Below are positions 1 to 64,000 of a DNA stretch of 64,000 nt, piece by piece. Each line of letters begins with the position of its first letter. Position 1 is the stretch's first letter. Source of the DNA: Stentor roeselii (lineage: Eukaryota > Ciliophora > Heterotrichea > Heterotrichida > Stentoridae); assembly GCA_006503475.1 (NCBI GenBank), contig RSEH01000109.1, positions 84,724-148,723 of the forward strand, read 5' to 3'. The translations under genes and the position numbers were made by a program. Under the pieces are notes generated by a model. The model was not told the DNA's origin. It was given only the letters and a program-made list of their open reading frames with translations, and made no database searches.

Positions 1-176
1 CTATTCTTATCGACTCCTGCCCTATCGGCTCTAATGAGGACAGCTTTGCTTTCGCAACTGTTCGAGATGTTTGCAGCTGGGGCATCTTCGATTTGAACGA
101 CTTGGATGGACTGTCCATGAACTTCATCTTGAAAGAAGAGAATTTTGTGCTTTGTGGCTCTTGGATTACCTTGTGA
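1..176 (+). CDS. 3' end of an unidentified protein gene (partial)
   Basis: The frame starting at base 3 is open from the window edge to a TGA at 174-176 and gives the last 57 residues of a protein. The fragment holds segments such as RDVCSWGIFDLNDLDG and ends KEENFVLCGSWITL. The mix of hydrophobic and polar residues looks like a folded domain rather than a chance frame. I do not recognise the family. The 5' part lies outside the window, so length, start and introns cannot be judged. The next gene starts 287 bp downstream on the same strand, and the spacer between them is G-rich and nearly free of C. Confidence 0.55.
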   Translation, partial: ILIDSCPIGSNEDSFAFATVRDVCSWGIFDLNDLDGLSMNFILKEENFVLCGSWITL

Positions 177-463
177 AGAGTTTTTAATGATGAGACTTTT
201 CGACGTGATACCCTATCCATGAATTATTTTCGGTTAATAGTTAACAAATTTAGTGAGAAGGAATTAAGATTTAGTAAAATTTGGAAAATTGTGATTGGGG
301 AGAGAAGTTTCGAATTGTGAAATCTTGGAGAATATTTGGAATGGGGTAAGGATTTGATGTGGATTTAGGAAAATTATTGTTTTGAGGTGGTGGATTAGAT
401 GATGAAGGATTTTGAGACTTGTTTTTAGTAAATATGAAATACTTGCTTTTTTAATTTAAAATA

Positions 464-1591
464 ATGGAGACATCTTGCTCTTACTGCTTAAAAAACTACA
501 CTCTTCCGAATTACCCTGTGCTCCTTCCATGTAAGACGATGAACTTATGCAAAAAATGTTATAATTACATCTTTAAAAATAACAATAAAGAGTGCATCTG
601 TGGAAAATCCTGCAAACTAGACAAAACTCCTCCAAAGAACACAGACCTGACCCCATTACTGGTAGACTCTTATAACCTTAAACTGATAAAATCCATAAAA
701 ACTCGTCTTCCAATTCTTCAAAACGAGTCGATTCAAGTCTCCTCAAAAATTCCTTTAGACCTTTCAAATTCTCCCAAAGACTCCCTTCCAATCATTCAAG
801 ACTTATTCAACGAAGTTCGAACTTTCGTGATTGACTTGCACACAAAAGAAACCTACCATCAAGCATTGATCTCCAAAAACAGTCGATATGTAGACATTGT
901 TAATTCAGCTGAATGGGTCGTCGAAAATCTTGACATGAAAGCCATTTCTCTTCCTTTAAAAAAAAAATTGAGAATCTTGAAGAATACAAATTCTTTCGAA
1001 TTGCTTTCTTTGGAACTCAGCAAAGAAAGCCTTCGAGACTTAAGTGAGCAAAACACTTTCAATAAGGAACTTAAAAAAAAACTTGACTGTCGTGAAATGC
1101 ATCTTCTTGGAGGGGATATTTTGTGGATTTCTGATGACTGGAAAATCGATTTTTTTAGTAAAACAATTTTTAAGATTTGCTTTATGGTTGATCAACCAGG
1201 ACTACTGCTGGGAATCGGAACTGGATTTAATAGGAAGCTGAAAAAAGCTGGAGAGGTTAAAAGATTCATGTTTTATTGTGATCAGTACTGCTTGTACCAA
1301 AAAGATGACTGGAAAAACGATGAATCACAGGAAACTATGAATTATGAGTTCAAGCTTTATCAAGAAAATAATGAAAAGTTGAAGGAAGGAATCAACTTGA
1401 TTCCTCAGGTTGTTTATTCTGTGATTATTATTTCGAAACCTGGAAGGATTTTCACTAGGACTCCATCTTCAGAAATTATAGACAAAAATAATTATAGTGT
1501 TACTCTTGGAGACTCGATGCCTGAAGGGTTTAGTCCCATGATTATAGAAAATTGTCCTGTTTCGTTCTTTAGGATAGTTATAGTGAATTGA
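464..1591 (+). CDS. N-terminal Cys-rich zinc-finger protein, 375 aa
   Basis: A single open frame. Residues 5-50 hold a RING/B-box-like series of paired cysteines (CSYC, CKTMNLCKKC, CICGKSC), which should bind zinc. The middle is a helical, charged linker. The last 150 residues look like a beta-rich domain, with FKICFMVDQPGLLLGIGTGF and a final strand-like segment ending FFRIVIVN. That tail weakly recalls PHR/BTBD-type beta-sandwiches, but this is only an impression. A ubiquitin-ligase or adaptor role is possible and unproven. The stop TGA is followed by only three bases (TAA) before the next ATG at 1595 on the same strand. Confidence 0.75.
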   Translation: METSCSYCLKNYTLPNYPVLLPCKTMNLCKKCYNYIFKNNNKECICGKSCKLDKTPPKNTDLTPLLVDSYNLKLIKSIKTRLPILQNESIQVSSKIPLDLSNSPKDSLPIIQDLFNEVRTFVIDLHTKETYHQALISKNSRYVDIVNSAEWVVENLDMKAISLPLKKKLRILKNTNSFELLSLELSKESLRDLSEQNTFNKELKKKLDCREMHLLGGDILWISDDWKIDFFSKTIFKICFMVDQPGLLLGIGTGFNRKLKKAGEVKRFMFYCDQYCLYQKDDWKNDESQETMNYEFKLYQENNEKLKEGINLIPQVVYSVIIISKPGRIFTRTPSSEIIDKNNYSVTLGDSMPEGFSPMIIENCPVSFFRIVIVN

Positions 1592-1594
1592 TAA

Positions 1595-3688
1595 ATGGAA
1601 AATATTGAAGACAGGTTTCAATCTATTGTCAACTTTATGGTTCAGTCGAATAATTCTTCTGAGATTCAGCAGCTTTCAACTTCTCTCTTGGATCTGCATA
1701 GGGCTACTGGGAATTATCCATCACCTGCACAGACTTTAGCTACTATTAAAAAACTTTTAGGATCTGCTGACCCTTCCCACCGAGTGACCGGTCTAAAAAT
1801 AGTAAGAAAATTCTGGACCTGTTCAAATCCATCCAGTCAAGAAATTGTATCAAAGTTCATCCAAGACGTAGACCCAGCAGTTCGAGTAGCAGCTTTAAAA
1901 GGTGTAGTAAGTTCAACAAACCATCAACAAATCATCAACTATTTCTCAGATTACAACGTCGACGTTCAAATCGAAGCAATGCGTCTTTTCGTTAAAAACT
2001 GCTGGGGTCTCGACCAAGACGCGATTTTAGACCAGCTAGTTCCTCAAACCTTTTCCAACAGCAGCGAAGTAGTCCTTGAAAGTTTGAGACTCATGGGCAC
2101 CTTGCGACTTTCCACAAAAGCCATTCAAAAAAGCTTAAAAATCGATGACCGTGTCCCAAATAGCGGTTTTTTATTATTTGTCTTTGAAAGTGAGTTTTGC
2201 GATGTTCGAATAAGAGCTATTGAAACTATCAGCAGCATTTTAGGAAAGATTCTTCCGAGTTCTTATGATGAGAAGTACTCTAGTTTGGTTTACTTGGTTG
2301 TGAAAGTCCTTCTTGATATCATAAATGACGAGTTTAGGGAAGTGAGAATTATGGTTTTTAAGTTTTTAGCTGATTTGACTCCTTATTTTATGCTGAAAAA
2401 GGTAAGAAAGAGATAGAAAGTTGATGTTGATTCTTGCATTTTCAACTTGAGGGATACTGACCCTGTGTTGAGACATGCGATTTATGACTTTTTATGCAAA
2501 GTTCGAATTGATAATGCGATGCATGCTCAGGTTATTCTTGATGTATTTTTAATTTAGACTTTATTTGTGCTTTTCAGTACTTTTCCAGGAGATACAGATT
2601 ATATTTTTTCAGTATCTGCTCAGATGGGAAGACAGAACTTTAGGCATGGAAAGTTTCTGCTTAGCAGGTTATTGGGAGTTGATAAAAGGTTCTTGTCTAA
2701 TGAACATAACTGGAATGATCATGTTTATGTCGCCAAGTTGATTTTCCTTGTGAATGCTAATATTTTTGCAAGGAATCTGGAAATACCGACTTCTTGTGAA
2801 AAGTAAGGGAAAATTAGACATCTTGATTATTTGGCTGACTTGTATCCGATGCATATGCCATCAAAAAACACCTTCATGGAAACTGACTTAAACTTACCCC
2901 TAGCTGAAAACTTGAATTTCAACGAAAAATGTCGAAAGCTATGCTTAAAAATAAACAAAATGACCAAAAAGCCCCACATTTACTTCCACGAGTCAGAAGT
3001 ATACGTAAAGTACCTTCTCTATCAAAGCTGTGAGTTGCAAAACTGTTACGAAATAGATCCAACCACTCACCTAACAAATTTCTTCATCGAAGTAAAGCTT
3101 CAAGCGCACCTGGTGTACTTGTTATCAATGTTAGTCCCATGTTACACAGGAAAAACTTACTCAAACGCCCTAATCCAAGGCCAATTAGAAAACATAATAA
3201 AAGGAGCATCATTATTAAACAACGAGTCTTTAATGAGACTTTGCCATCATTCAATTCAAAACCCAAGCCAATCCTCTTTCACCGATTTTGAAAAATTCCT
3301 AAAGCAAGTTATTTTTCCCTCGAAATTTCCATCAAAAATCCAGGAAAAAACAGGTGAAATCACTTTTCCAACAGGTGAAAAAGTAGTAAGTGAATGTGAA
3401 GTCCTGAACGTCCAAGGCCACGGCAGCTGCAACATGCACTGCGTGATTGAACTAGCAGACGGCAGTACAGAAACTGCGAAAGCAAGTAACCATTCAAAGC
3501 ACTTAAACTCTTACATAAGGATCCACAAGCCCAACAACCCAATCACAGTCCAAATCTGTTTCGCGGTTTTAATCAACTTGTCCGATTTCGTGTCAGGTCC
3601 AGGTCTTCACAACGACACAATAAAAATGCAGAATTTTATTCCCGTGAGTCCTTTCGTGACTTTAACTCTGAAGCCATCAACAATTTAA
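1595..3688 (+). CDS. HEAT-repeat protein, possibly Integrator subunit 4-like (682 aa, 3 introns)
   Basis: The coding sequence is 1595-2401, 2417-2542, 2558-2802 and 2818-3688, joined across three 15-nt introns that each carry or create a stop if retained. The spliced protein is 682 residues. The first two thirds are helical HEAT-type repeats (for example DPSHRVTGLKIVRKFW, DVDPAVRVAALKGVV and DTDPVLRHAIYDFLCK). The last ~110 residues look beta-rich and end VSPFVTLTLKPSTI. A HEAT array plus a C-terminal beta domain resembles Integrator subunit 4, which scaffolds snRNA 3'-end cleavage, but other HEAT scaffolds are possible. Its ATG is three bases after the stop of the upstream gene, so its 5' UTR must overlap that gene. 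Confidence 0.8.
2402..2416 (+). other. 15-nt intron 1 of the HEAT-repeat gene
   Basis: The intron is GTAAGAAAGAGATAG, phase 0. If retained, its own TAG stops translation. Removing it continues the HEAT frame with KVDVDSCIFNLRDTDPV. It has an A at position 10 and a TAG end. Confidence 0.92.
2543..2557 (+). other. 15-nt intron 2 of the HEAT-repeat gene
   Basis: The intron is GTATTTTTAATTTAG, phase 0, with A at position 10. Splicing joins ...HAQVILD to TLFVLFSTFPGDTD. The donor is GTAT rather than the commoner GTAA. Confidence 0.9.
2803..2817 (+). other. 15-nt intron 3 of the HEAT-repeat gene
   Basis: The intron is GTAAGGGAAAATTAG, phase 2, with A at position 10. Retention gives AAG TAA, an immediate stop. 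Splicing joins ...IPTSCE to KHLDYLADLYP. Confidence 0.92.
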
Positions 3689-3707
3689 AGTCTTAACTAA
3701 AGTCTTT

Positions 3708-4187
3708 CTAATTAAAATTCATTTTTCGATTCCACCTGGCTTGAGCGCTGAGGATTCCAGTGTTGCTTGTATAGCTTTGTTTTGGTTTCTTCAATAAAAG
3801 CTTTGCAGTTGTCACGAAATGTTTCTTGTCGTTGTTTGACCTGTCGCCGATAACGACAGAAGACGAGTTTTTATAAGGAATGCGGAAGTCTTCGGTTCGA
3901 AGTCTTGACCTTTGAGCGTCAGGATGATAGGCTTGAAGAGGTTTGGCGCTCATTCCGGCGTAGAGATGGTTCCTGATGCGGTGGACGTCATGGGAAAAGC
4001 TTCTTTTGTCCATTGGAATAGAATCGTTAGCTCGATGCTGACTGGATGATTGGTAAGCGACAGCGACAGGCTGACCGTGAATGACTTTCACGTAAGAACA
4101 GGTCTCCACTTTTGACTCTTTGAAAAAGTCGACTGATTTTTCAGCTTTTGAGGAATTCATGTATTTATTAAAAGGTTGGCTTTTCAT
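3708..4187 (-). CDS. Small basic protein of unknown function, 159 aa
   Basis: The protein is basic and low in hydrophobic residues. It has no membrane segment and no domain I recognise. The C-terminal part (SNTGILSAQARWNRK) recalls short motifs of ciliate cytoskeletal or axonemal proteins, which is only an impression. The start is ambiguous. The ATG at 4187 overlaps the stop of the upstream minus-strand gene (ATGA, 4-nt overlap). The next in-frame ATG at 4160 would leave a 23-bp gap. Its 3' end converges on the HEAT-repeat gene with only 19 bp between the two stops. Confidence 0.7.
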   Translation of the reverse strand: MKSQPFNKYMNSSKAEKSVDFFKESKVETCSYVKVIHGQPVAVAYQSSSQHRANDSIPMDKRSFSHDVHRIRNHLYAGMSAKPLQAYHPDAQRSRLRTEDFRIPYKNSSSVVIGDRSNNDKKHFVTTAKLLLKKPKQSYTSNTGILSAQARWNRKMNFN

Positions 4188-4984
4188 AGACTCCTGTCAA
4201 GTCTTGAAAGTAACTGGTTTTGTCTTAGAAGCTCTTCGAAAGATATGGATTCTTGGTTTATTATTTGAGAGAGTCGACCTAGACGGTCTTTGTATTTCAT
4301 TAGGACCGAATAAAGTCGGTCTGGACCTGAAGCTAGATTTAAACTTTTATTGGCTCTACCCAAAAAAGAAAGTGTTTGGATAATATTTTCATTGTTGATC
4401 GTACTAACAATAAACGTGCTGCCAGTATCTAGGGGAAGACTAGTTGAAGATTACTGTTCAAGTTTAGTAGAAATTTTCACAGTGAGCATCATCAGATTGA
4501 GAAAACAAGGACGAGAAGTGAGAAAAGTTTTTTCAGAAGAAAATATTTTAAGTACTTTGAAGGTTTCTTTACTTTCGGTAGGAATGGTCAGGTCTTCTGG
4601 ACTTGAAACTTGCAGGTTTAATGAACTAACCACTCTGTTGTACCTATTTGTTTCCAATAATTGGCACTGGAATGGGTAGGGAAGGTTCATTATAAGAAAA
4701 GAAACAAGCTCCTGGTCGGCTGGAGATAAGATGACCAGATTCGTTGTTTTTCCTTGTTTCCATATATTTAAAGCCTCTGATATCACTATAGCTAAGTTCG
4801 ATGATATCAAATCTGATGTACAGCAAAGTGTCAGGTCTTTGCAGGAGTGAAGCAGAAGGTTGTCTACTTGAAGCACGTTTTCAGTTTCAATGCGAGTTCC
4901 TGTTACTAGCATTTTTAAATAATGAAACTTTCGAATTGCGGAAAGAATGGGGAAAGTAATTGATGAGAACTGAGGAAAGATCAT
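4184..4984 (-). CDS. Unidentified protein, 261 aa, one intron; faint kinesin-like end
   Basis: Exons are 4984-4455 and 4439-4184 on the minus strand, joined across a 15-nt intron. Without splicing the frame stops at once after KISTKLEQ. With splicing it reads through to RSL and a TGA that overlaps the next ATG. The segment FIVSTINNENIIQTLSFLGR followed by ANKSL resembles the end of a kinesin motor, where the family has ETLSTLRFA and a basic residue. I see no P-loop GxxxxGKT and no SSRSH or DLAGSE switch motif. It may be a very divergent motor-derived protein or unrelated. The C-terminus is helical. Confidence 0.7.
4440..4454 (-). other. 15-nt intron in the 261-aa gene
   Basis: On the minus strand the intron is GTAATCTTCAACTAG, phase 2, with A at position 10 and a TAG end. 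Retention creates an in-frame TAA. Splicing restores a frame of 85 further codons. Confidence 0.9.
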
Positions 4985-5082
4985 TAAAGTTGATATCTGA
5001 GAAAAGTTTATAAAAAATTATGAAATCTGAGAGAAGTTAATAGAAAGATCGATGAGAATTGAATATTTGAAGGTTAGTGAAG

Positions 5083-5913
5083 TTAGAGTTTTGGTCTACC
5101 TGTGAATGTGTCCATGCTTCTGTTGAATTTAAAAGTGTGAATAAGAAAATCATATACACAAATTGGCAGAGGTTTCAACATCTTTAGAAGTACTCCTAAA
5201 TATTTAGGTAAAAAAATTACCTTTTTTTCTGATAGAATAGCATTGAAAATTTCGTTTACTACTTCAGATTCTTTTAAAAGTTTTATTGGAGTTTTGACCC
5301 CTGAAAACATTCCAGTATCAATAAAATAAGGATTAACGCACGTTGTTTTGATATTCAATCCTTGAATCTTGAGTTCATTTCTAAGAGCTTCATCCAAACC
5401 AACACATGCAAACTTACTGCTTGTATAGTCAACCAGTTTATCAGAACCAACATGTCCAGCAAATGAAGCAATAGTGACTATATGTCCCTTATTCTTTTTA
5501 ACCATATCAGGCAAGAACTCTTTAATAGTGAAAAATTGAGAAATCACATTGATTTTAAAGGTCTTCTCAATATCTTCATGAGTCAATTCAAGAAAACTCT
5601 TGCCCTTGACTATCCCTGCATTATTTACAAGTATATCAGGAGGTCCAAAGCGATTTCTAACAGCATTTCCAGCATCTTTTATTGAATTCACATCACTCAC
5701 ATCACAAAACACTGCGAATGATTCACATGGTCCATTGGGTCCAGTTATTTTTTGTATTTCCTGAATAACTTCTTCAGCTTTTGCAATGTTTACATCAGCG
5801 ATCACGACTTTTCCTCCAAATCTCGCTATTTTTATAGCCAGGGCTTTGCCGATTCCACTGGCGGCTCCAGTGATAAAGACGACCTTTCCATTGATTTTCA
5901 AATTCGCTCTCAT
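5083..5913 (-). CDS. Short-chain dehydrogenase/reductase, RDHE2/HSD17B11-like, 276 aa
   Basis: This is a classical SDR. The NAD(P)-binding motif TGAASGIG sits at about residues 15-22, the NNAG motif follows about 80 residues later, and the catalytic Tyr-x-x-x-Lys is DYTSSKFA. The length suits the SDR16C group, which oxidises retinoids and long-chain or steroid alcohols on ER or lipid-droplet membranes. The C-terminal hydrophobic stretch (LGVLLKMLKPLPICVYDFLI) and the end FTGRPKL also fit that group. The substrate cannot be told from sequence. Divergent from the syntaxin gene, with 201 bp between start codons. Confidence 0.93.
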   Translation of the reverse strand: MRANLKINGKVVFITGAASGIGKALAIKIARFGGKVVIADVNIAKAEEVIQEIQKITGPNGPCESFAVFCDVSDVNSIKDAGNAVRNRFGPPDILVNNAGIVKGKSFLELTHEDIEKTFKINVISQFFTIKEFLPDMVKKNKGHIVTIASFAGHVGSDKLVDYTSSKFACVGLDEALRNELKIQGLNIKTTCVNPYFIDTGMFSGVKTPIKLLKESEVVNEIFNAILSEKKVIFLPKYLGVLLKMLKPLPICVYDFLIHTFKFNRSMDTFTGRPKL

Positions 5914-6114
5914 ATTTATATTCCATATAATTTTTAAAGTTTAAATAAACTTAACTAAAGTTTATTAAAATTTTTCTTAATATTCTTCCACTCAGTGAAC
6001 TAGTTGATTTCATTAAAATTCTTATTACTATCATTAAGAATAATGATATGAGAAATGAATTCGATTTTTAATGTGACTCAAGTTTCAACCTCTTCATTTA
6101 TCCTGTTTATATAA

Positions 6115-6993
6115 ATGGCATCTTATAGCAATTCTATTAGAAGGTCTTTCGGAGTCACTCGGGACCTAACCGGAACATTCAAGAAATTCAGGTCGAAGAA
6201 CTCAGGCAAGAAGCCCAAGGTTGAAAGTCGAGTGACTTCCTTTAAAGGAAATGAAAAATTGTTAGATTCTATTGAAGCAAACGATAAAGTAATGATTTGT
6301 GTCCCTCCTCAATGGGTTGACGACTTCGATAATATCAAAGAAGAGTTGAAATCACTTGAAGATGACTTGAATAACTTACAAAAACTTTCCATGAGTCATT
6401 ATCTTAAAACATTTAGCAAGGAAAGTCAAGATACTTCAAAAAAAATCAGAATGCATACTGAGGTCATTTCTAGGAAAATTCATGAGATTGATATGTCTTT
6501 GAAAAGATTTAATATGAATGATGGACCTCATGAGGACCAGCTGGTTAGGAAAAATGTGATAAGCAGTCTTAAAGTAAAATTGAGAGACAGTACAATTAAG
6601 TTTAAGAAAATTCAAGAGTCGTCTCAAAAAAAGAGGTCGATTGACTTTCAGGAACCAGTTTACAACCTAGACGACGAAGAAGAGGTCGAAAAGTCAGCCC
6701 AATCAACTCACGACCTGATATACAACGAAGGAATCGAGTCCCTCGCTAAAAACATGATAGACCTAAGCGAAATTTTCAAAGAACTCAACGAATTCGTAGT
6801 CCTTCAAGGAACAATCTTAGACCGCATCGACTACAGCCTTCAATGCGCAGCAGAAAACACAAAACAGTCCGTAAAACATTTAAAAGGAGCAGAAAAGCAC
6901 CAAAAGTGCACAAGAGCAGTAGGATGCATAGTGATTTTACTTGTAACTATTATTGTTTTGATCATTACTTTGGGGTTAAAGGTCTATTTATAG
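6115..6993 (+). CDS. Qa-SNARE, syntaxin-16/Tlg2-like, 292 aa
   Basis: This is a tail-anchored SNARE. The region PPQWVDDFDNI at about residues 64-74 is characteristic of the syntaxin-16 group. A helical Habc-like region follows, then a SNARE helix near residues 205-260 with the central glutamine (FVVLQGTILDRIDYSL). The protein ends in a hydrophobic anchor (VIVLLVT-type, from about residue 268). In other eukaryotes this SNARE serves endosome-to-Golgi fusion with Vps45. The start context is ATATAAATG. It converges on the coiled-coil gene at 7003 with only 9 bp between stops. Confidence 0.9.
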   Translation: MASYSNSIRRSFGVTRDLTGTFKKFRSKNSGKKPKVESRVTSFKGNEKLLDSIEANDKVMICVPPQWVDDFDNIKEELKSLEDDLNNLQKLSMSHYLKTFSKESQDTSKKIRMHTEVISRKIHEIDMSLKRFNMNDGPHEDQLVRKNVISSLKVKLRDSTIKFKKIQESSQKKRSIDFQEPVYNLDDEEEVEKSAQSTHDLIYNEGIESLAKNMIDLSEIFKELNEFVVLQGTILDRIDYSLQCAAENTKQSVKHLKGAEKHQKCTRAVGCIVILLVTIIVLIITLGLKVYL

Positions 6994-7002
6994 CTTTAAT
7001 TG

Positions 7003-8154
7003 TTAGAAGTTAATTCGTTTTGGAGAAGTCTCAGACTTTGAGGACCTTGGGCTTTGAGGCGAGCTTAGAATGATTTTGTAGTTTCTAGTTGATTGACCTG
7101 GACACAGCTCTTTACTTTCATTCAAAAGATTAGACCCTCTTTGACTAGCCTTGAGGAACTCTCGAGGACTGAATTGAAAAGACCTGGGAGAAGGCATTAA
7201 AGAGTCTGAATTATTTTCTTCATCACAAGAATAAGACCCTTTTATTTTTAGTGATTTTTCAGATGTTGGTTTGAGTTTCTCGAGTTCTTTTTCCAAACTT
7301 CTGTTGACTTTCTTCTGGACCTCCAGGTCATCAAGGAGCTTTTTATAGTTCACGTCTTTTTCATTGAGTTTTCTTTCAAAGTACTTTGAATTCAGCGAGT
7401 TTTCTCTTTCAGATTGTTCAGATCTGAGCAGGACATCAACGATTTCCTGCTTGAGTTTCAAGATAATTTCTTCGTATTTATTTGAATCACTTCTTAGTTT
7501 TATTTGAAGCTCTTCGATTTTTTTAGATGATGACTCAAGTTGAGCTTCTAGTTCAGAATTTTTTGATTTCAATGACTGTAGAAGAGAATCATTCTCTGCT
7601 TCATTTAAAACGATTTTTTCCTTAATTTCGCGATTAAAGAAAGTCTGGCATGACTCGCAAAGGTTTTCAGAATCAGAAAATTTTGAATGTTTTGGTTTTA
7701 CAAGCGAGTTGGAATTTAGAACTTCTGGACATGAATTACGAGACTGGTGAAAAGAATGGAAAGGGTTTAAAAGGCTTTCTGGGGTTTCTTGGTAGGAGAA
7801 ACTCGGGTTTTTTGATTGAGAACGAAGTTGATGGTAACTTCGAGGGTTCTGCTGTTTTGTTTGAAGGAGAAGACGGGGAGTGCATAGTTGGGTTCCTGTT
7901 GTTTTTAAGATTTTACTGAGTTTTTCGAGTCTTTGGTTTTTTTCTTGTAGTTTTTCTTTTAGTAAAAGGTGCTCTGCTGCTACTTTGGCGTGAGATTCTC
8001 TTTCGGTGTGCAAAGCTGTTTGAAATTTCTGGTTTTCTTGGATTAGGGTTTTTAGACTGCTAATTAGTTCTTGGATTCTTAGGTCTTTTTTTTTGTTGTC
8101 TGTGATCCAAATTTCAACTGTTTCTTTCCAAGAGTCCATCATCTGGCAGTCCAT
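7003..8154 (-). CDS. Coiled-coil protein, 383 aa
   Basis: Long heptad-rich stretches cover roughly residues 15-90 and 175-300 (for example KKIEELQIKLRSDSNKYEEI). They are separated by a Ser/Gln-rich linker and followed by a Ser/Pro-rich tail with repeated SPR motifs (MPSPRSFQFSPREF, SPQSPRSSKSETSPKRINF), likely targets of proline-directed kinases. A cytoskeletal or basal-body role is plausible but not shown. I took the ATG at 8154 (MDCQMMDSW). An in-frame ATG at 8169 would add MVIII, encoded by UTR-like sequence. Confidence 0.82.
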   Translation of the reverse strand: MDCQMMDSWKETVEIWITDNKKKDLRIQELISSLKTLIQENQKFQTALHTERESHAKVAAEHLLLKEKLQEKNQRLEKLSKILKTTGTQLCTPRLLLQTKQQNPRSYHQLRSQSKNPSFSYQETPESLLNPFHSFHQSRNSCPEVLNSNSLVKPKHSKFSDSENLCESCQTFFNREIKEKIVLNEAENDSLLQSLKSKNSELEAQLESSSKKIEELQIKLRSDSNKYEEIILKLKQEIVDVLLRSEQSERENSLNSKYFERKLNEKDVNYKKLLDDLEVQKKVNRSLEKELEKLKPTSEKSLKIKGSYSCDEENNSDSLMPSPRSFQFSPREFLKASQRGSNLLNESKELCPGQSTRNYKIILSSPQSPRSSKSETSPKRINF

Positions 8155-8522
8155 GATTATTATAACCATGAATTAACATTAACAATAAATGAACATGCAA
8201 GAATAAAGGATTTTATAAAAAGATTTTGTTAATTTCTTCAATAGAGCATCATCTGGTAGTTTTTATTAGTATAAAAATTTTTATCGTTTAAACAATAAAA
8301 TTTCTTTAAAGTCTAAAAAAATCTCAAACTTTTCAATAATTTAAACAAGACTATTCAAAAAAATGATCATATTTGAATTACTTTTGAAATCTTTAAGAAA
8401 AGATAATTCTTTATCCCTAAATCTTTATATTTTTTTCCCAATACTTTCATCTTTTCCCCATTCCCCAGAACATTAAAAACTTAAAAAAACTCAGACATTA
8501 GAAATGTCTAAAGACACTAATA
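8155..8522. promoter_or_regulatory. Divergent intergenic spacer
   Basis: About 370 bp of AT-rich DNA between two divergent start codons. It must hold both promoters. I see no further coding frame, RNA gene or clear promoter element. The last 100 bp before 8523 are G-poor and rich in C and A, like other spacers upstream of genes in this window. Confidence 0.5.
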
Positions 8523-8942
8523 ATGGATTTAAGTTACGTTGCAGGAAACAACCAGTCACTAGTCGACTCTCTAGAAGAGTACGGCTGCGACTTAGACTCT
8601 CTCTTATACGTCGCAAAAGACTATTTCGCCCTCTGTGACGAGTTGAACCTCACTCCAAGACAAGCATCCGAAGTCTTCATCAAGCTAAAGAACACAAACG
8701 ACAAATCTCTTGGAAAGCCAATAAGTCCAGAAATCGTCATCTTCGAAAACAACAGAACAAACCCAACCCGTCTTTGCGTTGAAAACAAAAACAACGGAAA
8801 AAACTGTTTTTTCAAAGCAATTCCAGGTCAAAGCAAGGTAGACAAAAAAGTGATTATTTATAAATGCGAGTCTTGCACAGAGGAAGTTTGTGTGAAAAGA
8901 CCTGAAGTAAGGGACCATGTATGTGAAAAGCATTTAAATTAG
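8523..8942 (+). CDS. Small protein with C-terminal Cys/His cluster, 139 aa
   Basis: The N-terminal half is helical (residues 1-60: SLVDSLEEYGCDLDSLLYV, LCDELNLTPRQASEVF). The C-terminal half carries CVENKNNGKNCFF and then YKCESCTEEVCVKRPEVRDHVCEKH, which could bind one zinc ion through CxxC, C and CxxxH. I do not know a family with this layout. No signal peptide or membrane segment. A protein-protein adaptor is the most that can be inferred. It converges on the next gene with 47 bp between stops. Confidence 0.75.
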   Translation: MDLSYVAGNNQSLVDSLEEYGCDLDSLLYVAKDYFALCDELNLTPRQASEVFIKLKNTNDKSLGKPISPEIVIFENNRTNPTRLCVENKNNGKNCFFKAIPGQSKVDKKVIIYKCESCTEEVCVKRPEVRDHVCEKHLN

Positions 8943-8989
8943 ATTTTTTATAAATTTTGCAAATAATCCAAATTTCTATCCTAATTAAT

Positions 8990-9916
8990 TCAAGCATTAG
9001 GCGATCCCAAGCTTTTAAGACTGACACTCGACATAAGTGGGCGGTTTTCAGCAGCAGTGGCAGGTCTAGAGCTTGCAGGAGTCCTTAAATTAAAGATCGC
9101 TCTTGAAGACTGATTCAAGTCAAGTCTCGAAGTTCCACATCCCGTAGTATGTTTTCCATCAAACCTATTTTTTTCAAGTTTATGAGTAATTTTCATTTCT
9201 TTTCGAAGATTCTGGTACTTTTTCATAATTGCTTCTAATTCAGTGACTTTCATCTTTTTCAGCTCTTCAGCGCCCGCCAAGATTTTTTGTTTGAAAGAGT
9301 TGATCTCGTTTTCCTGTCGCTTTGTCAAAGCTGTAAGATTCTGCTGAATCTTTGAATCTCTTTCAAGGCCCCAAGTCGACTTAAGTCTTTCTTCTAAGTC
9401 AATCATCTGCTGTTGGACTAAATGAGCTTCTTTGTATTCTTTGTTCTTCACAAGAGTGTCTTGAATGCGTCTTAGGTTTAGAAGTTCTGGAGAATGCTTC
9501 GGAATCACTGGAATCGACTCTTCAAGTTGTTTTTTTGTTGTTTCGAACTCGTTTGATTGCTTTTGCATCAGCTGGTCTTCGGCTTCTTTACAACTTTCTC
9601 GAAAGAGCTCAAGCTTTTCTTGCCAGTCAGCCTGATGACGCTTCAGGTCTTCTTGGTAAGCGATTTCGATGTCTGATGCTTCGTTTTGTTGACGGAATGC
9701 GAGGGTTTTTTGCTTTTTTCTTTGGACTTGCTTTTTCAGTTCTAGGATTCTTTGGTAAATCTTGTCGGCTTCTAAGAAGTTTCCAGCTTTTTCACTGATT
9801 TTGCACTGATCCTCGAGATTTTTTCTATGTGAAGTTTACATCAGTTCTTCCAGCTCGTCCTCGCATTGCACTGACCTGGCAACTGAAATTTCTTCGTTAA
9901 AACCTTCTTCTTCCAT
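8990..9916 (-). CDS. Coiled-coil protein, 303 aa, one intron
   Basis: Exons are 9916-9840 and 9824-8990 on the minus strand. The start is MEEEGFNEEISVARSV. Residues ~18-230 are almost entirely charged helix with heptads (AGNFLEADKIYQRILELKKQ, NKEYKEAHLVQQQMIDLEER), including TPR- or UVR-like pairs of the form KNxEYKEAxxVQ. A Ser/Arg tail ends LKSLGSPNA. Conserved cilia-associated coiled-coil proteins look like this, but I cannot name one. Last gene of an eight-gene same-strand run. Its ATG lies 14 bp after the stop of the preceding gene, in the context GGATAAATG. Confidence 0.88.
9825..9839 (-). other. 15-nt intron in the 303-aa coiled-coil gene
   Basis: On the minus strand the intron is GTAAACTTCACATAG, phase 2, with A at position 10. 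Splicing joins ...ELEEL to IKNLEDQCKISEK. Without it the first exon has no continuation. Confidence 0.92.
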
Positions 9917-9930
9917 TTATCCGCTGATTA

Positions 9931-10755
9931 TTAAACATCATAAAAGGGAGATGGGCTCTTGGAGCAGTTTTCTTTACGTTTTACGGAATCAGACAAAGAG
10001 TTTTTAGCAATTTCTCTGTTAAGCTTCGCCATGCGTAAGTTGTGCTCAGAAATGCTATTCATCAGGTTTTCATTTTCACGTACAAGGCCTCGACTTGGAG
10101 ATGTTTTCGGCTCAGACAAGTTATGAACAATGATATCACAGATGACTTGAAGTGTAATAAGAAGGGCTTTGTCTCTTTGAATTTCAATTAACTCGACCAA
10201 GTCTTTTTCTTCAAGACGGTCTTGAAGAAAAAGTTTGACTTCAGGGATCGTTCTTGACTTTTGACTGATAAAAGTTCCGTATTTAACCAGGTCTTTAGAA
10301 TAAGAAGTTTGAACTTTAGGACTAGCAAGTCGATGCTTTTTAAGGAATACTGAGAGTTTTTCATACTTTTCTATAGTATTTTCAAGTTCTTTTGTAAGTT
10401 TTATATTTACATTCACGATTTCATCTCTGAATATTTTTTACTTTTCCTCTTGAATTTGTTTTATCAGTTGTTTCAACTCGTTATTCGATGACTGCAGTTC
10501 TTTTATTATTAAAGTTTTTTCCTTAGACTCTTCTTCAAGTCTTAAGTAATGCTCTAAAGGGATTCTTTGTTCTGACATTTCATGGCCGATTGCTGAAAAA
10601 CTTCGAAGGATGTTTGTTGAATTTTTTGTTTCTAGATTCACTTCTTGGTCTATCGAAAAACTGAGAAAGGTCTGGTCAACGATTTGGTCAGTTTTTCGAG
10701 ATGGTTTGTCAAAATTTGAGTCGGGGTAGGGAAGTTTGAGGTTTATTCCTCTCAT
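9931..10755 (-). CDS. Coiled-coil protein of unknown function, 269 aa, one intron
   Basis: Exons are 10755-10442 and 10426-9931 on the minus strand. Exon 1 starts MRGINLKLPYPDS and ends in a heptad helix (EKTLIIKELQSSNNELKQLI). Exon 2 is helical with a conserved-looking centre (VELIEIQRDKALLITLQVIC) and a Ser/Lys-rich end SKSPSPFYDV. No domain recognised. Only 14 bp separate its stop from the ATG of the next minus-strand gene, so both genes may share regulatory DNA or be co-transcribed. Confidence 0.85.
10427..10441 (-). other. 15-nt intron in the 269-aa coiled-coil gene
   Basis: On the minus strand the intron is GTAAAAAATATTCAG, phase 2, with A at position 10 and a CAG acceptor. Retention gives AAG TAA. 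Splicing joins KQIQEEK to DEIVNVNIKL. Confidence 0.9.
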
Positions 10756-10881
10756 TTAGAATTTTTATTAGTTTTGGATGTTTTATATGTTTTTTTATTT
10801 AGAGAATAAGTGTCAAGGGTTTAAGGATTTGGAGATTTAGAGATTTTTATGAGGGAATTAAAATATGTTAGTTAATTATAT

Positions 10882-11688
10882 CTAGTAACGGAGGCCGCTT
10901 AGTTTTTTTCTTCTTGATGTTCTGAGCTGAGATTCTTCTAAACCGCTTTCTTGATCTGCGTGGTTATCTTCGTATCCCATAACCCCTCCCATATCCTTCA
11001 GTAAATTTCCTACATTCAAGTTAATCGCTTCAAGAGTATCCTTCAAATCCTCATTTTCCTGCATGACTTTCTTAAGAGCCATTTTATTTTTCTTAACCTC
11101 ATTCAAACTTTTAACCCCTTTTCCATTCTTTTCAAATATTTCCTTAAGTTTCCTTTCATTAACAACAGAACTTTCCAAGTCCCTTTCAGTTTCCGATTTT
11201 TTCAAAGTAATTTGCGCAATGACCCGTTTGACTTGTTTAACCTGTCCATTATGAATCTCATCTCTTCTACATTTCCTTCTTCGAAACTTAGCAAAAACAG
11301 CAGCGAGTCTAGTAAACTTGACCCATTTCATCCACCTGTTCTTAAGAACACTTTTAAAATACCTTAAAGCGACTTTAAAAGCTTTTTGAATAATAAGCTC
11401 ACTGATTTCAAGTTCACTTTCATGAGGAACCCAGTACTTCCACTTGACCAAAGCACGAAATTTAAGATTTTTCAAGTACCTGATTTTGTTGTATAAAAGT
11501 CTTCCAACCAGGAACTTCAACATATAAAACGCGAGGATGCCGCAATTCGGGTTATTTTTACGAGAACGGTCCATAAACGAAGCTGAATACATGCTGTCTG
11601 AGTCTTCCAAGTCAAAATTCGAAGGCGTGCAATCAGCAAGGAACAGTTCATCAACAGTATAAACGACACTAGGGTTGGAAACAGACAT
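10882..11688 (-). CDS. Coiled-coil protein with Sfi1-like Trp motifs, 268 aa
   Basis: The N-terminal 45 residues are acidic and Ser-rich. Residues ~48-140 are strongly basic helix with spaced Trp-Lys motifs (FRALVKWKYWV, LKNRWMKWVKF) followed by FAKFRRRKCRR. That pattern recalls the centrin-binding helices of Sfi1-type proteins and IQ motifs, without proving it. Residues ~165-235 are a coiled coil (KKVMQENEDLKDTLEAINL). The C-terminus is acidic, then basic. A centrin or calmodulin partner is my inference. 35 bp lie between its start and the stop of the LYR-motif gene behind it. Confidence 0.78.
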   Translation of the reverse strand: MSVSNPSVVYTVDELFLADCTPSNFDLEDSDSMYSASFMDRSRKNNPNCGILAFYMLKFLVGRLLYNKIRYLKNLKFRALVKWKYWVPHESELEISELIIQKAFKVALRYFKSVLKNRWMKWVKFTRLAAVFAKFRRRKCRRDEIHNGQVKQVKRVIAQITLKKSETERDLESSVVNERKLKEIFEKNGKGVKSLNEVKKNKMALKKVMQENEDLKDTLEAINLNVGNLLKDMGGVMGYEDNHADQESGLEESQLRTSRRKKLSGLRY

Positions 11689-11723
11689 ATTTCTAATATT
11701 TAAAGAAGATTCTATCCTATTAT

Positions 11724-12332
11724 CTAAAGATCATCAGAAACCTTTTTCTTTATTTCAGGATCTTCAATCTTCGCAATGTGCTCGTAAAGGTAAGGATCTT
11801 TTAGACTGGGACTGTGAGGGTCAATCACAAACAGGTTTTGAACTTGAGGGTACTCCTGGAAGTAAGGACCTGAAGAAGGCACTGCTCCAAATAAAGGCTT
11901 CGGCGAATAGTACCCTGCAGGGTCAGCCTCGTGGTAAGGGTCAGGGTAAGGCACATTCAAATGATACTTATTCGTGTAAAGTCGAGTAGGCCAATGCGAG
12001 GAAGCAGGGAAAAAAGTGATTTCAAGCCATTCTTCCACATCTTTCATAAATAATTCCATTTCAGGACCTTTTAAATCTTTTGCTTTTTCAAACTTCAAAC
12101 GGGTCTTTTCTGCATGTTCGAAGAAGTTTTTGTGGTTCGCGTGCATCAGACGTAAACTTACGATGCTTAACAAGTGATGACGACGAAGACTTGCCCTGTA
12201 TAGACGAGTAAAGCGCTGTTCAGTGGTGAGGGTGGATGGGTCTTTCACGTTGTAAGCACATAAGTTGAGGATTGTTCGCCATTTCCAGTTTACTCTGTAG
12301 TGAAGTTTTCCTGCTATCGGGCCTCCGACCAT
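11724..12332 (-). CDS. LYR-motif protein, candidate mitochondrial complex I subunit NDUFB9-like, 202 aa
   Basis: The segment LTTEQRFTRLYRASLRRHHL carries the LYR tripeptide followed by an arginine-rich helix, as in LYR/complex-I B22 proteins. NDUFB9 has the same order near its N-terminus (LTHQQKV.RLYK.ALR). The rest (FFPASSHWPTRLYTNKYHL, then a Pro/Tyr-rich tail PYPDPYHEADPAGYYSPKP) has the aromatic, proline-rich look of lineage-specific respiratory-complex subunits. An LYR assembly factor is the alternative. The protein would act in mitochondria. The start context is CTTATAAATG. Confidence 0.72.
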   Translation of the reverse strand: MVGGPIAGKLHYRVNWKWRTILNLCAYNVKDPSTLTTEQRFTRLYRASLRRHHLLSIVSLRLMHANHKNFFEHAEKTRLKFEKAKDLKGPEMELFMKDVEEWLEITFFPASSHWPTRLYTNKYHLNVPYPDPYHEADPAGYYSPKPLFGAVPSSGPYFQEYPQVQNLFVIDPHSPSLKDPYLYEHIAKIEDPEIKKKVSDDL

Positions 12333-12359
12333 TTATAAGAAGAAATTTTATCATTCAGT

Positions 12360-12830
12360 TTATGGAGGATTTATTGGGTAGATAAAGGTCTCGATTAGGT
12401 GTAGACTTACCGAGTAACTTAGAGGAAAGCCGAGGAGGAGAGAAAGGAGAAATTTTAAACGAAGGTAAAAAAGGTCTGAAAATTGAGGACTTTCTGAAGG
12501 TTTTGGCTTTGGCGTGGATTCTGGAACGGCTTCTAGAATTTGTTTTAGGTCTGGGGTCATGTATCGTGTGCCGTATAGTTTTAAGTTGTTTTCCATTTGG
12601 TCGATGTCTATCGCGTTTAAATAGCCTTGTGACAAGTCGTAATCAAACCGTTTTTCATCATCCGATAAAGTTTCATATGCTAATTTGATAGCTTGAAAAA
12701 TCTCTGCACTACCAGACTGATCTGGATGATGACTTTTCGCCAAGTTAAGATAAGAACCTCGGATTTCACACTTGCTAGCCTTAGGGTTGACTCTAAGTAC
12801 CTGATATAAACACGTGAACCTTCTTATCAT
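12360..12830 (-). CDS. DnaJ (J-domain) protein, probably mitochondrial, 156 aa
   Basis: Residues 8-70 form a J-domain: LYQVLRVNPKASKCEIRGSY, then the invariant HPD tripeptide in KSHHPDQSG, then AYETLSDDEKRFDYD. The N-terminus MIRRFTCLY has the basic, hydrophobic look of a mitochondrial presequence. A hydrophobic stretch near residues 127-150 (LKFLLSLLLGFPLSYSVSL) may anchor it in a membrane. It would stimulate an Hsp70 ATPase. Its ATG is only three bases after the kinase stop, and a 15-nt intron-like sequence there could fuse the two genes. Confidence 0.9.
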   Translation of the reverse strand: MIRRFTCLYQVLRVNPKASKCEIRGSYLNLAKSHHPDQSGSAEIFQAIKLAYETLSDDEKRFDYDLSQGYLNAIDIDQMENNLKLYGTRYMTPDLKQILEAVPESTPKPKPSESPQFSDLFYLRLKFLLSLLLGFPLSYSVSLHLIETFIYPINPP

Positions 12831-12833
12831 AAA

Positions 12834-12848
12834 CTATTTATTTTTGAC
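12834..12848 (-). other. Candidate 15-nt intron that would fuse kinase and DnaJ genes
   Basis: On the minus strand this reads GTCAAAAATAAATAG: 15 nt, A at position 10, TAG end, and containing the kinase stop. Removal would be phase 0 and join ...SAGDT to F-MIRRFTCLY of the DnaJ protein. The donor GTC differs from the GTA/GTG donors of the other introns here, so this may be coincidence. Confidence 0.3.
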
Positions 12849-14174
12849 AGTATCTCCAGCACTGCAAATATGCAGGTCTAAAGAATTGAAACTACTTGAA
12901 AAAATCTTGAATTTCGGAGAATTATCAATTTTCACTGCTGGGTACTCTGAAAAACGTTCCGCTTTGCAAGCAAGTGTGCTTGAAATAGAAAAAGATGACC
13001 GAAACCATGGATCTTTTAATAAGTCCTGCGCTCTTGGGCGCTTTGCAGGGTCATTCGCAAGCATTTTAATAATAAGTTGCTTAGCCGCAATAGAAAGATA
13101 TTCCGGAAAGACAACATTTCCTCTAAGAATGCTTTTATATAACTCTCCATCACTGCTTCCTTTGAAAGGAAAAGTTCCAGTGAGCAAGACATACAAAAGT
13201 ACCCCAGCAGCCCAGATATCAACAGGAGGTCCGAGGTACTCTTTCCTTGAAACTATTTCAGGAGCCATGTAATTAGGAGTCCCACAAAACATCTTCACTT
13301 TTTTTGTATTAGCAAAGCAAGTAGCGAATCCGAAATCAATGAGTTTTACTTTTTTATTTGAATTGTCAATCAAAGTGTTCTCTAATTTTATATCTCGATG
13401 GGTGATCCCCTTTGAATGGCAGTAGTCGATAGCGAGTAAAAGCTCTTGAAAATATTTATTCGCTTCAAATTCTTCTAGTCTTCGATTCGGCTTTCTTTTA
13501 AGACTGGCGGATAAGGAGTACCCAGAGATGTACTCTAAAATAATAAAAAGGTTTTGTTGAGTGTCAATGTGCTGGTAAAGCTTTACAATGTTAGGATGAT
13601 CGAGTTTCAACAAAATTTTTATCTCAGTTTGAACACTTTTTTGCTGGTTAAGGTCAGTCATTTTTGACTTGTCGTAGATTTTTATCGCCACTTTCCTGTC
13701 AGTTATCTTGTGTACTCCATACTTGACGACTCCATAAGACCCTGTCCCTAAAGTGTTTCCTATTGTGTAGTCACATAATGGCTCTGAACGACTTGGAGAC
13801 TTTATCTTCTCCGGCTTTAATTTTGATAATAACTGGCTTGGCATTCTTATCACGTTTTCATTTTTCACTGATGGACGAGATGGAGTTTTTTTCGGTGAAT
13901 AGGTTAAAGTCGTGTTTTTAGCTACTGGCTTTGAATGAGGTCTTATTCGATTTTCAGTTGTTTTCACTTCTCTTGGCATGCTCAGTTCTAGTTTTTTCTC
14001 AGAAGGCTGTGAAAAGTTTTCCTTTTTTTCTGAATCTTCTTCGACCTTAGGGTGAAGGTTGAACCTTGTAAGCCAAGAGTTGAACTTTAAAGAAATCGTT
14101 GATGGAGTTTTTTTTGATTGAGGAGTTGAAACTTGTAGATTTGATTTACTCCTGACTTGGACTTTTACTATCAT
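12834..14174 (-). CDS. Ser/Thr protein kinase, CAMK-like (SNF1/MARK type), 446 aa
   Basis: The N-terminal ~130 residues are basic, Ser/Pro-rich and disordered. The kinase domain spans about residues 135-392: glycine loop GTGSYGVV, catalytic lysine in VAIKIYDK, HRDIKLEN, DFGFA, GTPNYMAPE and DIWAAGVLLY, all intact, so it should be active. HRDIKLEN and the lobe DPWF end are typical of the CAMKL group. A T residue precedes the PNYMAPE segment, suggesting activation-loop phosphorylation. The C-terminal 45 residues are unrelated to known regulatory domains. It is followed after 3 bp by the DnaJ gene. Confidence 0.93.
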   Translation of the reverse strand: MIVKVQVRSKSNLQVSTPQSKKTPSTISLKFNSWLTRFNLHPKVEEDSEKKENFSQPSEKKLELSMPREVKTTENRIRPHSKPVAKNTTLTYSPKKTPSRPSVKNENVIRMPSQLLSKLKPEKIKSPSRSEPLCDYTIGNTLGTGSYGVVKYGVHKITDRKVAIKIYDKSKMTDLNQQKSVQTEIKILLKLDHPNIVKLYQHIDTQQNLFIILEYISGYSLSASLKRKPNRRLEEFEANKYFQELLLAIDYCHSKGITHRDIKLENTLIDNSNKKVKLIDFGFATCFANTKKVKMFCGTPNYMAPEIVSRKEYLGPPVDIWAAGVLLYVLLTGTFPFKGSSDGELYKSILRGNVVFPEYLSIAAKQLIIKMLANDPAKRPRAQDLLKDPWFRSSFSISSTLACKAERFSEYPAVKIDNSPKFKIFSSSFNSLDLHICSAGDTVKNK

Positions 14175-14224
14175 TTATTCAGGAATTATGAGAATTGGAG
14201 AAAAAGTAAAGATGATTAATTTAG

Positions 14225-14887
14225 TTATCCTAGGAACATTATAGCTTCCTTTGCTAGGGAACTTGGAAGTTTGTTTAAAAAAGATTTTCCGTATTTGTAG
14301 GTGAAGAGAACTAAAACTCGCTCTTTGAAAGAGTTGTAGCCTATTAGAGCGTCTTTTACTTTTTGAGGAAGGCTTTCGTACATTTCTTGATGAGACTCGG
14401 TGAATACCACTGATGGATCTGCTCCTCGATCTAGGAGAAAGAGGGTTAAATCGAGGTTCTGTCGATAAAGGGCTTGGATTAATGGGTATTCATTTTGCTT
14501 TTCGTTTATTTCAGCTCCTAGTCTTAGAAGCTCTTCAATGCTTGAATATCGTTTATAGTAGCAGGCTCTTAATAAAGGGGATTCACCTGTTTTTGATCTT
14601 TGTTTGACATCACATCCGATTGAATGAAGAAAGGTTATTATTTCAGGCTTGTCAAAATACGCCGCATAAGACATCAGTGTCATTCCTTGCTAATTATATC
14701 TCACTTTTGTTAACAAGCTAGGGTTAATGCTTTTTATTTCAATAAGATTAGCCAAATCTCTTGTATTACCAGATTTTATCAATTCAATTAGTTCTCCTTC
14801 GAAAGTTATAGTTGTTTCAGGAAAAAATTTATCTTTAATTGCTTGAATCATTATATTTTCATCATATTTCTTCTGTTTAAATACCAT
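14225..14887 (-). CDS. Ankyrin-repeat protein, 215 aa, one intron
   Basis: Exons are 14887-14705 and 14689-14225 on the minus strand. The protein starts MVFKQKKYDENIM. Three to four ankyrin repeats follow: LIELIKSGNTRDLANLIE, then TLMSYAAYFDKPEIITFLHS, TGESPLLRACYYKRYSSIEE and YPLIQALYRQNLDLTLFLLD with the GADP turn. A helical tail ends LAKEAIMFLG. Ankyrin repeats are generic binding scaffolds and the partner is unknown. It lies 50 bp upstream of the kinase gene on the same strand. Confidence 0.88.
14690..14704 (-). other. 15-nt intron in the ankyrin gene (GTGAG donor)
   Basis: On the minus strand the intron is GTGAGATATAATTAG, phase 0, with A at position 10. It is the only placed intron here with a GTG donor. 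Splicing joins LLTK to QGMTLMSYAA, completing an ankyrin repeat. Confidence 0.9.
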
Positions 14888-15027
14888 TTTCCTATGTCAG
14901 ATAAGGTAGTATTAAGTGTATTTCCACCAAAATGAATAATATAAAAATACCAGATTGATTCAGTATGAAATCCGTTAATCATTTAAATGAATCATGAATG
15001 CTAAGTTAACACTAGTTAATAAAAAAA

Positions 15028-15561
15028 TCATAACAAATTCTCAATTTTTTGTCTGGGTTTGCTTTTATTTCTACTCAAAACAGGCACGAATAATTTTTGC
15101 CGTACTTCTAATCTTGAATTAAAAGATCTGCGAACAGAACTTCCAGAAGCAACTGTCGGAGAAGACTCAGAACTACGGTCAGCATATTTTCCTCCTAAGA
15201 GTCTTTCAGGGATGCTTATTTTTCTGTTTTGTTTGACAGGAGGTAGAACTGCAGGTATTTTTGACCGGTTTCGAATGTAATTATAAATCGAGGCGATTTG
15301 ATTGGTTCTCTTGCATGATGAACGGGATTTCACGATAGGGTGCTTAAACAAAGACTCTCTTCGGTAAATCTTTTGTAAGTCTTTACTCATATTTTCTTCG
15401 AAATCTTTGAATCTTTTGGGCTTGAAATAATCAGAATCATTTGGATTAGGACTTAAGGAAAAGGAGTTATTAACTGACTCTACGTGTTTGGCAAGTTTTG
15501 TTAGTTTAGCTCTGGATTCTTTTGATCTTTTAAGATATTCTTGAAGTTCTTCGGTCATCAA
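15028..15561 (-). CDS. Basic, Ser/Arg-rich protein of unknown function, 177 aa
   Basis: The N-terminus has a short helix (ELQEYLKRSKESRAKLTKLA). The rest is basic and Ser/Pro-rich (FKHPIVKSRSSCKRTNQI, IPAVLPPVKQNRKISIPERL) and probably disordered. No membrane segment, no recognised domain. Such small basic proteins are frequent in this window and may be cytoskeleton-associated, which is a guess. It is the first gene of the eight-gene minus-strand run. Its start is 92 bp from the divergent LRRC56-like gene. A second ATG directly follows the first. Confidence 0.75.
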   Translation of the reverse strand: MMTEELQEYLKRSKESRAKLTKLAKHVESVNNSFSLSPNPNDSDYFKPKRFKDFEENMSKDLQKIYRRESLFKHPIVKSRSSCKRTNQIASIYNYIRNRSKIPAVLPPVKQNRKISIPERLLGGKYADRSSESSPTVASGSSVRRSFNSRLEVRQKLFVPVLSRNKSKPRQKIENLL

Positions 15562-15653
15562 TAACTTATAATAATATTGATCAAAGTTATAAACAAAAGA
15601 TTATATTTAAATCTTATTCTTCTTCATTCCAATTCCTTCATATAAAACACTTA

Positions 15654-16577
15654 ATGGAAGAAAAAATCCGCATGCGTCCTAAAACCGCTCGAGTATTAGA
15701 AGACCCATCTTCAGACTCATGCTATTCCCCTCGTTCAAAACTTCAATCATTAACCAACATACCTTTATCTCATTTACCAAGTCTTCTAAAGCTAGAACTA
15801 TCAACCGACATCGAGAGTCTTGAGTTCCACAAGTTCGGGTCACTTCTTCCAAGTTTACGTGAATTAAAACTTTCGAATTCCTCCCTCGATTCAATCCGTG
15901 ACCTTGGAACAGACTGGAAAAATTTGCAGGTATTGTGGTTGGTGAAGACAGGTCTTTCTTCAATAGACGGTATTTCCGCATTTCCAGTGTTAAAAGAACT
16001 TTACTGTGCTTTTAACCAGGTGTCATCCTTATCCGCTCTTTTTTTGAATGAAACCATTCAATGTTTAGATATGGAGGGCAACCAGGTACAATCCATGGAA
16101 GAAATCGATTCCCTCCAATACTGCTCATCATTATTCTCACTAACCCTCGAAGGAAACCCAGTAAGTAAGCTAAAAAATTATAGAACCTCAGTATTTTCTC
16201 TGCTCAAATCTCTGGTTCTACTAGACGACACCGAAAAACAATCAGAAGTTCTAACAGAAACTTCAGAAGAAGTCGAAATGGTCTTAAACAGCGTAAGAGA
16301 GTCCAGCAGAATCCTAAAAAAATCTCTGATCGACTCTCGTTCAAAAACCGAAAAAAACATTTTCTCTGATGTTTCCAGTCACTTGACAGAAGAAGTCTTC
16401 AGCGGGAACCCGATAAAAGCGATGCGATATCGAAGAAAAAAGCTTTTAGAAGGAAACAACATCATGAATCTCGTCAGAGAATTCAAAGTCAACAATCCTC
16501 AAGAAGAAAAGAAAAAATCAGGAAAAGACTTTCGCTTGAAACCCAGGGCAAAAGATAGTCTTTTTGATACACAGTAA
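15654..16577 (+). CDS. LRRC56: Leucine-rich-repeat protein, LRRC56/ODA8-like, 307 aa
   Basis: Five or so LRRs span residues ~40-195: LPSLRELKLSNSSLDSIRDL, WKNLQVLWLVKTGLSSIDGI, PVLKELYCAFNQVSSLSAL and LFSLTLEGNPVSKLKNYR. The VLWL and LKELYxAxNQVSxLS signatures are those of LRRC56, known in Chlamydomonas as ODA8, a factor for maturation and transport of outer dynein arms into cilia. The C-terminal ~100 residues are charged and helical. This fits a heavily ciliated cell. A generic LRR protein is the alternative. The next gene starts 35 bp downstream. Confidence 0.82.
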   Translation: MEEKIRMRPKTARVLEDPSSDSCYSPRSKLQSLTNIPLSHLPSLLKLELSTDIESLEFHKFGSLLPSLRELKLSNSSLDSIRDLGTDWKNLQVLWLVKTGLSSIDGISAFPVLKELYCAFNQVSSLSALFLNETIQCLDMEGNQVQSMEEIDSLQYCSSLFSLTLEGNPVSKLKNYRTSVFSLLKSLVLLDDTEKQSEVLTETSEEVEMVLNSVRESSRILKKSLIDSRSKTEKNIFSDVSSHLTEEVFSGNPIKAMRYRRKKLLEGNNIMNLVREFKVNNPQEEKKKSGKDFRLKPRAKDSLFDTQ

Positions 16578-16612
16578 TTTTTAAGATAATTAAAGGTCAG
16601 GAGTCTATAAAC

Positions 16613-16900
16613 ATGGCAAATAAGTGTAAAGCATGTGCGAGCTATTGCTTACTTGTGTCCGTCGCTGGAACTGTTCTTCTTGTACGGGATATTTAGACGT
16701 ATTTGACTTTTCTATCGTTTTATGGACTACCTGAGTTCACTTCGAAGATTGAAAGTGAAAAAAGGGGATCGGAAACTACTGAGACTTTAGGAATTTCTGC
16801 TGGGATTTACTTGGCTCTTGTTTTTATTTGCGCGTTTGTTCAGTGCAGGTCCAGCAAGAAAGTGGATCCTATGGACTACGATCCTTTGCCTGATCGATAA
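16613..16900 (+). CDS. Small two-helix membrane protein, RNase-K/V-ATPase f-like, 90 aa, one intron
   Basis: Exons are 16613-16681 and 16697-16900. The protein begins MANKCKACASYCLLVSVAG. It has one hydrophobic helix near residues 9-33 and another near 55-73 (AGIYLALVFICAFVQC), followed by a basic stop-transfer patch and a Pro/Asp tail. Two helices, an extracytoplasmic loop and a final helix of the form AGxYLxLxFxxxFxQxR match RNase kappa, a subunit of the V-ATPase proton channel ring. The match is short, so the call is tentative. Too short to find without recognising the intron. Confidence 0.7.
16682..16696 (+). other. 15-nt intron in the small membrane-protein gene
   Basis: The intron is GTACGGGATATTTAG, phase 0, with A at position 10 and a GTAC donor. 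Splicing joins SVAGTVLL to TYLTFLSFYG and makes the first transmembrane helix continuous. Confidence 0.88.
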
Positions 16901-17054
16901 TAACTAGATAATCTTTTCCTAAAGAATTCTTTAATTTGAGTCATCCACATATTTAAGAGGTCTTTTTGAGTTTATTTTCTACTACTTCAATAAGATTGTT
17001 GAGCTTTCATTCAGTTGAAATTAAACAACTTCTTCATCTCATTTAAATAATACG

Positions 17055-17774
17055 ATGAGACCCTCAATCAACACAGTTCACATCTTCGAAAAAGAAAGAA
17101 ATTCAAGAAACATAAAGCCTCGAACTCCCTTGCCATCAAGAAACCCGATCTTACTAGACCCAGAGCCTTCAAAGCCAATCCCAAAGATAGAGCTTCAATC
17201 CCAAGAGAAAAAAAAAGTTCGACAACTCGCTCTCGGCGACTTTTCCTTAAAAGGCCGAGGAACATTCGAATTTTCCTACACCCAAGCCGTCCCTTCAAAG
17301 CCATCAAAGCGATTTTTCGAGAAATCATCATTCGACCCAATAAAGCCGGCAGAGGTGATTCCCCAAGCAAGGTTCAAAAGACCAGAGCGCAACCCGATCA
17401 CGACAGGAGAAACAAGCAGGACCTGCCAGGAGAAAGTCCAGCCACATCAAAAGTCTTCAGTTTTTTCTGATGAAAAGCCGGTCCAGATGAGAGAAAGTAA
17501 GAAAAACACGTAAAATTCATTCAGAACTTATAAAAATAAAAGCAGTGTATTTCAAGAAGTCTTTCCGGAAGCTAGGACTCAAAGAATACGCACTGTTACT
17601 GAAACTGAAGAAATTATTCAGTATAAGTTCGCGCCTTGCTATCGAGATGAGTTCGTGTCTCCTAAACCGCAGAGTAACAGGTATGATAAAGGGGAGGTCA
17701 GACAGTATGAGGATTTGAAGAACTTTGCCTCGGTGATGAGGGAAAAAAGAAACGCTTCTTCTATTTTTTCTTAG
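17055..17774 (+). CDS. Basic, Pro-rich protein of unknown function, 234 aa, one intron
   Basis: Exons are 17055-17509 and 17525-17774. The protein is rich in Pro, Lys, Arg and Ser (PSRNPILLDPEPSKPIPKIE, FTQAVPSKPSKR-type segments) and should be disordered. The second exon is slightly more structured (EEIIQYKFAPCYRDEFVSP) and ends REKRNASSIFS. Repeated short SKPSK/FDPIKP motifs may dock onto microtubules or membranes, but no family is evident. Its stop lies only 4 bp from the stop of the convergent carrier gene. Confidence 0.8.
17510..17524 (+). other. 15-nt intron in the Pro-rich protein gene
   Basis: The intron is GTAAAATTCATTCAG, phase 2, with A at position 10 and a CAG acceptor. Retention gives ACG TAA. 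Splicing joins RESKKNT to YKNKSSVFQEV and adds 82 codons. Confidence 0.9.
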
Positions 17775-17778
17775 TCTA

Positions 17779-18684
17779 TTAGTCTAAAAGGTAATGCAGG
17801 AAGTCGAGGGTTAGAAGAGTGATTATCACGTTTGGACCCACTCGCGCTACGAAGACTGAAAAACCTGCGTATAGGCCTAATATTCCTTCTCGTTTCACAC
17901 TTTTCATAATACAGTCATTGAAACCGCTATAGGGATATACTCCATTCACATCTGGAACCATTCTCTGACATTTAACCTTAGCATTATCAAAAGGCAAAGA
18001 AATGACACAAGCACAAACAGCAGCAAATAAGCTGCTATAAATTCTATTCATAGAGTTATACCCGATTTTTTTATCCAAATATTCTTTGCACTGATCGTAA
18101 GGTGCAAGCATTCCGAAGTTCAGAGCACAAGCTCTTAACACAGTAGGAGTAGAAGCTCGCCAATAAGCGAAAATTCCTTCTTCCTTAGGGATTCTATACA
18201 GCGCATCAAAGATACCTTTGTAGTTTCTTCTTCTCTCTGGGGGTAAAGAGTGGTCAGTCTGCACCCTGATAAGAGCGATGTCGCAAGGATTTCCAACAAT
18301 CGCCCCGATACCTCCACTGATAGTCGAATAGAAAAACTTCATCCAAAATGAAATGGCATCACTTCCAGTTCGAGCTTTTTCCCTATCCACAAGAGTTTTG
18401 TAGAGACCCAGTCGAGTCGTAGCGTAAACTGCTTGCCGGGTGATCGCACTTGAAAGACCTGAGTAAAACTCAGTGATTCCCTTAGTTCTAAGTGTTTCTT
18501 TCGCGAGTTGCAGAGCTGAAATTTTAGCCCCGCATCGACCTTCAGCCTGACACTGAACATGAACTTTGATGTAGTCAACAGGAAGTGTGGCACAGGTTGC
18601 AACGATCCCTGAAGCTCCACCTATAGCAAAGTTCTTGATTTCTTCCACGTACTTGGTCTGCTGGATGTCCGGATGGTTGAGCAT
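17779..18684 (-). CDS. Mitochondrial carrier family protein, oxoglutarate/malate carrier-like, 301 aa
   Basis: Three tandem ~100-residue carrier repeats with degenerate Px[D/E]xx[K/R] signatures: LPVDYIKVHVQ, PCDIALIRVQ and LPFDNAKVKCQ. The second repeat (DHSLPPERRRNYKGIFDALY, then EEGIFAYWRASTPTVLRA) lines up with SLC25A11, the inner-membrane 2-oxoglutarate/malate exchanger, whose matching segment is LPADQRRGYKNVFNAL. The length of 301 is usual for the family. A dicarboxylate carrier of different specificity is possible. The stop is 4 bp from that of the upstream convergent gene. Confidence 0.9.
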   Translation of the reverse strand: MLNHPDIQQTKYVEEIKNFAIGGASGIVATCATLPVDYIKVHVQCQAEGRCGAKISALQLAKETLRTKGITEFYSGLSSAITRQAVYATTRLGLYKTLVDREKARTGSDAISFWMKFFYSTISGGIGAIVGNPCDIALIRVQTDHSLPPERRRNYKGIFDALYRIPKEEGIFAYWRASTPTVLRACALNFGMLAPYDQCKEYLDKKIGYNSMNRIYSSLFAAVCACVISLPFDNAKVKCQRMVPDVNGVYPYSGFNDCIMKSVKREGILGLYAGFSVFVARVGPNVIITLLTLDFLHYLLD

Positions 18685-19411
18685 TTTAATAACCAGCCAT
18701 TTAAATAGGCAGTCATATTTTTTTCCTGTACTTATTGATTATTTGAGAATTACTCAAATAGTCATATGTTTGGACTAAAGATAGGCTTTTTTGATATATT
18801 AGATTGAAACTCAATATATTGTTTTTTTAGGAAGATTTGAACATAAAGATGCTGAATTAGGTTGTTTAGAGAATAATGTTTATGTTGGAATATATGAATC
18901 TATTAATTAGACTTATCTTGAAAACGATGAATAAAATGAAAGTACTAAATAAATTTTCGTTTCATCTTCTTGTCTATATTATCAAGATTTTTTAATGTAT
19001 GAATTTAACGTTGTGTTTTTGCAATTATATTCAAAAGTCTAATATGTTTTATTTTTAATCTCATCGCATTCTTTACTTTTATAAAAAGACTTAAGTTAAA
19101 ATAAGTCATTAAGCATCAGCAGAAAAGATTGTTTTTTTTCCAAGTAGCAATAGAATAATTTATTGAAAATTTAGCATCTTAAAACATATAAGATTTATCA
19201 GAGAATAAATAGCTACTTGATATTCTCAATACTTAAAAATCTCCATCCTTATTTCATATCACTCAACAACAATATTCTTTAAGTTCACCAAAGAGTTAAA
19301 CCCTAAAACCCTACCAACTTCAGCCCAGGACTCAAAATGATCATCAATAATTCACTAAATTCCCTTAATTTTCATTTAATCCCATCTTTTCAAATTTAAT
19401 ATAAAAATCAC
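18685..19411. promoter_or_regulatory. Divergent intergenic spacer with a coding-like relic
   Basis: A 727-bp AT-rich spacer between two divergent start codons, the longest in the left 50 kb. The last 150 bp before 19412 are C/A-rich and G-poor. Within it, 18803-18910 (+) is an open, protein-like stretch of 35 codons with no usable start. Nothing else recognised. Confidence 0.5.
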
Positions 19412-20572
19412 ATGAACATGACTATCACAAGTGAAGAGTCAAAAATCGATTCAATTCTGCAGAACTTCTTTCACTTAAATCAGCTTTTTTCGAAAAATCA
19501 TAAAAGAATTATAAATTCTTTGCAAAATTCTGACTTTTCTATGATACCAGTAATCTTTATTCAGGGTACTAAAGGCAAGGTGATGATTGACCTACAAAGC
19601 ATCAATATGATTGTTGAATCGAGCAACGAACTGCTAGAAACTGACCTACAGTTTACTAAAATTCTAAAAAACTTTGAATTGGTTGTGGAATGTATATCGA
19701 AAACACAAAGGATTGCTCAATTTATCAAAGGTCAAAACGAACAATTGAAGACGATAGTAGAAAAATACAACCATCTAGTTAAAAATTCAATGCAGCAGCT
19801 TTCTTATTATTTCAAGCAAATCTCAAGTAATCCAACTGCCACAGTTTCTAACTTAATCTTACAAAACAATGAAAAAATAAAGGAATGTGTCTCAAAGTTT
19901 ATCCCTCTATCAATCATCGAGCAAGGAAAAACAAGCACCTTAGGAATGAATTTCCTTGAAAAGTTCAGATTTGATCATTTCGACGACCTGAACCCAATTT
20001 TAAAAGTAAAAAAATTCAGATCATGCTGTGAAAACTTTAAAGAACTTCTCACTTTTATCGGAAAAACGCTTATTTCCTTATATAATTCCAACTGTAGTCA
20101 AAAATTTCACCCAGGTCCTGAGGTGACTTCTTTCAATTGCAGAGAATTTCATGCGAAAACTGAGGAAAGTAAAGAAAAAACAAGTGAATCTCGTAAAAAT
20201 ATTGTCGGAAAAGTAAGAAAACTGTTGAATCGTGGAAGTCTTAGCAAGGCAGAGGCTAAAAGAGTGATTTTAAACATGAATAAACCGGACTTTAGCATGC
20301 AGAACTTTGAATATCTGCAGACTAATGAAGATCATTTCAATAGCAGTGATGATCCCTTGACTGAAACAAGGGTAAACCCTGGAGATAATGCTTCTCATTT
20401 TAATGAAGAAATGAAGAAAGTTGCACCTTTTCCGAAGAAAACTAATAGTAGCTGCTCGGCACTTAAGAGAAGAGTTTCTTCTAATAGTTTTTCTAGAAAC
20501 CTGTCATCTTCGTTGATTAGGAATGGAAGTAACTCGTCTAAATCGAAGTCGAGGCACAGGGTTAATTTTTAA
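19412..20572 (+). CDS. Unidentified protein, 386 aa (381 if the candidate intron is spliced)
   Basis: The N-terminal ~230 residues are mostly helical with mixed hydrophobic residues (LLETDLQFTKILKNFELVVE, FKELLTFIGKTLISLYNS), suggesting a folded helical bundle. From about residue 245 the chain is charged and Ser-rich, ending in a basic tail (RNLSSSLIRNGSNSSKSKSR). A helical segment KVRKLLNRGSLSKAEAKRVI lies between. No family recognised. A stop-free 15-nt sequence at 19550-19564 matches the local intron pattern exactly, so the true protein may lack VIFIQ. Confidence 0.8.
   Translation: MNMTITSEESKIDSILQNFFHLNQLFSKNHKRIINSLQNSDFSMIPVIFIQGTKGKVMIDLQSINMIVESSNELLETDLQFTKILKNFELVVECISKTQRIAQFIKGQNEQLKTIVEKYNHLVKNSMQQLSYYFKQISSNPTATVSNLILQNNEKIKECVSKFIPLSIIEQGKTSTLGMNFLEKFRFDHFDDLNPILKVKKFRSCCENFKELLTFIGKTLISLYNSNCSQKFHPGPEVTSFNCREFHAKTEESKEKTSESRKNIVGKVRKLLNRGSLSKAEAKRVILNMNKPDFSMQNFEYLQTNEDHFNSSDDPLTETRVNPGDNASHFNEEMKKVAPFPKKTNSSCSALKRRVSSNSFSRNLSSSLIRNGSNSSKSKSRHRVNF
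19550..19564 (+). other. Candidate stop-free 15-nt intron
   Basis: The sequence GTAATCTTTATTCAG is phase 0, with A at position 10 and a CAG end. It has the same pattern as the placed introns but lacks a stop, so both forms stay in frame. Read as exon it encodes VIFIQ. Confidence 0.5.
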
Positions 20573-20659
20573 TTGTTTAGTATAAGTGTTGAAGGGTAAT
20601 GCTGATAATTTGATTTACTTAGGAATTAAGGATTGAAATCTTATCTCAAGTAATAATAA

Positions 20660-21937
20660 ATGATATCTTTGCTAATTCTGACATTCACAACAATACCTAC
20701 TGAGAGCTTCTATATCGGAGATTGGAATGGCCAAATCCTCGACTTTTCCTCTAAAAGCGGACTAACCTACTTTGCACTATCATCGACCTACGACAGATGC
20801 AGCGTGGTGTTATTCAATGGTCACTGGAGATCAGAAGATTTCAAAGCATTGAACTGCAGTATACAAGCCATTCATAACACAGGAAGACTTCTGGTCTATT
20901 CAACCGGTATCTCCAACCAGTCCTTGACAATAGAAGCCAACATAACAGGAGATATAAAACTTTCAATCTTCAACGAAAAATCCGAAATTTCCGGAACTTT
21001 TTCATCAGTCCCAAAATACCTCTCCATCAATTTTTCAGCCTCAGAAGCACTTTTCGACGCCTACATAAAAAAAATCTACTTTTTTATCATTCTTTTCACT
21101 TTCCTAAAAACTTTAGAATTTTACATCTGCCGGCAAATCCTTTCGAAAATTTCAAATCGCCTTTTAGCCCAAAGTATGAGTTTATCTTCGATAATCCTGT
21201 CATCGACAGTGGACCTTTTTTATCTTTTGTGGTCTTTTGAAATAGTGGGAAAATATGTAAAGTTTAAATAGCTGAGTCTTATCGAGTTCATGATTTTATC
21301 ATTGTCGTGTCTGGTGCTTTTGAGAGAAAAATCAAGGATTTTCGACCGTGCAGTGAAATCTCAGTCTTTAAGTCGCCGTCGTCATGGTTTTTCGACTTAT
21401 ATGTTTATTTCAGCGCTTTATATCACAACTCTTAACACTTTATACTACTTGAATGTTGTGGCTTCCAACATGGTCTTCATTCCGCATATTGTAAAAAACT
21501 TAAGAAGAAGAAGTGTTTCTAAATATTTGATCGCTACTTTAATAGCAAGTCAACTTCTTTTGACACTTTCTATTATTTGCTGGGAGGATAACTTTTTGGT
21601 ATGGGAACCTAATTATTACTTATCTGCTGGCGTTGTTGGGGTTGTTAGTTTGCAGATGGTTTACTTGTTTAAAAAATCTCAAGTTCGTGATGATGCGGCT
21701 CTTGATGGTGACTTGGAAGACCCTCTGGGTTTTGATGAGATACCGATTTTAACGGATAGTTCTTTGGGACCGATAAGTGCTTCGTGTCCAATCTGCCTAA
21801 CAGACCTTCCACCATCAGGTCTAGTAAGAACAAGCTGCATGCACTGGTTTCACTTATCCTGCATCCAAGGTTGGCTTCGTATAAATTCAGTCTGTCCAGT
21901 ATGCAGGACTGAAGTATTTTCACTATACAGACGATAA
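20660..21937 (+). CDS. Multi-pass membrane RING-H2 E3 ubiquitin ligase, Tul1/FLY-like, 420 aa, one intron
   Basis: Exons are 20660-21256 and 21272-21937. The order is a signal peptide (MISLLILTFTTIPTESF), a lumenal beta-rich domain of about 120 residues, about six membrane helices between residues 138 and 340, and a C-terminal RING-H2: CPICLTDLP, then CMHWFHLSCIQGW and CPVCRTE, with all C3H2C3 ligands present. This topology is that of Golgi/endosomal Tul1/Dsc1 in fungi and FLYING SAUCER in plants, which ubiquitinate membrane proteins. The start context is ATAAATG. The B-box/Kelch gene follows after 27 bp. Confidence 0.88.
21257..21271 (+). other. 15-nt intron in the membrane RING ligase gene
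   Basis: The intron is GTAAAGTTTAAATAG, phase 0, with A at position 10 and a TAG end. Splicing joins WSFEIVGKY to LSLIEFMILS, connecting the lumenal/helical half with the RING half. Confidence 0.92.
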
Positions 21938-21964
21938 CTCAATTAAAATAATTAGCAGATAACC

Positions 21965-23284
21965 ATGTCCGAAACCTGCATCATCTGCAATGAGAACCAA
22001 GCAGATACTTACTGCATTCCTTGCAGCAGTCTTTTCTGCGCACAATGTTCAGCTTCTCATGTGAACTGGAAGGACAGGTCACATCAACTGATTAACTATC
22101 AAGTCTTCCTCCAACAAAACGAATCTCACGTCTTACAAAAAAAAACAACCATGAAAAACGTGTCTTCTTGGCTAAAGGAGCGACTTGTTGAAGCGAATTT
22201 GCAAATTGACGCGCAATTCGCTGAAGTTGTTGAAAAAATCAGGGCGAAACAGCACTTTTTACATACTTTAGTCGATAAAATCTTTGAAGAAAAAGTTCTA
22301 GAGCAGGTAGAAACTTTTGAAATTAATGAACAAGCTTTAGAACTTATGGCAAAGGGGAAAAATTTAGTGAATAGGCAGATTATTACTCAACAAGACGTGG
22401 AAAGTTTTATCTTCGCTGAAATGATCTGTCCTGGTCTTTCACAAGACTTAGAAATCGCTTTATCAAAAGAACTGAATTACAACCTCGAGATTTACCCAAC
22501 AAGTAAACCAGTTCCTTTATATTCTTTCAAACCAAACTCGTCACAGGTCTTCATGTTCGACATTTTAACTGAAGAAGAAGTCATCATGAACGTGAAAAAT
22601 TTTGAATGTAAAAATTGTGCAGGGTGGTGTTTGTTTGACTCTAAAATCTTCTACACTGGAGGATGGAAACTCGGGTATTCGTCGTTTGAAGTCTTTGAAA
22701 TTAATACTTCAAAGTGGAGCGTCGTACCCAGACCGTCTTTGAATTATCCTAGACATCAACATGCCACGATTTTCGCAAATGGATGCGTGTTTGTCTTTGG
22801 AGGAGCTGGAAAACTTGGACTTTTAACTGCTTGTGAAAAATGGAATTTAAGTGATCAGAACTGGAAAGTTATTTGTCATTTACCCAATCCTATCACGCAA
22901 ATGGGAATTTGTAATGTTGGAAATTTTATTTTTCTTTCTGGAGGGTTGGAGTTTGAAAGGTATTCGATTTTGAAGGATTGCTTTTTTAGACTCCCGGTTA
23001 GGTTTTATGGAAGGGTTTTGTCGACTTTGGTTGAGTATGGATCTAATATTTTGATTTTTCGACCAGGTGAGCTCTGGGAATACGAAAGTGAAGAAGGAAT
23101 GATCTACAAAAAAGCTGATCTAGACTACATCGACCTCTGGAGTTCAACCCATCCAGTTCTCCGCATGGGAAAAGTTTACTTCTTTCTAGAAAACCTGCGA
23201 ATAGTCTACGCATTCGACATATCCAAGAAAAAGTTAGAATTCGTGACAGATTTTCATAAAAGTGACTCAGAATCTTCTCCTTAA
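21965..23284 (+). CDS. B-box zinc finger and Kelch-repeat protein, 439 aa
   Basis: Residues 5-45 are a B-box-type zinc finger (CIICNENQADTYCIPC, then FCAQCSASH and DRSHQL). Residues ~60-140 form a coiled coil, as in TRIM proteins. From residue ~195 come Kelch-type beta-propeller blades, with FYTGGWKLGYSSFEVFEI, CVFVFGGAGKLGLLTACEKW and FIFLSGGLEFERYSIL marked by the GG pair. There is no N-terminal RING, so it is probably an adaptor rather than a ligase. The architecture is common in ciliates. It converges on the next gene with 44 bp between stops. Confidence 0.9.
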   Translation: MSETCIICNENQADTYCIPCSSLFCAQCSASHVNWKDRSHQLINYQVFLQQNESHVLQKKTTMKNVSSWLKERLVEANLQIDAQFAEVVEKIRAKQHFLHTLVDKIFEEKVLEQVETFEINEQALELMAKGKNLVNRQIITQQDVESFIFAEMICPGLSQDLEIALSKELNYNLEIYPTSKPVPLYSFKPNSSQVFMFDILTEEEVIMNVKNFECKNCAGWCLFDSKIFYTGGWKLGYSSFEVFEINTSKWSVVPRPSLNYPRHQHATIFANGCVFVFGGAGKLGLLTACEKWNLSDQNWKVICHLPNPITQMGICNVGNFIFLSGGLEFERYSILKDCFFRLPVRFYGRVLSTLVEYGSNILIFRPGELWEYESEEGMIYKKADLDYIDLWSSTHPVLRMGKVYFFLENLRIVYAFDISKKKLEFVTDFHKSDSESSP

Positions 23285-23328
23285 TCCAATGTTTATTGTT
23301 TAACATAAGATATAAAAAGCATCATATC

Positions 23329-23823
23329 TCACTTCCTCGTCTTAATAAACCTTCTATAATTCCTTTCCATAGGTCTCGTCGTTACCAAGAAACTATTTCG
23401 ATCCAGGTTCAATTTAGGATAAACCTTAAACTTATAATTCACAGTTGTCGGCTTCGAAGGTATCAGCTGTTGCAGTCGTTCAATATTTTCAATATCAAAA
23501 AGTGAAATCTTATCAACAGTGCTCGAACGAGACCTGATCATTTTCGGTCTAAGTCCTTGAGGAACGCTGAAGTTTTTTCTATGAGGGAACTTATTTGGGT
23601 AGGACTTTGGAGCATTTTCCACTTCTAAGACAATGCTATCAGAACGAGGAAGAAAAGATTTTACAGTTCTTTTCGGGGTCTTGTAAGGACTGAACTTTAC
23701 TTTAAAAGAGTTGGAGAAGCGGTTGTCGTTAGTAGGGATGAACCTTTGATAGCATTTAAAAGGTGAATCGTCCCAAGTGGGTAAAGTGAACAACTGGTCG
23801 CTTCCTTTCGAGATGCTTTTCAT
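23329..23823 (-). CDS. Basic protein of unknown function, 164 aa
   Basis: The protein is rich in Lys, Arg, Ser, Pro and Phe (FKVKFSPYKTPKRTVKSFLP, RPKMIRSRSSTVDKISLF) and probably disordered, with one short helix (FDIENIERLQQLI). No domain recognised. It resembles other small basic proteins in this window in composition only. Its ATG is 18 bp from the ATG of the divergent GH31-like gene, so the two must share a promoter or initiate inside each other's transcribed region. Confidence 0.75.
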   Translation of the reverse strand: MKSISKGSDQLFTLPTWDDSPFKCYQRFIPTNDNRFSNSFKVKFSPYKTPKRTVKSFLPRSDSIVLEVENAPKSYPNKFPHRKNFSVPQGLRPKMIRSRSSTVDKISLFDIENIERLQQLIPSKPTTVNYKFKVYPKLNLDRNSFLVTTRPMERNYRRFIKTRK

Positions 23824-23841
23824 ACTTAAAACTAATAAACT

Positions 23842-26292
23842 ATGGAAAAACTCAAGAAAATCATCACAAAAAAATTGATTTCTGGGTTTTCAGTAACTAT
23901 CTTGATCTCTTTTTTCAGCGTTTTTCTTGGAGTTGTTTTCATGTCTGCCTCGAAACAGAAGGTCTCTTCAATTTTCATTGAATTGAAACCGGAGCCTGTT
24001 GTGAACTCTGACTATCCAGTCTATCGAGTGCAGAAAATTCAGTACTTGTCATCACAGATCACTGCAGTTTTAAAGCTAGAATCAGAAGGGAGTAGTAAAT
24101 ACGGGCCTAATATTGACTTCTTGTCTTTTCAGGCTGTTTTTGTTGATAAAAACGTGATTCGATTTCAAATCACTGATAAACCGCGAAAACTTTGGCAATT
24201 GGATGAATTTAACTTTACCTCGCTTTATAGCAACAATAACTATGAACTTTTTATCAACAACTATCCTTTTGGGGTTGAGATTAAAGATAAAAAAGATGGG
24301 AGTAGTGTTTTTAACTCGATTGGTTTGAACTTTTACTTTAGTCAGAGGTATTTGGAAATTGGGACTTTTCTTAGGGAGGGAAGTTTTAAGTTTGGAGTTG
24401 GGGAAAGGAAGGGAAATTTGATGCTGCCGATTGGAAATCACTCTATTTGGACTAATAGTGAAAACTCTGGACATCATCCATTGTTTTTAGAGGTTTTGAA
24501 TAAAAGCTCTAGTGGGATTTTTTTTCATAATTTTAATGCTATGCAAATTGAAGTTGGGAAAAGTCAGTTAAAGTTTAGGACTACTGGAGGAGTGATAGAT
24601 TTTTTTATATTCCTCGGAAAAACCGGTGAAGACATAATCAGAAACTTTCATACAATTCTAGGTCCTCCCGACCTGCCTCTTTTCAGCGATCTAGGCTACC
24701 ACTACGGTGAAAAACTAACTTCCTCAGAATCCCTTCTCAACTCTTTAACCTATTTAGAAAAGCAGCAAATTCCAGTGGACCGTTTATGGCTGAGAAACTT
24801 TCTTTCACCAACAAAAAGTTTCGAAATTTCTGAAGATTTCTCAGGATTAACCTCTAAATTAAGCGAGTTCAACACCGAGCTTTTATTAGAAGTTTCATCA
24901 GAGATCAGTGAAAACTCTCAGTTCTTCGAACTTTCAAAAAAAAGTCTTCTGCCATTTAAGGCGAATGGTGCAAAAGGACCGTCATATTACCTTGACTGGT
25001 TCCATCAAGACTCAAGTAAAGTCTGGCATGAGGTTCTCGAAGATTTGATTACAAAAACAAATGCTACAGGTTTGAGCCTGACTGAAAATGAGGTCTCGAC
25101 AGGTGAAAGTTCATCAAGGTCATCATTTAACCTGCCTTTCGAGCCGATGACTTGTTTGGAGTGTGGGACGATTCCTTTGGATACTTCTCATGCGAATTCA
25201 TTCAAAGAAATCGACCTTCACAGTTTATGGGGAGATATGCAGGTAAAGGCTAGCAGATCTTTTTATCTAAAAAAAAATCAAAGACCCTGCATTTTTTCTT
25301 CAAGTTCCCGTTCAGGTACTCCATCATTTCGGACATTCAGCATAAACCGTGCGAATTGGGACTTATTCCGAGAAAGCATAAACTCAGTCCTATCATTTGA
25401 GATGTTCGGAATTCGCTCTGGTTCCAACATCTGCGGTTTAAAGACTTTAGGACGACTAGAAATGTGTCTTCGCTGGCACCAAATCAGTTCAATGCTTCCA
25501 ATGATGATAAACTTAAAAGACGATAAAGCTTCAGAGTCTCAAGTCTTCGACAAGACGATTTTACCTGGAATTCAAGAAGCGATAATGAAAAGATACTCAT
25601 TATCACTATTTTTTTACTCTTTATTTTTTGAGTCTTCACTTCATGGCGGGTCGATCGTAAAGCCTGTTCTTTTTGAATTCTTAGAAGACCAAAGCGTGCT
25701 TTTTCCTCATCAGTTCTTGATAGGCTCTTGTTTATTAGGAGTTTTTTCGTTATTTGAAAAAAGTGATGAAGTCTTGGCTTATTTTCCTAGAAGTCGGTGG
25801 TTTGGACTTTGGGATGGAAAGGAAATAATTGGAAAGGGAAATAGTTTTGATGTTGATATCAGGGAAGGATTTGAATTGTTTTTAAGAGGAGGTTTCGTTG
25901 TACCTCTTGTTGACTCGCAGGGTGTTAGGAGGATACTTGATGTTAGGAAAAAAGGACTTACGCTGGTTGTAGCTTTAGACGATAACTATAAGGCTCGAGG
26001 AGTTTTTTACGTTGATGATGGAATCTCGCCTGACACTTTAAAATCCAAGAAATTCACAAAAGTCACTGTAGAAGCAAGAAAAGAAGAATATTTAATCATT
26101 AAAGTGACCAGTGTCATTCGTGGATACCTACAAGATTTCAACAGTCTTGTGAAAGTCAAGGTTTTCGGGTACCAGACAGTGCGACAAGTCCTTCTAAACA
26201 ACCAGTACCTGAACTTCACTTTCCAAAAAGAAACCCTCGAGATTCTTCTTTCAGTGAATTCCTTCGAAAATCATGAAATTCTAGTCTTTTAG
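23842..26292 (+). CDS. GH31 alpha-glucosidase homologue lacking catalytic residues (pseudoenzyme), 816 aa
   Basis: A type II membrane protein: one hydrophobic anchor at residues ~13-35, then a lumenal GH31 fold. Family landmarks are kept: FKFGVGERKG near residue 185, the sugar-mutarotase-like N-domain, IMKRYSLSLFFYSLFFES and the C-terminal beta domain. The catalytic motifs are not. The nucleophile motif WIDMNEPS of active enzymes reads SLTENEVS, with Thr where Asp should be. The acid/base HWTGD reads SINRA, and GADVCGF reads GSNICGL. It is therefore unlikely to hydrolyse glycosides but could still bind glycans in the secretory pathway. The frame is intact, so this is not a decaying gene. Confidence 0.88.
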   Translation: MEKLKKIITKKLISGFSVTILISFFSVFLGVVFMSASKQKVSSIFIELKPEPVVNSDYPVYRVQKIQYLSSQITAVLKLESEGSSKYGPNIDFLSFQAVFVDKNVIRFQITDKPRKLWQLDEFNFTSLYSNNNYELFINNYPFGVEIKDKKDGSSVFNSIGLNFYFSQRYLEIGTFLREGSFKFGVGERKGNLMLPIGNHSIWTNSENSGHHPLFLEVLNKSSSGIFFHNFNAMQIEVGKSQLKFRTTGGVIDFFIFLGKTGEDIIRNFHTILGPPDLPLFSDLGYHYGEKLTSSESLLNSLTYLEKQQIPVDRLWLRNFLSPTKSFEISEDFSGLTSKLSEFNTELLLEVSSEISENSQFFELSKKSLLPFKANGAKGPSYYLDWFHQDSSKVWHEVLEDLITKTNATGLSLTENEVSTGESSSRSSFNLPFEPMTCLECGTIPLDTSHANSFKEIDLHSLWGDMQVKASRSFYLKKNQRPCIFSSSSRSGTPSFRTFSINRANWDLFRESINSVLSFEMFGIRSGSNICGLKTLGRLEMCLRWHQISSMLPMMINLKDDKASESQVFDKTILPGIQEAIMKRYSLSLFFYSLFFESSLHGGSIVKPVLFEFLEDQSVLFPHQFLIGSCLLGVFSLFEKSDEVLAYFPRSRWFGLWDGKEIIGKGNSFDVDIREGFELFLRGGFVVPLVDSQGVRRILDVRKKGLTLVVALDDNYKARGVFYVDDGISPDTLKSKKFTKVTVEARKEEYLIIKVTSVIRGYLQDFNSLVKVKVFGYQTVRQVLLNNQYLNFTFQKETLEILLSVNSFENHEILVF

Positions 26293-26335
26293 CCTTTCAA
26301 AGCGTAATCTAATAGGCGGTACTAATTTAAAATAA

Positions 26336-29335
26336 ATGTCTGACAATATCCAAGTCTCAATCCGAGTGCGTCCGCTTAACCCGAAAGAAACTTTAGACCC
26401 GCAGGTCTGTCGTTGCATTCAAGTGAACCAAAATTTTAATTCTATTTCAATTCAAGTCAATTCAGCAGTAAAAACATTTAACTTTGACTACGTGGCAGAC
26501 GAAATGACTACTCAAGAGAAAATTTTCACTCAAGTCGCAAGGCCGATCACTGAAAATTGCCTTAAAGGCTACAACGGGACTATTTTTTCATATGGTCAAA
26601 CCGGTTCCGGAAAGACTCACACGATTATCGGTCATTCAAGTTCTACTTTCACTGATCTTCAAGCAGGGGTACTTCCTAGGTGTTTATATTACATTCTTGA
26701 AAAAACTACTGTTGAAGTAGATATGAGGGAAAATTTGGAATTTTTAGTAAAGTGCTCGTTTTTAGAAATTTATAATGAACAGATTAAAGATCTTCTTGCG
26801 GAGGACTCGAGGAACCTTCAGATTCGAGAGGATATTAAAAAAGGATGTTATGTTGAGGATTTGATTGAAGAAAGTGTTTTTAACCTGGACTCAGCTCTTG
26901 AGTGTTTGAGAAGAGGACTTCAGAGAAGGCATGTTGGGTCTACTTTGATGAATTCGAATAGCTCGAGAAGTCATTCTGTGTTCAGTGTTCGTGTCGAGGC
27001 TAAGGAAAATAAAGCGGATTTACTTACTTATCGAAATTCGGTCTTTCATATTATTGACTTAGCTGGATCGGAAAGGCAAAAACCAGCTGGGACTTCTGGA
27101 GATAGGCTCAGGGAAGCTGCTATGATTAATAAATCACTTTCGAATTTAGGGGATGTGATTAATTCACTGGTGGAAATCGCTGAAGGGAAAAGTCGATATG
27201 TTAGGTATAGGGATTCGAGGCTTACTTTCTTGTTGAAGGATTCTATTGGAGGAAATTCGAAGACTAGTCTTATTGCTAATATTAGTCCTTCTTTTTCAAG
27301 TTATGCAGAAACTTTGTCCACCCTTCGATTCGCAGAACGTGCAAAGCTAGTAAAAAACCGAGCAGTGATAAACGAAGACACCTTAGAAACCCTAAACGAA
27401 TTAAAAGCCGAAAACCAACGTCTCCGAAGTTTACTTCAAAACAACCCAGAATCCCTTCCACTAAACCCAAGAGTTCGAGAACTTCAAGAATTACTAGCAA
27501 AAAACACAGAATTACGTTTAAAAACAGAAGGATCCCTTCAAGAAATAATAAGTGAAAAAGAAAGTCTCAACTTTGAATTACTAGAAACACAAAAAAAATA
27601 TGACAATAAAATAATGTCAATGGAACTTGTGAGAAAATTGCAGAAAGATCAAATAAATTCTTTGAAGGCAAAAAAAAATTTTCCTGAAAATCTGATTATT
27701 TTTAATCTTCAGCAAGAAAATGAACTACTTTTAAGGGAAAATCAGAATCACCCTATTGCTGCGAAGTACTTTGTTGAAAATGATATGCTTAAACATTATG
27801 TTCAGGAACTGAAAAACGAACTTAAAGGAAGTCCTAATTCGATCACTCAGAGACTTAAAGAAAATCAAGAATATACTGAAAAATTTGTTTATCAGTATCA
27901 AGAATGTCTTAAGGATATTAAGGTTTTAGAAGATAGAATGGAAAAAATTATTAATCGAAATAAAGATCTTGAAAAAGCTTTGAGTGTTGCTGAAGAACAT
28001 AAAAATCAGCTGGTTTTGGATTTAGAGACTTTGAAAATTAGACTTGATTGTATTAATGATCATGCTGGACAAGAAGACCATCAAAAAACTCCATTAAAAC
28101 TTCTAGATCCAAACATAAACCAAGGAAGATCTCGTTCATCCTTATCAGGTTACCAACTATTCCCAAACACATCATCTCCATTTCTTCCTTTTTCAAATCA
28201 AAAGCTAAACCAAATGCGTAATCTCGACGAAATCGACTCATCAGACGACCTTTGGCAAGAATGCATAGACTGCCAATTAAAAGACCAAAAAATATCAGAC
28301 CTTGAAAAGAGAATGGCGAGTATTTCATCAAGTTTCGAAGAGCTTCAGTACTTCCAAGAGCAAAACTTCATCCTCGGAGAAGACATAAAAAAAATGGACC
28401 ATGAACTGACACGGAAAGAACAGGTCATCAACGAGAGCAATGAAGAATTCCAACAAATTCTCGCTGAAAACGTGGCACTTTCATTCCAGATCACAGATCT
28501 CACCAATCAAATCAATGAAAATTCAAGTTTAATTCAAGAATTTACAAGAAATAAACAACTTCCTATTCATGACTTTCAAGAATTTTCTAAACTTAAAGAT
28601 GAGAACTCGATTTTGAAAAATGAAAATTTTAAACTAAAAACGAAAAATTTGAAAATTTCTCAAAATTTTGTGGATTCTGTGAAAAATCATGAAAAAACAA
28701 TAGAAAATTTAAGAAAAACACAAGAACATGAATTTTCGTTACTTAAAGAAGTTGATGAATTAAAAGCGAAAATGAAAGAAATGCAAAGAGCAAATAATTC
28801 GTATTTGGAAAAACTTGCTGAAGCTGATAGAGAATTAATTCGAGTTAATGGACATCAAAACTTGAATCAAAAAATAAACTATTTGTCGAAATTAAAAGAG
28901 GATTATAATAAATTAAAAGACCAGTGCTTTAGACTACAGGAAGAAAATAAAACGATTGGGAATCAATTCGCAATTATTTCTAGAAAATATGAAAGACTTG
29001 CTAAAGCTAGTGGAAATATTATTTGCTTTGAGGAACTTGAAATGGCTAAGGAAAAAATAAGGGAACTGGAAATGAAAATCAGTTCTATGGATGAAATTTT
29101 TAACTGCACTTGTAGAAATTTGTTGAATTTGCCATTTTTTAATGAGATTTCGAAATTTGATATTCATGATGCTGTTAAATATGTTGTTGATCGTTATGGA
29201 AGTACTTTATCAAAATATGAAGAAATGATTATTGAGCATAATAAAGAGATTAGAAAGATGGAAGCTGTGAATAGTTTGTTGGAAGGTGAAAACAAAAATC
29301 TCAAACATAAAATTTTTTGTATGAATTCTGAGTAG
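26336..29335 (+). CDS. Kinesin with N-terminal motor, kinesin-12/KIF15-like, 999 aa
   Basis: The motor spans residues ~1-345: P-loop GQTGSGKTHT at 87-96, switch I NSSRSHSVF, switch II DLAGSER and TLRFAERAKLVKNRAVINED. The neck with VKNRAxxNED and LKAENQRLRSLL is typical of the kinesin-12/KIF15 group of plus-end motors. All nucleotide-binding motifs are intact. Residues ~345-990 are coiled coil, broken near residue 590-640 by a Ser/Pro-rich linker (LSGYQLFPNTSSPFLPFSNQ). Likely role: spindle or cortical microtubule organisation. The start context is AAATAAATG, 43 bp after the GH31-like stop. Confidence 0.94.
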   Translation: MSDNIQVSIRVRPLNPKETLDPQVCRCIQVNQNFNSISIQVNSAVKTFNFDYVADEMTTQEKIFTQVARPITENCLKGYNGTIFSYGQTGSGKTHTIIGHSSSTFTDLQAGVLPRCLYYILEKTTVEVDMRENLEFLVKCSFLEIYNEQIKDLLAEDSRNLQIREDIKKGCYVEDLIEESVFNLDSALECLRRGLQRRHVGSTLMNSNSSRSHSVFSVRVEAKENKADLLTYRNSVFHIIDLAGSERQKPAGTSGDRLREAAMINKSLSNLGDVINSLVEIAEGKSRYVRYRDSRLTFLLKDSIGGNSKTSLIANISPSFSSYAETLSTLRFAERAKLVKNRAVINEDTLETLNELKAENQRLRSLLQNNPESLPLNPRVRELQELLAKNTELRLKTEGSLQEIISEKESLNFELLETQKKYDNKIMSMELVRKLQKDQINSLKAKKNFPENLIIFNLQQENELLLRENQNHPIAAKYFVENDMLKHYVQELKNELKGSPNSITQRLKENQEYTEKFVYQYQECLKDIKVLEDRMEKIINRNKDLEKALSVAEEHKNQLVLDLETLKIRLDCINDHAGQEDHQKTPLKLLDPNINQGRSRSSLSGYQLFPNTSSPFLPFSNQKLNQMRNLDEIDSSDDLWQECIDCQLKDQKISDLEKRMASISSSFEELQYFQEQNFILGEDIKKMDHELTRKEQVINESNEEFQQILAENVALSFQITDLTNQINENSSLIQEFTRNKQLPIHDFQEFSKLKDENSILKNENFKLKTKNLKISQNFVDSVKNHEKTIENLRKTQEHEFSLLKEVDELKAKMKEMQRANNSYLEKLAEADRELIRVNGHQNLNQKINYLSKLKEDYNKLKDQCFRLQEENKTIGNQFAIISRKYERLAKASGNIICFEELEMAKEKIRELEMKISSMDEIFNCTCRNLLNLPFFNEISKFDIHDAVKYVVDRYGSTLSKYEEMIIEHNKEIRKMEAVNSLLEGENKNLKHKIFCMNSE

Positions 29336-29549
29336 ATACATTGAGAAAGTTATCTTATATGATGAGATGTATGTTAATTAATCATCTTAATAATGGTCAC
29401 TATTAATAGCATCTAGTTTATGCTAAAGATTAAAGAAACAGCTTCAAACTTTTATCATAAAATTTCAAGTATAAAAATTCTAATTCCTTTCATAAAACTT
29501 GTAAAATCTTTAAAGTATAAAACCTCCAACCAAACTCAAAATCCTATAA

Positions 29550-31841
29550 ATGGATCTGAAATTCAACAACCTACGAGACGCAATATCCCGTTACCAACTA
29601 GACAAAACAACAATCCCAAGCATCCTCCGTCTAATAATCCAAGACTCCAGCAAATCCGACCTAGTATCCTTCCTCGACTCCTACATCGAAGAAAAAGAAA
29701 TCGAAATTTCCCAACTTTGCACAGATCATTCCGACGACTTATTAAATTCTCTTTCATTAGTCTCAAAACTGACAGATTCCTTTAAAAAATCCCGAGAAGA
29801 CGTGAGTTACGTTCAAAGTGGAATTCAAGAAATTGGGAACTTTTTATTAGACTCATTCACAAAAATAGAAGAACCTAAAAAAACCATTGAAAATCTTAAC
29901 GCGTCACTTGATTATATCGAAGAAGTTCATTATGCAGTCACTCTTCTTACCCGAGCCCAAAGTCAAATACTCGGCTTGCGTCACATCTCGGCCTTGAGGA
30001 CTTTGGCAAAGGTAAAGTCTTTAAAGTCTCTTCGAGAAACGAATACTGAATCGAATCGAATTGTTTTAGCAACAATTCCAGCTCTGGAAAAACAAGTTGA
30101 GGATAAAGTTGAAGAAAGTCTTAGTGATTGGCTTGTTAAAACTAGAAAAAAAGCTGAAAGTGTTGGGAAACAAATGTTTGTTGATGCTGAAAATAAATTG
30201 GGATTGGAAAAACAGAAGAAAAGTCAGGAGGTTCAGAAGAATTATAAAATTAGGGAAAGTCATGTCATGGCGATTAAAACTATGGCTAGTATTCGACCTT
30301 CGGTTAAACCTTCTCGAGAATTGAACTCTTATATGATAACCAAAATGGCTTCAATAAGACAGTCAAAGTTTTCCCAAAAAGTAGAAAACCCAGACCTATC
30401 AGTAGTATCAATAGACTTCTCAGCTCTTTTACAGTTCGAAAACGTATTCGAAGCCTTAGGTAAGGCTAAAGAGTTTCGTGAAAAATTTAAATATTCCAGA
30501 AGAGCTCAAATCTTACAAACAATGTCTTATTACGATCATCCAAGAGACAAACTCGAGTCACTTTCAGGACAACTGCTAATCGAAAAAGAGTTAGTCGACC
30601 ATGACGATCGTCTTCGCTCAGAAGAGGAACTTCAAAGTATTTGGATTGAAACAGTCACACAATTAGAGCGAAATGTGCAAGAATTGATTATTTCCTCACC
30701 TTCAGCCTCAACAATTCTTTCAATAAAAAAATCTGTAGTGCTTTTCGTGCAGTCAGCTTTGAAGTCAAATTTTACTCACAGGTCTTATGAGCTTTTTCAG
30801 CTGTTAGAAAAAAATCATAAGTCGTATCGAGAGGCGCTTATGAATAATTTCAAACTTGAGGCTGTTAGAATTATTGATGCTGAGAACTACTCGTTTATCA
30901 GAATCACTGATGTCGCAGATTTACGACTTCAAGAAATCGGTCTCAACATCGAAGTCTCCGGAGAAAACTTTCCCTTCAGCAAGTCAGTCCCAGACCTGGC
31001 TCACCTGGTAAAAAAATTCGTCTGGATGGACCTGGAGTACCTCGAGAACCTATTTGAAAGAAGCGGAAAAGAGCTATTTAAAACAATAGATGAATTGATG
31101 CAAACCGTCAATAAAATTTTATTTTCACAGATAAACGAAGCGACCGTGTTACAAAGTGCAATTTTAGCAATAAACACGAATTATTTATACAAAAGTTTCA
31201 GTTTTATTGATGGACTATTCGAAAACTACACAGGTGCCAGCAGAGAGTTTTCAGCCCGAGAAGGTTTCATTGAACTAAAAGACAAATGTGAAAACGCGAT
31301 TTTCACAAAGATGCAGGAGTCGATTTCAACTTATATCAGACTTTTAAAGGACTTTACACCTGAAAAAGTCGAAGCGCATCATTGGCTGAAGAACATGTTG
31401 GACTACATTAATAACACTGCTGCTTCTTTAGAAAGCTTACTCGGTATCCAGATGTGTTCCACTGCTTTATTCGCAAGTTTTCAGTTCTTTGCAAAGGAAA
31501 TCTTGGTGGCTTTGAGAAAAGCTGAAAAATTCACTGTTTTGTTTGTTTTGACTCTTGAAAAAGATTTAGGAATTATTACTTTGTTTATGCAGGAAAGTCT
31601 TCATTGTAGAAAAGTCCCTGGACTTATGGATGCCTTGGCTGAAATTAGGGAATTCGTTAATTTGTTTGTGAATAATGAAATTGAAATGTTGAAGGACCCT
31701 GGAATTAGGGATAAAAAGTTTGCAAGGCTTGATTTGAAAAGTTTGATACCTGTACTTGAAAAGTTTAAGGAAACTAAAGGTAAGGAACCTAAGCAGAAGG
31801 TGGTTATTGCTGTAGCTAAGAAACTTAAGGAAGTTTTGTAG
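29550..31841 (+). CDS. SEC15: Exocyst complex subunit Sec15/EXOC6, 763 aa
   Basis: An N-terminal helical region with VSKLTDSFKKSREDVSYVQS, then ALRTLAKVKSLKSLRET, then VLATIPALEKQVEDKVEESL and SDWLVKTRKKAESVGKQMF, matches Sec15 segment by segment (KLKNQVTDTN, PALKTLEHLEHTYL, IPKLREEIKD and LESIRKHSDKIGE in animals). The rest is alpha-helical without membrane segments, as in CATCHR-family tethers. The length is near the usual ~800. Sec15 links Rab-bearing secretory vesicles to the exocyst at the plasma membrane. The start context is CCTATAAATG. Confidence 0.85.
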   Translation: MDLKFNNLRDAISRYQLDKTTIPSILRLIIQDSSKSDLVSFLDSYIEEKEIEISQLCTDHSDDLLNSLSLVSKLTDSFKKSREDVSYVQSGIQEIGNFLLDSFTKIEEPKKTIENLNASLDYIEEVHYAVTLLTRAQSQILGLRHISALRTLAKVKSLKSLRETNTESNRIVLATIPALEKQVEDKVEESLSDWLVKTRKKAESVGKQMFVDAENKLGLEKQKKSQEVQKNYKIRESHVMAIKTMASIRPSVKPSRELNSYMITKMASIRQSKFSQKVENPDLSVVSIDFSALLQFENVFEALGKAKEFREKFKYSRRAQILQTMSYYDHPRDKLESLSGQLLIEKELVDHDDRLRSEEELQSIWIETVTQLERNVQELIISSPSASTILSIKKSVVLFVQSALKSNFTHRSYELFQLLEKNHKSYREALMNNFKLEAVRIIDAENYSFIRITDVADLRLQEIGLNIEVSGENFPFSKSVPDLAHLVKKFVWMDLEYLENLFERSGKELFKTIDELMQTVNKILFSQINEATVLQSAILAINTNYLYKSFSFIDGLFENYTGASREFSAREGFIELKDKCENAIFTKMQESISTYIRLLKDFTPEKVEAHHWLKNMLDYINNTAASLESLLGIQMCSTALFASFQFFAKEILVALRKAEKFTVLFVLTLEKDLGIITLFMQESLHCRKVPGLMDALAEIREFVNLFVNNEIEMLKDPGIRDKKFARLDLKSLIPVLEKFKETKGKEPKQKVVIAVAKKLKEVL

Positions 31842-32171
31842 AGATTTTAAGTTGGATTAGTTTTTTGGTTTTATTTTTTTTTGGAGTGATTTGGATTGGT
31901 TTAGGATTTTTTATTTGTTTGATGGAGAGTTTAGGATGATATGGTGGAATTGTATAATTTATGATACGATAAATGTTTTATTATGGATTTATATTATTGA
32001 TTGAGATTACTTTGATGAAAATATAATTTGGTTACTGATAATTGGAGGTTTTTTTATATGAGTTGATCTTTATTCAATGCAGATTTTTGAATGATGAAGT
32101 GGATGAGAATAACCTTCAAACTTTATTAAAACCAACAAATCCCATAACCTAATCTCTTCATTATTAAATAC
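31842..32171. other. Convergent intergenic spacer
   Basis: About 330 bp between two convergent stops. The first ~200 bp are T- and G-rich and almost free of C on the + strand, as in other regions downstream of + genes here. The last 80 bp switch to A/C-rich. No coding frame or RNA gene recognised. Confidence 0.5.
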
Positions 32172-32990
32172 TTACTGAGTACTGCAAGCCTCTCCAGAAA
32201 CACTCTCAGCCTGTACCTCAATAATCTCCTGCATCAATTCACTAATCAAAGCCCTACACTCCTTAATCATCTCAAAAGCGTTACTTCCCTGTCGAATCTC
32301 CTCAAAAAAAACAGGCCTATTCTTAAGATCAAAAGCCCTTCTAAAGCACTCCCTAGAACTTTGCAACAATTTCAAAATTTCACCTTCAATTTTAACATCT
32401 TCCACAAATTTCTTCCTTTCATTATGTTTCAAGTTTTCTTCAATTAAAATCAAATTTTCTTGCCTAACAACCGCAAGTTCATCCTGACAATTTTCAAGTT
32501 CCTTGTTCAATTTCTGTATTTCCCCAAATTGTTCCTGTATTTTTTTAAGAAATTCTTCACCCAAATCATGTTTTTTTGATTTTTCCTGAAGATTTAAAGA
32601 AATTTTTTCAGTTAATTCAGAGATTTTTGAATCACTTTCCGATTTTTGTAACTCAAGTTGATTTTCCAGAAGATTTATTTTTTCTTCGTATTCTAAACGA
32701 GAAGATCGAAAGTTTTCTTTAGTTTTCCTCAGTTCTTCTTTAATCTTCAAGTGTTCATTAGGAAGGTCAATATTTTTCGAACTTCCACAGATAGACTGAA
32801 ATTGTTTAACTTTTTGTTTAAAAACAACGAGTTCTTCTTCCATCCTTTTCGATTTGTATTCTTTTTCCAAGTACTTTTCCCTTAAAACTTCATTTTCAGT
32901 GACAAGTTTCTGATAATTTTTCAAAAGTTCAGTAATTTCCAAGTCCTTCTTCCGAAGAGCGAGAAGAGTTTCATTGGGTTGTTTTTCCAT
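32172..32990 (-). CDS. Coiled-coil protein, 272 aa
   Basis: Nearly continuous heptad-rich helix from residue 5 to about 210 (ENLLALRKKDLEITELLKNY-type, EEKINLLENQLELQKSESDS, LNKELENCQDELAVVRQENL). A more ordered C-terminal helix follows (GEILKLLQSSRECFRRAFDL and IKECRALISELMQEIIEV). No motor or known domain. A cytoskeletal or Golgi tether role is possible. I took the first ATG, at 32990. This start lies only 12 bp from the divergent TAF9 start. Confidence 0.85.
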   Translation of the reverse strand: MEKQPNETLLALRKKDLEITELLKNYQKLVTENEVLREKYLEKEYKSKRMEEELVVFKQKVKQFQSICGSSKNIDLPNEHLKIKEELRKTKENFRSSRLEYEEKINLLENQLELQKSESDSKISELTEKISLNLQEKSKKHDLGEEFLKKIQEQFGEIQKLNKELENCQDELAVVRQENLILIEENLKHNERKKFVEDVKIEGEILKLLQSSRECFRRAFDLKNRPVFFEEIRQGSNAFEMIKECRALISELMQEIIEVQAESVSGEACSTQ

Positions 32991-33002
32991 ATACAAGGAA
33001 AT

Positions 33003-33401
33003 ATGGAGGAGCCAAGAGAATATCAGTCAGTGAAAAGAATTCTTAACTCAATGGTGGGAAGGTACACAGATGATGTGCCTTTGATGCTTCATGAGTTCTT
33101 TGATCGATACGTCAGTGAAATACTCGCTGGAGCCAAGATCCATGCGGATCGAAGAAATGAAGAAGTCGCTAAAGACGATGTCTTGCTTTCTATTCAAGCC
33201 AGGGAACAGTTTTCTTTCAACTCTGGACAAAACATTGAAGAACTCAAGCTGCAGGCTTCTATTTTTAATAAGGAAAAAAAACTTCCTAATGTCAGTGATA
33301 AAAACGCTTTGCTATTGCCTAATGAAGAGTTCTGTCTTTTAGCGCCAAATAAACAAATTAAGAAGAAAAGTAATGCCATGGATATTGATAAGATTTATTA
33401 G
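33003..33401 (+). CDS. TAF9: TFIID/SAGA subunit TAF9, 132 aa
   Basis: A histone-fold protein. The start MEEPREYQSVKRILNSM corresponds to the TAF9 start (PRDAQMMAQILKDM in human), which fixes the initiator at 33003. The histone fold continues with LHEFFDRYVSEILAGAKIH and DDVLLSIQAREQFSF. The conserved TAF9 C-terminal signature LLPNEEFCLLAPN is present (LPPDRYCLTAPN in animals). It pairs with TAF6 in TFIID and SAGA, in the nucleus. The upstream start codon of the divergent coiled-coil gene is 12 bp away. Confidence 0.9.
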   Translation: MEEPREYQSVKRILNSMVGRYTDDVPLMLHEFFDRYVSEILAGAKIHADRRNEEVAKDDVLLSIQAREQFSFNSGQNIEELKLQASIFNKEKKLPNVSDKNALLLPNEEFCLLAPNKQIKKKSNAMDIDKIY

Positions 33402-33487
33402 TTGAGGGAAGTTTTAGATTTTTTTGTGGGAATGGGTTTTTAGAGATTTTTAAGAATTTGATGAGTTTTTGGAATGATTTATATAAA

Positions 33488-35434
33488 CTAGGTTTTTATT
33501 AAGATATTTTCTTTACAAATACAATAGTCCAAGTTGCAGTCATCCAAATCAAAACTAGTCATCTGGATAAACACTTTAGTTTCATTCACCTGAAAAGTAG
33601 TAGCAGGGTAGCTCTGTACAGGTAAATAGTGCTTAGAATGAACGATTCTTTTAAAAGTGCAAAAGTTAACTCTTCCTTTAAACCTCAAGTCCTTATCAAC
33701 AACACCTTCAAACTCATAAAGAGTGTCCCATCCTCTCCCATAAGGCATAAGTTCAAATTTTTTAACTTGCAAGTCTTCAACCTGAGGAGCTAAACATTTT
33801 TTCTGACTTCTAAAGCTACAATACTCAAAAGTGTTTTTCACCAGGTCTAAAATTTTCATCTTAACCACCAAGTCGAATTGATCTTTTTTGTCAATAATTT
33901 GAAATTCTTTGATATTACAAAACATGCGAGTGACTCCAATGTCTTCACAAGTCCTGTCCTTTTTCGGACTTTCTCTAAAAAAACTGATGACGTCATCAAC
34001 TTGGATCTTTTTCTTCTCATTCAAATACTCTTCTAAGGTCCATCTTTCATATGGAAAAAAAGCGATTTCCTTCATAGACAAGTGAATATCATATCTTCCA
34101 ATCAATTCCTCAGAACTTTCCTTTAAACTCTTTAAACTTTTCCACTTTCTCTCAATTCCAGGAGAACAAACCAGAAAAGTCAAAGGTGTTCTTTGGTCCA
34201 TAAAGCCTTTTTCATTAAATTTCATATTTGGGTTGATCCTTCCATGATCTCCAAGTAAAAAAATAACGATTTCTTGATTTTGTTCCTGGTACCATTCAAG
34301 AGTTTTCCTTAAAAAAGCGACAAGGTCTTTATCAACAGTTTTAACATTTCCAGAGTTTTCATGAGCAGCGTCCATATGAACATAAGCAAAACGATTGTTT
34401 TTTTTATAGTTAGTAAGATACTGAAACGTGTAATCAAGTGAGTAAAAATGTGAGTCTTCCTGCCCTAAACATCTTTGTTTCTCTGAAAAATCATGAAACC
34501 CGAAAACCCTAAAAGCGACTTTCCAGAAGTTAACAAAAACATGATCCGCGTAAATTTTTCGTCCAAAAGATTTTACCATGAAATCGAAAACTGTGTCATA
34601 AGAAAACATTGTTGTGTAGCCTAGACGGGAAAAAAACCTCCAAATCGAAAATTCCTGTAATTTTTGATAGGCTGGGTATGAAGATAACTTTTTGTAGTCC
34701 TCGCCTTGCAAGAACTTATCGTGGAACTCTTCAGATTGACCGTAAATTAAAGGAACCATGTTAGGACGAGTGTTGATTCCTGTTGTTGTCGACACTTTAA
34801 AGTCTATAAAATCATAACTTTCAAGAGATTCCAGATATTTCACTGTTCGTGGCCAGTTAATCCGCGCGCTGGCTCTAGAAACTGAATCAAAAATAAGGAT
34901 AAGTACTGTAAATGGCTTTTTTTCAGTGATTTTTAATGTTTTAGAGATTTCTTCTGCTTTTTTAGAAATTGAGTCGTCATAGTTGTTGAATACAAAAGCG
35001 AAGTAGTCTTCTTTGTATGAAGAACACTTTACTATTAAGTGTTGAGCTTCTTTCTTTCGTTCGTAGTCGTATTTCCAAATGTTTCCTGCTCCGATCGACC
35101 CTCCAAGGAACTGAGGCTGGAGAAGGTCTTGATTGAACCTCGGGTTTTCTTCAAGACAGTCAATGTAAAGTTTTTTGCCTTTGAAAAAAACTTGAGAGTC
35201 ACTTTTGGGACATTCGGGATATTCTTTATATTTCCAGAAGACTTTCACTTCTTCTTGAGAAAAATGTAAGGATCTGATTCTTTCTCTGCCTGAGACTTGA
35301 TGGAATAAGGTGTTCACTACCACTGATGATGACTTTAGTGGATCGTTTGAGATGGAAAATAAGGAGGCTTGTAAAAAATAGTAAAGAATGAAGACCGCAA
35401 TGACTATAGAGATTTTTATTGTTAGTTTTTTCAT
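33488..35434 (-). CDS. DUF229 sulfatase/alkaline-phosphatase-fold membrane protein, 648 aa
   Basis: A type II membrane protein with a signal anchor at residues 3-25 (LTIKISIVIAVFILYYFLQA), which fixes the start at 35434. The extracytoplasmic domain has the DUF229 landmarks: VLILIFDSVSRASARINWPR at the metal-binding N-end (Asp-Ser), TRPNMVPLIYGQS, GYTTMFSYD and the metal site LLGDHGRIN. DUF229 proteins belong to the alkaline phosphatase/sulfatase superfamily and their substrates are unknown. A Cys-rich C-terminal domain of ~120 residues follows (LDDCNLDYCICKEN). Its ATG is only 7 bp from a divergent ATG. Confidence 0.9.
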   Translation of the reverse strand: MKKLTIKISIVIAVFILYYFLQASLFSISNDPLKSSSVVVNTLFHQVSGRERIRSLHFSQEEVKVFWKYKEYPECPKSDSQVFFKGKKLYIDCLEENPRFNQDLLQPQFLGGSIGAGNIWKYDYERKKEAQHLIVKCSSYKEDYFAFVFNNYDDSISKKAEEISKTLKITEKKPFTVLILIFDSVSRASARINWPRTVKYLESLESYDFIDFKVSTTTGINTRPNMVPLIYGQSEEFHDKFLQGEDYKKLSSYPAYQKLQEFSIWRFFSRLGYTTMFSYDTVFDFMVKSFGRKIYADHVFVNFWKVAFRVFGFHDFSEKQRCLGQEDSHFYSLDYTFQYLTNYKKNNRFAYVHMDAAHENSGNVKTVDKDLVAFLRKTLEWYQEQNQEIVIFLLGDHGRINPNMKFNEKGFMDQRTPLTFLVCSPGIERKWKSLKSLKESSEELIGRYDIHLSMKEIAFFPYERWTLEEYLNEKKKIQVDDVISFFRESPKKDRTCEDIGVTRMFCNIKEFQIIDKKDQFDLVVKMKILDLVKNTFEYCSFRSQKKCLAPQVEDLQVKKFELMPYGRGWDTLYEFEGVVDKDLRFKGRVNFCTFKRIVHSKHYLPVQSYPATTFQVNETKVFIQMTSFDLDDCNLDYCICKENILIKT

Positions 35435-35441
35435 TATTATT

Positions 35442-35888
35442 ATGCAATATCGAAAGAAATTAAACATTTCTGACTTGTTTATTACTGGAACTGCCAGCCC
35501 TTACAAATCTCCTTCATCGAAGGTATCGTCTATTGACCTGGGAAACAGAAAAGTTTCTGCAACACCTGATTCAAAGAAATCCTACACTAACTATTCATTG
35601 AAGAGCAAGTGGTACATGAAAGGACACAAGTTTACCACAATCTACCAAGCAAAAGCCCCTAAACCCGCACCTAAACTTTCATTAGCTGGTACAACCCACA
35701 CTTCATTTAATGGGTCTCAACTACGTCCAGCTTTATTGCTTCAACAGAAAATATTCTCAAGAATGCGAAATCAAAACAGTCTTCTAATGACGAAAAAGCA
35801 GCCTCCAAAGTCAGCATCTTTGCAAAGAAGAAGCAGTTCAAAAAACTTGCAAGTTGATTTCCATGAACTAGAGTCATGGATAACATAG
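35442..35888 (+). CDS. Small basic protein of unknown function, 148 aa
   Basis: The protein starts MQYRKKLNISDLFITGTASP and is Ser/Lys/Pro-rich throughout (IYQAKAPKPAPKLSLAGTTH, KKQPPKSASLQRRSSSKNL), ending HELESWIT. Probably disordered, no membrane segment or known domain. The in-frame sequence upstream of 35442 lies inside the coding region of the divergent DUF229 gene, so I took the first ATG outside it. That leaves 7 bp (TATTATT) between the two start codons. Confidence 0.72.
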   Translation: MQYRKKLNISDLFITGTASPYKSPSSKVSSIDLGNRKVSATPDSKKSYTNYSLKSKWYMKGHKFTTIYQAKAPKPAPKLSLAGTTHTSFNGSQLRPALLLQQKIFSRMRNQNSLLMTKKQPPKSASLQRRSSSKNLQVDFHELESWIT

Positions 35889-35987
35889 TTAAAATTATGT
35901 ATTTTCATAAATTTCTAAAACATTCAAATACTTCTCACACTTAATCTCTTATTTAATCATTTAAAAGTAAATTATTTAAAATTCTAA

Positions 35988-37379
35988 CTATTCATCTTTT
36001 TTCTTCAAATAACAGCGAAACTCTTGAAAGTCAATTGAACCATCTTGATTAGAGTCAGCTTCTTTCATAAAATTAATCAATTCCTTATCTTCCACATCTT
36101 TTCCAATTGCATTTGCGATTTCTTCAATACTAATGAGTCCATCTCCATTAACATCAAGTTCCATAAAAGCCTTTTTCAACTTTTCCTCAGTCAATTCTTG
36201 TTCCCAGTCAACCAAGGCAGTGATGAACTCAGAATAACTAACAACTCCACTTTTATCAGTATCGATTGACTTGATTATTTGAATTGGATTCGAAATTACT
36301 GCTCCTGTGCTTTTTAAACCTTCGAGAATCTCTTCTGAAGAAAGCATTCCGTCACCGTTCACGTCCATTGATTTGAAAACGGAGATAAAATGATTGACTT
36401 TGTTTTGAATTGAAGTTTTTTGAACTAGAAATGAAAGAAGGGCTCTTTTGAACTTGCTTTTTTTTGTGAATTTGCAGAGATGTTTTAAGGTTCGACTGGA
36501 AATACGGACTTTTTCGGCCGATTGGGTCTCTTGGATGATTTCACTTTGAATTATTTCTCGAGCTGTTGGCCTTTCTTCGTAGTTTTTATTTAGCATTGAT
36601 ATGATCAAGTTTTTGAGGCTGGGTGAAAAAGAATACCAAGCCCTTTCAGAGAAACTCGGTTGAGCCGTATTGATATGTAAAAAAAACTCTTGCTCATTAG
36701 AAATATCCTGAAAAGGTGGTTTTCCACATGCCATGATATAAAGAATAACTCCAAAGCTCCAAATATCACTACTCTTAAAATAATTTTCTGAAAAAGTTTC
36801 AGGTGCTCGATAAAGACGAGAAGAATTTTCATCAAAACTTTTCCCAATTCCTGAAATTTTAATAGATGACTCTTCCGAATCATCAACAAAAAAAATCTCT
36901 TCAGGAATAAGATGATTATGAGAAATTCCAACACTGTGTAAATAGACAAGACCAGAAGCGATTTCTTTCATGTATTTTAAGAGGATGTCTTGAGGTAAGC
37001 TTCTTCTTCTGGTGATCTTTTCGAATAGTTCGCCTCCTGTGCAGTGCTCATAAATCACATGCACAAAGTGAGCTTCTTGATATACTTCGATTATGTTTAC
37101 TAGATTTGGATGGTCTAATTGTTGGAGTTGCTGAATTTCGATGATTGTGTTGCTTGCATTTTCTTGGTCTATTTGAATTGATCTTAAAACTCGATTTTCG
37201 CTTGTAATTTTGTCGATTAATAGGAAGATGGATTCATTTGACTCTTCTGAAAGCTTATCTTCGATTTTGTAGTTTATGCGAAAGTTAGATTTTTTTATTT
37301 CGGTTTTTTTTGGACTTAGGATTGCGGAACTTTGTTTTAAGTGCTTCCTGACAGTTGACTTTGATGTGCAGTTTCCCAT
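35988..37379 (-). CDS. CDPK-architecture pseudokinase with four EF-hands, 463 aa
   Basis: The N-terminus MGNCTSKS is a canonical myristoylation and palmitoylation signal. Residues ~33-283 have a kinase fold (LDHPNLVNIIEVY, GGELFEKI, RAPETFSENYFKSSDIWSFG), but every catalytic element is lost. There is no glycine loop, the ATP-binding Lys is replaced (RVLRSIQ), HRDLKPEN reads HNHLIPEE and DFG reads GIG. The four EF-hand loops (DVNGDGMLSSEE, DTDKSGVVSYSE, DVNGDGLISIEE and DSNQDGSIDFQE) are all intact. It is probably a membrane-bound calcium-responsive scaffold. The frame is clean, so the loss looks selected rather than decayed. Confidence 0.9.
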   Translation of the reverse strand: MGNCTSKSTVRKHLKQSSAILSPKKTEIKKSNFRINYKIEDKLSEESNESIFLLIDKITSENRVLRSIQIDQENASNTIIEIQQLQQLDHPNLVNIIEVYQEAHFVHVIYEHCTGGELFEKITRRRSLPQDILLKYMKEIASGLVYLHSVGISHNHLIPEEIFFVDDSEESSIKISGIGKSFDENSSRLYRAPETFSENYFKSSDIWSFGVILYIMACGKPPFQDISNEQEFFLHINTAQPSFSERAWYSFSPSLKNLIISMLNKNYEERPTAREIIQSEIIQETQSAEKVRISSRTLKHLCKFTKKSKFKRALLSFLVQKTSIQNKVNHFISVFKSMDVNGDGMLSSEEILEGLKSTGAVISNPIQIIKSIDTDKSGVVSYSEFITALVDWEQELTEEKLKKAFMELDVNGDGLISIEEIANAIGKDVEDKELINFMKEADSNQDGSIDFQEFRCYLKKKDE

Positions 37380-37591
37380 TATTATATAGAATGAATAGTT
37401 ACCATTATTAGGAATTTCTCATATTTATCAACGCACTCTTATCCAAATCAAAATAATCTAGCAATTTCTAATCCTTATCATAAAATCTTTAATTCTATAC
37501 AACTTAGAATATCATGTTTGTAAAAAAATATTCTACCCATAAATTATTCTAAAAAGTTGGAAAACAAAAGAAAATAATCTATTATTCTGGA

Positions 37592-40153
37592 TTAGAAAAC
37601 TGAGCAATTCGAGCAGGCTCTATTTGAAGTCGACTCTCTTTTAGCACCATGACTATTCATTTCGTTCCTTTTGATATCACTGAGTGAGTTTTTTTGCCAG
37701 CTTTCATGATCTTTTTCTCCTAAACCCTGATGATTATTCTTAGTTTTTTTACTTTCTTCTTCAACTCTTCTAGAATTTTCATGACTATTAGAATGTCCCT
37801 TTTCTTCATCCTTATGTTGATGTTTTTCTACAACTATTTGATTTTCTTCCTTCAAGCCATATAAACCTTCATCTTTATTTATTTTTCCACTTTTTGAACT
37901 TTCTTCATCATTTTCAACATTAACACCCTGAGCATCTTTGATATCAAGAACAACTTTCTCGTCATTATTTTTTCCTTTTTTTTCTTTTTCCCCTTTTTCC
38001 CCTTTTTCCCCTTTTTTCTCTTTTTTCTCTTTTTTCTCTTTTTTCTCTTTTTTTGAGTCACTCGACTTAGAACTGTTACTTTTCATCTCCTGACTTGAAA
38101 TCGAATGACTCGAGCTAGAACTCAAAGATTTTTTCCTCTGCTCTTCAGGAACAGGGTCAAGATTTTCATTTAATTTCTTGAAAGGAGGGTCATTAATATT
38201 TTCATAAATCATGATATCTTTATAATTCGCTTCATTTAATTCCGTAGGTTCAGTTTGAATCCGTTTTAAAATTTCAGTTTCATCAATTCCAGAAGAGTTA
38301 CTCGAGTCTCTTTCATGAATTTGACTATTATCAATAACAACAGCCTGATCAAGTTCCGAGTGTTTTTCCTTTGAAGACTTTGAAGACTTCGAAGACTTCG
38401 AATCCATCGAACTTGACGATCGAGACATTTTTTTTTCTTTATTTTTATGTTCAGGGCTGAGAGCATTTTCCAGAACTTGTAATTCCTGCAAAGTTTCTTC
38501 TTCAGAAGCGCTATATTCTTCATCTTTCACTGGAATTGAAGACTTCCGGCCGACTTCTTCTTCAAATTCGATTGGATTGTGACTCACTTCCATTGAAAAG
38601 TCAGACTTGTCGTTAACGTTCACGAAATGACTTCCTCCGTATATGTCGATGCTGCTGATATCTGCGAATGGATGGCTTTTTACTCGCTGATGGTCTTCTG
38701 ACTCTATTGTTGCAAGAGGAGAGCTCAGGGGAATCGTGTCTAAAACTTCTAAAGATCTTGAACTACTTGAACTGCTTGAACTGTTTGAACGACTTGGCTT
38801 TGATTCGAATAGTTTGTCTGTGCTGCTTAGATCGGTTAGTCTTCCTGGAGCTTCTTTTATTTCGATTGTTTCTTTAGGATTTGGTGAGTTTCTTTTGGAG
38901 GAATTTGAGGAATTTGAAGGAGGTTTAGAGGAATTTGAAGGAGTTTTTGAGGACTCTTTGATTTCGGAGGATTGGGGAATAGATTCATGTAGATCAACTT
39001 GTGGGATTGAACTTGAACTCGAACTGGAACTTTGACGTTTATGATGGATCATAGGGAGAGTCTCTGAAGGTTGATGGGTGTTAATTGGTGGAGACTCATA
39101 ATTCAAATCCTTTGTAGGAAAAAAAGGTTCTGATTTAATTTCTTTACTTTTCGAACTGCTTTGAGATTTAGAAGACCTGCTCTGTCTTTCATTTTCTTCA
39201 TTTTTTTTCAATTCCTCCAAATGATCACTTTTCCCTGAGATTACTTTTTCATTTTCTTTATTTCGAGGTTGATTGATATGAGAAAATTCATCAGTTGGGA
39301 TTTCAAAAGTTTCAAATTTCGATTTTTTATTTTTTTTCTCTGTAGTCTCTTTTGTATAAGTCTCAGGGAATTCTTTAAGATTTGCAATGTCAACTGTTTC
39401 CTCAAAAGAACTGCTGCTACTACTGCTTGAGTTTTCTGGGAGTATTTGAAGGTTACTAGTAGGAACATGAGTATCTTCGATAGTCTCTATAAGCACCCCT
39501 TCATTAACCCTACTCTCTTCTTCTCTCAAGACATCTTCATTTTCCTTGACCTGATCCGGCTGTTCAAAGTTTTCTACTAAAACTGGCTGAAGAGTACTCT
39601 CAGTATCTCGAAATCGATACCCTTGCTCAGATTCACTTTTACTCGACGAAGAGCTTTCATCAGAAGATTCACTTTCACTATTCGATTTTTTATTATTTTT
39701 CTTTGTAGACTTTTTAGTATAATTCTCAGGAACTTCTTCAAAATTTTCAATTTCAACTTTTTCCTCTAAAGAACTACTGCTTGAGTTCTTTGGAAGTTTT
39801 TTAGGGTCACTTGTGGGGACATGAGAACCTTCAATGATAGTCTCTATGAATACCTCTTGATTTACTTCTTTCTCTTTCAAGATTTCTTCATTTTGCTTTA
39901 CTTGGTCTCTTTCTTCAAAGGTTTCTAAAGGGACTGGCTGAAGAGTGCTTTCAGTGTCTCGAAATCGGTAGGCTTCTTCGGAATCACTCTCGCTTGATGA
40001 AGAGCTTTCATCTGAAGAGTCACTTTCAGATTCTTCGTCGTGGGCATCGTCGTTGGACTTTTCTGAAGATGAAGACCTTGAATGAGGTTTTGGGTGTTTT
40101 AGATGCTTGGGATCTTCTAGTCCTCGTGATTCAATATCGACAAGACTGGCCAT
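37592..40153 (-). CDS. Large Ser/Glu/Lys-rich disordered protein with C-terminal CaaX box, 853 aa
   Basis: The protein is almost entirely low complexity: runs of Ser (up to eight), Glu and Lys, including KKEKKEKKEKKEKKGEKGEK near residue 700. Two diverged tandem units of ~117 residues start with YRFRDTESTLQPV and contain HVPTS and PENSSSS. CK2-type acidic Ser clusters are abundant. The chain ends RACSNCSVF. The last four residues, CSVF, fit a CaaX prenylation motif, with a nearby Cys that could be palmitoylated. It may be a membrane-tethered polymer or docking scaffold. No enzymatic domain. The start context is ATAAATG. Confidence 0.85.
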   Translation of the reverse strand: MASLVDIESRGLEDPKHLKHPKPHSRSSSSEKSNDDAHDEESESDSSDESSSSSESDSEEAYRFRDTESTLQPVPLETFEERDQVKQNEEILKEKEVNQEVFIETIIEGSHVPTSDPKKLPKNSSSSSLEEKVEIENFEEVPENYTKKSTKKNNKKSNSESESSDESSSSSKSESEQGYRFRDTESTLQPVLVENFEQPDQVKENEDVLREEESRVNEGVLIETIEDTHVPTSNLQILPENSSSSSSSSFEETVDIANLKEFPETYTKETTEKKNKKSKFETFEIPTDEFSHINQPRNKENEKVISGKSDHLEELKKNEENERQSRSSKSQSSSKSKEIKSEPFFPTKDLNYESPPINTHQPSETLPMIHHKRQSSSSSSSSIPQVDLHESIPQSSEIKESSKTPSNSSKPPSNSSNSSKRNSPNPKETIEIKEAPGRLTDLSSTDKLFESKPSRSNSSSSSSSSRSLEVLDTIPLSSPLATIESEDHQRVKSHPFADISSIDIYGGSHFVNVNDKSDFSMEVSHNPIEFEEEVGRKSSIPVKDEEYSASEEETLQELQVLENALSPEHKNKEKKMSRSSSSMDSKSSKSSKSSKEKHSELDQAVVIDNSQIHERDSSNSSGIDETEILKRIQTEPTELNEANYKDIMIYENINDPPFKKLNENLDPVPEEQRKKSLSSSSSHSISSQEMKSNSSKSSDSKKEKKEKKEKKEKKGEKGEKGEKEKKGKNNDEKVVLDIKDAQGVNVENDEESSKSGKINKDEGLYGLKEENQIVVEKHQHKDEEKGHSNSHENSRRVEEESKKTKNNHQGLGEKDHESWQKNSLSDIKRNEMNSHGAKRESTSNRACSNCSVF

Positions 40154-40524
40154 TTATTATATTTTCCACATTGAAAAAGTTGTTACGAAAATTTCGGATT
40201 GATCTGAGGTTTGAAAGGGTTAGGAAAGTGATTTAAAAGTTTAGTGGAGAAAGGAGGGTTTATATGGAGGATTAAGGAAAGTTTTGAAAGATTTTTATTG
40301 AATTTGGTTTATACTTGATTTGATGAAAAGTTTTTAAAGGTAGAGATAATTTTAAAATTTGATTTGGATTGAGATTTTTAAATCATTATTGGTGTTGGCG
40401 CTTTTTTTTAATTTGATTGGAATTGGGAAGTTAATGAGGGGCTAGCATCAATTTTAGTTTACCTTCCAAAATAAAATTCTCCATACCTCCAAATCCTTTT
40501 GAATAATTCTAAGAAACATTTTAA
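40154..40524. promoter_or_regulatory. Divergent intergenic spacer
   Basis: About 370 bp between divergent start codons. The first ~280 bp are G-rich and C-poor on the + strand, that is G-poor on the coding strand of the minus-strand gene. The last ~80 bp before 40525 are C-rich and G-poor. The switch near 40440 may mark the border between the two promoters. No gene seen. Confidence 0.5.
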
Positions 40525-41520
40525 ATGTCAAGAAAATCAAGAAAACCCGAAGACCCAACTTTACGTAAAGAACTAAAAAAGTTGCAAGTTGAAATCAATC
40601 AACTTAAAAAAGCTTCTAAAAATATTTACATTCTCAGCGGAAACGACCAACAAAAACTAATTCTAACGATTCAAGAAAATCTAAACCAAAACATCTACCC
40701 TCCTCCAAAATGCGCCAGAAGCAAGTCGCCCTTATCAAGAAGGCCAAACAAAAGCCCTGCATCAAAAACTCGACAAAATTCTTCTCTGCCTGAAGTTGAT
40801 AAAGAAAATTGTCCATCTTTCAGCGATAACGATTTCTTAAGTCCTCATTTTCCTAGTAGTCAAGAAGTGATTAAAGAAGAAAAAAATGAAACTTTTGAAA
40901 GTTTTTCAACTCTTTTGACGGAAAATCAAGAAAATTTAAAGACTACTGAAAATCAAATTCCTGAAAATCAGATGATGAAGATGTTGGAGGAACTTAAAAG
41001 AGAAAATGAAAAACTTAAATCGCAGATTAAACTAAGGCCGACTAGTGTGAAAAATAAAGATAAGTTTAAGAAAAAACATTTGAAGAATAAAGTTTCTTTT
41101 ATTGAAAATAATGAAAAATCGTATGAAGGCTTGAATATGGTCCAAGGGTCTCTCGGAAATGGGCCTATGGCGCTAAAGTCTCAGAAAATTCTCAAAAATT
41201 CTAGAAATACATCAAGTCAGTTCAATGAACCTACTTTGATATCTATAAAAATTATGCCGCCAAGTGAAATTGTAAGGTCACCAAAGGATTTGTTTAAGAA
41301 TAGTATCTTATTCCCAGGTACTTCAAAGAACGGAAAAAGGCATAATAAAGTAATTTCATCGAGCTTTTCTAAGTCAATCAACAAGTCACCCACTAATATT
41401 AGCATTGGAAACTTTGACATAAGTATAACACCTAGAGGACAGAGTTGTAAAAACTGTGACTCTTTACTCTTTAAAGGTAGATCTACAAGTAATTGTCCTG
41501 AACATTTAAAAGACTTATAA
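40525..41520 (+). CDS. Basic coiled-coil protein of unknown function, 331 aa
   Basis: An N-terminal basic coiled coil (LRKELKKLQVEINQLKKASK), then a Ser/Pro segment (KSPLSRRPNKSPASKTRQN) with a KEN-like motif (DKENCPS). A second short coiled coil sits near residue 155 (MKMLEELKRENEKLKSQIKL). A basic linker follows, then a small Cys cluster at the end (CKNCDSLLFKGRSTSNCPEH) that could bind a metal. The combination resembles centrosomal or cytoskeletal proteins, without a named family. 129 bp separate it from the giant repeat gene. Confidence 0.78.
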   Translation: MSRKSRKPEDPTLRKELKKLQVEINQLKKASKNIYILSGNDQQKLILTIQENLNQNIYPPPKCARSKSPLSRRPNKSPASKTRQNSSLPEVDKENCPSFSDNDFLSPHFPSSQEVIKEEKNETFESFSTLLTENQENLKTTENQIPENQMMKMLEELKRENEKLKSQIKLRPTSVKNKDKFKKKHLKNKVSFIENNEKSYEGLNMVQGSLGNGPMALKSQKILKNSRNTSSQFNEPTLISIKIMPPSEIVRSPKDLFKNSILFPGTSKNGKRHNKVISSSFSKSINKSPTNISIGNFDISITPRGQSCKNCDSLLFKGRSTSNCPEHLKDL

Positions 41521-41649
41521 ATATAACTTATGATATTCAATTCTGGAAAATAGTTACAACTAAGAGTTATTGGCAATACCTGCAAAAATATAATCCATCA
41601 TAACCAAAAAAATCCATAAAGACTAAAAAATCAAATAACTTTCTTATAA

Positions 41650-44600
41650 ATGGATTATAGGAAAAACTTATGGGGTGATAGAATTTCTGAGATGCTCAGA
41701 AAAACCGAAGTAAACTTGCTTCGCCTCAGCAACCCATACTGCGAAGAAACCTGGAAATACCTAAACACTCATAAACTATCAGAACCCATCCAATCGCCAA
41801 AAAGTCTTCATCATCAAAAACAGTTTATCAGAGAAGAACCAGAAGAATACATCAGCCAAGCTAAAGAAGAGCTTGAAAAATGTTTTCAAGATTTGGAAAA
41901 AATCATCAGTTTAAAGTTCCGCAATAACAGAGAAGAAATTCAAAGTTTGAGTGACCGAACTGGCAGTTTTGAAATTTGGTTTCAGCAGACTGAAAAAACT
42001 GTGGAAATGATTAGTAAGCAAATTAAAGATATAGACAACAGGTTTAAAATTAGCTTTGAAGGGTTGAGTCGAGAAGTTTCAGAGAAAGTTGAAGTCAATG
42101 AGCTTGAAAGACTCGTTGAGGAAATAAGAAAATCAAATAACGAAAAGTTTCGAAGTATTAAAACTGAAATTGATGAGTTTAAATTAAAAGAGAATACTCG
42201 AAAAGAAGAATATATCCAAGAATTTGACATACTTTTTCTTGACTTTCAAAAAAAGTTCATATCAAAGGTAGAATATACAAGACTCAAAGAAAGTTTTAAT
42301 CACATTGAAGAATCCGATAATCATCTAGAAAATCAAAGCGACCAAAAACTTTTGAAATTAAAGAAAAATGTGGAAAATATGTCAAATTTCATAAACGAAA
42401 GCTTAAACGACCAAGACTCAAAATTTTCTCAATTTTCTGACCATTTCAATAAAAAATTAATTGAAATAAATCTCAACCTGACAAAATTAAAAGAAATCGA
42501 AGCAGAAAATACAAAAGAAATAAAAGAAGAAATAGAAAAAATTATGAGCATGGCTGACACGACAAGACTTGAAAGAAGACTATCAACAGCCGAGAAAACT
42601 TTAAAAAAAATTCCTGAATCGCAGAAATTTGATTCAAGTATCTTTGTTGAAAGAGAAGAAATCATCTTTTTGCAGAATCGATTTGAAGAAGTTTTAAGAG
42701 AAAAGAAAATTTTAATGAAAAAAATTGAATATTTGGAAGAAAAGGTTGAGAATGTTGAAGAAATAAAAGTTAAAACGAAGAAACAGAAGTTAAAAATAGG
42801 AAGGACTGAAGGTGTTGAAATAGTTTCGATTGGGAAAAAAAATGATGAACAGTTTAAGAAGAAAAAGAGGAAATTTTCTATGGAAACTCAGTTTATTACG
42901 ATACCAAGAGCGAAAAAACCGAAATTGTCTATGAAGTCATATTCGATTCTGGTGTCGAAACCGAAGAAACATCGATTGTCTTTAGAAACTAGTTCAATGT
43001 TGATTAAAAGACAAAGAAAACCGAAATTATCTTCTAATATTACTTGGACGACCTTCATACACCCTATAAAGCCAAAACTTTCGACATACAAAGAGTCACT
43101 TTTAGTATCAAAACCAAAAGTTCATCCTCCAGATTCAGGAATCCAGTTCTTTGCATCCCCTTTAGAAATCAATAAAAATTTTAACGAAAATGGGTTAAAA
43201 AATCCTTCATTTAACCCTAACTTTCAAAATGAGAAGTTAAAAAATCAAGACCCAGGATTTGTTGATTTTGGAAAATTTCCTATTCAAGATATTCCTAAAA
43301 TTCAAAATTCTGAAAATAAAGAAAATCCTGTATTTGTTTTAAAATTTGATAAAGAAAAGCCTAAGCTTATCGAACATTTAGATGAAAAAGTAAAAACTGG
43401 TAAAACTGAAAATGAAAATTTTCTTGATATAGGTGTTCAGAATGTTGAGATAGAATTAAAAGGAGAAGATTTAGATGGTTCTTTAATTGAACTTGATCCT
43501 ATTAAAGCAAAAGGTATTCCTAGGCCGAAAAAATATCAACAAAACATGAATAAGAACAAAGAAGTAGATAAAGGTGATGAAAAAACACCAGAAGAAAGTC
43601 AATCTGATGACTCTATCATGGAACTTGATCCTATTAAAGCAAAAGGTATTCCTCGGCCGAAAAAATACCAGAAAAACATGAATGAAAACAAAGAATTTGA
43701 TAAAAATGATAAAAAAACACCAGAAGAAAGCCAATCTGATGACTCTATCATGGAACTTGATCCTATTAAAGCAAAAGGTATTCCAAGACAAAAAAAATAC
43801 CAGAAGATTGAGAATAAAAAAAAAAAGCATTCAGATGATTTCTTAGAAAACGAAGAAAACCTCTTTCACCTAAAAAACGCAGATGAAATCGAAAACTTTT
43901 ACAACCTTATAATAAAAAATGAAATCAAATATTGTTGTGAAATAGCTGAACAAATAAAACTCTTCCATTCTGAACATCCAGACCATCAAAGAGTTCCTAA
44001 AAATTTAATATCTCCAACTAACCCTCCTCATAATCAAGAAGCACCCAAATCACGACAAGATCAAAAAAAAAATCCTTTGCAGAAAAAATTTTCATCAGAC
44101 GAGAGTTCTGAAAACAAGCCAATTGAAAAATTGAATAAACCTTCATACAACCCACATCCACAGCCCTTCAAACAAACATCAAATGAAACCCCTTTCAAAA
44201 ACTCTATCAAATCTCAAATAGAAACAAAGAAAAATCAACTTTATGACGACTCATCTTCCAAATCAAGTTCCGATTCCAAAAGTATTGAAAAAAAATATCC
44301 AGTATTTCAACCTGAATCTTTTGACACCTTTGCAATACCATCTTCACAATTTCCTTTAAAAACTCAAGAAATAGGAAAATCTGGAGAAAATAAAATTTTA
44401 GAGCTTTCATCATCAGGTCTTCCTAATTCACAAAACAAAAATTTAGACTTGCAGAAGGAAAGTCTTGATATTTTTGCGAGATTACCTGAAAATTCATTAA
44501 TTTCGAAAAATCTTCTTGGAGGTGGGATTAAGGAGCAAGAAACTGACAAAAGGAAAGGGGTTGATAAGGATTCATCTAGCTCTGATACTTTTCATCCAAG

Positions 44601-46755
44601 TCCTCCTAGCCATGGGCCTGTTAATGAAATTGAATCTATCGATATTTTTGCCAAGGTTATTGAAAAGAATCAAGAAAATGTTGGAAAAGATAACAAAAAA
44701 AATACAGAATATGAGAAAATTAGATTGGGTGATGATCACTCTTCTGCCTTCAATCCTCATAGTCAAGATCTTTTTAGTGATCTCTTAACTTTTGATTTTA
44801 AACCCCATGAATTTCCTTCGAGAGTATCTCAAACAAATCTAGAAAATAAAAACCTTTTAACAGGTAAACAAATAGAAACTGATATAAAAACAGCTAATCC
44901 GAAATCAAGTCCTAAATTTCAATTAAAACTTCAAAATCTTGGGAACATAAAACAAGACTTACAAGGAAATAAAGACGAAAACTTCATTCTAAACAATAAA
45001 ACTCCGCTCTTATCTGAATCCAGTTCAGCAAGTCAAGATTATAAAATTATAGCAAATTATAAAGACACACCTTCAAGCGACTTAAATTCAGAAAGTGAAC
45101 ATTTTAAAAATAGAAAATTTTCAGGAAATAAACTTTCTGATGACTCTCAGTCAGAAAGTGAAGATTTTAAACTAAATGAAAAAAAATCTAAAGCAAACAA
45201 AAAAATTTTGATTTACTCAAGTTCAGAAAGTGAAGATTTTAAACTAGTTCCAAAGAAAATCAAGAAAGATAAAAATATTTCAAGTGACTCCAATTCAGAA
45301 AATCATGATTTTAAAGAAATCTCAAAGAATCCGACAACAGAAAAGAAAAAATCGAGTAGCTCTAGTTTAGAAAGCCCAGATTTTAATATAATGACAAAGA
45401 AAACAAATATAGAGAAGAAAATTTCTATTGGTCCCAATTTAGAAAGTGAAGATTTTAAAGTTATTGATAAGAACCCAACAAAAGAAAAGGAATTTTTGAC
45501 TAGCTACAGTTCAGAAAGTAGGGATTTAAATATAATACAAAAAGAGAATCAAATTTTGAATGACTCCGGTTCAGAAAGTGAAGATTTTAAAATAGTTTCA
45601 AAGAAAAACAAGAAAAATAATAGTATATTGAGTGACTCCAGTTCAGAAAATCGTAATTTTAAATTAATTTCAAAAAACCCAACAATAGAAAAGAAAATTT
45701 CAAGTGATTCAAGTTCAGTAAGTCAAGATTTTAAAATAATTTCAAAGAAGATCACTGCGAATAAGAAATTATCGAATGACTCCAGTTCAGAAAGTAAAGA
45801 TTTAGAAAAAATTCCAAAAAATCATCAAAATTTGAATGAATCTAGTTCAGAGAGTCAAGATTTTAAACCAGTTCCAAAGAAAATCACAAAAGATAATATT
45901 ATATCGATTGCCTCTAGTTCAGAAAGTCAAGATTTTAAAAGAATTCCAAAGAACCTAACAAAAGAAAAGAAATTTTCAAGTGATTCCAGTTCAGAAAGTC
46001 AAGATTTTAAAATAATTACAGAGAACCCAACAAAAGAAAAGAAATTTTCAAGTGATTCCAGTTCAGAAAGTCAAGATTTTAAAATAATTCCAAAGAAACC
46101 AACAACAGAAAAGAAAAAATCTAGTGAAACTAGTTCAAAAAGTAAAGATTTTAAAAAAATTCCAAAAAATAATTTAATTTTGGATGACTCCAGTTCAGAA
46201 AGTGAAGATTTTAAATTATTTGCAAAGAAAATCACGAAAGATAATAATGTATCAAGTGACTCCAATTCAAAAAGTCATGAATTTAAAGTAACTGCAAAGA
46301 AAACCGCAATAGAAAATAAAATATCAAGTGACTCCAGTTCAGAAAGTCAAGATTTTAAACTAATCCCAAAAAAAACCTCAAAAAACAAAAAAAAATCAAG
46401 CAACTCCAGTTCAGAACTTTCAAATTCAAACCTCTCCTCAAACCCACCAAAAAAACCCCAAAAATCCAATTCCATCATTTCAAAAACCGCCTCTAACCTG
46501 CCAACACCTCCAAAACTTTCCCAAAACCAAAGACCTCCTTTCGATTTAACTGATTCAAGTAACACCTCCAAATCACCCTCATCCAAAAACGACTCTCCAA
46601 TCGAAAGAAGCAACAACCGAAACCTTTATTCTCCATTTTCATCAAGTTCCAATTCCGAGAGCCAAAATTCAGAATCTTCGTCAAACCACTTCAGTTCAAA
46701 CGAAAGCGAAGAAGAAAATTCAAGCATGTTATCTTCAGGCCTTTACAATAAATAA
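41650..46755 (+). CDS. Giant repeat protein with N-terminal coiled coil, 1701 aa
   Basis: Residues ~1-380 are coiled coil. Residues ~406-492 hold about five basic units of ~21 residues around KPKLSMxS and LVSKPKK. Residues ~608-735 hold three near-identical 44-residue units (MELDPIKAKGIPRPKKYQKN). Residues ~1125-1590 hold about 20 units of 20-23 residues of the form DSSSESQDFKIIPKKPTTEK, alternating acidic Ser clusters with basic stretches. A motif ES-x-D-x-FA recurs three times between them. There is no enzyme domain and no membrane segment. The Ser clusters are CK2-type sites. It may be an elastic or phase-separating scaffold. Start context CTTATAAATG. Confidence 0.88.
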   Translation: MDYRKNLWGDRISEMLRKTEVNLLRLSNPYCEETWKYLNTHKLSEPIQSPKSLHHQKQFIREEPEEYISQAKEELEKCFQDLEKIISLKFRNNREEIQSLSDRTGSFEIWFQQTEKTVEMISKQIKDIDNRFKISFEGLSREVSEKVEVNELERLVEEIRKSNNEKFRSIKTEIDEFKLKENTRKEEYIQEFDILFLDFQKKFISKVEYTRLKESFNHIEESDNHLENQSDQKLLKLKKNVENMSNFINESLNDQDSKFSQFSDHFNKKLIEINLNLTKLKEIEAENTKEIKEEIEKIMSMADTTRLERRLSTAEKTLKKIPESQKFDSSIFVEREEIIFLQNRFEEVLREKKILMKKIEYLEEKVENVEEIKVKTKKQKLKIGRTEGVEIVSIGKKNDEQFKKKKRKFSMETQFITIPRAKKPKLSMKSYSILVSKPKKHRLSLETSSMLIKRQRKPKLSSNITWTTFIHPIKPKLSTYKESLLVSKPKVHPPDSGIQFFASPLEINKNFNENGLKNPSFNPNFQNEKLKNQDPGFVDFGKFPIQDIPKIQNSENKENPVFVLKFDKEKPKLIEHLDEKVKTGKTENENFLDIGVQNVEIELKGEDLDGSLIELDPIKAKGIPRPKKYQQNMNKNKEVDKGDEKTPEESQSDDSIMELDPIKAKGIPRPKKYQKNMNENKEFDKNDKKTPEESQSDDSIMELDPIKAKGIPRQKKYQKIENKKKKHSDDFLENEENLFHLKNADEIENFYNLIIKNEIKYCCEIAEQIKLFHSEHPDHQRVPKNLISPTNPPHNQEAPKSRQDQKKNPLQKKFSSDESSENKPIEKLNKPSYNPHPQPFKQTSNETPFKNSIKSQIETKKNQLYDDSSSKSSSDSKSIEKKYPVFQPESFDTFAIPSSQFPLKTQEIGKSGENKILELSSSGLPNSQNKNLDLQKESLDIFARLPENSLISKNLLGGGIKEQETDKRKGVDKDSSSSDTFHPSPPSHGPVNEIESIDIFAKVIEKNQENVGKDNKKNTEYEKIRLGDDHSSAFNPHSQDLFSDLLTFDFKPHEFPSRVSQTNLENKNLLTGKQIETDIKTANPKSSPKFQLKLQNLGNIKQDLQGNKDENFILNNKTPLLSESSSASQDYKIIANYKDTPSSDLNSESEHFKNRKFSGNKLSDDSQSESEDFKLNEKKSKANKKILIYSSSESEDFKLVPKKIKKDKNISSDSNSENHDFKEISKNPTTEKKKSSSSSLESPDFNIMTKKTNIEKKISIGPNLESEDFKVIDKNPTKEKEFLTSYSSESRDLNIIQKENQILNDSGSESEDFKIVSKKNKKNNSILSDSSSENRNFKLISKNPTIEKKISSDSSSVSQDFKIISKKITANKKLSNDSSSESKDLEKIPKNHQNLNESSSESQDFKPVPKKITKDNIISIASSSESQDFKRIPKNLTKEKKFSSDSSSESQDFKIITENPTKEKKFSSDSSSESQDFKIIPKKPTTEKKKSSETSSKSKDFKKIPKNNLILDDSSSESEDFKLFAKKITKDNNVSSDSNSKSHEFKVTAKKTAIENKISSDSSSESQDFKLIPKKTSKNKKKSSNSSSELSNSNLSSNPPKKPQKSNSIISKTASNLPTPPKLSQNQRPPFDLTDSSNTSKSPSSKNDSPIERSNNRNLYSPFSSSSNSESQNSESSSNHFSSNESEEENSSMLSSGLYNK
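43489..43884 (+). repeat. Three tandem 132-bp coding repeats
   Basis: Copies begin at 43489, 43621 and 43753 (GAACTTGATCCTATTAAAGC). The spacing is exactly 132 bp and near-identity extends to third positions in the core of each copy, so the duplication is recent or kept by conversion. The third copy diverges after PRQKKYQKI. Confidence 0.85.
45013..46430 (+). repeat. About 20 tandem 57-69 bp coding repeats (SES..DFK units)
   Basis: Each unit centres on TCAGAAAGTCAAGATTTTAA or a variant, and encodes S-E-S-x-D-F-K-x-I/V-x-K followed by a basic stretch. Units near 45980-46100 are almost identical. Flanking ones have drifted. Shorter units (~57 bp) lack part of the basic stretch. Confidence 0.85.
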
Positions 46756-46780
46756 ATAAATGATTGAATATTGAAATATT

Positions 46781-47473
46781 ATGTCAAGTTTTCTTGAACT
46801 TTCCTTGGACACCGGTCCAGGAAGTTACGAGATTCAGGACCATTTAGGCCAACTTTCACTGAAACATTACAACTCGCCCAGGCCAATAATCGCGAAAGCA
46901 GAAAAAACAAATAAACAGTTCTTAGGAGCTGAATTAAACAAACAACTGTCAGGGCTTGAGTCCCCTGGAGTGAATACTTATAGTCCAGACCTTTTGAAAG
47001 TACTTGAAAACTCACCTTCTGCCTTCTTTGGAAGTGAAAAACGCACCATGTCGCATATCACGCCGTTATTGGATAGGTCTCCTGGACCTGTTTATACTAA
47101 TCTTTCACCTGTGAGAAGGGCAGGAATCACTTTTGCGAAATCTAGAAGACATTCGAATATTGATGATTTATCACCGGCACCTTGGGATTATAATCCGAGT
47201 GTTCCTAGAAATAAAATGCCTTCTGTTATTTTTAGAGCTACTTATGAGAAAAATTTGGAAAAGTATCTTACACCTGGACCTGGAAGTTATAATGTGGGGA
47301 ATTCATCTGCTGCACGTGGAGCTTATGTTAGCAAGGTTGGAAGGAATATTGTTTGTAATAGAGACCCCTCACCTGGACCTGGAACTTATGACTCCAAACC
47401 AGGAAAAGTGCTTAGCAAAGCTAAGTTTGGAGGGGATCGCAGAGATTTCGATCCTAGGATTTGTAAGATTTAA
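46781..47473 (+). CDS. SHIPPO/STPGR-repeat protein (Odf3-like), 230 aa
   Basis: Contains the PGPGxY repeats of the SHIPPO/ODF3/CIMAP family: TGPGSYEIQ at residue 11, PGVNTYSP, SPGPVYTN, TPGPGSYNV and SPGPGTYDS. Family members line axonemal or cortical microtubules. The length fits the family (~250). The protein starts MSSFLELSLDTGPGSY. 25 bp separate it from the stop of the giant repeat gene on the same strand. It converges on the kinesin-14-like gene with 109 bp between stops. Confidence 0.9.
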   Translation: MSSFLELSLDTGPGSYEIQDHLGQLSLKHYNSPRPIIAKAEKTNKQFLGAELNKQLSGLESPGVNTYSPDLLKVLENSPSAFFGSEKRTMSHITPLLDRSPGPVYTNLSPVRRAGITFAKSRRHSNIDDLSPAPWDYNPSVPRNKMPSVIFRATYEKNLEKYLTPGPGSYNVGNSSAARGAYVSKVGRNIVCNRDPSPGPGTYDSKPGKVLSKAKFGGDRRDFDPRICKI

Positions 47474-47582
47474 TTAGATGCGAAGAGTTATGAGCTTTAC
47501 AAGGATTATTAATTATTTGATATAAAATTGACTTAGATAAACGAATTATAAGTAATAAGAAATCGTTTTTACATGATAATCT

Positions 47583-49505
47583 TTATTTATTTTTCTTTTT
47601 AGCAAATTTCAAACTGACTAATGTCGGTATTCGAGACCCTGTTGCATTAAGAGGTGAGATAGGATGATATGAAGACACTGGACTCATGCTTCCTACGCGT
47701 AACTCAGTATCTTCAAATAATTTCCCTTTCTTAGTAACAAAATAAGTATTTTTTCTAGTTCCATCCCTTTCACCTCCTCTTACCTTCGCCTGAAGACTGC
47801 TGATTTTGCAGTCTTTATCCTTCAAAGCAATCGTTTTGTATTCAAGGTCTCTCTGAAGTTTGTCCAGCATTCTCATTAAAGAGTTTTTTTCACTTCTTTC
47901 TTTTTCAAGCAAGGTTAAAGTTCGCTCGACTTCTTTATTTCCTAAATTTTTCCTGATGAAAAAGCCGAGATCAACAGCTTTTACACGAGACCCTAAAGCG
48001 AGGGTGCAAATAGTTTCTTGTAAACTTTCGCTTTCAGGACTGCAGTTCATTATCATTGTGACGTTGCTATCAGAACCTCCTAAAGTAGGTTGCAGCACCT
48101 GAGTAAGCATCGAATTTCTATAAGGTATATGTTTCTGTTTCGTCTCAAGAGCACTGACAACATCCTGCAAAGCCGAGAGACTTTTATTAATATTCAAAGC
48201 CTCCTTAAGAGTATCACCAACGACCTGACTTTTTCCAATTCTTTCACTTCCAGCAAGATCAACAAACTGTACCTTTCCACAAGTATTACTTCCAGAAACA
48301 CAAAGAGAAATAATAGCATGACTTCTAGAAGACCTTTCATTACATTCAGTGAATTTAGTAGTCCTACGAGCGACAGCCTTCTGAATCAAGTTAAGAGCCT
48401 GTTCCTTCCACCCATGTCCAAGTCTAACTTCTGCTTTAGCCAGTACCTCCTTCCAGTTCTTACTCAAGGCATCATCATTAAGTAGATTTTTTAGTTGTTC
48501 ATTATAAACCTCAATACATTGAATAGAAACCTGAAAGTCTTCAGAGAGTTGATCATCTAATAAAGAAAGAGACTGATTAATCAAGTAGTTCATCGTAAAA
48601 GTCTTCCCAGAGCCTGTCTGTCCATAAGCCATGATGCAAGCATTTCCACCCATTGACAAGTTCTCGATAGACTCCTTGACTTCCCCAAATAAATCCTCCT
48701 GTTGTGAAAAGGGTGGAAAAACTTTTTCAAAGTCAAAATTTTTCACATCTTTTTTTTCTTTCACAGAAACTTGACTCATGTCGATTTGTAAAATTTTTTT
48801 ATCCCAAGACTCAGAATTTGAAGGAGGTCTGAAAAAGACTAAAACTTTTACTGACTGTTTCGCAGGAGCCTCTTCGAAAGAGCCTTTTCGAGATATTTCT
48901 CGTGAAGGGTTTTTGGACCCTGACTTGGGCAGGGGGATGGGAATTGTGATGACTGTCTCAAGAGTGTGCTTTAGGTTTGGTGTTGGACTTCGACCTTTTC
49001 GCTCTGGGGGAGGACTGAGCTCGATGTGGATTAACTCTTGTTGAAGCTCGTTGCATTTTTCTCGAAGTCTTTGGACTTCTTCGTTTTTTGTGTTGTTTAG
49101 TTCTTCGAGTTCTTCTTTGTACATTATCGCGCTTTCTTCGGCTTGGTAAAGCTTTTCTTCCAGGTTTTGTTTAGAATATTCTAAAACTCTTGCGGAATTT
49201 TCCCATTGATCGTTTAAGTTCTCGAGCTCTTTTTTTTCTAGCTCGTAGTTTTTTATTGTTTTTCGCATTTTCTCGATTTCTAGCTGGTATCGCACTGTTT
49301 CTGCTTCGATTTGTTGGTATTTTTTTTTTAGGTTGTCGAAATCTTGGAGAAGTTTAGAGTTTTTTGAGGAGAGGTCTGTGATTTTTTGGTCTTTTTCTGA
49401 GATTTCTTGTTCTAGGGCTAATTCGAGTTGTTTACTTTGTTCTTGATAGTCCTCATATTCAAGTTTTAAGGAATTTAGCTCTTCGAGAAGGTCTGCACTT
49501 GCCAT
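47583..49505 (-). CDS. Kinesin-14-like motor with a NudE-like N-terminal coiled coil, 640 aa
   Basis: Residues ~5-160 are coiled coil that matches NudE/NDEL1 in order: EYEDYQEQSKQLELALEQEI, then NLNDQWENSARVLEYSKQNL, then EEKLYQAEESAIMYKEELEE and QRLREKCNELQQEL. A Pro/Ser linker follows. The motor spans ~218-535 with P-loop GQTGSGKT (295-302), NERSSRSH and DLAGSERIG, all intact. An N-terminal stalk before an internal/C-terminal motor is the kinesin-14 layout, suggesting minus-end movement. About 100 residues of coiled coil and basic tail follow. I took the first ATG, at 49505 (MASADLLEELN). Confidence 0.88.
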   Translation of the reverse strand: MASADLLEELNSLKLEYEDYQEQSKQLELALEQEISEKDQKITDLSSKNSKLLQDFDNLKKKYQQIEAETVRYQLEIEKMRKTIKNYELEKKELENLNDQWENSARVLEYSKQNLEEKLYQAEESAIMYKEELEELNNTKNEEVQRLREKCNELQQELIHIELSPPPERKGRSPTPNLKHTLETVITIPIPLPKSGSKNPSREISRKGSFEEAPAKQSVKVLVFFRPPSNSESWDKKILQIDMSQVSVKEKKDVKNFDFEKVFPPFSQQEDLFGEVKESIENLSMGGNACIMAYGQTGSGKTFTMNYLINQSLSLLDDQLSEDFQVSIQCIEVYNEQLKNLLNDDALSKNWKEVLAKAEVRLGHGWKEQALNLIQKAVARRTTKFTECNERSSRSHAIISLCVSGSNTCGKVQFVDLAGSERIGKSQVVGDTLKEALNINKSLSALQDVVSALETKQKHIPYRNSMLTQVLQPTLGGSDSNVTMIMNCSPESESLQETICTLALGSRVKAVDLGFFIRKNLGNKEVERTLTLLEKERSEKNSLMRMLDKLQRDLEYKTIALKDKDCKISSLQAKVRGGERDGTRKNTYFVTKKGKLFEDTELRVGSMSPVSSYHPISPLNATGSRIPTLVSLKFAKKKNK

Positions 49506-49959
49506 GAAAGAACTATAATAATAATTAGATTTCAAATTGATGGAGGGGATTAGGGCGTGATTTTAAAATAAGAGAAAATGGTTTGGTTTTAGGGAAAAGA
49601 ATGAATCCAGCCAACTTTTAAGAAATTTAAGTTTTTATGTTTTAGGTTTCCAGGGCAATCAATAGTTTGATAAAAAATATCAGAAGATATACATAAAATT
49701 AGCTTATATTCACATTAATTTTTTTCTTTACTTCGTGAATATCTCTTGATTATCACCTTAATTTTCAACATTAAAATCAAATCTGAACTATTAAAAATTC
49801 TTCCAACATCTTTCAAGTAGCTAAAATTGAGATATCTCTGCTATTCAAAATAAACTTCCACTATCAAATAAAACAATAATCATAATAATTTTTTCTCTCT
49901 TCCTAAAAACACATCAAAGTTTCCTATCAAATACAAAGAAATAAACCTCCCGAATAAAA
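49506..49959. promoter_or_regulatory. Divergent intergenic spacer
   Basis: About 450 bp between divergent starts. The first ~150 bp are G-rich on the + strand, then A/T-rich, then from ~49790 C/A-rich and G-poor up to the VPS8 start. No coding frame, RNA gene or recognisable promoter element. Confidence 0.45.
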
Positions 49960-52900
49960 ATGATAAATTTAGACGAGTCCATAAGCAAGATTTTAAACAC
50001 TCGGGCAAGTCGTCAAATATCAACCGACTTCGGAATGGGTATCGATCTCGACAAGCTAATGTTCTTAAAATCCTTAAAAAATCAAGAAATCCCTTACAAG
50101 TCTCCAAAAATCTTAACATCAAGCTGGACGAAAAATTTATTCCAAAACAATCACTACAACCCCGACTTTTCCCTATCATCAAAATCTTTATTCCCCAAGA
50201 CATCCCTTCCTCTGCTAAAGCAAAACGACCTGATTTTCCTAAAAATCAAGAACTTAAAAGAATATCAATCATCCAGTAAAATTTCATCAATTCTCACGAG
50301 CGAAAGTCAAATAATTCTAGGTTATTCTTCAGGAAAACTATTGATTTTCAGTCATTCCTGCAGACCTCTACAAGAGTTAAAATCAATAAAATCAAATGAT
50401 GCAGTGATTTCTTTAGAATTATATTCAACTGAGACTTTCTTACTTTCAGGTCACTCTTCAGGGCAAATAAACCTTTTCGACCTTTCAAAGAATTCCCTGT
50501 TAAAAACCCTAACAATTCACTATTCTCCAGTAACTTGCTTAAAATACTGGAAAAATTCAGAAAACTTTTTTTTTTCCGGAGACTCTTCAGGAAAGTGTTT
50601 TTTATCACAGTTCGAAAAAGCGAGTTTAAAAGGAAAAGTGAATAGTTTCACTTTAGTCAGTGGAGAAGTCGGACCAGTGACAAGTGTTGAAGTCTCTTCA
50701 AAGCTAAACAACTGCAAATTTAACACCCTGGTGGCCGTTTGCGGGTTTAAAAGAGTGGCGGTCTATTCAATTGAACCGAAATTAGAACTTGTCTTTGTAC
50801 TTGAGATGGAAGAACAACTCGCTCAAGGCTCTTGTCCTAGTTGTGTCTGGCTTCTTCATTCATTGAAAATTTTTTTACTTGTGATTTGGGAAACAACTCT
50901 TTTTCTTTATGAGTATTTCGAGCAAACTTCAGAATTTAATGAAAAAATCAGCTTTGACCTTCACACGGCTCTTGTGAAAATCTTGACTTTTGAAATGAAA
51001 GCTGTGATAGTCTTAGCTAAGGAAGATCTTTTTTGCTTTAAAATTGAAAATTTGGTTAAACTTGATGGAAAAGTTTTAAGAAAGATGAAAATCGCGAAAG
51101 TCTCTTTTCAGGAAATAGTGAAAGTTGATGGTTTAATAAGGCCAACTTATGATAATTTGATTTCTTTCTGTAGAAAAGGAATATTTTTTATTTCAGGACT
51201 TGCGGTGGTGAGACTTTCGTATTTGGACTGGAAAAGCTGTCTGGACCAGTTGAAAGAATGCAAAAACTGGATAACTTGCTTAGCTCTTGCAATTCAATTC
51301 GTGAAAGGCAAGTACCAGCAGGTGTATCTCGTTGACGATGCGAAAACTGTGGGTGTTAAAGTTAACCAGTTACTTTTAGAGTACTCTAGTGATACCCTTG
51401 TACCTTTAAAGTACAGGATCTGGAATTGTGTTGAAATTTGTGTCGCTTTAAATGACTTTGATCAACTCAATGTCGAGATTTATGAAAAAGTTTTAACTGA
51501 AGGGAAAGAAAAAGCTCTTGAAGGGTTTATTTGGACTTTTGAGTTCTTTGTCAGGACTGGACAGTTGAAAAGTCTTTCAATTGTGATTCTTGCGAGAATG
51601 GCGGATTTTTATAGAGAAAGAGGAAAAATTAGTACTTTTGAATCGGTTTTGGTTCATTTGAATCCTTTGTTGTTAAATCAGAAAATTATTAAAAGTCTTT
51701 GTCTTGACCTGGATATGATCACAGCTTATATTTTCATTAGTTCTTCATCACCTGATGTGATTTTTGATGATATTTTTCAGAATTTAATTGAAAATTTAGA
51801 GTCTCGGGTAGACTTGAATAAAAAGTTTTTCCTTTTTTATCAAATTTTTCATTTTTTAACTGAATTGATAGAAAAAAAACTTGTTGATGGTTCAATAGTT
51901 TCAGATGAATATTTTTTTAATGCGGTTTCTTCAATTGTTGTATTTTTAAGTAAATCGAAAAATTTGAAAGTTTTAATGGACCTGGACCCTTCTTCGACTT
52001 TAGAGCTTTTGTTTCTTGTTCATACAAAAGAAGAGCTTCAAAGACTTTTTGAATCTGATACGATTGGAGCCTCTTCTCTTTCAGATGTCATTGAAATGTT
52101 ATTGCAAACTTACCCTGAATCAAATCATAATTATCTCCAAATTTGCTTGTTTGTTGTAAGTCTTTCTTGCAAAAAAGGACAGGTTATCAGCAGAGATCTT
52201 CAGTTTGCAGTTGTTAAATATTTACTTTTACATGATTCTGTCCTTCAAACTAATCAAATTTTTGCTTTTGATGTTCATGACTATGCTTCACAGATTTCTA
52301 AAGTAAGAGAAAAGCCTTTGTTTGGATTATTTGACTTGGAAGGATTTGATAAAATTATCACTAAGTCTATAAAAAAATGCTCTTTTTCTGAAGAACAACG
52401 AAATCAAATCTTTAGGTTAAGCTCGCTTTTACCTTATTCAAGACTCATCATTTATGCGAGTGAGTTGAGGAAAGATTATGAAAATTGTATTTTTACTTTT
52501 ATTAGGTGCCCGGGACTGGAAACACAAATAAAGATTTTTAAATGGATTAGAAAAATTTATAATTCATTAGAAGATACTCAAAAATTCCTATCAATCATTG
52601 AAAAGTACATAGAAGATCTCGGATTAATAGATGCAAAAAGCACCTATTCCTTAATCCTCCAATATTTCAATAAAAAATTCATAGAAATAACTAAAAAACT
52701 CGAAAGAGCTGAAGATCTTCAATTTCTAATGTTAGAAAAATTAAAAAAGAAAGGTCTATCCGAAGATCTAATATCAACCTACACAAATTATTTATCAAAG
52801 TTCAAAAAAGACCAAGTCATACCATTCCTAAAATCCTTGCCAAGTTCAACTAAAATGGAAACCTTAGACTCTTGCATCGAAATCTGTAAAATTCACAAAA

Positions 52901-53553
52901 ACATTGAATCAATCTGCTATCTTCTTCGCCTTCAAAAAAAGATCTTCGAAGCCCTTGAAATTATTTACTTAGAACTCAGATCAATCATGAAGAACTTATC
53001 CGAAGTAAGGCATTCAGAAATGAAGATAATTAAAGAATATGTTGTTAAAATATATGAAATTTGTGAAGGGAACTTAGATGATTTGCAGCATCATGAAGCA
53101 AAAGGAATTTTTACTAGTATTTTAGAGATTTTGATAATGGTTTATGAAAAGTTGAAGGGAAATTTTGAAGAAGACTTCAAAAATATGATGAAAATGTTTG
53201 TGACTGCTGCACTTCATTATGTTAACTTCGAGTTTCTTATTCAAAAAACTGCTGAAAAAACGAAAAGTTTGCCGATGAGTATTTTTAAAGAAGCGTTGTT
53301 TGAATTATTTACAAAAAGATCTATTTATCTGAAAAATTTAAGAAGTTTTTCTAGTGTTTTGCAGGAAGAGATCAAGGTTAAAACTAAGAAACAAGTATTT
53401 TTGTTTAAAAAAGGATTAAATGCTCAGTCGATTTGTTGGATATGCATGAGTAGTCTTAATACTAAGCAGAAAGTCAAGGTTTTTCAGTGTCAGCATGGTT
53501 TTCATGTGAATTGTTTAGATTCAGATCGATGTTTTAAGTGTGTAAAGAAGTAG
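49960..53553 (+). CDS. VPS8: CORVET complex subunit VPS8, 1197 aa
   Basis: The N-terminal ~320 residues form a WD40-like propeller (ILGYSSGKLLIFSHSCRPL, LLSGHSSGQINLFDL, FFSGDSSGKCFLSQF and VAVCGFKRVAVYSIEP). This is followed by a long alpha-solenoid (residues ~420-1120) and a C-terminal RING-like finger (CWICMSSLN, FQCQHGFHVNC and CFKC). This architecture and the SGHSSGxxxLxD blade match Vps8, the CORVET subunit that binds Rab5 and tethers early endosomes. The length (~1200-1400) fits. Vps41 has a similar layout but lacks the GDSSG blade pattern, and I prefer Vps8. Confidence 0.82.
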   Translation: MINLDESISKILNTRASRQISTDFGMGIDLDKLMFLKSLKNQEIPYKSPKILTSSWTKNLFQNNHYNPDFSLSSKSLFPKTSLPLLKQNDLIFLKIKNLKEYQSSSKISSILTSESQIILGYSSGKLLIFSHSCRPLQELKSIKSNDAVISLELYSTETFLLSGHSSGQINLFDLSKNSLLKTLTIHYSPVTCLKYWKNSENFFFSGDSSGKCFLSQFEKASLKGKVNSFTLVSGEVGPVTSVEVSSKLNNCKFNTLVAVCGFKRVAVYSIEPKLELVFVLEMEEQLAQGSCPSCVWLLHSLKIFLLVIWETTLFLYEYFEQTSEFNEKISFDLHTALVKILTFEMKAVIVLAKEDLFCFKIENLVKLDGKVLRKMKIAKVSFQEIVKVDGLIRPTYDNLISFCRKGIFFISGLAVVRLSYLDWKSCLDQLKECKNWITCLALAIQFVKGKYQQVYLVDDAKTVGVKVNQLLLEYSSDTLVPLKYRIWNCVEICVALNDFDQLNVEIYEKVLTEGKEKALEGFIWTFEFFVRTGQLKSLSIVILARMADFYRERGKISTFESVLVHLNPLLLNQKIIKSLCLDLDMITAYIFISSSSPDVIFDDIFQNLIENLESRVDLNKKFFLFYQIFHFLTELIEKKLVDGSIVSDEYFFNAVSSIVVFLSKSKNLKVLMDLDPSSTLELLFLVHTKEELQRLFESDTIGASSLSDVIEMLLQTYPESNHNYLQICLFVVSLSCKKGQVISRDLQFAVVKYLLLHDSVLQTNQIFAFDVHDYASQISKVREKPLFGLFDLEGFDKIITKSIKKCSFSEEQRNQIFRLSSLLPYSRLIIYASELRKDYENCIFTFIRCPGLETQIKIFKWIRKIYNSLEDTQKFLSIIEKYIEDLGLIDAKSTYSLILQYFNKKFIEITKKLERAEDLQFLMLEKLKKKGLSEDLISTYTNYLSKFKKDQVIPFLKSLPSSTKMETLDSCIEICKIHKNIESICYLLRLQKKIFEALEIIYLELRSIMKNLSEVRHSEMKIIKEYVVKIYEICEGNLDDLQHHEAKGIFTSILEILIMVYEKLKGNFEEDFKNMMKMFVTAALHYVNFEFLIQKTAEKTKSLPMSIFKEALFELFTKRSIYLKNLRSFSSVLQEEIKVKTKKQVFLFKKGLNAQSICWICMSSLNTKQKVKVFQCQHGFHVNCLDSDRCFKCVKK

Positions 53554-53657
53554 AAGTTATTTGTAATGAAAAAAGACTTGGAAATTAATCCCTCATAGAA
53601 TAAATCAAAATAATAAGCAAAATTTTAGCTTAATATGATAACATTAATAAAAATTAG

Positions 53658-55034
53658 CTAATCAATCAACTCTTTATCCATCATCATTACAAATTCTTCA
53701 AAACTCAAATTTCCATCACCATCTAAATCGACTTCTTTAATCATTTCTAACCAAACCTTCGAGTCCTTAACAAAATGACCGGAATCTAAAACTTCCTTAA
53801 TTTCCTCAGCAGAAATTCTTCCGTTTCCATTCAGGTCAAATCTTTTAAAAGCGTTCCAAAGTTTTTCTTGGCATAAATAAATACCTCTACCAATAACAGC
53901 TGCAGTAAATTCAGTAAAATCAATACTTCCATTTTTATCTCCATCTAATGATGCAAGTATATTGTCGAATTCTTCTTCATCCATATTTTTGTTCGAAAAG
54001 GCTTGTTTTAGTTCAGCTAAGCTAAGGTGCCCATCTCTATTTATATCAATCCTTAAAAATAACTCCGCAAGATTTCTAATATCTTCTGTCTCACATTGAG
54101 TAGCCATAAAGTTTAAAACAAACTTTTTCAGTTGAAGAGCTTTTTGATATCTTATAAGTCTGTCGATTCTCAAATGAACAGGGACAGAAGTGCTTCCTGA
54201 AGAAAGCCAAGGATGAGTTAAAATTTCTTCACATGAATACCGCTGCGTAGTATCTCGTTCAATCAAGTGACTCAATAAATCTTTAGCATCTTCCGAAACC
54301 GTTTCCCAGACAGACTCTTGAAAGGAAATCGGATCATTCAACACTTTCTGTATAACATCAGCTTGACTCTTTCCTTCAAAGGGTAAATACCCTGAAAGCA
54401 GCATATACAAAATAACCCCTAAGCTCCAAATATCTGACTTTTGATCAAAAGGTCCAAGAAGAACTTCAGGGGCAACATAAGAACACGTTCCACTACAATG
54501 TGACAAAAAATTGCGATTTTTCATTGATTTCGCTAGTCCAAAGTCAATTAACTTGATATGAAAATCAGAAGACTTGTCATAAACCAAGAAATTCTGAGGC
54601 TTCAAGTCACAATGAACAACGTTGATACTATGCAAATAAGACACAGAAGCCAAAAGTTGCTTGAAAATTTTTAAAGCTGTTGATTCATTCATATGGCCAA
54701 GTTTGATTATCCAGTCAAATAATTCACCACCTTCACATAATTCCATTACAAGGTAGATGTACTCCGAGTCTTCGAATGACTCGAATAGTTTTATTATGTT
54801 AGGGTGGTCTACTTGCTTCATTATTGATATTTCTGTTAATAGTTGACTTGGGTCAGTGATTTTTTTTTTAGGAATGATTTTTATTGCCCTTTTAATACTG
54901 GAGTTTTTTTGATGAGCGACTTTTACCAATCCGAATGACCCTTGCCCGAGAGTTGATGAGTCAAAGTCATAAAAGTCAGTTATTTTCTGGGTATTAGACT
55001 TGATTAGATTTTCTCTAACAATAGGAACTTCCAT
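53658..55034 (-). CDS. Calcium-dependent protein kinase (CDPK), 458 aa
   Basis: The kinase domain spans residues ~22-280: GQGSFGLV, Lys in AIKIIPKK, HCDLKPQN, DFGLAKS and SYVAPEVLLG. It is intact apart from HCD in place of HRD, so it is a non-RD kinase. An autoinhibitory junction follows, then four EF-hands with good loops (DINRDGHLSLAE, DGDKNGSIDFTE, DLNGNGRISAEE and DLDGDGNLSFEE). Calcium binding should release inhibition. The start is MEVPIVREN at 55034, and there is no N-terminal Gly for myristoylation, unlike the pseudokinase at 35988-37379. Upstream in-frame codons contain a hydrophobic run and were judged untranslated. Confidence 0.93.
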   Translation of the reverse strand: MEVPIVRENLIKSNTQKITDFYDFDSSTLGQGSFGLVKVAHQKNSSIKRAIKIIPKKKITDPSQLLTEISIMKQVDHPNIIKLFESFEDSEYIYLVMELCEGGELFDWIIKLGHMNESTALKIFKQLLASVSYLHSINVVHCDLKPQNFLVYDKSSDFHIKLIDFGLAKSMKNRNFLSHCSGTCSYVAPEVLLGPFDQKSDIWSLGVILYMLLSGYLPFEGKSQADVIQKVLNDPISFQESVWETVSEDAKDLLSHLIERDTTQRYSCEEILTHPWLSSGSTSVPVHLRIDRLIRYQKALQLKKFVLNFMATQCETEDIRNLAELFLRIDINRDGHLSLAELKQAFSNKNMDEEEFDNILASLDGDKNGSIDFTEFTAAVIGRGIYLCQEKLWNAFKRFDLNGNGRISAEEIKEVLDSGHFVKDSKVWLEMIKEVDLDGDGNLSFEEFVMMMDKELID

Positions 55035-55555
55035 AGTATAACACCCACCATTAAAAAATAAACTTACGAAAAGGTTCTGAGCAAAAAAGTAATTCCAAGT
55101 CCCGCTGAAATTAATGAAGATTTCGCTCAAAAAAATCAAATTTTTCTATCCAACCTTCCTAGGACTTCCAAGTTTTTTCAAATCCCTTCGCTTACCAAAA
55201 AAATAATTACTACTTATTCCTTCTTCTTCCTTTAAATATTCTTCTCCCTTCTTCTTCTTTTCCCTTCTCAAGAGAAAATCAAATTCTCAACAATTTCAAA
55301 CCAAAAATCAAAAACTCTTCAAAAAAACCTCCAAAACCTCCAAAAATCCCCAAAAAATCCTTCACCAACAAAAAACCCTGAAATTCCTTTCAAAATTTCA
55401 ACTTAAATTCTAAAACCCTCCAAATCCAAAAAAAAAAAAATTCACTAAATAAAAATTCCAAAAAAAATCAACAACAATTAAAATCTAAACAAACATCAAT
55501 CCTAAAAGTTTTAATCCATTCGAGTCCATTTCCGCGAGCTAAAACATTGGTAAAT
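55035..55555. promoter_or_regulatory. Divergent spacer with strongly G-depleted upstream region of RPL10
   Basis: A 521-bp spacer between the CDPK and RPL10 starts. From about 55140 to 55510 the + strand is almost free of G, with C/T runs (TTCTTCTTCCTTTAAATATT) first, then C/A runs with repeated CCAAAA and CCTCCAAAA words and an A11 tract near 55428. This looks like a strong ribosomal-protein promoter/5' UTR region. No coding frame. Confidence 0.6.
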
Positions 55556-56194
55556 ATGGGACGTCGGCCAGCCAGGTGCTACAGGTACATAAAAAACAAA
55601 CCTTACCCCAAGTCCAGGTACTGCCGAGGAGTGCCCGACCCTCGTCTTCGAATCTACGACAACGGCTTCAAGAAAGCAGGTGTTGAGGTCTTTCCTAAGA
55701 CTCTTCATCTGATTTCGAAAGAACAGGAACATGTCTCTTCTGAAGCTCTTGAAGCTGCTCGTATCTCAGCTAATAAATACCTATTTAAGAGGACTGGAAA
55801 GGAAGGCTTTCATATGAGGATCAGGGTACATCCGTGGCATGTCATTAGGATCAATAAAATGCTTAGTTGTGCTGGCGCTGATAGACTGCAGACTGGAATG
55901 AGAGGAGCTTTCGGAAAACCTTATGACAAAGTCGCAAGAGTTGATATTGGAGACGTTCTAATCAGTGTCAGGATCAAGGAAGCCAACGTCGAGCATGCCA
56001 TGGAAGCTCTAAGAAGGGCGAAGTTCAAGATACCTGGAAAGCAGATCATTGCTGTCAGTGAAAAGTTCGGCTTCACCAAGTATTCTCCAGAGGAGTATGA
56101 AAAATTGAAGAGTGAAGGAAGACTTTTACCTGACGGGGCTAATGTAAAGGAAATCACACTTCATGGACCTTTAGCTAGACTTAATATTTTTTAG
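55556..56194 (+). CDS. RPL10: Large-subunit ribosomal protein uL16 (RPL10), 212 aa
   Basis: A near-complete match to eukaryotic RPL10: it starts [20 protein letters not shown], and includes [55 protein letters not shown] and [11 protein letters not shown]. The known family N-terminus fixes the start at 55556. The protein sits near the peptidyl-transferase centre and is required for late 60S maturation. No intron. Its codons are less AT-rich than those of neighbours, as expected for a highly expressed gene. Confidence 0.97.
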
Positions 56195-56918
56195 ATTAGA
56201 AATGCAAGTTATTCGGAAAATAGCAGAATTGGAGAGATCACCATTAGGAAGAAAAAACAGTAGATCACTGAGTACCAGATGTACCATGGAACTATTTGTT
56301 CTGTGGTAAGGATGCTGCTAAAAGAAATCATAATATCATCTAGCATTAAATATTTATATCTCTCTTATCACTATTATTAGGAATACCTAGAAGACTTTAA
56401 AAGAATGAATGAACTGATTGCTTATATTTATTGTTTATCATTATTGTAAGATTTCTAACTTTCTTTATATTTTCTTATCATCATTCTTGAATATCTATCT
56501 TTATTAGTTTAATCTTAAAAGACTTCAGAAGAATGCAGATGAGCTGATTATTTATATTTTTCTTAAAACTTTTCTCACTTTTCTACCTTTCTTTATATTT
56601 TTCTTATCATCATTCTGAAATATCTACCTTTATTAGTTTAATCTTTAAAGAGCTCACAAGAATACTGATCAGCTGATTATTTATATATTTTTTTATCACA
56701 ATTTTCAAGTCTCTACCTTTATTTGTTTTTAGAATGATACCAATCATCTAAAATTAACCCACATGAAATCCTAAAACATTCAAATCCAATAATCGAAATA
56801 ATTAGCTACTTTCGTTGATTACATCCTCATCAGTCTTCAACAATTTTTCCTTCGTCTCTTCCAAGTCACTTTGCAATTTCAAGATCTCTAGTCTGACTTC
56901 GCTTTCATTTTTTTCAAT
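56195..56918. other. Convergent spacer containing a ~130-bp tandem repeat
   Basis: 724 bp between the RPL10 stop and the stop of the next minus-strand gene, unusually long for a convergent pair here. Most of it is taken by three diverged tandem copies listed separately. No coding frame or RNA gene I can support. Confidence 0.55.
56365..56745 (+). repeat. Three diverged ~130-bp tandem repeats
   Basis: Shared words are TTATCATCATTCT, ATCTACCTTTATTAGTTTAA, a run of the AAGACTTCAGAAGAATG type, and GCTGATTATTTATAT. The CTGATT word occurs at about 56414, 56544 and 56673, giving a period near 130 bp. The second and third copies are closest. The first is more diverged. Confidence 0.75.
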
Positions 56919-59147
56919 CTAAATGATTCTTACAATCTCCAAGTCTTCTTCTTTACTCTTCAACTGAAGCATTAAGTTCTGAAAGCATTCCTTAGCTTTT
57001 AAGTACTCATTATTCAGGTCTTTTATTTCATTATTGAACTTTGAAGCTTCCTGATTGAAAAATACTTTGAATTGTTTTGCAGCAGCAGCTAACTTTTTCT
57101 CGTTTTCAAGAGAAGGGATTTTTTTTTCAATGTCTTTGATTTTTTCTTCTTGATTTTTTATGTTTTCTTTTATTCCTGAGATTTCTTCCTTGGATGAAAT
57201 GAAATATTCGACAGCGTCTTTCAGAAGTTTGTCTTTTTCTAAGAGTTCTGATTGGATTTCTTTTATTTCTTGAAGAAATTCGTCTCTTATTTGGTTCAAA
57301 TCCCTAATTTTCCCCAATTCTTTCTCCAAAACCTTCAAAAGTTCTTGAACCTCTTGATTATCTCTAACTTTTTCCTGATACTTTTCTAAAAACCCTTCAA
57401 ATCTCTCTTTAGATTGTAAATCCTGCAAGTCAAGATCATCCTTTTCCTGATTCTTTCTAACAATATCACTATTAACAACAGCAATAGCTTCATCAGTATC
57501 TTTAACCTCTTCTTCAAACTCGACAAGACTTTTATTAAGTAAAAAATGGGCCGATTCGACTTCAACAGCCAAATTTTTCGCTTTGGCCTTTTTAATACTA
57601 AGAATTTTTTCCAGTTCTTCAATTTCTTGAAGAAGAGAAGATTGTTCATCTGCAAGTCTTGAATAATCATTTTTTAAGTCTTCTGTTTTTTCTGTGATTC
57701 TTTGATCAAGCTCGGACTTTTTTTCAAGAACTGAAGATTTTAAACTTATAAGTTCTTCACGTTTTTCTAGGATCTCTAAGGACTTTGAGGAAATTTCGCA
57801 GGACTCGCTTTGTCTTCGGGATTCTGCAGATTTTAAATCGGCTTCTAGAGTTTTTTGGATCTCTTCTAGAAGTTTTGAGCGAGATTCGAAGGTGGAGTTG
57901 AGCCAGGATTTTTTGGAGTTTATTAGAATGGTTTTTTCGTCTTCTAGGGTGGAGTAGTGTGAAGAGTGTGTCTGTATCATCCCATGCATCGACTTTATTT
58001 TTTCCCTTAACATCTCCAATTCTTCATGAATTCTAGCCGCTTCTTCAAAGTCTTCCTCATAAGCTGCTTGATCTTCTTTTATTTCAAGTTCTGAGCAATT
58101 CAATTGTGAATCTTGAATATTTTGAATAAGTTCAGAATTTTTTGCTTTGAGATTTGACTGAAGTTGAATCTTTTCTTGAATCTTTCTATTAAAATCAAGC
58201 AGGTTCTCTTCGATAAGGTCTTTGAAGTTCTTTGGGTTTATGCTTTGAAGAAGCTTCATTTTTTCCTCTTCTTGTTTTTTTCGTTCTTCCAATAAGCGCT
58301 TTTGGTTTTCTTCTTCAAGTAAGATGCGAAGACGTTCTTGTTTGATTTTCGCTTCAGCCTGTTCTCGCTCTTTTCTTTCTTTTTCCTCAGCATCTTTTTT
58401 CTTTTTTTCTTCGAGCATTTTGAGGATCCGGTTTTCACCTCTTCCTTTATTTTCTTCAGGCTCTTCTTTTTTTGGTTCAGACTTGACTTCTTCTTTTCTA
58501 GTTTCATACTTAATTTCATCTTTTTTTGGTTCAGGTCTATCAATGGTATCCACTTTACTGCTTTTTCCTGATTCAGCCTGAGTCAAGTTTAATTTATTTC
58601 TCTGCACAAATCTTAAAGAATCGTCATCATCATCTGAGTCTCCGAATCCAGGAATGCTAGATTTTTTAGTTTCACTCTTTTCTTGCCCATATTTTATTCC
58701 CTTCTCATCGAACTTTAAACTCTTTTCTTCACTTTTCAAGACTTTTTCATCAACAGCTAATGTTTTTTCCTCAGTTTTTGAAATTTTTTCATCATTTTTT
58801 TCAACAATTTGCTTTTTAAGGACTTTTTTTTCTTCGATTTTTAGGTCAGCGAAAGGGTCTGAAGAATGTTTAAGTGTTTCTGATTCTTGTGACTCAGTTG
58901 TTGATTTAGTAACTGGCCTAGTAAGTGATTCCAAGTCAGGTGATTTGTAATGACTGGTTTCAGTAGCCTTAAAGACAGGAGCTTCTACCAAAGGCGGAAC
59001 ATATCCAGTACTAGGAGGTTCAACCTTATTACTTTTTTTCATCATCATTCCTGAAAACATATTAGAAGCAGGTTTTTCCTGAGGTTTTTCTTGCTTGGGC
59101 TCCTCTTTTTTCCCGAAGATGCCTTCTTAGAACTTACGATTCATCAT
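56919..59147 (-). CDS. Large coiled-coil protein, 737 aa, one 5' intron
   Basis: Exon 1 is 59147-59138 (ATG ATG AAT C) and exon 2 is 59122-56919, joined across a 15-nt intron. The N-terminus reads MMNRIFGKKEEPKQEKPQE. Residues ~25-230 are disordered and rich in Lys/Glu/Ser (FGDSDDDDDSLRFVQRNKL). Residues ~230-735 are almost continuous coiled coil (EEKKKKDAEEKERKEREQAE, KLLEEIQKTLEADLKSAESR). One segment, QAAYEEDFEEAARIHEELEM, resembles a UVR-type helix pair. A cytoskeletal or intracellular-transport scaffold is likely. No family name. The start is 59 bp from the divergent small-Tim-like gene. Confidence 0.85.
59123..59137 (-). other. 15-nt intron with AAG acceptor
   Basis: On the minus strand the intron is GTAAGTTCTAAGAAG, phase 1, with A at position 10. 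Retention gives an in-frame TAA. Splicing joins MMN-R to IFGKKEEPKQ. It ends AAG instead of TAG or CAG. A 12-nt excision ending at the first AAG would also keep frame. Confidence 0.7.
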
Positions 59148-59206
59148 GAATAATTATATTCGTCTATCAGACATCATGGAAGTAGTCGATCTAGAATTAT
59201 TAAATC

Positions 59207-59470
59207 ATGGATCGTGATGAACTTCAGAAAAGACAACAGGATCTCATGTATCACGAACTTCAAAAGGTGAACCAGTTGATTTATAAGAGCTTCAAGAAGT
59301 GCGTTTTTACCATGACTAATAAAATACTTGGACCTAATGAAAAAGAATGCATTCGGAACTACTTGCAAAAGGAAAAAAGCTACCAGGAAGAACTTTTGCA
59401 GGCTTTGAGTAAAAATAATATGAGAAGGGGACTTGAAGAGATAAATTCGATTAAACAAAGTTTTAAATAA
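59207..59470 (+). CDS. Small-Tim-like protein with only the inner cysteine pair, 87 aa
   Basis: The size and helix-Cys-loop-Cys-helix layout fit Tim8/9/10/13 chaperones of the mitochondrial intermembrane space. The first CX3C motif reads SFKKC and the second, 13 residues on, CIRNY, so the first and last cysteines are missing while the inner two remain. Flanking sequence VNQLIYKSFKKCVFTM and GPNEKECIRNYLQKEKSY aligns with Tim9/10. These proteins ferry hydrophobic precursors. The match is short and another helical hairpin protein is possible. An upstream ATG at 59175 would make a 13-codon upstream frame. Confidence 0.65.
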   Translation: MDRDELQKRQQDLMYHELQKVNQLIYKSFKKCVFTMTNKILGPNEKECIRNYLQKEKSYQEELLQALSKNNMRRGLEEINSIKQSFK

Positions 59471-61592
59471 GGATAGGATGATTGTGGGGGATGGGAGTGA
59501 AGAGGTTTGGGGATTAAGAGATTAGATTTGATTAATTTTCTGAATTTTATTGATTGGGAAGGATTTTTCTGTATTTTACCCGTTTTTTTGAAAAATATAC
59601 AAATATAGGAAAAAATGCATGATCATGTTGACCGAAACTTAATTTCAATAATAAAATCTATTTTTGTTCGTTAAATTTGTATCGATTTAGGTATTTTCAT
59701 TGGATATTAGATTTCAATTCACCAGTTTTTCAATATTCAAGGATTTTAAAATTTTTTGAAATTTGTACTTGTACAATAAATTGATTTTTGTAAAGAAAGT
59801 CTACTACTTCGAGAGTTTGAGCGGAAAAATTTTTTGAATATTGAATTTTCATGTTACTTATTGGATAAAGCATTTTCTATTTTACTCTAATATAGAGTCT
59901 CTAATGATTTCAGAGAGAATAAAACCACATTAAACTCACTCTTTCTCCAATTTCTAATAAAATCTTTGATCCTTACTTTATCAGAGATCAGGACAATTCA
60001 TTAATTTTCGTAAAGTGGTTTCATTAAAATCAATAGATATTCAATATTCATATCTTTCTTTATTTATACCTTCAGAGTAATCTAATTAGTTTTAAATGAT
60101 CTAAAGAAGCAAACAATCTTCCGAAAAGTGTTATTCTTTCATCAATTCCATAGCTTTTCCAGGACTTTTGGGTACTAAAGAAATGTTTAAACAATTTAAT
60201 CCCTGCATTATAATTAATCAATTATGGATCTCATTAAAAATATCGGAGTTAGAGGAAGGGACTTGAAGGTGATTCTTTTTCTTTCTTTTTTTCATTATTA
60301 GTCAAGTCTTGAGTATATCAAAGTGATTTGATTCAATTATTGTTGATATTCGAACTGTGTTAGATTGCTTGAATACTTTATAATGAAGACTAATTCTTTG
60401 AAGATTGATGTAAGTTTTTATTGAGATCTGTGTAAAATAAGTATTCTTCAGTGAATTAATTAATGCTTTAACCCGGAAAATTCATAAAAAATCTAGCCCT
60501 TGGTAATTGAAATAATTATTAATAGTGAGATTGATAAACATATACTTTAATTATATATTACAAAGAACTTCCTATGATAAATTTATTGTTTTTATCTAAT
60601 ATTTCTAAAATTTTCTTTATAAGGTAATATTAGAATTGTCTTAAAAGTATTATGCTCAGAACACCTTGAAAATTTATAATAATAATAAGTATAATTAAGG
60701 CTTATGCTAACTTCAAGACTATAATAAACCTGCTATTGGCATACTTAAACAATTTTGCGAATATGAAGGAATTTTTTGATAAGACTAAGGAGGTAGAATT
60801 AATTATTCAAGCTCTAAAATTTTCAAACATTAAGTATATAATATTTTTTCAAATACAGGATGATTAAAAATAATGAAATATTAGTTATTTTTTAAGATAT
60901 GCATTTATTTACTTTTTTGTATTATCTTTTTAATGTTTGTCAAGCATAACTCAAGGATTTCCAAACCCAAGATTGAAGATGAGAGAGTTAAACTTCAACT
61001 GGATTAACAACCATCAGCGGATCACTCTTCAAAAGTCGCTAATTATATAACTTAGGCAGCCTTTTTCTTCTTTGATTCCTTCTTATCTCTGAAATATCGA
61101 TCAAAACTAAGTAAAGATTTCTACAGAATCATCTTTCTGCAATATAAATTCATTATTGATTTCACTATTGATGATATTATTAATAATATCATTAATTTAA
61201 ATTAATCTTTACTTACTAAGTATTGCTACCATAATCTAATGCTTAGAATTGAATTACGCCTTAAACCATATTAAACAAAACTGCCTAGAGTTTGAATTTA
61301 GAACAGGTTATCGTTAATTTTGTTACTTTATAAATACTTTTAGAGATTTCCAGTTTAGAGTATTACTGATATTGTCATGTCTATATTTAATAATCAAGAG
61401 CATTTGTAAGACGATGTTTATTTTTGAAATATTTCAAATATTAAATTGAATAAATCTTGATTATCAATACAGGAAAAGCAGGTCTCAAGATAATTTACTA
61501 ATAGCAATAATCTCTATCTTACATAAGCTATAATTGAAAAAAATTACTCCTAAAACAAAATAAAGTCTTTTTATTCAATATTATATAATAAA
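59471..61592. other. Long gene-free AT-rich region with short coding-like relics
   Basis: 2.1 kb without a supported gene, against a median spacing under 150 bp in the left 59 kb. The first 90 bp are G-rich and C-poor, as in other downstream regions. Two short open stretches look protein-like: 60711-60779 (+), containing PAIGILKQFCEYEGIF, and 61052-61120 (-), containing SFDRYFRDKKESKKKKAA. Neither has a usable start or a 15-nt intron to extend it. No tRNA or other RNA recognised. Confidence 0.5.
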
Positions 61593-62420
61593 ATGAAAAT
61601 AGGACAAATTGAATACTTTTCAGTTTTACCATTTTCCTGCATCAGTGCCATTTCCTGTTCTTTTATAATCTTTATTTGCGTTTCTTCAGAGTATATAAGA
61701 CGAAACAATCAATATAAACTTCTATTTATCTTATCTGTAATTGAATTGATATATTTTTTGAATCAAATCTTTCCAGCAATAGCATTAGGTTCAGAATACT
61801 TATGCATAATTCAAGGTTTGATCAACCAATCAACCTCTCTATCAAAAATCATATGGATATCTTATATTTCTTTCGAAATGTTTTCTGTAGTGATAAAAGA
61901 AAATTCAAGTCTAAAGTATGGTCTTTACAAACCATTATTCTTTGTATGTTTCTTATCTTCTGCATTGAGTTTTATTCCATTTGGCCTTGGATTATATGGT
62001 GAATCAGGTGCCTGGTGCTGGATTAAAAGTGATAATTCTAACAAATATGTGAATTTAGCAATGAATCTAGGATTGTTTTATGGATTAGCATGGAGTTCTA
62101 TTATCTTTAATACAATTATCTCAGTGATTGTTTCTCGAAAACTTAAAATTTTATGTTGTGGAAATCAAGTTCAAATTGTAAGAAAGATTAAAAATTATCC
62201 TATAATGTTATTCATTGTTTATTTACCTATTTCTATCAGTCGATTACTTCAATTTTTTAATAAAAGTAATCCAATCTTTGATATTTTGACATATATCTTT
62301 AAAACTTTAGAAGGTTTTGGAAATTTTATGATTTTTGTTAATCAAAGTGATGTTAAATCTTTTTTAAGAGAAAAATTTAAGAAAAAGAAGGGGAAAGTTT
62401 TAATTAGCGATTTGGATTAG
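61593..62420 (+). CDS. Seven-helix receptor, cAMP-receptor-like GPCR, 275 aa
   Basis: Seven hydrophobic helices: ~10-30, 42-62, 83-100, 113-133, 152-176, 200-216 and 228-246. The short N-terminus, a Cys in EYLCIIQG at helix 3, GAWCWI in the second outer loop (a likely disulfide partner), and the final-helix motif LEGFGNFMIFVNQ followed by a basic tail FLREKFKKKKGK, match the cAMP-receptor-like (class E/Dicty_CAR) family found in ciliates. It would couple outside signals to G proteins. It is more AT-rich than the other genes here and isolated in gene-poor DNA. Confidence 0.88.
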   Translation: MKIGQIEYFSVLPFSCISAISCSFIIFICVSSEYIRRNNQYKLLFILSVIELIYFLNQIFPAIALGSEYLCIIQGLINQSTSLSKIIWISYISFEMFSVVIKENSSLKYGLYKPLFFVCFLSSALSFIPFGLGLYGESGAWCWIKSDNSNKYVNLAMNLGLFYGLAWSSIIFNTIISVIVSRKLKILCCGNQVQIVRKIKNYPIMLFIVYLPISISRLLQFFNKSNPIFDILTYIFKTLEGFGNFMIFVNQSDVKSFLREKFKKKKGKVLISDLD

Positions 62421-64000
62421 ATAAGATTATAAATCATTAGATAGTTTAATCATTTGAAAATAAGAATTAAATGAATTGATGCCGATGGAAATTATCTAAG
62501 TCTTTTAGCTTTAATAATTTTTCTATATAAATAAACTCACAAGAATATTATCCAGAAAATAATTTTTTTAACATTTACTTCGATTTGATAGAACTGTTGT
62601 TATTGTTAACAAAAATTAAATAGAATTTGATGGTATTCATATATCACATTTAAATTCTTGATAGTATTTATTCAGCTCGCTTGAAAAGGTGTCTACTAGT
62701 TTAAGAAGATTTATCTTGATAATGATATAATATTAATTGGTTTGTTATTGAAATGAGAATTTATTTGAGTATTAATCTCGATTTTAACATTTTTGGTCGG
62801 TTTTTGATAATTTTAACACTGATAAAAATATCAAAATCTATAAATCCATACATTATGATAACTCGATTATTGATAATTGATTAAATGTTGTTTGGTCTTT
62901 AGAAAATTTTGAAATCTCATCAATTAAAGGAAATAAATGATAGTAATTAAAAAATTATTGAGTAATAATATTTAATACTCGAAATATCATAGAATTTGAA
63001 GTTGATAGTATTAATTGTTTTTGGCTTAGGTACTATAATCAAATTCAGAGTAACAAAAAATAAGATAAAAAAATAGCATTAGATTAAATTTTGGTTTTCT
63101 TGATATATAAATATTCATACTCAAAATGTATATATTAATATATTTCTTCATATAAATGCATGTTTTCTTATAATCTTAAAAATTTATATTTTTAGTTAAT
63201 AATTAAAGTAATATAAGATAAAGTCTTTATAGATCATTTAATGATTTAATTAATGTGTTTTAAGGATGAAAAAATTAGCAGACTATTTAAAGAAAATTCT
63301 ATAAATTACTTCATATTAAAAAAATCTTAAGTAAAATTATACCTATAATATGAATTTTACAATAATAAAAATCAGTTACCAATTTACAATTCAATGAAAT
63401 ATCTATTCATCAAAGGATATTAACAGGAGAGGACCTGCTAACCTACTTGCTACCTTAATGAAAAGATAATTTTCTATTCTCATTATTCAAATGAGAAATT
63501 TAACAAGAATACATGAAAGTAGAAATCATTATAGTAAAATTAACAAAATAATCACCTCAAACAAGAGTGTTCTTGAAGAATAAACAGAAGCCTAGATTTA
63601 AAAATAAAATAAGTCAAAAATATTAACAGCCAAGGTAATCTTACTATTAAAATTTAAAAATAAATATAAGAAAAGAAAATGAAGTGATAAACTGACAGCT
63701 GATGTAAGCAGTAATCGAATATTGTATGAGGGTTGATAAGCAAAAAATACAAAACCTGATTCAAAGAATTAACTATATAAATTGCAAAATTAATAGATTA
63801 ATAATGCAACCAACACAACGAGAATAAATATATTGGATACTCTATAATGCCATAATCTTAAATGAAAACACAAAGATTAATTAACAAAAACACTAAAATA
63901 TAAATACTTTAGTATTTATAATAGAAATATACCAGGTAGTAGTTCTATTAACATATAAAACATTGAGATAACAGTTCAAAGAGTCAAAACAAATTAGAAT
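62421..64000. other. AT-rich region without recognised genes
   Basis: 1.6 kb of very AT-rich sequence to the window end. No open frame of convincing composition, no 15-nt intron context, no telomeric repeat and no RNA gene. A slightly GC-richer patch lies near 63420-63465, which I cannot interpret. Confidence 0.5.

Follow-up and report, generated by a model that had tools for sequence, protein, structure and literature searches.

Initiators that lie next to the start codon, combined with short mRNA leaders, are known from microsporidia and Giardia. In the excerpted text of the report on Encephalitozoon cuniculi (PMC2803860), the mRNAs tested had 5' UTRs of <7 nt. Most coding starts were directly preceded by a CCC-like motif, and an AAATTT-like upstream element was described for ribosomal-protein genes, one head-to-head pair of which lay 35 bp apart. 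According to the same excerpts, 120 of the 129 overlaps between annotated CDSs disappeared once starts had been corrected, a caution that also applies to start choices such as those made here at positions 35434 and 35442. For Giardia lamblia, the available part of PMC3792122 describes an A/T-rich initiator that was mapped by TSS-seq. Among the ciliates, the sections available of PMC7858049 place a TATA-like motif of Halteria ~17 bp upstream of the transcription start. Blepharisma is characterised by short intergenic regions and UTRs and by introns of mostly 15/16 bp, as stated in an excerpt of PMC9942806.

The stretch of DNA analysed here, referred to as the window, comprised 64,000 nucleotides of Stentor roeselii and represents the end of contig C14. 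Searches covered the genome of 44.4 Mb in 522 contigs. Like the genomes of Paramecium, Halteria and Blepharisma, it belongs to the compact genomes of ciliates. In contrast to Blepharisma, which reads TGA as tryptophan, the long ORFs of the window, with lengths of up to 1701 aa, were open under the standard code. The window contained a head-to-head pair of reading frames starting at 35434 on the minus strand and at 35442 on the plus strand. This arrangement is most likely a further case of the start-adjacent-initiator, short-leader kind known from microsporidia and Giardia. As in E. cuniculi, a short motif was located immediately upstream of starts. Unlike in E. cuniculi, this motif was AATAA-like and not CCC-like, an upstream element was not among the top-ranked words, and the lineage is a different one. 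The enriched motif was also placed differently than in Halteria, directly before the ATG. Whereas the A/T-rich initiator of Giardia lamblia was mapped, both the initiator and the leaders of S. roeselii are deduced here from sequence alone. In the literature surveyed, which was covered in excerpts and in which the motif itself was not a search target, there was no report of an AATAA-type start motif in heterotrichs. The excerpts of a Stentor regeneration paper (PMC9371601) contained nothing on leaders.

Positions 35432-35444 of the window read CATTATTATTATG. The minus-strand ATG occupied 35434-35432, the plus-strand ATG 35442-35444, and the 7 bp TATTATT lay in between. Two divergent start codons separated by 7 bp, as described in the initial annotation, were thus confirmed. 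The same annotation had regarded 35434 as a start that must be used and 35442 as the first ATG of the plus-strand gene outside the DUF229 coding region. The minus frame, which contains an extra in-frame ATG at 35467, is limited upstream by a stop at 35503. On the plus strand, the frame extends back to a stop at 35382 and contains extra in-frame ATGs at 35400 and 35388. Because of these upstream ATGs on both strands, neither start is forced. What stood was that 35434 and 35442 are the better of the candidates tested, by codon score on both strands and, on the minus strand, also by start context and by comparison with a paralog. Use of the outermost ATGs (35467 and 35388) would produce an 80-bp overlap between the ORFs. 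The longest-ORF rule therefore creates an apparent overlap where a 7-bp gap is preferred here, and a start-adjacent motif would help in choosing start codons when such genomes are annotated. The longest-ORF starts 35467 and 35388 were rejected by codon score on both strands; start context and paralog alignment spoke against the minus-strand candidate only.

The minus-strand gene (33488..35434) encodes a protein of 648 aa affiliated with DUF229 (PF02995). The Pfam match had an E value of 4.6e-44 and 151.4 bits, compared with a curated cut-off of 25. MKKLTIKISIVIAVFILYYF formed the N-terminal hydrophobic anchor of this protein. The position of such anchors was determined in 38 DUF229-like ORFs of at least 400 aa, 32 of which had one Met at or before the most hydrophobic N-terminal stretch. 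In 29 of these 32 ORFs, the stretch began 0-10 residues after the Met. The corresponding distance was 9 residues from 35434 and 20 residues from 35467. The closest DUF229 paralog among the fetched loci, L014:4316+, was 48% identical and aligned from the same MKK, opposite M35434. An in-frame stop was present three codons upstream of the MKK start of this paralog. The minus-strand extension from 35435 to the ATG at 35467 had a codon score of -7.0 bits over 11 codons and was classified as non-coding. With a value of 2.22, the start context at 35434 came close to the median of 2.59 obtained for 95 unambiguous starts, while 35467 reached -0.41. On this basis, 35434 was judged to be the preferred DUF229 start and the 35467 extension to be unused. 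DUF229 is a large family in the genome, with 66 matched places and with matches clustered on the contigs C5, C137, C339, C349 and C509.

The 7-bp spacer (35435..35441) reads AATAATA on the minus strand, and AATAATA-ATG matched the AATAA-type start motif. Read on the plus strand, TATTATT-ATG did not match. The motif was thus found at the minus-strand gene of the pair only. AATAA was present in the last 15 nt before 33 of 73 unambiguous starts, compared with 7 of 73 at -40..-26. In a larger, overlapping set, 38 of 108 starts had AATAA in the last 15 nt; 500 shuffles gave 14.9 on average and never more than 25. Further out, 10 occurrences were counted at -40..-26 and 8 at -70..-56. By this excess (38/108 vs 14.9), S. 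roeselii has a start-adjacent motif as do ultra-short-leader genes of the microsporidian and diplomonad kind. The 26 top-ranked positional words, obtained from 92 starts, all fell into windows beginning at -19, -16 or -13, and some of them included the ATG. The AATAA-type motif could also be a translation-initiation context instead of a promoter.

Out-of-frame ATGs were counted as an indirect indicator of leader length. At -10..-3, one was found compared with a column-shuffle mean of 5.5 (P 0.03), and the five ATG anagrams occurred 5 to 10 times each in the same interval. The counts were 8 at -20..-11 (mean 8.6), 11 at -30..-21 (9.7) and 10 at -40..-31 (12.0). Still further out, at -80..-61, the count was slightly under the mean (18 vs 24.7, P 0.08). 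The depletion next to the start is statistically weak (1 vs 5.5), and the lack of depletion at -30..-11 is more useful. Assuming ribosomal scanning from the 5' end, the pattern points to leaders of ~10 nt.

The explanation that we favour, by a modest degree of confidence, is a head-to-head pair in a very compact heterotrich ciliate genome with start-adjacent A/T-rich initiators and leaders of ~10 nt or less. Transcription of each gene would begin at a short A/T-rich initiator near its own start codon, leaving an mRNA leader of ~10 nt at most. Given the 7 bp between the ATGs, each initiator would extend only a few codons into the neighbouring gene and the two signals would overlap. Two full promoters buried in the opposite genes would therefore be unnecessary. 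In favour of this explanation stand the AATAA excess before starts, the scarcity of ATGs at -10..-3, the near-median context at 35434, the spacer match on the minus strand, other divergent starts 9-18 bp apart and the excess of back-to-back motifs over reversed patterns. The initial annotation had argued that neither a promoter nor a 5' UTR fits into 7 bp, so that either transcription starts and promoters lie inside the partner's coding sequence or the mRNAs have almost no leader. A conventional leader together with a promoter would indeed need more space than 7 bp. The exclusion of any 5' UTR went too far, given the 5' UTRs of <7 nt in the excerpts on E. cuniculi (PMC2803860). Of the two alternatives, mRNAs with almost no leader appear to agree better with the narrow zone poor in ATGs and with the motif next to the start than do whole promoters inside the partner gene.

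A more specific form of the start-adjacent-initiator explanation is put forward tentatively. The core promoter may essentially be an A/T-rich initiator of 10-15 bp at the start codon, the mRNAs may be almost leaderless and divergent genes may be packed to distances of 7-14 bp. One spacer would then serve as the initiator for one gene and would be overlapped by the first codon of the other. The role of the motif in directing transcription, the leader length and the expression of the plus-strand ORF are all predictions made from the genomic DNA. Probably, the locus has the geometry of a bidirectional promoter pair, with a short shared upstream region of 7 bp, provided that the plus-strand ORF is a gene. 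If mapped, the pair would show the minimum of non-coding DNA that a ciliate nucleus needs for transcription starts in two directions. Mapping would also test whether leaders go below the ~18-19 nt of Paramecium and Halteria. The degrees of confidence given for the favoured explanation and its rivals refer to overlapping readings and are not meant to sum to one.

The main rival, which we consider rather unlikely, corresponds to the first alternative of the initial annotation and assumes leaders of the ordinary short length of ciliates, ~20 nt. Leaders of this length are documented in excerpts for Paramecium, with a median of 19 nt (PMC5485702), and for Halteria, with an average of ~18 nt (PMC7858049), and they would include none of the upstream in-frame ATGs (35467; 35400, 35388). 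Each transcription start and core promoter would then be located inside the coding sequence of the partner. As a consequence of leaders as long as those of Paramecium, the two mRNAs would be antisense to each other over ~30 nt, across both start codons. This alternative is opposed by the out-of-frame ATGs, which were not depleted at -20..-11 (8 vs mean 8.6), and by the top-ranked positional words, none of which lay further upstream than the windows beginning at -19.

The ORF on the plus strand (35442..35888) encodes 148 aa and is basic and Ser-rich. It did not match any Pfam family, and a search of its own genome at E<=1 returned the ORF itself as the only match. On these two results, the idea that it belongs to a family was rejected. 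Its codon score was +19.4 bits or 0.132 per codon, compared with quartiles of 0.128, 0.176 and 0.218 for long genes. As its background, this codon model used 58,778 bases of intergenic sequence defined more strictly. Free ORFs of 110-220 aa (n=53) had a mean of 0.186 per codon. Embedded control ORFs of the same length range (n=19) had a mean of 0.038 per codon, yet 6 of the 19 reached at least 0.138 and were thus above the plus-strand ORF. An earlier order-4 coding model yielded +7 bits only. Its non-coding training set comprised 117,679 bases called intergenic, in which leftover genes are suspected, and for this reason the codon model was preferred. Taken on codon usage and frame length, the plus-strand ORF is probably coding.

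The start of the plus-strand ORF was less clearly marked than that of the DUF229 gene. The in-frame extension 35388..35441, with ATGs at 35388 and 35400, lies mostly inside the DUF229 coding sequence. It scored -4.6 bits over 18 codons, which classified it as non-coding, and was judged unused. The context scores were 0.29 at 35442, 0.17 at 35388 and -5.91 at 35400. The context at 35442 was better than only 20% of real starts and hardly distinguished 35442 from 35388. The choice of 35442 over 35388 was made because of the codon score and the position of 35388 inside the DUF229 gene. The next in-frame Met of the ORF is codon 59, at 35616.

These properties bear on a second alternative, which we consider quite unlikely. 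The plus-strand ATG at 35442 could be incidental, being the complement of the CAT that precedes the minus-strand AATAATA-ATG motif, and the plus-strand ORF would then start elsewhere or would not be a gene. One further copy of the 13-mer CATTATTATTATG coincided exactly with the start of another DUF229 paralog (contig C27, locus L038). Since the facing ATG opens 4 codons only at this paralog, an ATG of this kind can arise incidentally beside a minus-strand start. The weak plus-strand context (0.29), the lack of a homologue in Pfam and in the own genome, and the 6 of 19 embedded control ORFs that equalled the per-codon score are also consistent with an incidental ATG. An incidental origin is difficult to reconcile with a frame that stays open for 148 codons (P ~1.7e-6, calculated from the intergenic stop frequency) and with the codon score of +19.4 bits. 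In the order-4 model, moreover, three of the four top-scoring 54-nt blocks directly followed 35442.

The spacing of divergent genes was determined in 37 sequences with 344,198 bases, comprising the window, 28 loci around DUF229 genes and 8 arbitrary loci (L030-L037). The sample contained 32 divergent ORF pairs, whose gaps had a median of 269 bp. When starts were set by the longest-ORF rule, the gap was <=20 bp in 4 of the 32 pairs and <=50 bp in 5. Tight pairs, with a gap of <=20 bp, made up 3 of the 10 divergent pairs of the window and 1 of the 12 at the DUF229 loci; the 10 at the arbitrary loci included none, and the smallest divergent gap there was 38 bp. The result for the arbitrary loci lowers our confidence in the start-adjacent-initiator model. 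The uneven spread of tight pairs, the weak plus-strand context and the lack of a motif match on the plus side of the 35434/35442 pair count against it as well. The same holds for the plus-strand ORF having no homologue in Pfam or its own genome and a codon score that embedded control ORFs can equal, for the mostly weak contexts at the other tight pairs of the window, and for two of three opened motif loci that lacked long facing ORFs.

Within the window, a coiled-coil-like ORF (start 32990, minus) and a TAF9-like gene (start 33003, plus) shared the region 32172..33401, with 12 bp between the ATGs. The TAF9-like gene showed a TFIID-31kDa Pfam match from residue 3, and neither side of this pair had an in-frame upstream ATG. 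Another pair (23329..26292) consisted of an ORF that had no Pfam match (start 23823, minus) and a glycosyl hydrolase family 31 gene (start 23842, plus), with 18 bp between the ATGs. The start contexts at these other tight pairs of the window were mostly weak, with values of 0.40, 0.27, -2.51 and 2.63. At locus L027, 9 bp separated the ATGs of a DUF229 gene and an HMGL-like gene. In-frame stops were present 1-2 codons upstream of both starts, which makes the 9-bp gap firm. The same locus contained convergent ORFs with abutting stops (1443-4784, 0 bp), the plus-strand ORF ending at 2729 and a minus-strand DUF229 ORF at 2730.

The fifth pair was found through a motif search. Within 30 bp, back-to-back CATTTATT..AATAAATG occurred 14 times and back-to-back CATTATT..AATAATG 50 times. 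The 13-mer was found 15 times across the 44.4 Mb of the genome, forward in 9 cases and reverse in 6, with 35432-35444 among them. The reversed-pattern controls, which preserve base content and not dinucleotide content, gave 5, 20 and 3 places, respectively. Three of the 14 places were opened, and one of them held a gene pair. At this locus (L040), an unnamed ORF of 209 aa and an MCU gene were separated by 14 bp between the ATGs, with stops directly upstream, inside the gap, on both sides, which makes this case firm as well. The other two places, L039 and L041, were rejected as gene pairs: the ORFs facing each other there were no longer than 31/10 and 29/9 codons, introns not being considered. 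The 35434/35442 pair is therefore not one of a kind, since other tight divergent pairs are present in the same genome. The arrangement is rare in this sample and not unique. That one shared, regulated bidirectional promoter drives genes co-expressed as functional partners is highly improbable: the head-to-head geometry is the only point in its favour, the tight partners had no evident common function (DUF229/HMGL-like, coiled-coil-like/TAF9-like, unnamed ORFs with MCU and glycosyl hydrolase), and the closest DUF229 paralog, L014:4316+, faced another DUF229 gene at a distance of 1,666 bp with no ORF of at least 60 aa between.

Among tandem pairs, 23 of 75 had a gap of <=50 bp. The 18-bp tandem gap at 21257 is probably a 15-nt intron, and the tandem-gap counts are therefore upper bounds. 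Candidate introns of the GTA..YAG type that bridge frames, identified by frame only, numbered 12 at a length of 15 nt, while all other lengths between 11 and 40 nt had 0-6 candidates each. In heterotrichs, ~95% of introns have 15 bp and the rest 16, according to an excerpt of a Loxodes paper (PMC11441545), and the peak of candidates at 15 nt agrees with this length. One 18S rRNA pattern gave no match. Candidates joining open frames were present at window positions 2803, 4454, 10441, 17510 and 21257, the last of which would merge 20660-21271 and 21290-21937 into one gene.

Several other features of the window were recorded. At 12360-14174, 3 bp separate the stop of one minus-strand gene from the start, at 12830, of the next. 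We take the two to be a J-domain-like gene (start 12830, minus) and an upstream protein-kinase-like gene, and a 15-nt GTC..TAG candidate intron could also join them. In the part from 60001 to 64000, the G+C content fell to 23.6% at the contig end, and visual inspection of the final 601 bases revealed no telomere-like repeat. In the ORF of 1701 aa at 41650-46755, an SSSESQDFK-like unit was repeated many times in degenerate form, and a further Ser-rich ORF was located at 37592-40153.
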